The position numbers and the translations under genes were made by a program. This document shows, in pieces, positions 1 through 41,083 of a stretch of DNA of 41,083 bases; the stretch's first letter is position 1; every line of letters starts with the position of its first letter. The notes below the pieces were generated by a model. That model was given only the letters and a program-made list of their open reading frames with translations, searched no databases and was not told the DNA's origin. This DNA is from a virus, in the IMG/VR virus record IMGVR_UViG_3300013131_000005, positions 1-41,083 of that record, one strand, 5' to 3'.

Positions 1-123
1 AATATCCCTCTTCGATGAACTTATGGATGATTCTGCGTGCCTGGCTTTCGCTGACGTTGATCTTCTTGGCTATACCGGAGATCGATGGGTACAAGTTCAA
101 ACCTTTGTCGTCGCACCAGTCGG
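1..123. repeat. Direct terminal repeat, left copy
   Basis: These 123 bases are identical to 40961-41083. They lie inside the replication initiator gene, and joining the two copies restores one uninterrupted reading frame. This is what a circular genome, or a circularly permuted headful-packaged one, gives when assembled with an overlap of 123 bases. A true short terminal repeat cannot be excluded from sequence alone. Confidence 0.95.
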
Positions 124-202
124 CAAGAGCCAGCATCGCCAGCTTCTCGCTTCCGCCTCGATCAAAGAAATCCCACACGAGGGTCATCATCTTGATGCTC
201 AC
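1..202 (-). CDS. O-like replication initiator, N-terminal part (gene wraps round the ends)
   Basis: This is the 5' end of the gene whose remainder is at 40413-41083; through the junction it reads as 250 codons (249 aa). Translation probably starts at GTG 202, which overlaps the stop of the upstream gene as GTGA, or at ATG 190 or 187. The N-terminus contains a short segment VWDFF followed by a helical part ending in LADWCDD. The winged-helix region follows, with a recognition-helix-like stretch around VSESQARRIIHKF. Such an N-terminal DNA-binding domain is the usual layout of lambda O-like and DnaD-like initiators. The origin iterons lie inside the C-terminal half of the same gene. The function is inferred from domain layout, iterons and the P-like neighbour, not from clear sequence identity to O. 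Confidence 0.75.
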   Translation of the reverse strand, partial: MSIKMMTLVWDFFDRGGSEKLAMLALADWCDDKGLNLYPSISGIAKKINVSESQARRIIHKFIEEGY

Positions 203-459
203 TCCTGAGTTCCTTTTCCTGTCCCCATCGTTTTGAAGCGATTGATGCGCTGTTCGTGTAACTTGAGCACCATGTCAACGCCCAACACATCGACCATAAT
301 CAACTCGCGTAGGTACTCCTGCTCGCTGACTCCCATATCGAACGCCTTGCGGCGGATTCCTTCCTTAATCTCGGGTGGGAGCATGGTCTTGGCCGTCTCG
401 GTGCACTTACCGAGAGGATTGGATGAGCCTGATCGCGATGAGAGCGGTGTGCTGTCCAT
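199..459 (-). CDS. Small ribbon-helix-helix-like protein
   Basis: An 86-residue protein starting at ATG 459, one base after the stop of the Cro-like gene. A longer start at 495 would overlap that gene and looks less likely. Residues about 25-55 carry a pattern of the form TAKTMLPPEIKEGIRRKAFDMG followed by a second helix, which resembles a ribbon-helix-helix (CopG/Arc) DNA-binding fold. Its stop overlaps the initiator start, so it is the second gene of the leftward early operon. By position it could be a CII-like or other early regulator; that role is inference only. Confidence 0.7.
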   Translation of the reverse strand: MDSTPLSSRSGSSNPLGKCTETAKTMLPPEIKEGIRRKAFDMGVSEQEYLRELIMVDVLGVDMVLKLHEQRINRFKTMGTGKGTQE

Positions 460-460
460 G

Positions 461-649
461 TCAGGCTGCTTTCTTGGTTTTCTGCTTGTCCTCATCCCAA
501 ACTTCAGGGTGAAGAAGCTGCAAATACATCATCCGCGCCTCTGGAATGCCGTCATTTCTCCACTGAGAGACTGCGCCCTTGGTCACGTTGCACATTTCTG
601 CTACCGAATTTGTTCCGCCAAGACGGTCGATAATTTCGTTTGAGTCCAT
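461..649 (-). CDS. Cro-like repressor
   Basis: A 62-residue helix-turn-helix protein and the first gene of the leftward operon, divergent from the CI-like repressor. Residues 13-33 fit a helix-turn-helix (NSVAEMCNVTKGAVSQWRND), the Cro/YdaS arrangement in which the second helix reads the operator. The -10 box of its promoter (656-661) lies only six bases before the ATG and there is no Shine-Dalgarno sequence, so its message is probably leaderless. By analogy with lambda it should bind the operators at 657-720 and commit the phage to lytic growth. Confidence 0.85.
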   Translation of the reverse strand: MDSNEIIDRLGGTNSVAEMCNVTKGAVSQWRNDGIPEARMMYLQLLHPEVWDEDKQKTKKAA

Positions 650-655
650 GTGTTA

Positions 656-685
656 AGTATAGAACTCTAAACCATGACAAGTCAA
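656..685 (-). promoter_or_regulatory. Leftward early promoter (sigma-70 type)
   Basis: Read on the minus strand, a TTGACT -35 box (685-680) and a TATACT -10 box (661-656) are separated by 18 bases. Both boxes overlap operator-like 16-mers. The start point is predicted at about 649-650, on the first base of the Cro-like ATG. The rightward promoter at 1926-1955 has the same boxes and spacing. Confidence 0.8.
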
Positions 686-720
686 GCACACTATACCGCG
701 ATTAGTTTAGATTTCTTTCC
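657..720. promoter_or_regulatory. Three operator-like sites in the repressor/Cro switch
   Basis: Three 16-bp sites lie 24 bp apart at 657-672, 681-696 and 705-720. On the minus strand they read GTTTAGAGTTCTATAC, GTATAGTGTGCTTGAC and GGAAAGAAATCTAAAC. The first is an imperfect inverted repeat with half-sites GTATAGA and TCTAAAC around two central bases. The third keeps only one good half-site and abuts the repressor start codon. The arrangement resembles the OR1-OR3 triplet of lambdoid phages; binding by the repressor and Cro is inferred. Confidence 0.7.
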
Positions 721-721
721 C

Positions 722-1084
722 ATGAAAACAACCACCATTCCCGAGCGCATTGACTTGGTAAAAAAGCAATTGCAGATCACCGAGGATGCTGAGTTTGGGA
801 AAAAGTGTGGGATGTCGAAGTCGGTTGTGAATCAACTTAAAAGCGGTAAGATGAAGTCAATCGCTCCAAGATATGCCTATAAGCTGGAGGATAATTGTGG
901 GATTTGCGCGCGCTGGCTCCAGCTTGGAGAGGGGGAGATGATGTTCGACCCAGATATAAAACAAGCCGAAAAGATAATGGCTGAAATGACTCCGGCGAGG
1001 CGGAAAGATGCCGTGAAAATTATTACTCCGCTTGCTGAACCAAACGGAGACAACGGGGACTCGCCAAAGAGCGCGGCGCAATAA
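722..1084 (+). CDS. CI-like phage repressor without peptidase domain
   Basis: A 120-residue protein starting at ATG 722. An upstream ATG at 674 lies inside the operators and would add 16 unlikely residues. Residues about 8-55 form a helix-turn-helix domain (EFGKKCGMSKSVVNQLKSGK), followed by the ICARWLQLGEG segment common to short Cro/CI-type regulators. No LexA-like Ser-Lys peptidase domain follows, so SOS self-cleavage is not expected. No Shine-Dalgarno sequence precedes the ATG. A weak -10 (TAGATT) lies a few bases upstream, so a leaderless message like that of lambda cI from PRM is plausible. It is divergent from the Cro-like gene and should control both early promoters. Confidence 0.85.
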   Translation: MKTTTIPERIDLVKKQLQITEDAEFGKKCGMSKSVVNQLKSGKMKSIAPRYAYKLEDNCGICARWLQLGEGEMMFDPDIKQAEKIMAEMTPARRKDAVKIITPLAEPNGDNGDSPKSAAQ

Positions 1085-1143
1085 TGTGATTCAGCTGCAA
1101 ATACAGCTTGAATTGAAATTTCCGATGGTGGAATGAGGTTGGT

Positions 1144-1596
1144 ATGGGAATAAAAAAAGACTTTATCGACCTACCAATAAAGGAAAGAATTTCTATTTCC
1201 CTAGGGGGAGGGGTATTTCTCACATGGGGAGCATGGATGATGTATTTGTGGTTTGTAAGGGATAGTGATTTATATCAGCGCAACTTTAACACCGCCAAAT
1301 GGGAGATTAGGCAGCAAGAACGAGCCGCGCGAAGTGAGAGGAATGAATACCTGAATAAAATTGAATGCCAGGTAATGCTGCGCGCCAAAATGGAGCTTGC
1401 TCCAATAGAATTTGAGCGCCGCACGCTCCATGGTATGTCAGGTGACAACGCCAAGAAGTCTGTGGAGAGGGAAATTGAGATGGATAAAAAGTTATGTGAT
1501 GAATATGGGATTTCGCCAGTCGATACGCATAATGACGAACGCGCGCCGCATGCGTCCTGCTACGACAACAAGGGAGTTTATACTTGCGATGAATAA
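1144..1596 (+). CDS. Membrane-anchored protein of unknown function (moron)
   Basis: A 150-residue protein with one clear hydrophobic segment at about residues 20-40 (LGGGVFLTWGAWMMYLWFV), followed by a charged, probably coiled-coil region and a C-terminal tail with two cysteines. It sits between the repressor gene and a terminator, upstream of the rightward promoter, and is more A/T-rich than its neighbours. That is the usual setting for a gene expressed in the lysogen. Superinfection exclusion or lysogenic conversion would fit, but I recognise no family. It overlaps the following lipoprotein gene by eight bases. Confidence 0.7.
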   Translation: MGIKKDFIDLPIKERISISLGGGVFLTWGAWMMYLWFVRDSDLYQRNFNTAKWEIRQQERAARSERNEYLNKIECQVMLRAKMELAPIEFERRTLHGMSGDNAKKSVEREIEMDKKLCDEYGISPVDTHNDERAPHASCYDNKGVYTCDE

Positions 1597-1840
1597 AGCA
1601 ACCTATATTTGCGTAGCCATGATTTTATCCGGCTGCACCACAACAAACGAGCAGGTATCAATGGCATCCGGCCATATAGGATGCTCGCCATCAGAGATAC
1701 AAGTTTCGGATGGCGCTGTCGGGTGGCAAACAAAGACATGGACAGCACGGTGCCGAGGAAAAACATTCTATTGCACCTATACATCAAGTATGAATCTTGG
1801 GTCTGGCGTTCAGTGCAAAGAAGAGATCGCCGCCAAATAG
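1589..1840 (+). CDS. Small predicted lipoprotein
   Basis: An 83-residue protein starting at ATG 1589 inside the end of the preceding gene. Its N-terminus, MNKATYICVAMILSGC, is a lipoprotein signal peptide with the lipobox LSGC, predicting cleavage before Cys16 and lipid attachment. The mature part is short and contains four further cysteines that could form disulfides. It ends about 15 bases before a strong terminator. Together with the upstream membrane protein it makes a likely envelope-directed lysogenic-conversion cassette. The exact role is unknown. Confidence 0.7.
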   Translation: MNKATYICVAMILSGCTTTNEQVSMASGHIGCSPSEIQVSDGAVGWQTKTWTARCRGKTFYCTYTSSMNLGSGVQCKEEIAAK

Positions 1841-1855
1841 CCTACAGCAACCCAC

Positions 1856-1887
1856 CAACAAAACCCGCTTCGGCGGGTTTTTTGTTG
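1856..1887 (+). terminator. Rho-independent terminator after the repressor-moron unit
   Basis: An eight-base-pair stem, AAACCCGC (1861-1868) with GCGGGTTT (1873-1880), closes a TTCG tetraloop and runs into six T residues. The flanks are also largely complementary, so it may work in both directions. It separates the lysogenic transcript from the rightward promoter. Confidence 0.92.
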
Positions 1888-1914
1888 CCTTAAATCAATA
1901 GTTATCTATCGTAA

Positions 1915-1955
1915 GTTTAGAGTACTTGACTTTGTATGGTTTAGCGTTCTATACT
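1915..1955 (+). promoter_or_regulatory. Rightward early promoter with two operators
   Basis: A TTGACT -35 box (1926-1931) and a TATACT -10 box (1950-1955) are 18 bases apart. Two operator-like 16-mers, GTTTAGAGTACTTGAC (1915-1930) and GTTTAGCGTTCTATAC (1939-1954), overlap the boxes. They are 24 bp apart, exactly as at the leftward promoter. The same repressor is therefore expected to silence the whole rightward operon, DGR1 included, in the lysogen. The predicted start is about 1962-1963. Confidence 0.8.
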
Positions 1956-2115
1956 TCTTCCCATGCCGCAACCATTGTGGATACCGAAACAAACCAGTCT
2001 CTCAAGGCAATGTTGTCGCAAGCGTGAGAGTGAAGCGTGGGACTACGGTGAGCCGCAACTGGGACGCGAAGTCAGCAAGCAGCACAAGCATCTGGCCTTA
2101 ATTACGGAGATCAAT

Positions 2116-2589
2116 ATGGACACAAAGCAAGAATCAGTGACGCTCGAAGTGGGTGGGGCGCAGTTGACGGTTAGCACAAAGGAACTCTTCCGCGCATGGT
2201 TCGAGAAGCACATCTTCGGCGTCACATTGAACGGTATCCAAATGCCGGAGCTGCGCGCTGGAGAGAAGTGGGCTGGCATATATCTGGATGAAAACGGCAA
2301 GGCGGTGCACCACGTTATCTTGCTCCCTGGTTTCCGAGAAAGCATCAACTGGAAAGACGCTGTGGAATGGGCAGAAAGCATCGGAGGAGTTTTGCCAGAT
2401 CGCTGCGAACAAGCTCTGCTCTATGCATTTATGAAAGCCGAATTCAAACCAGTCTGGCACTGGTCTAGTGAGCAGCACGTCGCCGCTTCTGACTGTGCCT
2501 GGCTTCAGACCTTTGACGACGGCTACCAGAACGACGACCTCAAGATCAGCAAGTTCTCGGCGCGTGCTGTCCGCAGATCGCCAATTTAG
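2116..2589 (+). CDS. DGR1 variable protein 1 (DUF1566/lectin-like)
   Basis: A 157-residue protein starting at ATG 2116 behind a GGAGA-type ribosome site. The frame is open further upstream to ATG 1963, only seven bases after the promoter -10 box, so a 208-residue leaderless product is possible. The C-terminal half resembles the DUF1566/Lcl family (WHWSSEQHVAAS, then ARAVR), a C-type-lectin-like fold widely used as a DGR target. Residues about 118-154 are variable repeat VR1. No signal peptide or structural-gene context is seen: it is the first gene of the early operon, ahead of the recombination genes. It may be a diversified ligand-binding protein made in the infected cell. The ligand is unknown. 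Confidence 0.88.
   Translation: MDTKQESVTLEVGGAQLTVSTKELFRAWFEKHIFGVTLNGIQMPELRAGEKWAGIYLDENGKAVHHVILLPGFRESINWKDAVEWAESIGGVLPDRCEQALLYAFMKAEFKPVWHWSSEQHVAASDCAWLQTFDDGYQNDDLKISKFSARAVRRSPI
2467..2578 (+). repeat. DGR1 variable repeat VR1
   Basis: These 112 bases align without gaps to the template at 7011-7122. There are 15 mismatches and each falls on an adenine of the template, for example AAT to CTT and AAC to GAC, TAC, CTC, ATC or AGC. The last 28 bases, including TTCTCGGCGCGTGCTG, match exactly and should hold the initiation-of-mutagenic-homology region. Confidence 0.96.
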
Positions 2590-2612
2590 TCATTCATCAA
2601 TTTGGGGGTGAC

Positions 2613-2978
2613 ATGCAAACAGCAGCAGAAATTGACCGGATGGTAGAGCGCGCGCAACGCAACGAGTTGAATCGCTTTCTCGACAAGCAGGATGACGAAG
2701 AGCGGCATGCAGAAGAAATAGGACAGCGCGCAAAAGACATGATGCAGGTAGGCGAAGAATATCACCCGTGGACGTTCACAAACTTTGAGGAAGCCATCGG
2801 AAATGCGCCAGATTCTGAGCGAATGGTAATGTTCGCAACAATTTCCGCCGCTGTCGATCTAGACCTGAAGAACGACCACAGCAACCACATAGCGCTCGTA
2901 GCAATCAGGCAGTTGAGCGAACGCTACTGGATGGAGGCTGCCACACGGGCAGCAGAAAGTTGCGCACATGAAAGTTAA
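2613..2978 (+). CDS. Hypothetical early protein
   Basis: A 121-residue, charged and mainly helical protein starting at ATG 2613 behind a GGGGGTG ribosome site. It is rich in Glu, Arg and Asp and has no membrane segment or recognisable motif. It ends 11 bases into the next small gene. It may be an accessory protein of the recombination operon; the family is not recognised. Confidence 0.75.
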   Translation: MQTAAEIDRMVERAQRNELNRFLDKQDDEERHAEEIGQRAKDMMQVGEEYHPWTFTNFEEAIGNAPDSERMVMFATISAAVDLDLKNDHSNHIALVAIRQLSERYWMEAATRAAESCAHES

Positions 2979-3117
2979 AACCATATCAGAAGGTGTCAAG
3001 GCTTGGGCTGTAGTTGCAGCACTGCTGTTGCTCTACGGAATCGTTGGTCGCATGGACTATGAAGACGCAGTGATGCATGAGTCAGAGAGTAATTGCTGTG
3101 CAGTGAGAAAGCCATGA
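2968..3117 (+). CDS. Small membrane protein (49 aa)
   Basis: A short gene from ATG 2968 to TGA 3117. Residues about 8-27 are hydrophobic (VKAWAVVAALLLLYGIVG) and should form one membrane helix. A short tail follows with the segment RMDYEDAVM and two adjacent cysteines. It overlaps its neighbours on both sides, the downstream one by ATGA, which supports real translation. The function is unknown. Confidence 0.65.
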   Translation: MKVKTISEGVKAWAVVAALLLLYGIVGRMDYEDAVMHESESNCCAVRKP

Positions 3118-3317
3118 GCGTGCTGATTGCAGCTAACCAGCGCATCCACGCCAACATTGACCGCATGGCCGAATTGGCACAGATAGAGATTTTGAAAGAC
3201 GGAATGCGAGCCCGATGTGCCATCGACGGGATAGTTGAGTGGCACAACCGCAGCGTGGCGCAGAAGCGCAGGTTCATGAACAAACAACGCATTGAAAAAC
3301 TAGGAGGTAGCAAATGA
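3114..3317 (+). CDS. Hypothetical early protein (67 aa)
   Basis: Starts at ATG 3114 in an ATGA overlap with the preceding gene and ends in an ATGA overlap with the RecT gene. It is basic and helical, with RIHANIDRMAELAQIEI near the start and a Lys/Arg-rich C-terminus. Tight coupling to the annealase gene suggests a role in the recombination operon. No family is recognised. Confidence 0.7.
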   Translation: MSVLIAANQRIHANIDRMAELAQIEILKDGMRARCAIDGIVEWHNRSVAQKRRFMNKQRIEKLGGSK

Positions 3318-4186
3318 ATGCACCAGCAAAAGGCACTGCGCTCGCAGCAAAAGTGCAGAACACGGCAGTCTCGGCCATGACGGAAGATCAGCTCGTCAAC
3401 ATCCTTCGCAACAGCCTGTACCCAGGGGCGCAAACGGACAGCATCAAGATGGTGCTTGGATACTGTCAAGCAGCCGGACTAGACCCGATGCAGAAGCCTG
3501 TACATATTGTGCCTATCTATGACGGAAAGCTGAAGTCAATGCGCGACGTAGTGATGCCTGGCATCGGACTGTACCGCACCCAAATGTCGCGCACAGGAGA
3601 ATGTGCTGGTGTAACCGAGCCGGAGTTCGGGACGGACACCACAGAGACGCTGGGCGGGGTCGAGATCACCTATCCGCAGTGGTGCAAAGTGATAGTTAAG
3701 AGACTCCTACCAAGCGGCCAGATCGCCGAGTATGCCGCGACTGAGCGCTGGAAAGAGAACTACGCCATGAAGGGAGGAGCTGAAAAGAGCGTAGCGCCGA
3801 ATGCCATGTGGACAAAACGACCCTATGCCCAGCTTGCCAAGTGCGCAGAGGCGCAGGCTCTTCGCAAGGCATTCCCAGAGCTAGGGGCAGCACCGACTGC
3901 GGATGAAATGGAAGGAAAGGAGTTTGACGGTCAAGTTATCGACGCCCATGTGCGCGAAGTCACGGAAGAGAAACCCGCCCTGCCGACCATGGACAAGGAA
4001 GAAGTCATTACCCGATACGGAACAGACGTGGTTGACGACAAATCTGGCGAAGTCACCAAGTTCAGCAAGAAATCTCTCATCCAGCAAGGCGATGCAAAGG
4101 CGCAAACACTGATCGACTTCCTTGCGCCTCGTTGTGCGCTGACCAATGAAGCAATCGCAGAAATTCAATCTTGGGAGAAGAAATAA
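3314..4186 (+). CDS. bet: RecT/Bet family single-strand annealing protein
   Basis: A 290-residue protein. The central region holds typical RecT/Bet features: the GLDPMQKPVHIVPI segment near residue 55, the GIGLYRTQMSRTGE segment, and ALRKAFPEL near residue 190, after which the C-terminus becomes charged and variable. Members of the family anneal complementary single strands produced by a partner 5'-3' exonuclease. That partner is encoded directly downstream with a TAATG overlap, and an SSB gene follows in the same operon. This makes a full phage recombination set (exonuclease, annealase, SSB). It might also help DGR cDNA enter its targets; that is speculation. Confidence 0.9.
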   Translation: MNAPAKGTALAAKVQNTAVSAMTEDQLVNILRNSLYPGAQTDSIKMVLGYCQAAGLDPMQKPVHIVPIYDGKLKSMRDVVMPGIGLYRTQMSRTGECAGVTEPEFGTDTTETLGGVEITYPQWCKVIVKRLLPSGQIAEYAATERWKENYAMKGGAEKSVAPNAMWTKRPYAQLAKCAEAQALRKAFPELGAAPTADEMEGKEFDGQVIDAHVREVTEEKPALPTMDKEEVITRYGTDVVDDKSGEVTKFSKKSLIQQGDAKAQTLIDFLAPRCALTNEAIAEIQSWEKK

Positions 4187-5814
4187 TGAAAATCCTGAAC
4201 CTCATCCAAGGAACGCCAGAATGGAAGGAGCATCGCGCTACCGCATTCAATGCCAGCGATGCTCCAGCCATGCTCGGGATAAGCAAGTATGAAACGCGCA
4301 CTCAACTCATTCACCGCATGGCGACAGGAATCGTGCCGGAAGTGGACGATGCGACACAGCGCCGCTTCAATGATGGTCACAGATTCGAGGTGCTTGCGCG
4401 TCCGCTGGCCGAGAAGATCATCGGCGACGAGCTTTCGCCAGTAACAGGAACGAACGGTCGCCTGTCGGCATCGTTTGACGGCCTGCCGTTCGATAACTCA
4501 ATCCCGTTCGAGCATAAATCGCTGAATCAAGAACTGCGCGAAGTGCTGTCGTGCGAAGATGCTACCGGAGCCGATTTGGAAATGCAGTATCAGGTTCAGA
4601 TGGAGCAGCAGTTAATGGTGTGCGGCGGCAAGAAGACGCTGTTCATGGCATCGACTTGGAATGAGGGCAGCGAGCTGGTTGAAGAACTGCATTGCTGGTA
4701 CTACCAGAATCCAGAGCTGGCAGAGCGCATCGATGCTGGTTGGGTGCAGCTTGAAAAGGACGTTGAAGAATACAAGCGCAAGCTTGCCGCTGGCGAGATC
4801 GAGCAGCCCAAGTCAGCGCCAAAGGCCGAGGCAATCCAAGCCCTGCCAGCCGTGTTCGTTCAAGCGACCGGCATGGTGACTGCATCCAACCTATCCGAAT
4901 TCAAGGAAGCGGCCACCACGTTCATCGCAGCGATCAAGACCGAGCTTGTCTGCGACCAAGACTTTGCCGATGCGGAAGCTACCGTGAAGTTCTGCAAAGA
5001 AGCCGAGGGAAATCTGGAATCAACCAAGGCCAGCGTACTCGCGCAGATGTCCACGGTTGACGAGGTGGTGCGCGCACTCGACCACATAGCCGCCCAGCTC
5101 CGCAACAAACGTCTGATGCTGGACAAGTTGGTGAAGAGTGAGAAGGAAGCGCGCAAGCTGGAAATCATCAGCAAGGCTGGAAATGACTTCACCGCCCACG
5201 TCCAAGCGCTCGAATCTGAGACACGCCCAATCAAGTTGAATGTTGCGCGGCCAGACTTTTCCGGCGCGATCAAGGGTCTGAAAAGCCTATCCTCGATGCA
5301 GGAGAAGGTTGACACCGCTCTGCGCGACGGCAAGTTTACAGCAGACCAGCTTGCCGCTGACGTGCGCAAAAAGCTGGCATGGTGCAAAGATAACGCAGCA
5401 GGTCACGGCTCACTCTTCCCTGATCTGCAATCGCTCATGGTCAAGCCTATGGAAGACTTCACACTGACCATCACCAGCAGGATTGATAAGTATAGGGCAG
5501 ATGAGGCCGAGAAGATGGAAGCGGTGCGAGTCCAGGCAGAAGCAGATGCGCGCGCAAAGATTGAGAAAGAACAGCGCGAAGCGAATGCTGACAAGCCGAT
5601 AGAGCCTAGCCCGCGCACAACATCAGATAAGCCGTCCGCGCCTGCTGTATGGCCGTTCCCAATGAAAGATTCCGCGAACGCCAATCCAATTAAGCCAGCA
5701 CGACCAAGCGACGAAGTACTCATCACAAGCATTGCGTCCAGCTTCGGTATCACCTACGGAGATGCCTGCGACTGGGTGATGGAGGCGGCTGAGCGGATGA
5801 TACAAGCGGCGTAA
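4186..5814 (+). CDS. YqaJ-type exonuclease with long C-terminal extension
   Basis: A 542-residue protein; ATG 4186 overlaps the annealase stop (TAATG). Residues 1 to about 210 form a YqaJ/lambda-exonuclease-like nuclease: GTPEWKEHRA, the SDAPAMLG helix, GHRFE, then Asp in SFDGL and the E-x-K of FEHKS, and the QVQMEQQLMV helix. These are the acidic and lysine residues expected for a PD-(D/E)XK metal site. About 330 further residues follow, helical and coiled-coil-like, resembling the phage DUF1351 family, and end in a small helical domain. YqaJ proteins are usually near 200-350 residues, so this looks like a natural fusion of exonuclease and accessory domain. Confidence 0.85.
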   Translation: MKILNLIQGTPEWKEHRATAFNASDAPAMLGISKYETRTQLIHRMATGIVPEVDDATQRRFNDGHRFEVLARPLAEKIIGDELSPVTGTNGRLSASFDGLPFDNSIPFEHKSLNQELREVLSCEDATGADLEMQYQVQMEQQLMVCGGKKTLFMASTWNEGSELVEELHCWYYQNPELAERIDAGWVQLEKDVEEYKRKLAAGEIEQPKSAPKAEAIQALPAVFVQATGMVTASNLSEFKEAATTFIAAIKTELVCDQDFADAEATVKFCKEAEGNLESTKASVLAQMSTVDEVVRALDHIAAQLRNKRLMLDKLVKSEKEARKLEIISKAGNDFTAHVQALESETRPIKLNVARPDFSGAIKGLKSLSSMQEKVDTALRDGKFTADQLAADVRKKLAWCKDNAAGHGSLFPDLQSLMVKPMEDFTLTITSRIDKYRADEAEKMEAVRVQAEADARAKIEKEQREANADKPIEPSPRTTSDKPSAPAVWPFPMKDSANANPIKPARPSDEVLITSIASSFGITYGDACDWVMEAAERMIQAA

Positions 5815-5842
5815 TTTTACCAACATCAAAAGGAGACATAAC

Positions 5843-6466
5843 ATGCAAGCAACAATCGTATCAGCAGCAGAAGTTCCAGCCATCGTAGGAACACCATTTT
5901 GCGGCGGTTTCTTGGCTGGATTTTTCCAATCGGAAGGAAAGAAGTTTGCCATTGTCACCGCGCCAAAAGATGAAGGTGAGAAGCAAAACGGTCAGTGGAA
6001 TGATTCATGCTCAATCGTTAATGGCGCGCTGTCGTTCTTTGACGGCATGGAGAATACACAGGCCATGTCTGAAGCTGGAAGCAATCTGGCTCAGTGGGCG
6101 CTCGGGCTGAACATCGGCGGATATAACGACTGGCACATCCCGGCACAGGACGTTCTGGAGATCATCTACCGCAATCTCAAGCCAACCACAGATGAAAACT
6201 GGTGCTATGCGCGCTCCGGCATCAACCTATCAGCGATTGAGCCAACCCGACCATACACTCAGACATTCCCATTGCAGACGGTTGTGGACGCATTCAAGCA
6301 AGGTGGTGCTGAGGCATTTGAGCAGACTATTTACTGGACATCGACGCAGCACGTCGCCGCTTCTGCCTCTGCCTGGACTCAGGGCTTTGACTACGGCGGC
6401 CAGGGCAGCTACAGCGAGTTCAGCAAGTTCTCGGCGCGTGCTGTCCGCATATTAGAAATTCAGTAA
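5843..6466 (+). CDS. DGR1 variable protein 2 (DUF1566-like)
   Basis: A 207-residue protein with a strong AAGGAG ribosome site before ATG 5843. The middle contains GGYNDWHIPAQDVLEIIYR, the N/D-W-h-h-P signature of the DUF1566/Lcl fold. The end contains YWTSTQHVAAS and SARAV, as in variable protein 1. Residues about 168-203 are VR2. The two DGR1 targets share the C-terminal lectin-like part but have different N-termini. This gene directly precedes avd, the template and the reverse transcriptase, so it is the cis target; variable protein 1 is a remote target 3.9 kb upstream. Confidence 0.92.
   Translation: MQATIVSAAEVPAIVGTPFCGGFLAGFFQSEGKKFAIVTAPKDEGEKQNGQWNDSCSIVNGALSFFDGMENTQAMSEAGSNLAQWALGLNIGGYNDWHIPAQDVLEIIYRNLKPTTDENWCYARSGINLSAIEPTRPYTQTFPLQTVVDAFKQGGAEAFEQTIYWTSTQHVAASASAWTQGFDYGGQGSYSEFSKFSARAVRILEIQ
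6343..6449 (+). repeat. DGR1 variable repeat VR2
   Basis: These 107 bases align without gaps to template 7013-7119. There are 20 mismatches and every one is at a template adenine, for example AAC to GGC, TAC, AGC or TTC, and AAG to GAG. Most codons differ from those of VR1, so the two repeats were mutated independently from the same template. Confidence 0.97.
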
Positions 6467-6490
6467 TTTAATAATTTGGTTTTCATCAGC

Positions 6491-6841
6491 ATGGCACTCC
6501 ACACCACATTGCCGATATATAAGGTTGCTTATAACCTGTTCGATGTCGTCACCGACCTAGTAAAAAACATGCCGAGAGATTTCAAGGCGAGCATAGGTGG
6601 CAAGATCAGCGGTGAATGCATTGAGATTCTGATGCTCATATTCCGCGCGAATTGTGCGCGGGATAAAGCGCCATACCTTGATGAGCTAATCGAGCGCCAA
6701 CAAGTGTGTGAACTGTTGCTTCGTCTCTCTCGGGACAAGCGGATTATTTCGACAGTTCAATACGCAAAGGCTATCGAGATCACCAATATGGTCGGCAAGC
6801 AGGCCGGTGGATGGCGCAAAGCATCATCGCCAGCTTCATAA
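6491..6841 (+). CDS. avd: Accessory variability protein of DGR1 (Avd)
   Basis: A 116-residue protein starting at ATG 6491; an in-frame TTG at 6476 is less likely. It has the typical Avd pattern: ALHTTLPIYKVAYNLFDVV, then NMPRDFKASIGGKI, the LIFRANCARDK helix, LLLRLSRDKR, and GKQAGGWRK near the end. Avd forms a basic pentameric four-helix-bundle barrel that binds the reverse transcriptase and template RNA and is needed for mutagenic retrohoming. It lies between the cis target and the template, the usual DGR order. Its TAA overlaps an in-frame ATG of the reverse transcriptase frame (TAATG). Confidence 0.93.
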   Translation: MALHTTLPIYKVAYNLFDVVTDLVKNMPRDFKASIGGKISGECIEILMLIFRANCARDKAPYLDELIERQQVCELLLRLSRDKRIISTVQYAKAIEITNMVGKQAGGWRKASSPAS

Positions 6842-8235
6842 TGGTTAAGGCCGCTATGACAGAGCGAATTTCTAATCTGGTCGTGCCGCTGGAGAAATCC
6901 ACCGCCATGCGCATAGCAGATACCGATGGGATAGATACCCATGACAGGTCTGGCGCAGTTTCCATGCTGATCGGCAACGGCCTTCGGTGTGGCGACATAG
7001 ATAGCACGATAGAAAGCAGCACGTCGCCGCTTCTGACTATGCCTGGAATCAGAACTTTGAAAACGGCAACCAGAACAACAACAACAAGAACAACAAGTTC
7101 TCGGCGCGTGCTGTCCGCAGATGGATTCGAGCGCCACCATGCTGATTTTTCTTTTGCAGAGCTGGTGCAGGCGTATCTTGATTGTCGCAAGACCAAGCGC
7201 AACAGCAGCAGCGCTCTGGCTTTTGAGCAGGACATGGAACGCAACCTGTGCATCCTACATGATGAGCTGAAAGATGGAAGCTATCGGCCTGGGCGGTCTA
7301 TCTGTTTTGTCATCACACGACCTAAGCCGCGCGAAGTTTGGGCGGCTGATTTTCGTGATAGAGTTGTGCACCACCTTCTCTACAACCGAATCTCTCCGCG
7401 CTTCTACGCAAGCTTTATTGCCGATAGCTGCGCATGTATTCCGAAACGCGGCACGCTCTATGCAGCACAACGCCTTGAGGCAAAGGTGCGCAGTGCGACA
7501 CAGAACTGGTCTAGGAATATCTGGTATCTAAAGCTCGACCTCGCCAACTTCTTCGTCAGCATCGACAAGAACATTCTGCATGATCTGATTGCTAAGCGAG
7601 TGACTGAACCGCACTGGATGTCTCTGGCTGACTTGATTCTGTTCCATGACCCGCGCCAAGATTTTGAGTTGCGTGGCGCGCCGCACATGCTCGACATGGT
7701 TCCTCCGCATAAGCGCCTTACGAACCATCCAGCGAGCCTCGGGCTGCCGATTGGGAATCTATCTTCTCAATTCTTCGCCAACATCTATCTTGATGTGCTT
7801 GACCAATTCTGCAAGCACAAGTTGCAGGCCAGGCATTACATCAGATATGTCGATGACTTCGTGTTGTTGCATGAATCGCCGCAATGGCTCAACGCAGCGA
7901 AGTATGAAATAGAAGAACTATTGAGCGATAAGCTGCGCGCCCGCATAAATCCATCGAAAACGATCTTGCAGCCAGTAGCTCGCGGAGTTGATTTTGTCGG
8001 TCAGGTAATCCTCCCATGGCACAGAGTCACCCGCAAGCGCACAGTCAATGTAGCCATGAGCAGAGTGCGTGAAGTAGATGATTGCGATTTGTACCAGACA
8101 GCCAACAGCTATTATGGTTTGCTCAGGCAGTCCACACACAGCCACCACCAGCGCGCAGAGCTATCGAACATCGTGCGATATCGCGGAAGCTGCATAGATA
8201 AACATTTCACAAAGACATATCGGAGGTCTGAATGA
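6841..8235 (+). CDS. DGR1 reverse transcriptase
   Basis: The conserved enzyme runs from about 7140 to 8235. It shows the DGR-type motifs LDLANFFVSID, GLPIGNLSSQ and YVDD (codons 7846-7857). The SSQ motif is characteristic of DGR enzymes, which copy template adenines unfaithfully. A long insertion precedes motif B (LFHDPRQDFELRG onwards). The start is uncertain. The frame is open without a stop through the template repeat, and the only later in-frame starts are ATG 7037 inside the template and GTG 7165. ATG 6841 overlaps the avd stop and would allow coupled translation, giving 464 aa. The next gene overlaps by ATGA. Confidence 0.9.
   Translation: MVKAAMTERISNLVVPLEKSTAMRIADTDGIDTHDRSGAVSMLIGNGLRCGDIDSTIESSTSPLLTMPGIRTLKTATRTTTTRTTSSRRVLSADGFERHHADFSFAELVQAYLDCRKTKRNSSSALAFEQDMERNLCILHDELKDGSYRPGRSICFVITRPKPREVWAADFRDRVVHHLLYNRISPRFYASFIADSCACIPKRGTLYAAQRLEAKVRSATQNWSRNIWYLKLDLANFFVSIDKNILHDLIAKRVTEPHWMSLADLILFHDPRQDFELRGAPHMLDMVPPHKRLTNHPASLGLPIGNLSSQFFANIYLDVLDQFCKHKLQARHYIRYVDDFVLLHESPQWLNAAKYEIEELLSDKLRARINPSKTILQPVARGVDFVGQVILPWHRVTRKRTVNVAMSRVREVDDCDLYQTANSYYGLLRQSTHSHHQRAELSNIVRYRGSCIDKHFTKTYRRSE
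7011..7122 (+). repeat. DGR1 template repeat TR1
   Basis: This is the donor for VR1 (2467-2578) and VR2 (6343-6449). It is rich in AAC codons (ten of them in the VR reading frame), which under adenine mutagenesis can reach many amino acids but never a stop codon. Conserved flanks are CAGCACGTCGCCGCTTCTG on the left and TTCTCGGCGCGTGCTGTCC on the right. It lies between avd and the reverse transcriptase core and is read in another frame by the open RT frame. Confidence 0.96.
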
Positions 8236-8405
8236 CACATGCACAGCGAGTACAAGAGATCATGGATGAAGCGGTTGGGAGCGACCTTTCAAGCTGGGAA
8301 AAATTTGAGTTTTTGCCGAGCATTAAAGAGCGCACAACCATTTCAGAGAAGCAGGAAAAGGTGTTGCGCAGTATTGAAAAACGAATTTTGGGGGAGAAAG
8401 AGTGA
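8232..8405 (+). CDS. Hypothetical small protein (57 aa)
   Basis: A short gene with ATGA overlap to the reverse transcriptase stop and TGATG overlap to the SSB start. The protein is charged and helical, beginning [15 protein letters not shown] and ending in [12 protein letters not shown]. No motif is recognised. Its position between RT and SSB in an unbroken chain of overlapping genes supports it being translated. Confidence 0.65.
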
Positions 8406-8893
8406 TGTCTGTAAATAAAGTGATTTTGGTTGGCCGACTTGGTAAAGACCCAGAAACCCGTTACATGACAAACGGCGAGGCCGTCACCAATGTCTCGCTT
8501 GCCACATCCGAGACATGGAAGGACAAGTCAGGAGAGAAGCAGGAAAAGACCGAGTGGCACAACCTCGTGTTCTATCGTCGCCTTGCTGAAGTGGCTGGTG
8601 AGTATCTGAAGAAAGGCTCCCAGGTGTATATCGAGGGACGCATCCAGACGCGGAAATGGCAAGACAAGGAAACCGTCAAAGACCGCTACACCACTGAGAT
8701 CATCGTAAATGAAATGCAGATGCTTGGAAGCAGACAAGGTGGCGAGCAACATGATGAAGGAGAACATGCTGCGCGTCCAGCGCCTGCCGCAAAGCCAGCA
8801 GCCCCGACATCTGGGGGCGCATTCGACCACTTCGATGATGACATACCATTCTTTGAGCCATGCAGGCACAACGGGTTGTGGAGATCGATGTAA
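8405..8893 (+). CDS. ssb: Single-stranded DNA-binding protein
   Basis: A 162-residue protein starting at ATG 8405; a GTG one codon earlier is possible. The OB fold occupies residues 1-110 and begins [20 protein letters not shown], with [21 protein letters not shown] and [12 protein letters not shown] as in bacterial SSB. An Ala/Pro-rich linker follows. The family's protein-docking tail DDDIPF is present but is followed by 13 extra residues ending in NGLWRSM, which is unusual because DDIPF normally ends the protein. It acts with the annealase and exonuclease in replication and recombination. Confidence 0.95.
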
Positions 8894-9126
8894 TGTACGC
8901 CCTGGATACTTTAGGCATCGAAGAGCTTGCAAGAATCCTGCACAAGACTCCACGCACGGTATCGGAGGATGTCACGCGCAGGCCGGAAGCTCTACCACCT
9001 CGGCTGCTCATTCCGAACAGCCGAAAGGTGATCTGGAGAGCGGTCGATGTTGAAGAGTGGCTGGCTGGAAGAGTGCAGAAAAAGAGGGGGAGAACACGAC
9101 AAAATCACGACAAACTCTCCGCATAG
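8893..9126 (+). CDS. Excisionase-like small HTH protein
   Basis: A 77-residue basic protein starting at ATG 8893 in a TAATG overlap with the SSB stop. Residues 8-25 (GIEELARILHKTPRTVSED) form a helix-turn-helix and are followed by RRPEALPPR and the winged part VIWRAVDVEEWLAG, the MerR/AlpA-like pattern of excisionases and small phage DNA-binding proteins. The tail is Lys/Arg-rich. It is the last gene before the candidate attP and the integrase, as expected for Xis. An activator role is an alternative. Confidence 0.7.
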   Translation: MYALDTLGIEELARILHKTPRTVSEDVTRRPEALPPRLLIPNSRKVIWRAVDVEEWLAGRVQKKRGRTRQNHDKLSA

Positions 9127-9145
9127 GCTTACTTTACAAGGTCAG

Positions 9146-9166
9146 CGAGTCCTCTTCTGGGCACCA
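9146..9166 (+). other. Candidate attP core (3' end of a tRNA gene)
   Basis: The 21 bases read as the end of a tRNA: T-loop CGAGT, T-stem CCTCT, acceptor strand TCTGGGC, then A and CCA. Bases upstream do not complete the tRNA. Many integrases recombine in tRNA 3' ends, and the site lies between the excisionase-like gene and the integrase. A 5' acceptor of GCCCAGA would match bacterial leucine tRNAs; that identification is from memory and unverified. Confidence 0.5.
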
Positions 9167-9191
9167 TATACCATCAAGCAACACACGGATT

Positions 9192-9223
9192 GGCCGACAT
9201 CTAACTGATTTGTCGGCCTTTTT
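9192..9223 (+). terminator. Rho-independent terminator before the integrase
   Basis: An eight-base-pair stem, GGCCGACA (9192-9199) with TGTCGGCC (9211-9218), closes an 11-base loop and is followed by five T residues. It would end the rightward early transcript before the integrase, suggesting that int has its own promoter in 9224-9300 or depends on antitermination. Confidence 0.85.
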
Positions 9224-9307
9224 GTTTTCTCTCTACTACACTCTGTTTGCATCTAAAACACTTTCAATGGTAACTTGTCACGACATTTTCACGACAAGGT
9301 TCACGAC

Positions 9308-10282
9308 ATGGCGACAATCCGCAAAAGAGGGAGCGCTTGGCAAGCCCAGGTATTCCTGAAAGGCGTGCGCCAATCATCAACCCATTCAACGAAACTGGAA
9401 GCCCAGCAGTGGGCTGCCAAAATCGAAGGCGAGATAATAGCAGGAAAGACCAGCTCGGTGCCCAACAAGACATTTGGCGAGCTGCTAGACGAGTATGCGC
9501 GCAGGGTATCACCCACAAAGAAAGGTGAGCGCTGGGAGCGCATTCGCATAGCGCTGTTCAAGAGGGATGAGATTGTAGATGTGAAGCTATGCGATCTTGG
9601 ACAGCCGGATTTCGCTGAGTGGCGAGATAGAAGGCTACTGAAGGTATCGGCAGGAACTGTCAGGCGCGAGTGGGTGCTGATGAGCGGGGCATGCACTGTT
9701 GCCGTCAATGAGTGGCACTGGCTGCCGTCCCACCCAATGAAGGGGGTAAAGCGCCCAGCTCCGCCGCGCCCAAGGGATAGGCTGGTCTCAGTCAGGGAGC
9801 ATGATCTGATGGAGCAATCATTCGGCACTGACCTTAACACCATCATAGGTAGAGTGCTCATGGCCTTCCTTTTGTCATGTGAAACAGGGTTGCGCGAAGG
9901 AGAGGTTGCCGGTCTTAAGAAAGACAAGTTGCGACTTGATCTGAAGTTTTTGAAGGTGTATGGAGGGAAGACATCTTCCGCAAAACGTGATGTACCGCTA
10001 TCGCCTCAGGCAATCTCGATACTTGAAAAGATGGTGGCGGCCAGCACAACGGACAGTGTATTCAATCTGACGACGGCGCAGATTGATTCTCATTTCCGCA
10101 AGGGGCGCGACAAGGCACTCATAAAAGACCTGCACTATCACGACTCGCGCCATGTTGCGATCACCAAGCTCTCGAAGAAGCTGGACATCCTTGAGCTTGC
10201 CAGGTCTGTCGGGATACGCGACCTGAAGACGCTGATGGTTTACTACAATGAGACGGCAGAAGAGCTGGCGAAAAAGTTGTGA
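9308..10282 (+). CDS. int: Tyrosine recombinase (phage integrase)
   Basis: A 324-residue protein. The start at ATG 9308 gives the usual N-terminus MATIRKRGSAWQAQVFLKG, an arm-type DNA-binding domain of three beta strands. A SAM-like core-binding domain follows (about 52-140). The catalytic domain shows Arg196 in ETGLREGEV, Lys221 in YGGKTSSAKRD, His278-x-x-Arg281 in HYHDSRHVAIT, and nucleophile Tyr312 or Tyr313 in TLMVYYNETAEELA. The second His/Arg position lies in VGIRDLK rather than the commoner LGH. It should integrate the phage at a tRNA 3' end. The gene converges on the lysozyme gene with only five bases between them. Confidence 0.95.
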   Translation: MATIRKRGSAWQAQVFLKGVRQSSTHSTKLEAQQWAAKIEGEIIAGKTSSVPNKTFGELLDEYARRVSPTKKGERWERIRIALFKRDEIVDVKLCDLGQPDFAEWRDRRLLKVSAGTVRREWVLMSGACTVAVNEWHWLPSHPMKGVKRPAPPRPRDRLVSVREHDLMEQSFGTDLNTIIGRVLMAFLLSCETGLREGEVAGLKKDKLRLDLKFLKVYGGKTSSAKRDVPLSPQAISILEKMVAASTTDSVFNLTTAQIDSHFRKGRDKALIKDLHYHDSRHVAITKLSKKLDILELARSVGIRDLKTLMVYYNETAEELAKKL

Positions 10283-10287
10283 AAGCG

Positions 10288-10737
10288 CTATATCAACGCC
10301 GCTTCCGCCGCACGCCGGTTTGTCAGGCCACGTAGCACACGGCCACCAGCCTTGTTCCACCTGAACAACTGGCTCGGCACATCCGTCCAGTGACCTGCAT
10401 TGATTTTGAGCCGCAACGTGCTTGCCTTGAGTGCGCCACTCCCGAGGTTGAAAGCAAAATCGATGATGGCGGCAAGCCTCTCCGGCGTGTCGATCTCTGG
10501 GCACAGCCTAATGACAGCAGGCAGGTATCGTGTTTCAACCATCCACAGCAGCAACGACTTGGCTTGCTCCTTTGTGATTGGCGCATCCTTTAATGTAACG
10601 GCGGTGCCGTCGCTATAGTAGGTTGCACCGTATCCTATGGTTGCAACTCCGGCAGGGCACAAATATGGCGTTAGGTAGCACCCCTCGAACCGCTTGCACA
10701 GCTCAGATGCAACCTCTACTGCCAACTTGATGTTCAT
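10288..10737 (-). CDS. Endolysin (GH24 lysozyme)
   Basis: A 149-residue muramidase of the T4/P22/P21 type. The catalytic triad follows the family spacing Glu-8-Cys/Asp-5-Thr: Glu18, Cys27 and Thr33 in KRFEGCYLTPYLCPAGVATIG. Cys in place of Asp is seen in the P21 and related enzymes. The later segment FAFNLGSGALKASTL and the final GLTNRRAAEAAL are also typical. There is no clear N-terminal signal-anchor, so release should depend on the holin. It is the last gene of the leftward late operon and overlaps the upstream holin-like gene by four bases. Confidence 0.93.
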   Translation of the reverse strand: MNIKLAVEVASELCKRFEGCYLTPYLCPAGVATIGYGATYYSDGTAVTLKDAPITKEQAKSLLLWMVETRYLPAVIRLCPEIDTPERLAAIIDFAFNLGSGALKASTLRLKINAGHWTDVPSQLFRWNKAGGRVLRGLTNRRAAEAALI

Positions 10738-11198
10738 TTGCCGCGCTTCCCGAGAGTTCGATCTGCAACGTAGATGCCGAGAATCGCGCTTACCAGCTCC
10801 CTATCCCATTCAGATAGCGCAAACCCGTTCTTGATGATCTCGAACAGAACAACAGCAATGGCAATGGTTGCCAGTAACGGGCGCACGGAACCGTTCCAGA
10901 TGTCTAAAAACTTGATTCCAGTGCTACGCCCAACTGCGGCGACCGCATCAGCCCAAGCGGCGGCGTCAGTACGTGCAAGGTCTGCCTCTGCCTGAACCTG
11001 GATTGTTTTTACGCCAAGGTCTGCCTGTACGCGGATGGATTCAAGGTTGCGGGCATGTTGCGCAGCCTCAAGATCGCCCTGCACCTTCATCCTCTCAATT
11101 TCCAGTGCGTGCTCCTGCTTGCGGGTAAAGTAAGACGATACCTCGCCCCAGATCATGCGGAAGGCAGACCCCCCCAAGAAAGATATAAGTGCGCTCAT
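10734..11198 (-). CDS. Holin-like membrane protein
   Basis: A 154-residue protein. An N-terminal short hydrophobic segment (ALISFLGGSAFRMIWG) is followed by a long amphipathic helix rich in Glu, Gln and Arg, then a strong membrane segment (VRPLLATIAIAVVLFEIIK) and a weaker C-terminal one (LVSAILGIYVADRTLG). This layout matches the three-segment holin family found beside endolysins. It overlaps the endolysin gene and its own start overlaps the upstream stop (TAATG). The hole-forming role is inferred from layout and position. Confidence 0.7.
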   Translation of the reverse strand: MSALISFLGGSAFRMIWGEVSSYFTRKQEHALEIERMKVQGDLEAAQHARNLESIRVQADLGVKTIQVQAEADLARTDAAAWADAVAAVGRSTGIKFLDIWNGSVRPLLATIAIAVVLFEIIKNGFALSEWDRELVSAILGIYVADRTLGKRGK

Positions 11199-11578
11199 TA
11201 TTGCCCTCCAGTGCGATGTTCGCGTAAGTGGTCGTTCATTTCCCTCACCAGCTCCTTGATGTCTACGCTCAAGCCGGAGAAGCCCTCGTGTATCGTTTCA
11301 TTGAGCTGCGAGAAGCGTTGGTCTAGCTCATGTTTCGGGTAGTGGTTCTCTGCAATCTTCTGCTTGAATTCAGCCAGATCATCCTTGACCTTGTGGTACA
11401 GCTTGAACAGCTCATCCTTTTCCTTCTCATGCTTGGCACGTAGCTCTGATACATCCGTCACATGCTGCTTGCGAAGCTCGGCGATTTCGTCGCCCTGCTT
11501 CTTGTCTTTGTTGGATAGCAGCCAGCCGATGACAGAAAACACGGCGGCAATTATGATCGACAGAATCCAGGGTTCCAT
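11198..11578 (-). CDS. Membrane-anchored coiled-coil lysis protein (spanin-like)
   Basis: A 126-residue protein with an N-terminal membrane segment (ILSIIIAAVFSVIGWLLS, residues 4-21) followed by a highly charged coiled coil with many Glu, Lys and His. An inner-membrane helix plus periplasmic coiled coil is the topology of an i-spanin. No embedded or adjacent lipoprotein o-spanin is evident, so this remains a guess; a small holin or antiholin is the other possibility. It lies between an unknown membrane protein and the holin-like gene. Confidence 0.6.
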   Translation of the reverse strand: MEPWILSIIIAAVFSVIGWLLSNKDKKQGDEIAELRKQHVTDVSELRAKHEKEKDELFKLYHKVKDDLAEFKQKIAENHYPKHELDQRFSQLNETIHEGFSGLSVDIKELVREMNDHLREHRTGGQ

Positions 11579-11582
11579 GCTT

Positions 11583-11897
11583 TTACCTTATGTGTCCGGG
11601 GTCAATTGCGTTAAGTGGCACAGCGAACGCCCTTGCCACACTGCTACGCCAGTCGTTTCTGTATAGATTCATGGCGCAGCGCTGAGAGAAAGTCATTGTG
11701 TGCGGAAGCTCAAGAAACAGTACCGAGCCGATGGTCATGTTGAACAGCACATCGATCATGCCGAACACGATTAGCACAGGTAACAGCAGAATCTTAATGC
11801 CGACCTTTAGGCGAGACCAAGAATGCTTAGATGCCGCGTAAATTAGAAAGCCGAGGAACAGCAAGTACATCCACATAAGCGCATAAATAATTACCAT
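11583..11897 (-). CDS. Small membrane protein of unknown function
   Basis: A 104-residue protein starting at ATG 11897; a longer frame to 12188 would cover the neighbouring gene and looks spurious. Two strongly hydrophobic stretches are seen, IIYALMWMYLLFLGFLIYAA (3-22) and IKILLLPVLIVFGMIDVLF (about 34-52), followed by a polar C-terminal half with a conserved-looking CAMNLYRNDWRSSVARAF segment. It lies between the fibre-assembly gene and the lysis genes, overlapping the former by seven bases. A holin role is possible but not shown. Confidence 0.65.
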   Translation of the reverse strand: MVIIYALMWMYLLFLGFLIYAASKHSWSRLKVGIKILLLPVLIVFGMIDVLFNMTIGSVLFLELPHTMTFSQRCAMNLYRNDWRSSVARAFAVPLNAIDPGHIR

Positions 11898-12397
11898 ACA
11901 ACCCCCTGTACGCCAGGCACTGTTGTCTCGGCCTGGACTTGTGCCGTTAATGCCTGCCGCTTTCCAACTGCCGCACCGGCTGTGGCGTTGTAGGCAGCCG
12001 CCTTGAGCAGCACGGATGCAGCAAGAGCGGAAACTGTCTGGCCTGACGCTGCCGCAATTGCCGACAGCATTGGTGTCGGCGCAGCGATGTTTGCAGTGAC
12101 TGCCTGCGCTTCCGCGTATTGGTTCGGCCATGTTAATGTCTCTTGAGGTGGATATGGCAGGACGATTGCGGCAAGTTCCTTCTGGCACTTGCTATTGATC
12201 TCGACAATCTTCTCTGCCCTTACCTCTTCCAGCGTCTTTCCTGACTGCACAACGACCCAAGCGCCGTTTTGAAAAAAGCAGCCTGCGGTAGCCGCGTCAA
12301 ATGCAGGCGGCGCAATGGCGGTCGTCTGCATCCAATCGGCGGGAGTGCCGGTTTGAATCAACTCGCCCGTGTCCGGGCTGTATGCGTATTGCATCAT
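11891..12397 (-). CDS. Tail-fibre-assembly-like protein (DUF4376-like)
   Basis: A 168-residue protein starting at ATG 12397 in an ATGA overlap with the reverse transcriptase stop. The N-terminus (YAYSPDTGELIQTGTPADW) and the middle (GKTLEEVRAEKIVEINSKCQ) match the layout of phage tail-fibre assembly or chaperone proteins with a DUF4376-like helical part. The rest is Ala-rich helix. In this phage the usual fibre-chaperone pair is interrupted by the DGR2 cassette (avd, template, RT), so the chaperone is translated after the RT. The function is inferred. Confidence 0.6.
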   Translation of the reverse strand: MMQYAYSPDTGELIQTGTPADWMQTTAIAPPAFDAATAGCFFQNGAWVVVQSGKTLEEVRAEKIVEINSKCQKELAAIVLPYPPQETLTWPNQYAEAQAVTANIAAPTPMLSAIAAASGQTVSALAASVLLKAAAYNATAGAAVGKRQALTAQVQAETTVPGVQGVVW

Positions 12398-13359
12398 GCG
12401 ACTCCTAGTTTGTTGAGAAGGTTGTATGAGTCAGCCCATTGCGCGTGACCTTTCCACGATGCAATGAATCGACCGAGAGAGAGTTCGTCTCCACGCGAGC
12501 GGAATTTGAATATCTTGCGTTTCGCCGCAGTCACGGATTGCTTGCGCAGCAGCTTGTGTGTCGGCCAGATGCGGTAGCCAAGCCAGTCCAGCCCTTGTGT
12601 GATCTTGCCGATGCTCCACTTTGAGAAGCGCAGGCCGAGCTGCGCATCAGAGAACCACTTCAATCCCTGCTGCAATAGTGCCAGCGCCTCGCGGCTGTGC
12701 GCAAAAACCACCGTGTCGTCCATGTAGCGCAGCCACGCCTTGATGCGTAGGGTGTGCGTCAGGTATCGGTCTAGCACATGGCCGTAGACATTGGCGAAGA
12801 GCTGGCTGGTGAGGTTTCCGATAGGTAGGCCGCGCCCCGTCTCGGGCAGGAAGGTGGCGATCAGTTCAAGCGTGGTCGCGCAGCTCACCTTGCGCTTGAT
12901 CTCTCCATGCAGCACCGCGCGGTCGATGCTGGCGAAATACTTGCTGAAATCCATCTTCAACCAGTGCGTGTAGCCGCGCCGCATGATGGCCTGCGCCTCG
13001 ATGGCGGCAGCGTGCGTGCCGCGCCCTTTGCGGCAGGCGTAGCTGTTGGGTAGGAAGGTGCGGTCAAAGATCGGCTCAATGACTGCGCAAAGCGCATGCT
13101 GCACGACTCGATCAGCGAACGGAAGTGCGGAAATCTCGCGCCGCTTTGGCTCGCTCACGAAGAACAGAGTCGGCTCAGATGGGCGATAGGTTCCATTCTT
13201 CAGCGCCTCAGAGAGTGCGCGCAGGTTGGCGGCCAAGTGCTGCTTAAATTGCAGATGGCCGCAGCTATACCGCTTGCCTTTGGCTGCCCGCTCGTAGGCT
13301 CGATACAGGTTCGGCATGCTGGCAATCTTGCCGATCAGGTTCTTGTGTTTCTTACCCAT
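12394..13359 (-). CDS. DGR2 reverse transcriptase
   Basis: A 321-residue enzyme of the BPP-1 Brt type starting at ATG 13359 (MGKKHKNLIGKIASMPNLYR). Motifs are KMDFSKYFASID (136-146), GLPIGNLTSQ (177-186) and YMDD (212-215). The N-terminal YSCGHLQFKQHLAANLRALSEAL segment and the C-terminal LDWLGYRIWPTHKLLR thumb region are also typical. It is clearly different from the DGR1 enzyme, lacking the long insertion before motif B, so the two did not arise by recent duplication. It works with the Avd at 13632-14012 on the template at 13526-13635. Confidence 0.95.
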   Translation of the reverse strand: MGKKHKNLIGKIASMPNLYRAYERAAKGKRYSCGHLQFKQHLAANLRALSEALKNGTYRPSEPTLFFVSEPKRREISALPFADRVVQHALCAVIEPIFDRTFLPNSYACRKGRGTHAAAIEAQAIMRRGYTHWLKMDFSKYFASIDRAVLHGEIKRKVSCATTLELIATFLPETGRGLPIGNLTSQLFANVYGHVLDRYLTHTLRIKAWLRYMDDTVVFAHSREALALLQQGLKWFSDAQLGLRFSKWSIGKITQGLDWLGYRIWPTHKLLRKQSVTAAKRKIFKFRSRGDELSLGRFIASWKGHAQWADSYNLLNKLGVA

Positions 13360-13525
13360 GCCGCCCTCTGTGGTTGTTCAGATGCAAGTGCGTCTTTCGA
13401 GGATTCCTACTCGACGTTCCCTTGACCGCGTAATGTGTTCGCCGAAGCGGGATGGTGTGGCTGACCATAAAAACTGCATGATCTGCATCGGCGGCCTTGA
13501 CCATCCGATGCGGGTGAAACTTATC

Positions 13526-13635
13526 GTCACAGGCGGCACGCAACCCAATGTTCCAGTTCGAGTTCCACGGGTAGTTGTTCCAGTTGGAAGCCCGCGAACC
13601 GGAGTTCGCGCCGTTCGTGCGCGTGCCGCTTTTAT
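13526..13635 (-). repeat. DGR2 template repeat TR2
   Basis: These 110 bases align without gaps to 14047-14156 in the tail fibre gene. On the coding strand it is rich in AAC codons and begins at the last bases of avd (four-base overlap with its stop region). All 16 mismatches to the variable repeat are at adenines (T on the plus strand); none of the other 84 positions differ. The region lies in an open frame (13352-13645) that ends over the RT start codon. Confidence 0.96.
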
Positions 13636-14012
13636 CCATGTTCACCCCTTGCGGTCTTGGTTTTAATCCAAGCGCCCAGCATCTTGCCTGTCTCTGCCAG
13701 GTGGATACTTGCCACCTCGGCCTGATGTCGGCTTATCAGCTTGCGCTTGGCGTCCGCCAAGAACCGCACCATGTATCTCAGTTCGGATAATCCTGCGTCA
13801 GCCAGATACAGCTTGGAGACTTGTCCAGATTTACCCGCCTGAGAAAACATTCCTACTTGCTCAAACATCGCGCCGATGAGGCGATCTCGCGCCACGTAAT
13901 GCGTGCGGCGGATGTTGAGCGCAATCGGATACATATAGTTGATGAAGCCCTCGAAGCGCTCGATGATGGCGAGCTGCCTCTGGCTGGCGAATTCATCACT
14001 TAAAGTCTCCAC
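13632..14012 (-). CDS. avd: Accessory variability protein of DGR2 (Avd-type)
   Basis: A 126-residue protein if started at GTG 14012, preceded by AAGGGAG about 11 bases upstream. No ATG near the expected start is better: a frame from 14069 would cover the VR and the fibre stop. It is helical and shows Avd-like features of the second subtype: YMYPIALNIRRTHYVARDRLIGAMF, KLYLADAGLSELRYMVRFLAD and ETGKMLGAWIK. These should form a four-helix bundle that binds the reverse transcriptase and template RNA. Its end overlaps the template by four bases. It is not closely similar to the DGR1 Avd. Confidence 0.88.
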   Translation of the reverse strand: METLSDEFASQRQLAIIERFEGFINYMYPIALNIRRTHYVARDRLIGAMFEQVGMFSQAGKSGQVSKLYLADAGLSELRYMVRFLADAKRKLISRHQAEVASIHLAETGKMLGAWIKTKTARGEHG

Positions 14013-14028
14013 GGTCGCTTGCGCTCCC

Positions 14029-16164
14029 TTATACAGATTGCACGTGGTCACAGGCGGCACGCAACCCAATGTACCAGCCCGAGTTCCACGGGTAGCTGCT
14101 CCAGTAGGAAGCCCGCGAACCGGAGTACGCGCCGACCGCGCGCGCGCCGCCGAGAAGTACGCGCACTAGACCGTAGGTGCCGAAGGTGTATTCTTGTCCA
14201 CGCTCCGACCCGGCTGCGCCAGTATTGCCGTTTACCTGCTTCCATGAACCTGCGCCAGCTATGTCCTGATAGGCATTTGAATCAAGACCATACGTCCAGT
14301 GATGCCCGGATGCCTGCTCGATGCCGAACTTCGAGGTATATCCAGCATTGCGCTGGGTTGTTGGGTAGGTTGACGCTGTTGCATCAATTGACTGGTTCTC
14401 GGTTACGCCAAACGCGGCCTCATAGAACTCATGCCCGAACATCAGTCGCTTGGATTGAGAATGAGCAAGTTCGTTTGCAACCCACCAGTTCAGAGATGGA
14501 TATGTCGTCGTGCCGTTCCCGCCGAATGCAGATGGAATCTTTGGCAGCACCGTGCCAGATGCGATATTTGTTCCTGCCTTGCTGGTGCCATTGGCATCTG
14601 TTCCTGTGGAGCATAGGTAGATGTCAACCCAGAGTTTGCCGCCGACCAGCGCCATGCCTCTCGGGTCGCAAATTGGCCTCCACTTCAAATCCCACATCGA
14701 GTATTTATTGATTCCGGCGATGTCGTCCACATCACCCTGAGTCCATATCTTTCCGTTTCCGGTAGTGGCGAACGAGCCTCCAGCAACCGTTGTTCCAGCT
14801 GCGACAAGCCCGTAGTGGAAGCCGCCGATCTTGCGCCAGTTACCAGCTCCCGGAGCGCTTACGTGGTCTGTTGTCGCTTGGATAGTGGCGTCGTCCTTCA
14901 CCCAGATGGCGTAGTCGGTGCCGCCAGTGAGCGTTGGCATTGTGATTGCTGTTGCAGCAACAAAAGTAACAACCGTTCCCGCTACATCAACCTTTGTTCC
15001 TGCCTTGATGCTTGCAGTTCCAGCTCCTGTTTTGGTGAATGCCACTGATAGCTGGTCGTTTTTGTAGAACAATCCTGAGATGTAATTAGATGCTGCAATG
15101 AATGCATCCTGCCATCCAGTTGCCGTGTATGTGCGCATCTTCCCAGATGTTGAATTCCAGTAGAGAGCGCCAACAAGCAGCGCTACTCCATAGTTGTCCA
15201 GCGCCGGGTCTGATGTCTTTGTTCCCAGATAGCGATCATCGAAATTGACGAAAGAGCTGGCGGCTGCGGCGGCGCTAGCTGCGGCATTCGTTGCTGAACT
15301 TGCTGCTGCCGTTGCGGAACCAGCTGCTGCTGTAGCTGATGCTGAAGCATTTCCGGCCTGAGTAGAGGCGGTTGCTGCCGAGCTGGATGCAGATGTTGCG
15401 CTGTTGGCCGAGTTAGTCGCCGATGTTGCTGCGGCGGTTGCGGAGGCTGCGGCATTGGTTGCTGATGTCGATGCCTCGCCCGCCTTTGTGGCGGCAGTTG
15501 ATGCGCTTCCGCTGGCCGATGTTGCTGACGCCGCCGCTGCTGTTGCACTGTTAGCGGTAGCGGTCACATTAGAATCTGTTGCGGTCTTGTTCGTCGCGGC
15601 GGCTGATGCGCTGTTTGCGGCGCTTGTTGCCGAGCCTGACGCTGCCGTGGCGGACGTAGCCGCATTGGATGCCTGCGTTGTTGCTGTCGTTGCAGATGTT
15701 GCGGCGGACGTTGCCGAGGCCGCAGCGGCAGTTTGTGATACAGCGGCGGCGGCGGCGGATGCTGCCGCAGAACCGTCGCCTGAAATCCCTATCCATAACG
15801 TATTGTCGAATGCGCTCGCAGAGGTGTGGGCTGTGTGGCAGATGTAGGCAAAGCCGCTATGCTGAACCACGTCTTTTACAGCGTATGCGGTTGCAGCAAC
15901 CCAATCTCCGCGCGGAACACCGCCAGTAGAAACAAGCGCGCGAGCCTGCTCGGATAGCATGTACGGTTCGACGAGCATATCCTTAACTTTTCCGTCATCA
16001 CGCTGCAATAGCTTGATGTTGGTATTGAGCGCGTTGATTGATGCAGAGATATTCGCCAGCTCGGCATCGACCGATACCGTCTTGACAGTAGAGCGACCGG
16101 CAACCTGATTCGTCTCGTCTGTAGCGAAGCTGGCGGTCGGGGTGTAATTTGGCGCGTGCGACAT
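14029..16164 (-). CDS. Tail fibre with DGR-diversified C-terminus
   Basis: A 711-residue receptor-binding protein. The N-terminal 80 residues are probably the virion-attachment part. Residues about 84-125 resemble a small carbohydrate-binding module (GDWVAATAYAVKDVVQHSGF). Residues about 131-305 are an Ala/Ser/Thr shaft of short repeats. The rest forms the head domain and ends with the variable repeat (about 670-706), where GSRAS, YPWN and GLRAACD are constant and the residues between vary. This is the C-type-lectin-like display seen in DGR targets such as Mtd. The last four codons lie outside the repeat. Host range switching is the expected outcome of its variation. Confidence 0.93.
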   Translation of the reverse strand: MSHAPNYTPTASFATDETNQVAGRSTVKTVSVDAELANISASINALNTNIKLLQRDDGKVKDMLVEPYMLSEQARALVSTGGVPRGDWVAATAYAVKDVVQHSGFAYICHTAHTSASAFDNTLWIGISGDGSAAASAAAAAVSQTAAAASATSAATSATTATTQASNAATSATAASGSATSAANSASAAATNKTATDSNVTATANSATAAAASATSASGSASTAATKAGEASTSATNAAASATAAATSATNSANSATSASSSAATASTQAGNASASATAAAGSATAAASSATNAAASAAAAASSFVNFDDRYLGTKTSDPALDNYGVALLVGALYWNSTSGKMRTYTATGWQDAFIAASNYISGLFYKNDQLSVAFTKTGAGTASIKAGTKVDVAGTVVTFVAATAITMPTLTGGTDYAIWVKDDATIQATTDHVSAPGAGNWRKIGGFHYGLVAAGTTVAGGSFATTGNGKIWTQGDVDDIAGINKYSMWDLKWRPICDPRGMALVGGKLWVDIYLCSTGTDANGTSKAGTNIASGTVLPKIPSAFGGNGTTTYPSLNWWVANELAHSQSKRLMFGHEFYEAAFGVTENQSIDATASTYPTTQRNAGYTSKFGIEQASGHHWTYGLDSNAYQDIAGAGSWKQVNGNTGAAGSERGQEYTFGTYGLVRVLLGGARAVGAYSGSRASYWSSYPWNSGWYIGLRAACDHVQSV
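14047..14156 (-). repeat. DGR2 variable repeat in the tail fibre
   Basis: Gapless match to TR2 with 16 substitutions at the 26 template adenines and none elsewhere. On the coding strand the changes include AAC to GTC, TAC, AGC and GGC, ACG to GCG, and AAA to CTC. The 3' side ending ATTGGGTTGCGTGCCGCC is identical in template and target and should contain the initiation-of-mutagenic-homology site. Confidence 0.97.
15250..15774 (-). repeat. Ala/Ser/Thr-rich shaft repeats of the tail fibre
   Basis: About 175 codons encode near-continuous short repeats of the type SATSAANSAS and AATSATAAS. This is the low-complexity shaft seen in many phage side-fibre proteins, expected to trimerise as a coiled coil. 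Long open frames on the opposite strand here are by-products of the biased GCN codons. Confidence 0.85.
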
Positions 16165-16210
16165 AGGGCGGCTCCTTTATGTTTCGGCAGATGCTACGGC
16201 CTGCCGCCCT
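16165..16210 (-). promoter_or_regulatory. Inverted repeat enclosing the tail-fibre ribosome site
   Basis: A perfect eight-base inverted repeat, AGGGCGGC on the minus strand at 16210-16203 and GCCGCCCT at 16172-16165, ends immediately before the ATG. The loop holds the AAAGGAG ribosome site and an inner hairpin CGGCAG/CTGCCG. It could control fibre translation. Seen directly; the role is inference. Confidence 0.55.
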
Positions 16211-16223
16211 GTTCCATGCGATT
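16178..16223 (-). repeat. Late-operon intergenic element, copy A
   Basis: Begins with AATCGCATGGAA on the minus strand (16223-16212), overlapping the stop codon of the giant gene, and continues into a CGGCAG/CTGCCG hairpin before the tail-fibre start. Copies B and C carry the same 12-mer at the same place relative to a stop codon. Confidence 0.6.
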
Positions 16224-19200
16224 ACTCTTCGGCAGCCTCCATGCCAAGATGGCGCATCTTGGCAATGCCTTTCTCCCTGATCGAATCGAACTCGCGCTGG
16301 CTGATTGCCCCCTTACTCAGCAACCTGCCTGCGCGGCTGATCTCCTGGTCAATTGAGCGGACTTTGGCGTTGTCGCCGATCATGTTCATGCTGCCAGACT
16401 GCTCAAGATCAACAGGCCGCGCCTTGATTCCAATCGTCTGCATCGCGGCATACTTCGGCTGGACTGGAAGCCCATCCTTCCCTGTTCCGGTGTAGTCTTT
16501 GAGTGGATGAGCGGCCTCAATAGTCGTATCTGAGAAGTTAGCTGCCGCATTCATGATGCGGTCGTAGTGCGTCCCACCTAGAGCGATTGTTGGGAAACAA
16601 AGCTTGTACAGATAGTCGGCGGTCTTGACGGCCTTCTCGCTGCCAGTGTCGTTCGCGTCGAACATTTCCTTTCCGTCCCAGTTCTTGTTGTCTACCAGCG
16701 CCGAGAAGGCATTCAGCACTGGATTGCTGGGCATGAATGGGGCTGGGATGCCGATGCCGCCCTTCTCGTTCTGCACGTCCTGAATATCGCCGCCAGGGAT
16801 GAATCGGTACACATTGATGAATACAGGCAAACCTGTTTTTTCGTCAATGCCAAGGCGTATCGTCTTCTGCGTGCCCATGGCGGATGCGCCCTTATCCCAC
16901 TCTGCGAGGTTCTTGCGCTCTTCTTGCTCCAGCTCCTGCCCTGCCGTCTTCGGCTCATCGTCACCGTAGAACCCCATGGAATAAGCATTCAGTAGTGGCG
17001 TCATGGTGTTGCTCATGATCGCGCGCAGCCACCAGTCGTCGTCTCCGCTGTCCCCGGCCAGCGCGGCGTAGGATATGGCATTGATCGAAGAAATGATTAC
17101 CGCAGGCGCAGCAAAGCGCCAAGGGTATTCGATGGCGGTACTCGCCAACGCTGGGATGACCTTGTAGGTGTAAGCGAAGAAAGGCAGGCCGTAGTCTCGA
17201 ATCCCTCTGGCCGTCTTGGGCAGGTCGTCGTAGTTGAAGATATACTTCGAGGCATGCTGCACCGAATCCTCTGGCGACATCCCTTTGCTACGAGCATCTC
17301 GGTAAATGGCATATTTGAATATCACGTCGCCCCAGTGATAGGCATTTGCCATCTTATTGTTCAGAAATAGTGAGCCTAACCTCCATACCCAACGCACAGC
17401 CCACTCAGCGCCGCTCTCAGTCTTTCGGTCAATCAGTGCCCGTACTTCTGGAGGCATCGCCTTCATGATCTCCGCATGGCTGAAGTCGCCAGTGAACAGC
17501 CCGGCATCTTCTGCTTCTTGCATCATCGGCGCTTTTTGCACCAAGTCTTTCAGTGCGAAGAAATACTTCTCTCCGTCCCAGTAGCTCACTCCGGCAAAGT
17601 GCGCCATAGTCACGTTAGACACGAAGTTGTTCATGTGCGTGACCGGATTCAGCACCGTTTTGCCTTCCTTCCATTTCGACAGCGCAGCCTTGTAGTAGCG
17701 CTGGAACTCATTGTCGCTACTCTCATGCTGGCTGATGTGGCTCAGAATCTCGTCTTTCACATACAGACCGGCCAGCATGCCGTATCGGTTCAATCCGCCC
17801 GTGTCTGGTATCTCGGTGATGGGGATATAGGAATAGCCATCAGATGGTGTGCGGCGTGTCCACTCTGGATTCGATGCGATCTGACGGTACAACCTGCCGA
17901 TAGCGATGTCTCGTTGCATGGACAGATAGCCCATCACGAAGCGCAACCTGAAGTCCTGCACCTCGCCCATATCGCGGCGCTCATCTGGTGTGTAGTCCTT
18001 CCAGATGGCGACGGTATCCGTGTTCGGCATAGCATTGCCTTCGACAGTCAGCTCCAGTTGACCCTGTGCGTTTTTCTTCCATGCCTTGTCTGCAACTTCC
18101 CAGCCAAGCGCTTCCCATTCTGGCAGTTCCTGCACGGTGACTACTTGGCGCTTGCCGCGCCCCTTGAGTGAGCCGCTTCGGAATCCAGATATAGGGCTTG
18201 CCTTGAAAGTGCGCTGCCAGATTCCCTTAATTTCAGGGTCAAGGTGGCGCATGTAGAAGCGCGGCAGGTATTTTCCCTTCCACTTCTCGTAGGCATCTTT
18301 GGAAAGCATCTGAAGCTCGACTGCTTCCTGCCCCTGCTCGGTCATGGCGCGCTCGACAATGGCCGCGATCTTCATCGCATGCGCTGGCGGAACGTCGCCG
18401 GGCTGCATTTCCTCGGTCACGATGCGCGAGATCAGCGCCGACTCTTCCTCAGTCATGCCTTTGGTTGAATCGATGACTTCGCTGGCTACGCGCATCGCCT
18501 TATCAACGGCTGCCTTCTGGCTGCGCATCAGCTTCGCCAGCTCCTTGTTCGCCTGCGCCATGCCTGTTCTGACGGCCATCGGTCGCAGGAAAGAAGCGTG
18601 CAGTAAGTCTTTCAGGCGGCGTGAGCCAAGAAAGTCAGAGCGGATATTGCCCAGCTCGTCGCGGTCATATACAAGCGGAATGTGTTTTGGCAGGACTTTC
18701 GACAGGATGTCGAAGTCACGCGGCAGCTTGCTCACTGCCTTGTAGGCTTCTGGTGAGTTTGAGTAGTACAGCCACTCTAATGCGGAGACTGGCGTTTCTC
18801 GCTGTTGTATCCTGGAATAAGCTTCAGCCAGAAGTTGTCGTCCTTGTCCGCTAGATGCTTGGCGTAAAACGGAACGTGCGAACACTGCTCTTTGCAGCGT
18901 TGTATTTCCGATGCCCTCCACGCCAACTCCTCCGGCGTCTCGTCTAGCGAATGATCGTTCCGCAGCTCGTTTAAAATCTCTTGCGGTGAATTCGACTTTA
19001 TTAGAATTTGAGTGGGTTTCATTTTCATCACCTATCAGGATGAACTTGTCTGTGTGAAAATCGTACTCCACCTGATCGAGCAAAGCAACATTATCAGACG
19101 TATGGCGAATGGTCGCATCAAGCATCTGTTCGATGTTGTGCAGATCGTCACCCTCTATCCAGTCCAAGCCGGACATATTGCTCGGCAGCAGGTGCTTGGT

Positions 19201-22200
19201 CGTGCCGTAGCGCAGCGCAGAAGACAGCAGGTTCTCGATGCGTCTGGAAACGGCAATTGTCGAAATTCCGTTTGGGTCTGGTACAAACACGCGGCCAGTG
19301 TTGTGCGCGTAAGCCGCTGCGATCTGGTAAATCTCGCTGCCACGCTGATCTTGCCTTAGACTGGATACGTCGATGAATATCTGCTTGTCGTGGTCTTCGG
19401 TGATGTAGGCTGTTTTCTCGATACCATCCACAGTGAATTTTATCTGCCACTTGCGCGCCGCATCCTCCGGCACAGTGTCGGTAGGTAGTTCGCGCACGGT
19501 GAACTTCCCAGCTCTCATCTCGTTGGCAATTCCCGCCATATCCTTCTTGAAGGACGTGGGCATACGGAACATCCAGTCGTTCGCGGTCAGCTTCCACAGG
19601 AATTCCAGCGCCTTGCCTTTTGCGGTATCTGGGAAATCTGGCGTCTGGCTGTGATTGCCTCGGGTGCCCTGCGACATGCTAGCCATGACGGCTCTACCGG
19701 AACCAATGGAATCGCTTTGCTCAACCCCGTCTGCTGCATCCTTCATCTGAACAATCAGGCTGCGCACCTCGCCGTCGCTCACCTCAGATACCGGCTTGCT
19801 CAACACCTTCGCCATGAAGTTGCGCACAGCCTCGACGATGCGGGCGATCACGCCAAGGATTCCATCCCGCATCGCGTCAGGAACATTCACGCCGTAGCGG
19901 TCAAAGATCGCCTCTGCGTTGCCTGTCACATGCGCAGCTGCCAGCTCTGCAATCGCCTCTTGCACATGGATGCTCTTGTCGAATGTATCTCCACGATCTT
20001 TTGCGATGGCCTGCGCCAACTTCTCGATAGTGCCGTTCTTTGACAAGCTATCAACGTGCACGGCAACGCTCTTGTTCAGCATGCGGATACCGCCGTGCCC
20101 GACAACCTCATGCGCGGCCACCCAGGCGGCGCGTTCTGGCGATGCAATATTGTCCGCGATCAGGTATATGGTGTTCGTGTTCGGGTCGTAGATGCCCTCT
20201 GTCGCTTGGTTGATTGGCTGCAATGCCCGCAGCGCGCGCAGGTACACATCGTTCGGTATGCCTTTCACGGATTGGACGATGCTGACTTTCCTGAATCCTG
20301 ACCAGCCATTGCGTAAACGGGCGGTGGACTTAGTGATTTCATCGACGGTTTGCCCGCCGCCATCCCCGCCTTTGCTGAACAGCACTACGCCTTTTTCTGT
20401 TTCCTTCGATTCGATAGCTTGGAAGAAGTTGTCAAACCCACCGCGAATTGCTGGCAACTCGGATTCTGTTGGGTATGGATAACTACCTCCCTCTCCAACC
20501 CCGAGCGCATCTGCGGCGTTCCAGTATTCCTCAGACACCACGTTTGCCAAATAGTCATTGGCGAACCCGCTGTCGTGCAGCTTTGCGATCACATAGCGCT
20601 CGAATGAGCGGGCAGACATCTCTATGCCGGTTCCCCAATACGCTTTCGTTCTGCGCGCATCCAGTGAGCCAGAGCGCTGTTTGATGGCCGTGCTATTTAT
20701 TGCCTTCACTACCGCACCGAAGGCATCGATCATTTCCTTGCGGATGCCATCGTTCTTATATTGGTAGGCAGCATCGCGCGATGCCAGTGAAACGTCCAGC
20801 CTATCAGTGGCGAAGTCTTCCTTCTTGCCAGCAATGCGCGAGAAGTAGTTGTCCAGGCTGTGCCACCATTCATGCGCCAGACTTCCCGCGCCGTTGCCTT
20901 TGGTCAGGTTGATGACAATCTGGCCTGGCTCGTAATGCGCCGATGCTGGATTCTTTCCGCCTGTTCCGCGCGCACCAAAAGCAAGGCCAAGCTCCCCATT
21001 CAGCGAGATCGACTTCGGCGGGATGTCCAGGACAGCAGCCAAGTCCATCAGCGCATCATAGGCGTCGTTAAGGTCTTTCTGGCGGCGCGCACCCTCTACA
21101 TAATTTCCGAACTGGACGCCTCTGAATCCAAACGCATCGGAGAACATCTGCGGCGTAACGTCCTGTCCGTTGCGCATATCCTGCCCGACGCGCGGCTTAT
21201 TGGTGTCGTAGCGCTCGTTTGGAACAGCCTTTTTCTTCTCAAGGATTTCAGTCAACTCTTCGTTGTTGTTGGCGATGTATTCTCGCGCCTCTTTGATGGT
21301 GTCGAACCCGTCTTTGATGTGCAGGACATTGCGACCAACCTTCTTGCCAATGAAGTATTGCCCTTTGCTGCCAGCCTTGGCGTACCTATCCGCATACAGC
21401 TCGAACTTTGTCTTGGCTTCCTTCTCCTTGCTGGTATTAAGCGTTGAATATGCCTTCGAGAATGCATCGATGGCAGCCTGTCGCGTGTCGCCACTTCCAA
21501 GCGTTCGAGGCATGTTGCTGAATGCCGTTGACTTTGCGTCTCGCGTTACCTCCCAGATGATCTTCGGTGGGCTGTATGGTACGCCGTTGTATACGCCATA
21601 CTGGCTGCGGGATATGCGAACACCCTTCAGCGATTTCTCGTGACCGAACAGCGCATATAGTTCCGCGCGGCCATTGATCGCATCTTCTAGCTTCAGGTGT
21701 TCAATCTTCTTCATTTCAGAAACAAACTTGTCGGCGAACTCGATGTCATTCAGCAGCTTGTCTGCGGTCTCGCGCAGTAGCTCTACCTGCTTTGCCCAAG
21801 TCTTTTGCTTCCAGTCCTTTCCTGGCTTGTTCGGAACCTCGTCGCGCATCGAGCGTACAAGGCCGACGATATTCTTGTCATAACCTGAATCGACCAGCTT
21901 CTGATAATCCGGCTCCGGCCATGACTTCGACAGCGGCTGCGCCATCACGTCCGCCTTCATCGCTTCGGCCATGCGGTCTTTGTATGCGGCGGCATATTCT
22001 TTGCGAGCGCCAAGAATCTTCTCGCCGAAGTCTTCAATTGCCGATGGCTTCTGGTCAAGTATGTCTGCCTGTCCGTGAGCTGCGCCAATGTCAGATTGGC
22101 GATCTGAGCCGGTGAGGGTAAATTCTTCAGGTGATGGTGCGGAATCACGGCGCGCAGTGGCCTCTTCCTCCTTTTTGCGCGCCGCTTCTTTCTTATTTAG

Positions 22201-24597
22201 CTCTGCTTCGGTGTAGCTTTCAAGGAATCCAGCTTCGCTCTCGCCTGTTTGCGGCTCACCGACAGCTCTTTGGCTGCGGCCAGTATCTTCTTGCGCCGCT
22301 CCGTAGGATGCTTGAGCAATATCTCCGCCACGCGCTTGTTTTTCTCCACCAGAATCTTGCGTTGCTCCGGCGTTGCTTTCGCCAGACTTGCCTTGTCCAG
22401 TAGCTTCAATTCCGTCATATCCACCATCATGTTCTCCAAAGAATGCGGCCAGCGACTCCGCGTCTCCCGCGACTTCATCACCGAAGGGTATGTCTAATTC
22501 ATCGTCGATGACGTAATCAATGTCTGCCGCGTCAGACATTTCCGCATCGCTCATCGCCTCGCGCTCGGCAATTGCCTCCATGCGCAGATCATCTTCCGCC
22601 CGATAAACTGCCTCGTCAAGCTGCGCCTCGTTCAGATTCTTCCAGTTGATGCCGAGTTCTTCTGCGCGTTGAGCCATCGCATCGTATGCGGCACTGCGCA
22701 CAAGCTTCTCTGCTTGCGCCTCGATGTCTGCATGCTTGAAGCTGCGCTCGCCGTTGATGTGCGCGCGAATCATGTCGCGCAACTGCTGCACGCCGCCATC
22801 CACATCATTTGTGTCGATTGAGAATCCTTCAGCAGCAAGCTGGGTGGCGAGGTCATCCAGGCCGGTGCCGCCATTCTTAAATGCGAACCGCCATCCGCCA
22901 GGGGCGCGATTCTCGCCAGTAATATCCAGCGCCTGCGCACCGTCGATACCGCCGAGTTGCTTGATTCGTTGCAGCAGATCTCCCGATGCGCGTGCTGGCT
23001 TCTTTGCCGCAACTGCCGCTTCAGGCTTTGGCGCATTGGCTTGGGCGATTCCCTGCAACGCGCCGTAGATTCTCGCATCCTTGTCCTTGAACAGCTTCGC
23101 CGCTTTGGCGAATGTTGCGCTGTCGATCTTGCCAGTCTTGATGCCGTCTTTTGCCTTATTGATTAGGCTATCCATCTGGCGCGGCATGCCAAGCTCTCCG
23201 GCCACTCTGCGCAGTTTGATAAGCTGCTCAAGATGCGGCCTGACCGCATCCGCGCTGTTCGCTGCTGGCTCTGCTGTTTGCTCCGTCTCCTGCTTTACGT
23301 TTCCGTCCTGCGCGCTTGACGTTTCGGGTTTAGCTATCAAGGATTCCTTGACAGCTGGCGCTGCTTTGTCTTGCTGAATGGGTGGCGCAACTTGTCCAGG
23401 GGGAGGTGTGGTAGCAGCTTCTTGGGGCTGCGCCATGGGTGTTACTTCTTTCGGGTTACTCGCCTCAGCCGGACTTTCCCCTTGCAGCGGCTGAAATCCA
23501 TGCTCCCTGCTGGCTGTTGCGACCTGCTCAGCGCGTTGCAGGGACTCGATCACCTTGTCGTAGTTGACGCTTTGCTCAGGCGCTGCATCAGCCTGCTGCT
23601 CTGCCGGTCGCTGCCCAGACATCTTGGACAATACATGGCCGCCAGCACCCATACCGGCACTTTGCAGCAGGGTAGTGAGCGCCGTGTCCTTCATCTGCTT
23701 GGCGTATTCATCCAGCCCCGCATCTTGATTGGTGCCAACGCCAGGAAGCTTGTCCGTCAGGAACTGACCAGAGGTGGTGAATAGTTCGCCTGGTAGCTCC
23801 TTGGCGCTCGATGCGATCATGGCGCTACCGAGTTCCGCCGCACCATGACCGCGCGTAGCCTTAGCAAGTCCTGATGCCAGCCTGTCCATGCCGCCAAGCT
23901 TTTCGCCTACCGCCTCGAACGCACCCATAATCGGCGCACGAATTGCCGCTCCAGCGCCGGTCAATCCATCCCTGCGCCCCTCCCCATACTCTTGCGAAGT
24001 GCTAGTGGCGAGAATGGACGGCAGCACCAGTTCGGGCGCAACAGCCGCCAGTGCGAGATTTGGTGCGGTCTGGATGGTGGAGCCTATGGCGCTTGCAGCA
24101 GCCTTTGGCAAATCTTGTGCGATTGAATCTGGCGAGAACCCTTCTACCTTGCTGTCGCGCAGTTGTGCGCCACGCTCGATCTTGTCCGCATAGATCATCT
24201 GATCGTCTGCGATACTGTTCAGCGTATCCGAGCCGAGAGCATCCCCAAGCGCCTTGATTAAACCAGCCTCGGTTCTTCCGATGCCCGCATAACCTTGGCG
24301 CGCCCCCATTTCCAGCACGCCGGACAGCCCATCGACAATGCGCACATCACTATTGCTGACACCGCCTTGCCGTTTGGCTTTTGCGCTCAGCTCGGCATCG
24401 CGCAGAATGGACAGCGCCGCCGCTAGATCAGATTCGTTTGCTGAAGGCTGGACGCCAGCGAAATCATCCATAACGCCTCCTTCTCGGAAGAGCGCATTCG
24501 CCTTCTTGTAAACGCGATCTTTCAGGGATGGATTCTGCTCAACAGAATCAAGTGGCACGAAGCCGGTCTGCTCTTGCTCAAGTGGTACGAAAGCCAT
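16222..24597 (-). CDS. Giant polyvalent internal virion protein
   Basis: A 2,791-residue protein occupying one fifth of the genome. It belongs with the large polyvalent proteins that are packaged and ejected with phage DNA. An LPD1-like domain contains RGVQFGNYVEG, GLAFGARGTGGKN and the zinc-protease-like motif H1242-E-W-W-H1246. A second HEVVGH motif occurs near residue 1496. A region near residue 2460-2520 (YGLPFFAYTYKVIPALAS and a hydrophobic stretch) resembles LPD38. Low-complexity linkers rich in Pro, Gln and Ala separate parts of the N-terminal third. It probably enters the host during infection, where it could form a conduit and act on host targets. Exact domain limits need profile searches. 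Confidence 0.8.
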   Translation of the reverse strand: MAFVPLEQEQTGFVPLDSVEQNPSLKDRVYKKANALFREGGVMDDFAGVQPSANESDLAAALSILRDAELSAKAKRQGGVSNSDVRIVDGLSGVLEMGARQGYAGIGRTEAGLIKALGDALGSDTLNSIADDQMIYADKIERGAQLRDSKVEGFSPDSIAQDLPKAAASAIGSTIQTAPNLALAAVAPELVLPSILATSTSQEYGEGRRDGLTGAGAAIRAPIMGAFEAVGEKLGGMDRLASGLAKATRGHGAAELGSAMIASSAKELPGELFTTSGQFLTDKLPGVGTNQDAGLDEYAKQMKDTALTTLLQSAGMGAGGHVLSKMSGQRPAEQQADAAPEQSVNYDKVIESLQRAEQVATASREHGFQPLQGESPAEASNPKEVTPMAQPQEAATTPPPGQVAPPIQQDKAAPAVKESLIAKPETSSAQDGNVKQETEQTAEPAANSADAVRPHLEQLIKLRRVAGELGMPRQMDSLINKAKDGIKTGKIDSATFAKAAKLFKDKDARIYGALQGIAQANAPKPEAAVAAKKPARASGDLLQRIKQLGGIDGAQALDITGENRAPGGWRFAFKNGGTGLDDLATQLAAEGFSIDTNDVDGGVQQLRDMIRAHINGERSFKHADIEAQAEKLVRSAAYDAMAQRAEELGINWKNLNEAQLDEAVYRAEDDLRMEAIAEREAMSDAEMSDAADIDYVIDDELDIPFGDEVAGDAESLAAFFGEHDGGYDGIEATGQGKSGESNAGATQDSGGEKQARGGDIAQASYGAAQEDTGRSQRAVGEPQTGESEAGFLESYTEAELNKKEAARKKEEEATARRDSAPSPEEFTLTGSDRQSDIGAAHGQADILDQKPSAIEDFGEKILGARKEYAAAYKDRMAEAMKADVMAQPLSKSWPEPDYQKLVDSGYDKNIVGLVRSMRDEVPNKPGKDWKQKTWAKQVELLRETADKLLNDIEFADKFVSEMKKIEHLKLEDAINGRAELYALFGHEKSLKGVRISRSQYGVYNGVPYSPPKIIWEVTRDAKSTAFSNMPRTLGSGDTRQAAIDAFSKAYSTLNTSKEKEAKTKFELYADRYAKAGSKGQYFIGKKVGRNVLHIKDGFDTIKEAREYIANNNEELTEILEKKKAVPNERYDTNKPRVGQDMRNGQDVTPQMFSDAFGFRGVQFGNYVEGARRQKDLNDAYDALMDLAAVLDIPPKSISLNGELGLAFGARGTGGKNPASAHYEPGQIVINLTKGNGAGSLAHEWWHSLDNYFSRIAGKKEDFATDRLDVSLASRDAAYQYKNDGIRKEMIDAFGAVVKAINSTAIKQRSGSLDARRTKAYWGTGIEMSARSFERYVIAKLHDSGFANDYLANVVSEEYWNAADALGVGEGGSYPYPTESELPAIRGGFDNFFQAIESKETEKGVVLFSKGGDGGGQTVDEITKSTARLRNGWSGFRKVSIVQSVKGIPNDVYLRALRALQPINQATEGIYDPNTNTIYLIADNIASPERAAWVAAHEVVGHGGIRMLNKSVAVHVDSLSKNGTIEKLAQAIAKDRGDTFDKSIHVQEAIAELAAAHVTGNAEAIFDRYGVNVPDAMRDGILGVIARIVEAVRNFMAKVLSKPVSEVSDGEVRSLIVQMKDAADGVEQSDSIGSGRAVMASMSQGTRGNHSQTPDFPDTAKGKALEFLWKLTANDWMFRMPTSFKKDMAGIANEMRAGKFTVRELPTDTVPEDAARKWQIKFTVDGIEKTAYITEDHDKQIFIDVSSLRQDQRGSEIYQIAAAYAHNTGRVFVPDPNGISTIAVSRRIENLLSSALRYGTTKHLLPSNMSGLDWIEGDDLHNIEQMLDATIRHTSDNVALLDQVEYDFHTDKFILIGDENETHSNSNKVEFTARDFKRAAERSFARRDAGGVGVEGIGNTTLQRAVFARSVLRQASSGQGRQLLAEAYSRIQQRETPVSALEWLYYSNSPEAYKAVSKLPRDFDILSKVLPKHIPLVYDRDELGNIRSDFLGSRRLKDLLHASFLRPMAVRTGMAQANKELAKLMRSQKAAVDKAMRVASEVIDSTKGMTEEESALISRIVTEEMQPGDVPPAHAMKIAAIVERAMTEQGQEAVELQMLSKDAYEKWKGKYLPRFYMRHLDPEIKGIWQRTFKASPISGFRSGSLKGRGKRQVVTVQELPEWEALGWEVADKAWKKNAQGQLELTVEGNAMPNTDTVAIWKDYTPDERRDMGEVQDFRLRFVMGYLSMQRDIAIGRLYRQIASNPEWTRRTPSDGYSYIPITEIPDTGGLNRYGMLAGLYVKDEILSHISQHESSDNEFQRYYKAALSKWKEGKTVLNPVTHMNNFVSNVTMAHFAGVSYWDGEKYFFALKDLVQKAPMMQEAEDAGLFTGDFSHAEIMKAMPPEVRALIDRKTESGAEWAVRWVWRLGSLFLNNKMANAYHWGDVIFKYAIYRDARSKGMSPEDSVQHASKYIFNYDDLPKTARGIRDYGLPFFAYTYKVIPALASTAIEYPWRFAAPAVIISSINAISYAALAGDSGDDDWWLRAIMSNTMTPLLNAYSMGFYGDDEPKTAGQELEQEERKNLAEWDKGASAMGTQKTIRLGIDEKTGLPVFINVYRFIPGGDIQDVQNEKGGIGIPAPFMPSNPVLNAFSALVDNKNWDGKEMFDANDTGSEKAVKTADYLYKLCFPTIALGGTHYDRIMNAAANFSDTTIEAAHPLKDYTGTGKDGLPVQPKYAAMQTIGIKARPVDLEQSGSMNMIGDNAKVRSIDQEISRAGRLLSKGAISQREFDSIREKGIAKMRHLGMEAAEE

Positions 24598-24606
24598 GCC
24601 GACCTC

Positions 24607-25698
24607 TTATTTGTAGTAGCCGATTAACTTGCCGCTGGCGTTGAATACCTCGATACCCTTGCCGTCCACCATTTTTCCAGCCTTGTTGCCCTTCATTGAA
24701 GGGTCATTGGAGAAGCGCTGCGCAGGGGGTGCAAATGGCTCTGGTGCCATCTGCGTTTCTGCTGGCGTGACAATTGGGTTCCCAGCATTGAAGAAGTTCT
24801 TCTCATCGATGCCATGCTTCTTAATCCAGCCCTTTGTGTAATCATCGTAGCTGACTGCCCCCTTGGGACGCTGGCCTGTATATCTGTCGATTGGATACTC
24901 TGCGTTGTAGTCTGCGCGAATATCGTCGCGCACCGCCTTGTATTCGTCGCTTGGCGCTTTTGCCACCTCTCTCGCAGTCTTTCTTGCGGAAGCATTCGCA
25001 TTTCCAGCCTGGGCAATGTTTTCAGTGATCTGGCTGCGTCCGATGTCATTCAGCACTTGATTTCCAGTTAGTACATCTGTCGAGCCGGTAGTCTGCCCAT
25101 CGAACTGCGGTTTGCCATGCAGAAGAAGTTGCGCAAGCGTAGTGTCGTTATTGCCAGCGCCGGATGCGCGCATGTTCGCCAGCGCCGTCTCGGTTGCATT
25201 CGTCGTGCTCTTGTCGCCCTGCATAAGAGCCTGCCGCATGGAAGCGATAGAACGCATCGCCAAATCGTATTGCTGGCGCTGTTGTGGCATCATGTCTGGC
25301 TCAGCTACAACCTGCTTCGGCTCAATGAAGGCGGAGTAATCTTCTCCCACAGTGGCGCTATTCTTCAATGCACCGCCGAGGACGGATTGAATATCAATTC
25401 CGGTTTGCGGCTTTGGCGGGTCTGAAATAGTGCCGCGCGCCATGTAGTTCTTGAATTTCGGCAGGTCTTCGCTGCTGATTCCAGCGCCTTGCAGTGCTGT
25501 CGCCAGAATGCTGTCGTCGCTCTGAAGATCATTCTGACGCTTCACAAGACGCGCCTCTTCAGCCGCCTTTAATGCTGATTCTCTGCGATATGCAACATTC
25601 GCCCCTTCGTTTACACCCTTGTTATAAGCGTCATCGCTGAATGCGCCGCCGAGCGCCTGCCCGAGTGAACTGCCTACCTGATAGTGTCTTTGTGGCAT
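24607..25698 (-). CDS. Probable internal virion/ejection protein
   Basis: A 363-residue protein with a helical, Gln- and Ala-rich N-terminal two thirds and a more structured end (YPIDRYTGQRPKGAVSYDDY, then GIEVFNASGKLIGYYK). It starts MPQRHYQVGSSLGQALGGAF, a glycine-rich amphipathic N-terminus common in proteins ejected from the capsid. It lies directly upstream of the giant protein with nine bases between. I recognise no precise family; the role is from context. Confidence 0.7.
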   Translation of the reverse strand: MPQRHYQVGSSLGQALGGAFSDDAYNKGVNEGANVAYRRESALKAAEEARLVKRQNDLQSDDSILATALQGAGISSEDLPKFKNYMARGTISDPPKPQTGIDIQSVLGGALKNSATVGEDYSAFIEPKQVVAEPDMMPQQRQQYDLAMRSIASMRQALMQGDKSTTNATETALANMRASGAGNNDTTLAQLLLHGKPQFDGQTTGSTDVLTGNQVLNDIGRSQITENIAQAGNANASARKTAREVAKAPSDEYKAVRDDIRADYNAEYPIDRYTGQRPKGAVSYDDYTKGWIKKHGIDEKNFFNAGNPIVTPAETQMAPEPFAPPAQRFSNDPSMKGNKAGKMVDGKGIEVFNASGKLIGYYK

Positions 25699-25715
25699 AG
25701 CGTTTTACCTTGTTG

Positions 25716-26300
25716 TTACTTCATGCCAGCTACTGACCCTGATGCCCCGGTCAGCAGTCCGCCGACCAGAGAGCCAGAGTCGTTCACGCCGTTATATGCA
25801 GAGCTGGCGTAGCGCGCGTTCCGCTTCGATGTAGATGTGAGGCCAGCCACGTTGCTTGCCAGGTCTCCACCGAGCAGCGATTCTTCGTCGTACATTCCGC
25901 CAGCCGCGCTTGTTCTTGCGGCAGCCCTTGCGCGCTTCATGATGTCGTCTGCTGCGGATGCGGTCGCATCGGCCTTGGCGCGGGTGTAGTCTTCGGACAC
26001 TTTTCCGTACCCGCTGGCGTTCACATCTCCGCCTGCGGCATCTTGCAGCGCCTTGGTAAGATCGCCTTCACGGGTTGTAGCAGCCTGCTCGTAACGAGCT
26101 GCGCGCTGCGGTGCGGTAAGCACCTGTTGCGCGAAGTCCTCCACGGTTGCCGCCTTCTTCTCGTTCAGCTTTGACTCGGTTTCCTGGGCGGCGCGCAGAA
26201 TGGCCTGCCGTTCATTGTTGGCGTCTTCAGCCGCCTGAGTCTGCATCACCGTTCCGCCTGCGGCCATTGCGAGTGCTGCGATTTCATATCCTGTGCACAT
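25716..26300 (-). CDS. Probable internal virion protein (194 aa)
   Basis: Begins with MCTGYEIAALAMAAGGTVMQ, a hydrophobic Ala/Gly-rich N-terminus, followed by a long Ala-, Glu- and Arg-rich helical region and a Gly/Ser-rich end (SGSLVGGLLTGASGSVAG). This matches the small ejection proteins seen beside giant internal proteins in podoviruses, of T7 gp14 type in layout only. It shares the Met-Cys start with the next gene upstream. The function is inferred from context. Confidence 0.65.
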   Translation of the reverse strand: MCTGYEIAALAMAAGGTVMQTQAAEDANNERQAILRAAQETESKLNEKKAATVEDFAQQVLTAPQRAARYEQAATTREGDLTKALQDAAGGDVNASGYGKVSEDYTRAKADATASAADDIMKRARAAARTSAAGGMYDEESLLGGDLASNVAGLTSTSKRNARYASSAYNGVNDSGSLVGGLLTGASGSVAGMK

Positions 26301-26309
26301 ATCGCCCCC

Positions 26310-27116
26310 TTAATAGCTTCCGCCAGAGCCTGTGAACGATTTCGGCTGAGTTGTTCCTGGTGTAGTTGTTCCTGGCACGGCAGAGCCTGCTGCCACTCCG
26401 TTGTTGTATTTACGCTGCTGGTTCAGGTTGTTCAATCGGTCGAAGAAGCCAGCCAACGACAACGAGTTTGCATCTGCCGTTGCTCGGTCTGCGTTGTTGC
26501 GCATATCGGAATATGCCTGACTCTGAGCGCTACCTTGGTCAAGCCCAGCGCGGATGCTAGAGATCAATCCTGTGCGCGTCTTGTCATCCGCAGCGCGCGC
26601 ATTGTTTGCTGTCGCAGAAGCCAGTTCCGCAGCCTTCAGCACACCTTGCTGGTAGGTGTCTGTCACCTGTCGCATGGTATCAATGTCGTGACTTCCGCCA
26701 GACAACCCTTGCCGTGCAACATCGAAACTCAGGTTTCGCTCTGTGATGTCCCGCTCTTTGTTGAGGTCGATCAAGGCGCGCTTGTTCGCATCAGTCTTTA
26801 TTGTGTCGTATAGTTTTACGCGCTCGCCATAAGCGGCTCTAGACGCTTCAGCCTCTTGTTTTGCATTTGCTACAGCAGCGTTATATGCAGCCTCGTCAAA
26901 TACCTCTTGGTATATTGGCGTCCGCTTTGAACCACGTCCGCTGTTCCTTCCGGTTTGAACTTTGCGTGTGAAAGCCGCTCGATCTACCGCATCTGGTGTC
27001 GCATTGGCATTACCCATCACGTTGTTTATTTTCTTTACTGCGGCAGCAACTCGCGCCTCTTCAGCCGCCTTACGCTCTGCTGCTCCGCCATCCCCTCCGC
27101 CACCGCCACCGCACAT
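26310..27116 (-). CDS. Probable internal virion protein (268 aa)
   Basis: Starts with MCGGGGGGDGG, then a helical Ala-rich body and a Thr/Pro/Gly-rich C-terminal tail (GTTTPGTTQP). Glycine-rich N-termini of this kind are common in virion proteins next to the large ejection proteins. The central SFDVARQGLSGGSHDID segment is the most sequence-like part. No family is recognised; virion location is inferred from its position between head-completion and ejection genes. Confidence 0.65.
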   Translation of the reverse strand: MCGGGGGGDGGAAERKAAEEARVAAAVKKINNVMGNANATPDAVDRAAFTRKVQTGRNSGRGSKRTPIYQEVFDEAAYNAAVANAKQEAEASRAAYGERVKLYDTIKTDANKRALIDLNKERDITERNLSFDVARQGLSGGSHDIDTMRQVTDTYQQGVLKAAELASATANNARAADDKTRTGLISSIRAGLDQGSAQSQAYSDMRNNADRATADANSLSLAGFFDRLNNLNQQRKYNNGVAAGSAVPGTTTPGTTQPKSFTGSGGSY

Positions 27117-27123
27117 ATCTACC

Positions 27124-27558
27124 TCACAATTCTTTCAAGAAACACTCTCCGACTACCTTGTATCCGCGCGCCTTGTAGAGCCTTCCAGCTTCAGTGCTTC
27201 CAGTTGATACGCCTGGCCTGATGTGCTTTGCACCCATCAATAGGCACCATTCCTCAAACTTCTTCAGCAACTTCATCGCGGCAGTTCCTTTGCGATGTTC
27301 CGGCGCAATATAAAGCGCGATGTCGTTTCCCATGCGTTCATTCGTGTACCACGGCGTTACGACATCCCCGAGCATTCCGCCGACCACATTTCCGTCGATC
27401 TCGACAACCATTGCGAACCCGTGCTCAATGAGAAGTGCAGACATATTCGCCACTCGGTCGGAAGCAAACCCCATAGAGTTATACGAGCTTTCTTCGTGCA
27501 TGCGCCTGCCGAGGTGAATGATCTCTGGAAGGTCTGCCATAGTCGCTTTGCGTATCAT
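27124..27558 (-). CDS. GNAT-family acetyltransferase
   Basis: A 144-residue protein with the GNAT fold order: an N-terminal strand MIRKATMADLPEIIHLGRRMHEES, the central VVEIDGNVVGGMLG strands, IALYIAPEHRKGTAAMKLLKKFEEW (the acetyl-CoA motif A, here RKGTAA), then GSTEAGRLYKARGYKVVGE. These proteins transfer acetyl from acetyl-CoA to an amine. Single-domain GNATs within virion-protein clusters are known in BPP-1-like and other podoviruses, where substrates are unknown. Its start overlaps the stop of the upstream stabilisation-protein gene. Confidence 0.9.
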   Translation of the reverse strand: MIRKATMADLPEIIHLGRRMHEESSYNSMGFASDRVANMSALLIEHGFAMVVEIDGNVVGGMLGDVVTPWYTNERMGNDIALYIAPEHRKGTAAMKLLKKFEEWCLLMGAKHIRPGVSTGSTEAGRLYKARGYKVVGECFLKEL

Positions 27559-28976
27559 TCCGTCCCCAGCGTATCGAAATAGTAGGTGAGCGCGTGCAGC
27601 TCGAATTCCTGATTGTCGTAGTTGTGGATGTCTGGCGCGATGTTCGTTGCCAGCAGCTCGACGGGGAGTAGGTATCCTGGGCGTGAGTCCCCGCTGATTG
27701 TCACGGGAGGGTCTGTCATCAGCTCAGGCGAGCGCGCATCAAATCTGTGCGCAATCTGGCAACTTCCGGTAACAACGGCATCCATGCCGTGAATGTGCTT
27801 CAGGATGCCAGGCACCTTGAAGTCGAGGAACGCCATTTCGATGTCAACCGCGTATAGGGTTCCGTCGTCCGTCTTCACGTCACGATCAAATTTGTACACA
27901 TTGTCGCCGGAACGGATATAGAGAATGGCATTCAGCTCATCCATGTAATCCAGCGAGAACGAGAATGTGTACAGGCTCCATGCCATCACGCCGGTTGTAC
28001 GGCTGAAGGTGTACACCAGCGCCTTGCTGCCAGAGTAGAGCCAATACTGGCCTCCGCCTCGATAGTATTGCGCCCGTGCATTTGTAACGTCAAAAGCGAG
28101 TATCCCAGACAACCCTTTAAGCAACTCTCTGTCGATTGGCGAGCCAACATCGGTGTCTATCACGTTGGTCGTTACATCCTGGCGCGTGATGCTGCGCACG
28201 CCAGCCGGAGACAGGAAGAAGACATCGCCTGCCATGTTTGCATGCGCGTAGGGGCGCTCCGACCCGACATCTATAGCTTGGAGAAAGTGGTGGTTTGCAG
28301 GGTCTACATCAACCTGCCACACCTGAGCGGAATCGGTGAAAAACACCACAAGACGATTTTGATAAAAGCCGAGTGCGGTCGCATTGCTCGCGCCAGTCTG
28401 CTGCAATCCAACGGGCAGGAACCCAGCATCGGATACTGCTGTCCAGTCGCGCGGCGCGTTGGTCTTACTGAAGCGCACCGTGTCTCCGGTTGCGCCTACC
28501 GACCATATCTTGCTAGATATTTTTGTAACCTGCGCCGTGTGCGGGCAGTTTGCATCCGCAATGTGCGTTGCGCCAGGAGCTGCGCCATCAAGGTAGTGGT
28601 GGCGCTTCTCGCCGCTGGTGTACTCGACTGCCGTGTAGATGTACCCGTTGAAAACGTCCGCGTAATGCACCTTCGACAGCGCCAGCGCGGCAGTAGTTGG
28701 GCTGCGGACATTATGGGCAGCGAAAAGCGTGTTCGCATGCGTAATGGTGCCGGTTCCGCCATAGAATGTATTCAGCTTGCCGTTTCCGGCATACAAGCCA
28801 GTCGTTCCAGCCTCAAGCGTTGCAACCTTCGTGAGTCCTGGGCGCTTGCGGATGGTCTTGCCCTCAGTCGCATGCGCATTGGTAAGCATGCGCAGCCGGT
28901 TCGCATCTGATGTGCTCAGCCCCTTGCGAATGTCAAGACCGAAATCGAAACGGTCAAACGTGATCGTCCTGGACAT
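27555..28976 (-). CDS. Head-completion / DNA-stabilisation-like protein (P22 gp10-like)
   Basis: A 473-residue protein rich in beta strand, starting MSRTITFDRFDFGLDIRKGLS and containing repeated blades with GLYAGNGKLNTFYGG, RPYAHANMAGDVFFLSPAGVR and YWLYSGSKALVYTFSRTTG. The pattern of a portal-neck plug with propeller-like repeats is that of packaged-DNA stabilisation proteins of P22-like phages. It follows the adaptor gene directly, with one base between. The assignment to gp10 function is from layout and context. Confidence 0.6.
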   Translation of the reverse strand: MSRTITFDRFDFGLDIRKGLSTSDANRLRMLTNAHATEGKTIRKRPGLTKVATLEAGTTGLYAGNGKLNTFYGGTGTITHANTLFAAHNVRSPTTAALALSKVHYADVFNGYIYTAVEYTSGEKRHHYLDGAAPGATHIADANCPHTAQVTKISSKIWSVGATGDTVRFSKTNAPRDWTAVSDAGFLPVGLQQTGASNATALGFYQNRLVVFFTDSAQVWQVDVDPANHHFLQAIDVGSERPYAHANMAGDVFFLSPAGVRSITRQDVTTNVIDTDVGSPIDRELLKGLSGILAFDVTNARAQYYRGGGQYWLYSGSKALVYTFSRTTGVMAWSLYTFSFSLDYMDELNAILYIRSGDNVYKFDRDVKTDDGTLYAVDIEMAFLDFKVPGILKHIHGMDAVVTGSCQIAHRFDARSPELMTDPPVTISGDSRPGYLLPVELLATNIAPDIHNYDNQEFELHALTYYFDTLGTE

Positions 28977-28977
28977 A

Positions 28978-29643
28978 TCAGACTACCTGGCTGGAATCTG
29001 GTGGATAGTCGTATGGGCTGCGTGGCCTGCTGCTGCTCCAAACTGATTTCCCGCGATGGCGCGCCTTCTGCTTAGCAAGCAGCGCATCAAGCTGCCCAGC
29101 GTACTTGTCGGCGTCTGGTTGACGGTAGTGCGCCTTGGCGTTTGACAGCGCATGCAGGTAGATCGCCTGTTGCGAAAGACTCACACGGTCGCTGTTCTGA
29201 ACCAGCGGGGCGAGCGTCTTGATGTACTCGATGCGCAGCGTGAGATTGGCATTTTTCGGAACCGGCCACAGCTCAAGCTGGTCTCGGCGCTCGTATTTTG
29301 TCGGCACGATTCCAGCGGAATGCAGCCCTCTGTCTGAAAGTGCGATACCCTCTTGCAGAGGAACGTATTCTCCAGCGTACAGCACGCTGATAGTCTGAAT
29401 CCTGTCAACATTGCAGTCGGAAGGGTAGTCGTAGTATCGCTGGTCTGTGCCGGTTGCGCGCTCTTCAACGCCCTTCAGCTCCAGCCAGTCGAATTGCTCG
29501 TAAAGCTGCTCTTGAGCAGAACGAATCATGGAGTCGATCAGGCCGGAGTTCACTACCCCCGCCTGACCGGCCATGCCGAACCCAAGTCTTGACTGGATGT
29601 CGGAGCGTATCTCGCCCAGCGTCTTCTTGAGCGGCAAAGCCAT
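28978..29643 (-). CDS. Head-to-tail adaptor protein
   Basis: A 221-residue protein with N-terminal LGEIRSDIQSRLGFG and helix SMIRSAQEQLYEQFDWLELKG, then YYDYPSDCNVDRIQTISVLYAGEYVPL and QLELWPVPKNANLTLRIEYIK. This helix-rich start followed by beta strands matches podovirus adaptors (P22 gp4 / T7 gp11-like) that attach beneath the portal. It lies two bases from the upstream gene and just before the stabilisation protein. Confidence 0.6.
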   Translation of the reverse strand: MALPLKKTLGEIRSDIQSRLGFGMAGQAGVVNSGLIDSMIRSAQEQLYEQFDWLELKGVEERATGTDQRYYDYPSDCNVDRIQTISVLYAGEYVPLQEGIALSDRGLHSAGIVPTKYERRDQLELWPVPKNANLTLRIEYIKTLAPLVQNSDRVSLSQQAIYLHALSNAKAHYRQPDADKYAGQLDALLAKQKARHRGKSVWSSSRPRSPYDYPPDSSQVV

Positions 29644-29645
29644 GG

Positions 29646-30050
29646 TTAAGCGTTAGCCTTGGCTTCGTCGATTACAGCCTGGAGCTTCTCGATGCCCCAG
29701 TTTTTTGTTGCTGGAATGCCGAGCGCCTTGGCCTCTTCGATAAGCGCGGCTTTATCTGCGCCGCCAGTTGCATCGAAAGCGGCCTCAAAATCGGCAAGCG
29801 TGCGGAACACAGCCTTGGTTGGGTTGTGCACATCGGCATTGCCACGGTAATACTGCTCCAGACGGGCATACTCATCAGCCGTCTCGAACGTGCAATCCTT
29901 GATAGGCGGAACATCGTCTGTGAGGTTGATCGAGTCTTCGCCGTGCATCACGCGAAGGATGTCGATCTCATGCGGTAACACGGTCAGGGGAATCTTGCTA
30001 CCCTCGCCGCGCACCAATAGAACCATTTGATACGGTAATGTGACTTTCAT
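29646..30050 (-). CDS. Hypothetical structural-region protein (134 aa)
   Basis: Follows the major capsid gene across a hairpin. N-terminal strands (KVTLPYQMVLLVRGEG) and a middle with DDVPPIKDCTF are followed by a C-terminal helical pair LIEEAKALGIPATKNWGIEKLQ that looks like a SAP/HeH-type mini-domain, often a nucleic-acid or protein contact. It could be a capsid-associated protein. Not further identified. Confidence 0.7.
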   Translation of the reverse strand: MKVTLPYQMVLLVRGEGSKIPLTVLPHEIDILRVMHGEDSINLTDDVPPIKDCTFETADEYARLEQYYRGNADVHNPTKAVFRTLADFEAAFDATGGADKAALIEEAKALGIPATKNWGIEKLQAVIDEAKANA

Positions 30051-30078
30051 GCTGCTACCTCCATGCTAGTTGATGAAA

Positions 30079-30106
30079 GGTCGGCACCCATGAGAGCGTG
30101 CCGACC
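30079..30106 (-). terminator. Hairpin after the major capsid gene
   Basis: A nine-base-pair perfect stem (GGTCGGCAC with GTGCCGACC) closes a ten-base loop and is followed on the minus strand by TTTCAT. The T-tract is short, so it probably attenuates rather than stops transcription, or protects the upstream capsid message from 3' decay. Such an arrangement would raise capsid protein relative to downstream genes. Confidence 0.7.
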
Positions 30107-30112
30107 AGTTTG

Positions 30113-31159
30113 TTACGCGATTGTCAGTACCGCATTGCTATTGCGTTTTGCGCAACCCAAACCAAACTTCGAGGTCATCGCGAAGTGGTAGGTGTACTGG
30201 TCAATCGGACGGCCTGGATAGCGCATCTTCATGAAGTCAGCGGTGTCACGACGCAACTCGATACCGTTCGCCAGGTTCAGCATGTAGCAACGCTTTGCCC
30301 ATGGGATTGCTGGTGCAGACAGACCGAAGTTCGTGTCGAAGTCCGGCACGTAGGTCAGCGGGATGCCGTCGAACTTCAGGGTGTCGGTCGCCATATCGAT
30401 AGACAGCTTGGAGCCGCTACCGTAGGTGATCTGCGTAGTGTTGGATGCCAACACAGCATTGCGCAACGCATCGTAGAAGTCACCGCCACAGAAGATGTGG
30501 GTGAATCGACCCTTCGTGCGCAGGATGTTGCGCTTTGCAGTTTCCAGCGCGCCAAGCAGTGCGGCTTGCGTCGAAGCAAGGCCGGTGCTGGCGTGGTTCT
30601 GCCAGTAGGTATTGCTTGCGGCGATATTGCCGACCGTGCCGGAGCTTGGCGTCAGCGAAACGATGCTGTCGATACCAGGCTGTGCGTTGGTGTTCTGCGA
30701 GCCGTCCAGCCACAACAGCGAGTTGATGTGGTCTTTCACACCCTCTTCCAGTGCGGTGAATTGCGACACAACCATATTGGTCAGTGCAACAGCCTCGCCC
30801 TTGGTTGCGGTGGACTTGCCCACATCATCGGTGACAGTAATGCCAGCGCGCTTCAGCTCATCTTCGTTCAGCACGAAGCCGTCGTGGTGGTTCATCCAGT
30901 CCCACTTCGAGAAGTCGTTCGGGTTGCGGCTGTTGTAAGTGACCTTACCGTTACCGCTCCACAGTTGACCGTTCGCGTCGTTTGCTTTGTGGATGTTGAT
31001 GGTGAAGCCGTCCACGCCGCCAACAATGTCCTTTGCCTTTGGAAGCAAGGCATCGAGCAGTGGGCGCTCGACATTGATTTGATCTACGGGCTTGTTCTTG
31101 CCGTAGGCGGTAATTGCTACTTTGCCGATTTTGGCAATCTCTGCTGCATTCAAGGCCAT
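30113..31159 (-). CDS. Major capsid protein
   Basis: A 348-residue protein behind a strong TAAGGAG ribosome site. It begins MALNAAEIAKIGKVAITAYG and contains the segments WDWMNHHDGFVLNEDELKRAG, FTALEEGVKDHINSLLWLDG, HIFCGGDFYDALRNAVLA and MLNLANGIELRRDTADFMKM, as in HK97-fold major capsid proteins of BPP-1-like podoviruses. Position fits: it follows the scaffold genes and precedes the neck genes. The hairpin at its 3' end fits high expression. No separate protease gene is seen, so the N-terminus may not be cleaved. Confidence 0.85.
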   Translation of the reverse strand: MALNAAEIAKIGKVAITAYGKNKPVDQINVERPLLDALLPKAKDIVGGVDGFTINIHKANDANGQLWSGNGKVTYNSRNPNDFSKWDWMNHHDGFVLNEDELKRAGITVTDDVGKSTATKGEAVALTNMVVSQFTALEEGVKDHINSLLWLDGSQNTNAQPGIDSIVSLTPSSGTVGNIAASNTYWQNHASTGLASTQAALLGALETAKRNILRTKGRFTHIFCGGDFYDALRNAVLASNTTQITYGSGSKLSIDMATDTLKFDGIPLTYVPDFDTNFGLSAPAIPWAKRCYMLNLANGIELRRDTADFMKMRYPGRPIDQYTYHFAMTSKFGLGCAKRNSNAVLTIA

Positions 31160-31264
31160 GATGGCTCTCCTTAGAAAAAATTAAAGTTCAATCCTCTCGG
31201 TCGGGCGATACCAGATCAACAGCCCTGCGGTTGGCGATTCCGCGATCAGCCTAGTGCTACGGTG

Positions 31265-31450
31265 TTACTCGTCTTGCATCCCCATTTCGCTGAGTACAGC
31301 ATCCTGGGGGCTTTGCGCTTGCTGCTGAAGAAGTGCTTTGGCTTCTTGCAGTGCCGCATCCAATGACTTAGATGGACGCAAATGTTCTTTCGGTTCGTTC
31401 TCGTCTTCAGGTGGACATACACCAACAGAGAACTCGCCCTTGCCATTCAT
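31265..31450 (-). CDS. Small scaffold-related protein (61 aa)
   Basis: A short acidic helical protein starting at ATG 31450. It ends in SPQDAVLSEMGMQDE, almost the same as the last residues of the scaffold gene upstream. It is in the same frame as the scaffold, ten codons after its TAA, so stop-codon readthrough would join them. Just before it, AAGGGGAT precedes a seven-codon frame whose stop overlaps this ATG. It may help capsid assembly; the function is unproven. Confidence 0.65.
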   Translation of the reverse strand: MNGKGEFSVGVCPPEDENEPKEHLRPSKSLDAALQEAKALLQQQAQSPQDAVLSEMGMQDE

Positions 31451-31480
31451 TTCGATTTCAACGCAACCATGCTTATCCCC

Positions 31481-32590
31481 TTAATCGTTCAATCCGAGCG
31501 CTTGCAGCACAGCATCCTGCGGGTTTGTCGGCTCAAGCAGTCCAGCCGTATGCCCTGCTGCTCGCAGCGGCCTCGCTGCTGTCGTATCCTTGTTGCTGAA
31601 TTCAGCCGCCGCCTTCTTGAGCGCAGTCCACTGCATCTTCACGATTTGCGGCCATTGCTCGGGCGGGAAGTTGCGTGCGATGTCTTCCATCTGCGCCTTG
31701 AGCTGCGGAATCAGCACGGCAGCATCTGGGTCACTCTTGCGCCATGCCGACTCCATTGCTCCGACTTGCCCGATGGCTGACTGGATAGCTTCCTGCCGTG
31801 CCTGCTCTGTCTCCTGCCCTGCGCGCTGTACTTGTTGAGCTTGCTCAGTACGTTGCTTGTTTGTGCGGATGCGCGCGATCTCCAGCGCATCATCCTCTGA
31901 CATTTCGTAGTTGCTTACCTTGTCCTTCAGGTCTTGAAAGTCATCCAGCGCGCTTGCCTCGATCTGTACGCGCTTGCCGTGCATTTGCTCGAACTGCTTC
32001 ACCTGAGCTGCCATTACCTCGCGGAAGGCGGCTACGTCTCCGGTTGCCAGGATGTTGCGGTATCCAGCGAACTGCACTAGATCGTCTGCCGCGTGCTCGT
32101 CTTGGAACCCGAGAGATCGCAGCGATTCAAACGAGCCTTTGTATTTCTCAAGCTCTGCGGCGACTGCATCAGCGCGTGCCTTCTCTTGCTTGTAGCCTTC
32201 AGTTACCTTCTGGAAGCGTTCGTTTGTCTTTGGGTTCTTGCTGTCCAGCGGAGCGAGGTCTGCATCACTCAGTGCTTCCTTTTTCTCTGGAGCAGCCGCT
32301 TCAGAGCTGTCTTTTTGCTCTGCTGATTGCTCTTCCTCAGACTTTGATTTTTCTCCAGCATCTACAGCCTCTTCAGCAGCGGAAGAACCTGAGTCGGTAT
32401 CGTCCGCTTGAGCTGTCTGCTTGTCCGAAAGGCCAAGCTCAGAAAGTACGGCGTCCTCTGGGGTCTCTTGGGTGGAAGCATCAGCATCAGTGGATTTGCC
32501 CGCCTCTTCGGATTGCGCGCCGCCGCCTTCTTCAACGATATTCAGGCGGGTGAAATAGAACAGGCAAAGCAGTGTTTTCAGCATATTCAT
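31481..32590 (-). CDS. Scaffolding-like protein
   Basis: A 369-residue protein lying between portal and capsid genes. ATG 32590 is chosen over GTG 32599 and ATG 32584. After an N-terminal hydrophobic stretch comes an acidic, disordered region rich in Glu, Ser, Asp and Ala (about 20-115), then a long coiled coil (about 120-330) and a basic C-terminus. Acidic-helical proteins here are scaffolds in tailed phages. The motif PxDAVL-x-x-LGLxD occurs near the start and at the very end. The hydrophobic N-terminus (LLCLFYFTRL) is odd for a scaffold and may mean a later start. Confidence 0.8.
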   Translation of the reverse strand: MNMLKTLLCLFYFTRLNIVEEGGGAQSEEAGKSTDADASTQETPEDAVLSELGLSDKQTAQADDTDSGSSAAEEAVDAGEKSKSEEEQSAEQKDSSEAAAPEKKEALSDADLAPLDSKNPKTNERFQKVTEGYKQEKARADAVAAELEKYKGSFESLRSLGFQDEHAADDLVQFAGYRNILATGDVAAFREVMAAQVKQFEQMHGKRVQIEASALDDFQDLKDKVSNYEMSEDDALEIARIRTNKQRTEQAQQVQRAGQETEQARQEAIQSAIGQVGAMESAWRKSDPDAAVLIPQLKAQMEDIARNFPPEQWPQIVKMQWTALKKAAAEFSNKDTTAARPLRAAGHTAGLLEPTNPQDAVLQALGLND

Positions 32591-32609
32591 GGTCGGCACC
32601 AGGTTAAGT

Positions 32610-32655
32610 TCACGTAGATGTCAGCCTAACTCCAGTGACCGTTTTCCATGCGATT
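32610..32655 (-). repeat. Late-operon intergenic element, copy B
   Basis: AATCGCATGGAA on the minus strand (32655-32644) overlaps the last base of the portal stop codon. It is followed by GGTCA...TGACA that can pair around a loop containing GGAGTTAGG. It lies before the scaffold gene. Confidence 0.6.
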
Positions 32656-34694
32656 CACGTATGCAGCAAAGCCTTCAGCTTTTCGTAGGTGAGCTTAGCT
32701 TCTGCATCAGCAACGCGGCGCTCGGCCTCGAACTTGATGCGCTCGTTCTCCAGATTGCGTGCCTGCTCTTCCAGATCGGCCTTCTGCTGCTCGATAGCGG
32801 CAGCTTGCTGCTGAATCTGCTGCATCTGCGCCTGAACTTCTGGGGGAACTCCGCCAGCCTGTCCGTCTGTCTCTTCGCCCTCTTCCTGTTCATCCTTGAT
32901 TCCAAGCAGCGCCTTTGCATCCATGCGCTCATCGAATCTCTGAAGCGTCTCGTCCAGCAGCTTGACGGTCGTATCGACCATATCCTGAGCGCCCTGCTGG
33001 CGGAACAGTGCAATCTTCTCAAGCGCGCCCTGGATAATCGGCATGATCTGAATCCACTGGTCTCGCTCGCGCATCTTGTTCGGGCGAGCGGTTGAGCCTG
33101 CACGGATACTGATGTTCACCATCGCAAACATCTGGCGCTTGGTCAGCGCAGGCCACACGGCCTCTTCACCGAATCGCTCCTTGATTTGCTCAGGCGTGAT
33201 GTTTTGCAGCAGGAGCTGGGCGGAATAGGTTGCCTGTTCGGTCAGCCAATCCTCAACCACGTCGATGCTCTCGCTGGTGCGAGACTGCATTCCCATCGAC
33301 ATGATCTCCGCCTCAGTTGCCGTCTTTGCTTTATTGATAGCGCCGCGAGCTGCATCCTGTGTATTGCCTACCATTTCAATGTCGCGCATGATGTCCGAGG
33401 TATCGTACATCTGCTGGTTGTATGGAATCTCTGGGAGGCTGCCGAGCTGGTTTTGCAGCGGCTCAGCCCTGTCCATGGTCACGCCAATCACATCGGTTGT
33501 GATCGAGCGGTTCGCGATGTTCGACACTTCCTCGTCCGTGATGCCGGATGCTTTGTTCAATAGGCGGACTGGGATGTTCTTCTTGCGGTGCTCAGCGGCA
33601 TTTGTACGGCGCGTGCTGTATTCGTCTTGCAGCTCAATCAGTTGCTCGACCAGACTTAACGGGTACTTCACCCCGGCAACTCGGCGCAGTTGTAGCGCAA
33701 AGAACGGATACCAGCGATGCCCCAGCATCTTCGGCTGGTATGGCGGGCGGATGTACTGGTGACAGCCTTCGACCAGCGTGTACACAGTCAGGTCTTTGTG
33801 GCTCCATACCTCGTACACCACCACCAGCTTGTCATCACCATCAACCTCGCCGGAGGTGGATTCAGCGTCTCCTGTTGCGCTTGTGTACAGCTTCGCGCCC
33901 TTTGGTGGCTCCATCTTGAACTGCGTCTTGAATGCCTCGACGGTCATTCTGATGCGATGGGCGATGTCGGACGCTTGCTCGAAGTCGTCTATGTCACGGC
34001 ATGACGCATCCAGGATGATGATGTCCTCTGCGGCAACAGAATCGACCACCAACCCCTCGGAGACAACAACCTCGATCTCAGACTGGAGTGATTCAGTCTG
34101 TTGTTGCAGCTCGAATAGCTTGGCTTCGTGCTCTGCGCACTCGCCCCCATCTCGGCTTGTTTCTTCAATCAGCGCCTTGATGCGCTCGATATTGTCCTGC
34201 GTGTCATTGATTCGACCACGGATAACTGGGTCTTCCCTGACATCCTTCTGGAAGACAATCTTCGTCCACCCTATAGTTGTGGTAATCGCCGTGCGCACTG
34301 CGGCTTTTCCGCGCGCTTTCAGTTTCGCCTCTTTGACCATGAAGGTATTGAGCGCGTCCTGTAGCGTCTTGCTGAACTTTGAGTAAATCTCGTAATCTCC
34401 CGTGCTCACTCGCTCATCGAGCGTCACGGCGATCTCTGGAGCTTTTGCATAGATGCTTGGCAGCAGCGTATCGACAACAGAGCCGATGAGGTTGACGCGA
34501 ACCAAGCCGCCATCCCCATCGTCCTTTGCTTCGTCATTGCCAGAATTTGCATACTGGCGAGCCTTTCCCCACGATTTGCCGCGCTCCTTTAGCTCCTTAT
34601 CGAAGCTAGAGATGCGCTTAAGAAGGCGCTTGGCGTGCGCCTTCTCCGTGGCGTCTTGCGACTCCAGTTTGCTGTCGTCGGCCTGAAGCAACAT
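32655..34694 (-). CDS. Portal protein (P22-like)
   Basis: A 679-residue protein, close to the size of P22-type portals. The body contains the usual core order: VNLIGSVVDTLLPSIYAKAPEI near the start, the DIIILDASCRDIDDFEQASDIAHRI region, YPFFALQLRRVAG and SLVEQLIELQDEYSTRRTNA, then IPVRLLNKASG and DIEMVGNTQDAARGAINKAKTA. The C-terminal 100 residues are a long coiled coil of Gln, Ala and Glu, as in the barrel of P22 portal. Twelve copies should form the DNA channel. The start overlaps the upstream stop by one base. Confidence 0.9.
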   Translation of the reverse strand: MLLQADDSKLESQDATEKAHAKRLLKRISSFDKELKERGKSWGKARQYANSGNDEAKDDGDGGLVRVNLIGSVVDTLLPSIYAKAPEIAVTLDERVSTGDYEIYSKFSKTLQDALNTFMVKEAKLKARGKAAVRTAITTTIGWTKIVFQKDVREDPVIRGRINDTQDNIERIKALIEETSRDGGECAEHEAKLFELQQQTESLQSEIEVVVSEGLVVDSVAAEDIIILDASCRDIDDFEQASDIAHRIRMTVEAFKTQFKMEPPKGAKLYTSATGDAESTSGEVDGDDKLVVVYEVWSHKDLTVYTLVEGCHQYIRPPYQPKMLGHRWYPFFALQLRRVAGVKYPLSLVEQLIELQDEYSTRRTNAAEHRKKNIPVRLLNKASGITDEEVSNIANRSITTDVIGVTMDRAEPLQNQLGSLPEIPYNQQMYDTSDIMRDIEMVGNTQDAARGAINKAKTATEAEIMSMGMQSRTSESIDVVEDWLTEQATYSAQLLLQNITPEQIKERFGEEAVWPALTKRQMFAMVNISIRAGSTARPNKMRERDQWIQIMPIIQGALEKIALFRQQGAQDMVDTTVKLLDETLQRFDERMDAKALLGIKDEQEEGEETDGQAGGVPPEVQAQMQQIQQQAAAIEQQKADLEEQARNLENERIKFEAERRVADAEAKLTYEKLKALLHT

Positions 34695-35005
34695 TAGCCG
34701 ACGTTAGACAGAGCGGTTGCTTGGATGTCTCCAGAGGTGTAGGCCGTCACGTTCAGACGCAGGTACTGCTTGAGCGTGATATTCTGAATTGCCACACCGG
34801 GCGCGGTGACTGCCGCCGCACCAGTTGCAGTCGCCCAGGTAGTTCCGTCCTCGGAGGTTTGCAGGATGGCGGAGCCAACAAATGCGCCGCTCGGAGAGCC
34901 GAGTACGACAGGAACCTGCATGCCAGGCAAGAAGGCAGCTTCGTTTGTTGCGATAGTTGCACCTGCGGCCAATGCGGCCAGTAATGCGGTTTGTTTCAGT
35001 TTCAT
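34694..35005 (-). CDS. Small structural-region protein (103 aa)
   Basis: ATG 35005 is preceded by GGGAGCG; a start at 35047 is less likely. The N-terminus (MKLKQTALLAALAAGATIATNEA) looks like a signal or hydrophobic helix. The rest is beta-rich with VPVVLGSPSGAFVGSAILQTSEDG and WATATGAAAVTAPGVA, typical of small head-decoration or Ig-like proteins. It is located between the large terminase and portal genes. The function is unknown. Confidence 0.65.
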   Translation of the reverse strand: MKLKQTALLAALAAGATIATNEAAFLPGMQVPVVLGSPSGAFVGSAILQTSEDGTTWATATGAAAVTAPGVAIQNITLKQYLRLNVTAYTSGDIQATALSNVG

Positions 35006-35047
35006 GGTAGCGCTCCCATATTGGTTGACTGGAAAAACAATTTGCAA

Positions 35048-35093
35048 AATTGCAGGCGGCAGACTAATCCAGCCCGCTCTTTTCCATGCGATT
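35048..35093 (-). repeat. Late-operon intergenic element, copy C
   Basis: AATCGCATGGAA on the minus strand (35093-35082) starts three bases after the large-terminase stop codon and leads into GCGG...CCGC, which can pair around a loop holding TGGATTAG. An inverted ATTTTGCAAAT follows further on. The third and last copy found. Confidence 0.6.
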
Positions 35094-35095
35094 GT

Positions 35096-36520
35096 TCATC
35101 CTCGGTACGGAGAGCGCGCTTTCTTCTCATCCGTGCGCTGGTACACCCACTCAATAGAACCTACCTCAGCAGTCTTCTTCTTGCTCTTCACGGTGCGGAT
35201 AAACGGCCTGGACTTGCACGCATAGCGCCAATCGTCTGCCGCATGGTCTTCCATTTCACTATCCAGATCTTCTGGATTATGCCCGTCATGCTGGAGCAGA
35301 GGGATGGTACGTATCGAATCGACACAGGTATCGAAGCAGTAGATCATCGGCGCGTCATCCTCTCCGATGAAGCGCTGCCGCATTTCGTCCCACCCAGACA
35401 CACGAGAATTGTCTGCTGGGCGAAACTTAGCCCCTTCCTTTGACATGCGCTCAGCATGGCTTGCCCCGCCGTCTTCCTTCCAGCAAGCTGGGTCAGCAAC
35501 ACCGTAGGCTATCGACTCGCCCTTTTCGCGCTTGACGATTCCTTGCGCAATTGCCTCTGCTGTCAGCTTCAAGCCGACGTTTGGCTCTTTGGCACCGTAC
35601 CATTCGCGGTAGCGCACAATTGAGTTCTTCGGCAGATGCAGCCCACCGTCGCTGATTGCCCACCATCCTACGCTGAACGGCTTCGCGCTTCCCCAATCGA
35701 ACGACCTGAAGCGCGTCCACTCTGACGGAATCCTGAATGGCTTGATTACGTGCTTATCCCTGTCCCAGCAATCGAAGAATGCGCCAGCAACGATGTCCCA
35801 GTCACCCTCAAGCCATGCACGCACCAACTCCTTAGAGCCGGAAGACTTGAGCAGCGCGACGTACTGCTTGTTGTCGCGCAAATACTTGTTATCTGTCAGC
35901 TTGGATGGAATGAACATCCTTGTCAGCCCAGTCTCTGGGTCTGTATAGGCAGAATATGGCGGTGAAATGTCGATGAAGCGCGCCTTTACCCAGATGTGCC
36001 CCTTGCCGCCAGGGTTGCCGGACGATCGTATGCGGCCAGGAATTCCAGCGCCGGAGCGAAGGCAGGCTTTCAACTTGTTGTAGGCGTATGGTGTTGCATG
36101 GTTCGTCAGCTCATCGAAGCCAATCCACAGGTATTGATGGCCTTGGTAGTTGTCTGCATCGCGCTCGTGCTGAAGGTAGCGCATCTTGAGCGTAGACCCG
36201 CCAGGAAAGTACCAGCAGTCTGCGAACGGGTAGTCCGCGCTCTTCGATGACTTGTACACAGCGCCCAGCGGCGGGAACAGTTCGCGCGCACGCTGCTGAA
36301 GCTCTTCCAGCTCAGGGTAGGTCTTGCGGAAGATGATGCCGCGCCACAGACTGCCAAGGTCGATGTCCTGAAGGAAATCCCCCAGCAGGAAATCAGACTT
36401 TCCGCCACCCCGCGCGCCGCCGAAGAACAGCTCGTCGCACCATGCGGCCATAATCGCGCTGGTCTGCGCGCCTTCCTGCGGAACCCAAGCATGGCGCTCG
36501 GCCAGAATGATTGCGCTCAT
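35096..36520 (-). CDS. terL: Terminase large subunit
   Basis: A 474-residue packaging ATPase/nuclease. Walker A is GGARGGGKS (34-42), Walker B LWIGFDE (131-137), and the coupling motif lies in SSGNPGG (166-172). The C-terminal RNase-H-like nuclease has Asp275 in SFDWGSAKP and another acidic site in YGVADPACW. Length and motif order match headful-packaging terminases. The start overlaps the small-subunit stop by four bases. Confidence 0.95.
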   Translation of the reverse strand: MSAIILAERHAWVPQEGAQTSAIMAAWCDELFFGGARGGGKSDFLLGDFLQDIDLGSLWRGIIFRKTYPELEELQQRARELFPPLGAVYKSSKSADYPFADCWYFPGGSTLKMRYLQHERDADNYQGHQYLWIGFDELTNHATPYAYNKLKACLRSGAGIPGRIRSSGNPGGKGHIWVKARFIDISPPYSAYTDPETGLTRMFIPSKLTDNKYLRDNKQYVALLKSSGSKELVRAWLEGDWDIVAGAFFDCWDRDKHVIKPFRIPSEWTRFRSFDWGSAKPFSVGWWAISDGGLHLPKNSIVRYREWYGAKEPNVGLKLTAEAIAQGIVKREKGESIAYGVADPACWKEDGGASHAERMSKEGAKFRPADNSRVSGWDEMRQRFIGEDDAPMIYCFDTCVDSIRTIPLLQHDGHNPEDLDSEMEDHAADDWRYACKSRPFIRTVKSKKKTAEVGSIEWVYQRTDEKKARSPYRG

Positions 36521-36954
36521 CTTTTAACGCCGTGCAGCCTCTCCCACTCTTCGCGGCTGTATTTTGGCGCTTTGTCCACGGTCTTGACGGTAAGCGTCCC
36601 GCTGGTCTCGCTCTTGACCTTATCCACTACCAAGCCGGTCAGTTTGGCTTTTGCCATCGTCGCGGCCACTGCTGCTGAGGATTGAACCGTCTCGGCAGAA
36701 AGCGCGGCTGCGCGCGCCTCGTCCAGCTCATCAAGCAGGCTTTTTAGCGTCACCCCATGCGTCTCGGCCAGCGCAGCCTGTCGTTTTTCTACTTCAGCTT
36801 TTACCCTAGCATTGCCTAATAGTCTGACAGCCTGAACATCGGCACCTTTCGTGCTATATCCAGCCCGAATGACCGCCTGAGTTCCATTCAAGTCCTTCAT
36901 GTACTCGTCGATAAAGCGCGACTGCTTTGCGGTCAACTCATCCTGCTTTGCCAT
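36517..36954 (-). CDS. terS: Terminase small subunit
   Basis: A 145-residue protein from ATG 36954; a longer frame to 37014 would overlap the upstream gene. The N-terminus ELTAKQSRFIDEYMKDLNGTQAVIRAGYS is the characteristic terminase_2/TerS start, forming the helix-turn-helix that recognises the packaging site. Helices suited to ring assembly follow, then a beta-rich C-terminus (SGTLTVKTVDK). It directly precedes the large subunit. Confidence 0.9.
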   Translation of the reverse strand: MAKQDELTAKQSRFIDEYMKDLNGTQAVIRAGYSTKGADVQAVRLLGNARVKAEVEKRQAALAETHGVTLKSLLDELDEARAAALSAETVQSSAAVAATMAKAKLTGLVVDKVKSETSGTLTVKTVDKAPKYSREEWERLHGVKR

Positions 36955-36956
36955 TA

Positions 36957-37235
36957 CTATGCCTCTTCCACTGTTGTTTCCATCGGCATCTGCACGCCCA
37001 TTACAGTCATGCACTCAACCTTTTTGAACAAATGCACCTTGTTATGCCCGTCTATCCGGGTTCGTACCTTCCTAACTTGCCCCTTGCGCTCCATATCCAG
37101 CAGTATCGACAGTGCTGCCCTAACCGGAATCTTGCACCTGATTGCCAGGACGGCGACGGGCTGCCATGTCGGCAGCAGCTCCTGGTGAATCCGTTGCTCT
37201 CGGCTGAGCGGAGCCTTCCCTGCTGTTTGGTTCAT
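36957..37235 (-). CDS. Small winged-helix-like protein (92 aa)
   Basis: The middle part PVRAALSILLDMERKGQVRKVRTRIDG resembles a winged helix, with a recognition helix followed by a basic wing. It ends with an acidic tail. It is the gene before the small terminase and may be a DNA-binding regulator of the late genes or packaging. No firm family. Confidence 0.65.
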   Translation of the reverse strand: MNQTAGKAPLSREQRIHQELLPTWQPVAVLAIRCKIPVRAALSILLDMERKGQVRKVRTRIDGHNKVHLFKKVECMTVMGVQMPMETTVEEA

Positions 37236-37237
37236 GC

Positions 37238-37549
37238 TTACGTCTCCAGTATGTCGATTCCGTGCACTGCTTTCATCAGGTGGCGCTTGATTCGGTACAC
37301 ATCCGTCCTGAACCCTTTAACATCCTCGACCACCCGCTGCCCATCCACGTAGTACACGAAGTCGGCGATGTATTTCATTGGCGGGCGCTTCCGGCCTTGA
37401 ATGACGACTGAAGGCGCGATCTCGAAGACAACCTGCTCCTTTAGGTCTTTGATGTGGCCTGTGCGCTCCAGCATCGCCAGATCGTTCGCGCGCCTTGACT
37501 CGCGCTTGCTGGAGTAATCTCCGGTTCTTCTATTCCCGTACTTACTCAC
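37238..37549 (-). CDS. DUF1064 protein (endonuclease-like)
   Basis: A 103-residue protein starting at GTG 37549 (GTGA overlap with the preceding stop). It shows the DUF1064 layout: MSKYGNRRT, SKRESRRANDLAMLERTGHIKDL, then YIADFVYYVDGQRVVEDVKGF, where Asp in ADF and the E-D-V-K segment are the D...ExK-like residues of a PD-(D/E)XK nuclease. RIKRHLMKAVHGIDI closes the domain. Such small nucleases are common next to phage replication and terminase genes. Confidence 0.88.
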   Translation of the reverse strand: MSKYGNRRTGDYSSKRESRRANDLAMLERTGHIKDLKEQVVFEIAPSVVIQGRKRPPMKYIADFVYYVDGQRVVEDVKGFRTDVYRIKRHLMKAVHGIDILET

Positions 37550-37716
37550 GATTTGTTCACCCTTTCAGGCCACATGCATTGCTGGCTTCCCCGCACATAC
37601 GTTGCACGCTCAACCTCGCTCTTGGCCTGACTGCAAGACCGATACCCCATGGCAGCCATCTGCTTGTCTCCCTTCGTGTCGCCGACTACAGCGTGCTTGC
37701 ACTCACGGCAAATCAT
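37546..37716 (-). CDS. Small cysteine-containing protein (56 aa)
   Basis: A short gene, ATG 37716 to TGA 37546, overlapping the DUF1364 stop (ATGA) and the DUF1064 start (GTGA). The protein has MICRECKHAVVGD at the start and further cysteines in YRSCSQ and QQCMWP. The CxxC-plus-two pattern suggests a zinc-binding mini-protein. Function unknown; gene chaining supports expression. Confidence 0.7.
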   Translation of the reverse strand: MICRECKHAVVGDTKGDKQMAAMGYRSCSQAKSEVERATYVRGSQQCMWPERVNKS

Positions 37717-38033
37717 TTCAGCGTCACCATTCCGACATCCAACCAGTGCTGTTGTGTACGCTGCACGCCCTGCCGGTGCATCAGCTCGATCTCTTCGCGA
37801 TCAAAAACCCTGTGTTTTACTCGCCCATCTATCAGGTCATGGCAGTTTGAGCAGCAGAACGCGCCGAATAGGTCGCTTGTCTTGGTTCCCATGCCGCCGC
37901 CATTGATGTGCGCAAGGACTGTTGTGGACGGGTCGTGGCTGCATACGCCGGGAATGCGCACCAAACATGGCTGGCCGCGCGCGCTATCTCGCAGCTTGCG
38001 GCTTTCGTGGCGCTGTTGTTTGAGCAGGCTCAT
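37713..38033 (-). CDS. DUF1364 protein (HNH/zinc-binding phage protein)
   Basis: A 106-residue protein starting at ATG 38033 in an ATGA overlap with DUF1367; the frame extends to 38114 but that part overlaps the upstream gene. Segments KLRDSARGQPCLVRIPGVCSH and AHINGGGMGTKTSDLFGAFCCSNCHDLIDGR match the DUF1364 family. His and Cys residues (CCSNCHD) point to a metal-binding HNH-like fold. It is probably an early replication or recombination nuclease; the activity is unproven. Confidence 0.85.
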   Translation of the reverse strand: MSLLKQQRHESRKLRDSARGQPCLVRIPGVCSHDPSTTVLAHINGGGMGTKTSDLFGAFCCSNCHDLIDGRVKHRVFDREEIELMHRQGVQRTQQHWLDVGMVTLK

Positions 38034-38491
38034 GCGCACTCCATCATCTGCGCCATTTCTGCCACGCGCTCCGTCGTCTCTGTCGGCCAGTATTCTTTGA
38101 CAATGTGCTGACACATTCGGGCATAAACATCGCTGAACACTTCCTCACTCATGCTTTCAAAGCTCAAGCTGCGCGGTATGTATTGAGTCACCATGCCGCA
38201 GTTCGCCACTCTGAACACGAACTCATCACACTCTATCAGCGCCTCGCGTTGCAGGCGCTTGAGTACCTTGTGTGCATCCATCCCCGCGAAGCTGTCGATG
38301 TTCTCCGCTACCAGCGTCCCAAGGCCATGCGCCAATCGCCAGAACTTCGGGTTGCGTGGCTTGGTGATCTGCCCGGCCACGATCTCCCCGATGGCGTAGT
38401 TGCGTTCGCGCAAGCGCTTGCTGGTGTATCCGTCAGCAGGAGCGAATCCGCCCTTGATGACACGGAACATGAGCTTTTCAGGCTTGCTCAT
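38030..38491 (-). CDS. DUF1367 protein
   Basis: A 153-residue protein with FRVIKGGFAPADGYTSKRLRERN at the start, IKEYWPTE-like motif (VKEYWPTE) near the end and SFESMSEEVFSDVYARM, the hallmarks of the DUF1367 family of phage early proteins. It forms a linked pair with DUF1364, as in many lambdoid nin-like regions. Its biochemical role is not known. Confidence 0.85.
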   Translation of the reverse strand: MSKPEKLMFRVIKGGFAPADGYTSKRLRERNYAIGEIVAGQITKPRNPKFWRLAHGLGTLVAENIDSFAGMDAHKVLKRLQREALIECDEFVFRVANCGMVTQYIPRSLSFESMSEEVFSDVYARMCQHIVKEYWPTETTERVAEMAQMMECA

Positions 38492-39429
38492 TCACATAGC
38501 CCATAAGCTGACGCGCAGGCCGTCTTCTCATCAAGACATGCCAGCAGATTGAATTGCTTTCCGCCGCGCGTTGTTTTTGCCCACTCGACCACCGTCCAAA
38601 TGGTTTGCTTGGCTGCTTCATGGTTTGACATACCTGGCGCGGGAATAAACGTCGCCGCCATTCGCTTCGAGCAAAGCGCTACCTTACGCTCCCACTCTGC
38701 CTTTTCGGAAATCATTTCAGGAAAGCGCTGGGCGATCTGGCGCAGCTCTTCCTTGTTCACGTTGATGCACGGCATACAGCCGACGCGCGACATGCCTTGC
38801 TTATAGAGCGGATTGGGCTGAATCCCGCGCGATGCGCAATACTCAAACACTTGCGCCGCCGTCCATTCGACCAAAGGACGGAACGCCCACATCTTTGGGT
38901 TAAGACGCTCGATCTTTTTCGCATCCTTGCGCGCTTGGCTTTCGTCACGGCGCACCCCTTGCCAGCTCAATACCTGATGCCCGGCATCTATTAGTTCGAG
39001 CTGGAACTCAACAGCCATATTCCGCTTCAGCTCTTCGGTGCAGAACTGTGCTTTTCGGCTCGGAAAGCGCCCCTTCCACATGCACAGGTCAAGGAATGGA
39101 TTGCCGGTAGGGTGCAACGCAGCAAGCGCTCTGCGCTTGGATTTGTTGCTCCAGCGCAGGCGGGTGCCGTTCTTGCGCCCATTGCGCTGATCGCGCGCGA
39201 TGAACATGCGCTTGCGGGCTATCTGCTCTGAAAAATCAGCCTTCAGTCGATGGATGGTGATGTCAAGCGCAGCCTCAAGGTAGTCAAGATACTCATAGAC
39301 GGCCTGATGCTCGTTCCCTGTGTCGCAGAAGATCGGAAGAATACTGTCGCGCGAGCAGTTTTCCATAGCGACCAATAACGTCGCCGTACTGTCTTTACCT
39401 CCCGATACTGATACGACGTGCTTAATCAC
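38488..39429 (-). CDS. PAPS-reductase-family adenylating enzyme
   Basis: A 313-residue protein with the ATP-pyrophosphatase loop SGGKDS at residues 9-14, a FCDTGNEH segment, the GVRRDESQAR and WAFRPLVEWTAAQVFEY segments, and CMPCINVNKEEL with two cysteines near residue 220. This is the PAPS reductase/sulfate adenylyltransferase subunit-2/DndC-like family, which binds ATP and activates or transfers sulfur. Several phages carry such genes in the early region, where roles in DNA or base modification, or evasion of host sulfur-based systems, are suspected. Overlaps on both sides place it in the early leftward operon. Confidence 0.88.
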   Translation of the reverse strand: MIKHVVSVSGGKDSTATLLVAMENCSRDSILPIFCDTGNEHQAVYEYLDYLEAALDITIHRLKADFSEQIARKRMFIARDQRNGRKNGTRLRWSNKSKRRALAALHPTGNPFLDLCMWKGRFPSRKAQFCTEELKRNMAVEFQLELIDAGHQVLSWQGVRRDESQARKDAKKIERLNPKMWAFRPLVEWTAAQVFEYCASRGIQPNPLYKQGMSRVGCMPCINVNKEELRQIAQRFPEMISEKAEWERKVALCSKRMAATFIPAPGMSNHEAAKQTIWTVVEWAKTTRGGKQFNLLACLDEKTACASAYGLCE

Positions 39430-39749
39430 GCCGCCTTCCTTTCGCGCAGCTCGAACAGCCCGTCATGCTCTGGATGCAGCAGTAGATACAGCCTGGATAG
39501 GTTTGGGATGCAGTGGTCATTGATCTTCCATGTGCCGTCTCCGATCTCGCAGATGTTTGAGCGATGGCGCATCACCTCTACGATGGTGCGAGCCGAGTAA
39601 TGTCGGTATCCGCTATCGACAACGCGCTGGGCGCTGGCCTCGAAGTATTCGTAGATGTGCCAGTTGGCAGTTATCCAGTCGAAGAAATTTTTACTGAACT
39701 GCTCTGGGTTGAGTAAGACGGCGGCTCGGGCTTGTTCGAGTGTGCTCAT
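39426..39749 (-). CDS. Hypothetical early protein (107 aa)
   Basis: An aromatic-rich, mixed alpha/beta protein with FSKNFFDWITANWHIYEYFEA near the start and SNICEIGDGTWKINDHCIPNLSRLYL later, which suggests a winged-helix or small ligand-binding fold. It overlaps the helicase-loader-like gene upstream and the PAPS-reductase-like gene downstream. Not identified further. Confidence 0.7.
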   Translation of the reverse strand: MSTLEQARAAVLLNPEQFSKNFFDWITANWHIYEYFEASAQRVVDSGYRHYSARTIVEVMRHRSNICEIGDGTWKINDHCIPNLSRLYLLLHPEHDGLFELRERKAA

Positions 39750-40420
39750 GCCACCACCTTTTGCTTTAGCGCATCCTTCATCGCTTGGATGCGTGCGAAT
39801 GACTCTTCCGCGCTCGGAAGCTTGTATTCCAGCGCCATCTTCTCTTCGCCAGCAGATTTCAGCATGGGCGCGATCTTCTCTGGCGGCAGCAGGCTTATTG
39901 CGTGGTCGGCGCTCAATCGTCCGAGTCGAACGGCTTCAGCTAGTGCCGCATCGCGCCCTTCCTTGCCCTGCCCGAGAGACGGGAACCATGAAGGCTTGAT
40001 GCCGTTTCGCTTGTTTGCCTCTACGATGCGGGAGTAGGACTCCTTAAATGCCATACGCGCAGCGATCTTGTCGCCAGACTCCAATAGCGGCCTTGCGACA
40101 CTGAGCGCTTCCGACATTTCCTGCGTCATCACGGCGCTGGCATATTCGTCCATCGGAATCATCGCCCACGCCTCATCCGCACCTAGCCGACCGTCTGGAC
40201 GCATTGCATCGATGATCTCGATGATGCTGGCCGGTTTCGGAGCAAAGCGCCCCTCCGCGCATTTCAGGTATTGCCCGAATGCCTGCTCTACATCAGGAAG
40301 CTCGTAACCTGCCAGCAGATTCCACCAAAGTCCGACAGTTTCAGTTGTCGCGGTCTTTTCGTAGATGGCAAGCGTTGCTTGCATCATCTTCAGGAACTTC
40401 GCCTTGTCTAATTCACGCAT
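39746..40420 (-). CDS. P-like helicase loader
   Basis: A 224-residue helical protein with MMQATLAIYEKTATTETVGLWW, then DVEQAFGQYLKCAEGRFAPKPASIIEIID, a pattern seen in phage helicase loaders (P-like and G39P-like), and an ending with long Lys/Glu helices. Its ATG overlaps the initiator stop by eight bases. Order (initiator with iterons, then loader) matches lambda O-P. The role as loader of the host replicative helicase is inferred. Confidence 0.65.
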   Translation of the reverse strand: MRELDKAKFLKMMQATLAIYEKTATTETVGLWWNLLAGYELPDVEQAFGQYLKCAEGRFAPKPASIIEIIDAMRPDGRLGADEAWAMIPMDEYASAVMTQEMSEALSVARPLLESGDKIAARMAFKESYSRIVEANKRNGIKPSWFPSLGQGKEGRDAALAEAVRLGRLSADHAISLLPPEKIAPMLKSAGEEKMALEYKLPSAEESFARIQAMKDALKQKVVA

Positions 40421-41083
40421 TGACCACCTCCGCCTCGATTACTTTTTCGCCGCCACCAAGAAACTCTGCCGCCACCTGCTCGTTGTGCTTTGCGATCTGC
40501 TCCGCTCGCGTACCAGACCTCTGCTGGTCTGGTTTCGGCGCATACGGCATCTGCCAGCCCTTTAGAATCGCCGTATTCAAGCAAGCAACTGGGTCGTGCC
40601 CGGCTGTGTGCAATTTCTCCAGCTCCACGATCAGCAATGACTCAGCTTGATCTGTCATAGGCTTCTTCATCGCCTTGCGGTGCGCCTTGAAATCCGACAG
40701 AACTTTCTCAGGAAGCCAGTCCGGCAGATCACGCACTGGTTTATTGGCAGTAGCTTTATTGGTGGTTAATGGTGGTTCGGGTGTCATGGGTGCTAGGGGT
40801 TGCGCGCATCCATGCAAGGGGTCGTGCGCATCCATGCTAGGGGTAGCATCGGCGCTAGGGGTCGCATCCATGCTAGGGGTTTCAACGAATCTTGTCGCCA
40901 CCATCCTGTACCTGCGAGTTGCGGATGGAGCACCGCCGTCATGGTTTCCGATGACCTGCAAATATCCCTCTTCGATGAACTTATGGATGATTCTGCGTGC
41001 CTGGCTTTCGCTGACGTTGATCTTCTTGGCTATACCGGAGATCGATGGGTACAAGTTCAAACCTTTGTCGTCGCACCAGTCGG
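40413..41083 (-). CDS. O-like replication initiator, C-terminal part
   Basis: The bulk of the initiator gene; its start lies at 202 across the circle. The N-terminal third is a winged-helix DNA-binding domain (SISGIAKKINVSESQARRI). The middle contains short Pro-Ser-Met-Asp-Ala repeats encoded by the origin iterons. The C-terminus has DWLPEKVLSDFKAHRKAMKKP and LHTAGHDPVACLNTAILKGW, which probably contacts the loader and helicase, as in lambda O. The two parts make 249 residues. The repeats shift reading frame, so the DNA, not the peptide, is conserved there. Confidence 0.78.
   Translation of the reverse strand, partial: DWCDDKGLNLYPSISGIAKKINVSESQARRIIHKFIEEGYLQVIGNHDGGAPSATRRYRMVATRFVETPSMDATPSADATPSMDAHDPLHGCAQPLAPMTPEPPLTTNKATANKPVRDLPDWLPEKVLSDFKAHRKAMKKPMTDQAESLLIVELEKLHTAGHDPVACLNTAILKGWQMPYAPKPDQQRSGTRAEQIAKHNEQVAAEFLGGGEKVIEAEVVNA
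40783..40880. other. Candidate replication origin: five iterons inside the initiator gene
   Basis: Five 18-bp repeats of CGCATCCATGCTAGGGGT lie at 40863-40880, 40845-40862, 40827-40844, 40805-40822 and 40783-40800, all in one orientation. Spacing is 18, 18, 22 and 22 bp. An A/T-richer stretch (40739-40780) lies on the downstream side of the gene, as at lambda ori within O. Repeat position in the initiator gene supports an origin; function is inferred. Confidence 0.7.
40961..41083. repeat. Direct terminal repeat, right copy
   Basis: Identical to 1-123. See the left copy: the duplicated part codes for the middle of the initiator's N-terminal domain, so only one copy is present in the natural genome if it is circular. 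Confidence 0.95.

Follow-up and report, generated by a model that had tools for sequence, protein, structure and literature searches.

A BPP-1-type diversity-generating retroelement at the tail fiber tip of a phage that carries a second, distantly related element

A phage tail fiber gene whose 3' end differs from a nearby repeat only at adenines raises the questions of whether the locus is a diversity-generating retroelement (DGR), how far its diversified tract extends, and whether the system is still at work. We addressed them in a 41,083-nucleotide stretch of viral DNA (IMG/VR record IMGVR_UViG_3300013131_000005; the whole stretch is called the window below). We put the probability that the cassette is a complete BPP-1-type DGR at about 0.96, based on the following features, which are arranged in the order mtd-like fiber, avd, TR, and RT with the TR directly after avd:

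14029..16164, minus strand: target fiber gene, 711 aa, with a CBM_5_12 module (88-118), an Ala-rich shaft, and a C-terminal Mtd-like part (~356-708)
14047..14150, minus strand: VR, a homologous tract of 98-104 bp with its variable positions between 14070 and 14139
14041..14066, minus strand: IMH-like VR end, CGTGCCGCCTGTGAC then CACGTG, with a putative role drawn from BPP-1
14013..14028, minus strand: candidate target hairpin GGGAGC(GCAA)GCGACC with tandem G.A mismatches, fiber stop upstream and avd start downstream
13632..14012, minus strand: avd accessory gene, 126 aa, with a GTG start at 14012
13526..13629, minus strand: TR2, 98-104 bp with 20-21 adenines, beginning right after the avd stop codon
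13384..13511, minus strand: Phage_DGR structured RNA (RF03022, Rfam) between TR2 and RT2
12394..13359, minus strand: DGR reverse transcriptase RT2, 321 aa, with IGNLTSQ and YMDD motifs

The fiber gene matches the Pfam families mtd_2nd (2.5e-13) and CBM_5_12 as well as a PHROG tail protein family (2.3e-82), and among solved structures it matches PDB 1yu3 (E=6.2e-56). VR covers codons 671-706 of 711 and thereby the 3' end of an open target gene that encodes, by homology to solved Mtd structures, a C-type-lectin-like tip; an AlphaFold model of the Mtd-like part (13 sequences) had a mean pLDDT of 48.5 and was too poor for use. The first-pass annotation had the coordinates, strand, and 711-aa reading frame right, and its view of the target as the receptor tip of a tail fiber is supported by the Mtd homology (40% identity over 364 aligned aa) and the PHROG match, so that this tip would be the part that binds the receptor as in Mtd. 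The avd gene matches Pfam bAvd (5e-26) and the PHROG family of DGR Avd proteins (1.4e-23), and the Phage_DGR RNA scores 77.6 bits against a gathering threshold of 50 (E=1e-11). RT2 matches Pfam RVT_1 (1e-17) and a PHROG family (6.5e-115), with PDB 8ub7 as its best solved match among nine entries (E=4.9e-103). DGR reverse transcriptases are marked by an (I/V/L)GxxxSQ signature in motif 4 (PMC3521204), which RT2, adjoining TR2, carries as IGNLTSQ.

Realignment of TR2 (13526-13635) with VR (14047-14156), both on the minus strand, reproduced to the base what the first-pass annotation had counted over 110 bp: all 16 mismatches lie at TR adenines (8 A>G, 6 A>T, and 2 A>C), and the other 84 positions are identical. 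Given 26 adenines in this length of TR2, the chance of all 16 mismatches falling on A is 7.6e-13 (hypergeometric, 110 bp). The changes had also been described as hitting mostly AAC codons to give Tyr, Ser, Gly, and Val, which fits the finding that 7 of 8 AAC codons in the segment have become V, Y, Y, S, S, G, and Y codons. Together with the adjacent RT, Avd, and Phage_DGR RNA, these adenine-only mismatches support the earlier proposal of a DGR acting by mutagenic retrohoming.

The cassette belongs to an already well-known kind of DGR. Its gene order and spacing are those of the BPP-1 element (mtd-avd-TR-brt; AY029185), whose RT (Brt), Avd, and Mtd are 51%, 43%, and 40% identical to the window proteins and which likewise has GACCACNTG at its VR end and a Phage_DGR-type RNA after the TR. 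TR-adenine codons of BPP-1 Mtd match window codons 674, 676, 677, 680, 687, 689, 690, 694, 696, 698, and 699, whereas codon 691 has a TR adenine in the window only. The window fiber is longer than BPP-1 Mtd (711 versus 381 aa) through an extra N-terminal shaft and CBM module, its TR lacks the Leu-Phe-Gly framework codons that the BPP-1 TR has in common with its VR, and its hairpin is short with G.A mismatches, unlike that of BPP-1. Among the ORFs tested by tblastn against BPP-1, only the DGR and fiber proteins gave matches, and this suggests that cassette and fiber tip moved as a module into a phage that otherwise seems to be no close BPP-1 relative. The same Mtd-type cassette occurs in environmental viral contigs (L004-L024, uncharacterized; RT 66-95% identical to RT2), most of which have fiber bodies upstream of the Mtd-like part that differ from that of the window.

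Relatives of RT2 are encoded at 35 viral loci, and the readable TR/VR pairs among them again show mismatches almost only at adenines. When the 98-bp cores of 11 lineages are taken together, 110 of 223 TR adenines (49%) are changed compared to 7 of 855 other bases. At sites where the TRs of two lineages differ and neither base is A, 1061 of 1092 comparisons (which share lineages and are not independent) show VR with the base of its own TR and 7 with that of the other TR. Near-identical contigs were used in place of read mapping. Between L006 and L037, the TRs are identical and the VRs differ at 13 sites, each a TR adenine; the flanks show no difference over 837 bp downstream and 3 differences over 1402 bp upstream. 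The pairs L004/L037, L012/L016, L012/L014, and L004/L006 have 9, 8, 7, and 6 VR differences, respectively, every one at a TR adenine between almost identical flanks. Contigs from a natural population thus show change at template-adenine sites only, which is consistent, at the level of sequence, with RT-dependent transfer of a mutated TR into VR. These pairs show diversification in relatives with RTs 78-95% identical to RT2. A separate pattern was seen between L004 and L005, which, VR itself left aside, have a single difference in 2500 bp from VR downstream and a divergent fiber upstream of VR, as if the fiber body had been exchanged next to VR.

The first-pass annotation had read the TR2/VR pattern as a sign of recent activity. 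This stands for the near-identical relatives with their 6-13 VR differences, all at TR adenines, but a single TR/VR pair says little on recency, and no near-identical sibling of the window phage was seen, whose own activity is probable by extension from its relatives. The DGR might thus be intact in sequence but now silent, with VR as an old product held by selection, and it is in keeping with this that the evidence for activity comes from relatives and not from the window phage's own population. We nevertheless regard such silence as improbable: TR2 and VR still agree at all 84 non-adenine positions, so that the last homing was not long ago when measured against ordinary mutation, the RT and Avd reading frames are open, and relatives with a 95% identical RT have adenine-only VR differences between near-identical contigs.

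The repeat had further been described as reaching 5' into a Lys codon (AAA to CTC; the next codon changes from AGC to GGC). In the window alone, all differences up to 13635/14156 indeed fall on TR adenines, yet comparison with the relatives makes it very unlikely that diversification truly extends this far. Numbered from the 3' end of the repeat, the TR has adenines at 110, 108, 107, 106, and 105 (AAAAGC, reading Lys-Ser). In the VRs of the relatives, positions 110 and 107 are always T (15/15 each), 108 is C or T in 13/14, 105 is G in 14/15, and 106 can be any base, with the effect that VR codons 671-672 encode Leu/Met-Gly and position 106, the wobble position of the Leu/Met codon, varies silently. 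The 110-bp run looks continuous in the window because position 109 is a T=T match, but in 13 of 15 TR/VR pairs, the same position has a mismatch at a base other than A. Codons 671-672 moreover align with BPP-1 Mtd residues 341-342, whose codons have no TR adenine, and position 99 is nearly fixed as well (G in 12/13 relatives). Of the 16 mismatches, the six at positions 99, 105-108, and 110 are thus fixed or nearly fixed across relatives, and together with the mismatch at 109 this means that the count was right but the 5' end over-extended, the extra 14151-14156 being fixed framework. Judged from these alignments, the diversified tract spans 98-104 bp (14047-14144/14150), of whose 20 or 21 adenines 10 or 11, respectively, are changed. 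Even over this shorter stretch, the specificity for adenine is overwhelming, with 10/10 mismatches at A in the strict homologous 98-bp core (p = 1.3e-8) and 11/11 in the 104-bp version (p = 1.6e-9).

Duplication of lectin segments followed by positive selection without reverse transcription, which would agree with the finding that every core change from TR2 to VR alters an amino acid, has a negligible probability and was rejected, since selection would neither restrict changes to positions with an A in the other copy nor hold VR silent sites equal to the own TR in every lineage, and RT, Avd, and the DGR RNA adjoin.

For the BPP-1-type DGR, two elements at the VR end are candidate homing signals. 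VR terminates in GAC followed by CACGTG where the BPP-1 VR has GACCACCTG, while TR2 continues with GACGATAAG instead, and GACCACNTG is common to the VRs of BPP-1 and most relatives but missing from their TRs; by analogy to BPP-1, this VR end would function as IMH. Published DGR hairpins have a GC-rich stem of 7-10 bp and a GRNA loop 4-34 bp after VR (PMC3240598). A search for a hairpin with perfect stem after VR found none in the window, and a conserved element emerged once G.A pairs were allowed: GGGAGC(GCAA)GCGACC, 18 bp after VR, with four Watson-Crick pairs around a tandem G.A and a GCAA loop, weaker than the published form. It lies at the same place as the BPP-1 hairpin GCGGGGCC(GAAA)GGCCCCGC (PMC3240598), and its shape is kept in most close relatives with the loops GAAA, GCAA, or GGAA (GACA in L033); for L009, L012, L013, L016, and L024, automatic selection of the best hairpin gave a shifted or misplaced element, and its shape was judged by eye. 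A role as target signal seems plausible by this likeness, and part of the hairpin may be the avd ribosome-binding site. The relatives thus both fix the true boundary of the diversified tract and expose a shorter candidate target hairpin.

Following the model of BPP-1, an RNA spanning the avd end, TR2, and the structured spacer would be copied into cDNA by RT2 with Avd, with errors only at template adenines. This cDNA would replace VR at the 3' end of the fiber gene, guided by the IMH and probably also by the hairpin after it, while TR2 would stay unchanged. The predicted outcome is a pool of fiber tips with differences at roughly a dozen positions of the C-type-lectin fold and through which the phage lineage could change its receptor. 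The window cassette is a well-supported natural case of BPP-1-type fiber diversification.

The genome also contains another DGR (2466-8235, plus strand), which is distantly related to the first and has two targets of lectin fold in the early region:

2466-2578, plus strand: VR1a, end of an Lcl_C-type protein
6344-6449, plus strand: VR1b, end of another Lcl_C-type protein
6476-6841, plus strand: avd1
6825-7016, plus strand: RT-15 RNA (RF03018, Rfam)
7010-7122, plus strand: TR1
7189-8235, plus strand: RT1

Mismatches to TR1 again fall exclusively on adenines (15/15 for VR1a and 19/19 for VR1b, together 34/34), and a search of both strands revealed no cross-targeting from TR1 to VR2 or from TR2 to VR1. 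RT1 and RT2 are only distant relatives (33% identical). The nearest relative of RT1 (68%) is encoded by Burkholderia phage Magia (MT701587), whose DGR resembles this second element and is of a different RT lineage with different targets from the RT2 cassette. The layouts are similar, too: The Lcl_C-type targets sit around RecT and an exonuclease-like gene, and in Magia, two lectin-fold proteins, which its annotation marks as possible targets of a DGR, lie around RecT and nuclease genes. We lean toward the reading that the phage runs two independent DGRs of different RT lineages and RNA families (RF03022 and RF03018), one for the virion's receptor tip and one for two Lcl_C proteins flanking early recombination genes.

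A comparable pair is found in a related record (G003), which carries an Mtd-type DGR with an RT 88% identical to RT2 plus, close to homologues of SSB and exonuclease, a second DGR (L088/L089; 8000-42000) that has a TR of its own and two FGE-like targets. Mismatches of this second DGR lie at adenines in 20/21 and 26/27 cases, and its RT is only ~31-33% identical to RT1. The SSB gene is common to G003 and the window (80%), which speaks against the window being a chimera. Of the named phage records, 110 match RT1 and 153 match RT2; two matching places occur in one of the former (crAss-like uncultured phage cr6_1, NC_055894, which may thus be a further two-RT phage) and in none of the latter, and by these sequence matches two DGRs in one phage look uncommon. 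In the main texts of open-licence papers, we found no phage with two separate DGRs described. The Quimbyvirus phage diversifies a structural and a nonstructural protein using one DGR for both (PMC8008677), in contrast to the two separate RT-Avd-TR sets of the window. Should the second set act on the host cell and not in the virion, one small genome would explore receptors and a second interaction simultaneously through separate, non-crossing mutators. The pairing of DGRs in one phage is the part worth following, as a natural system for studying how two mutators keep to their own templates and what role the early-region targets play.

Beyond the DGRs, identical ends of 123 bp (1-123 and 40961-41083) indicate that the contig is probably a complete genome, circular or circularly permuted. 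The gene adjoining the fiber gene (16222-24597, minus strand) encodes a 2791-aa protein with the large polyvalent protein domains LPD5, LPD1, and LPD37. A phosphoadenosine phosphosulfate reductase-like gene at 38488-39429 (minus strand; PHROG 424, E=1.2e-67) is a possible auxiliary metabolic gene.
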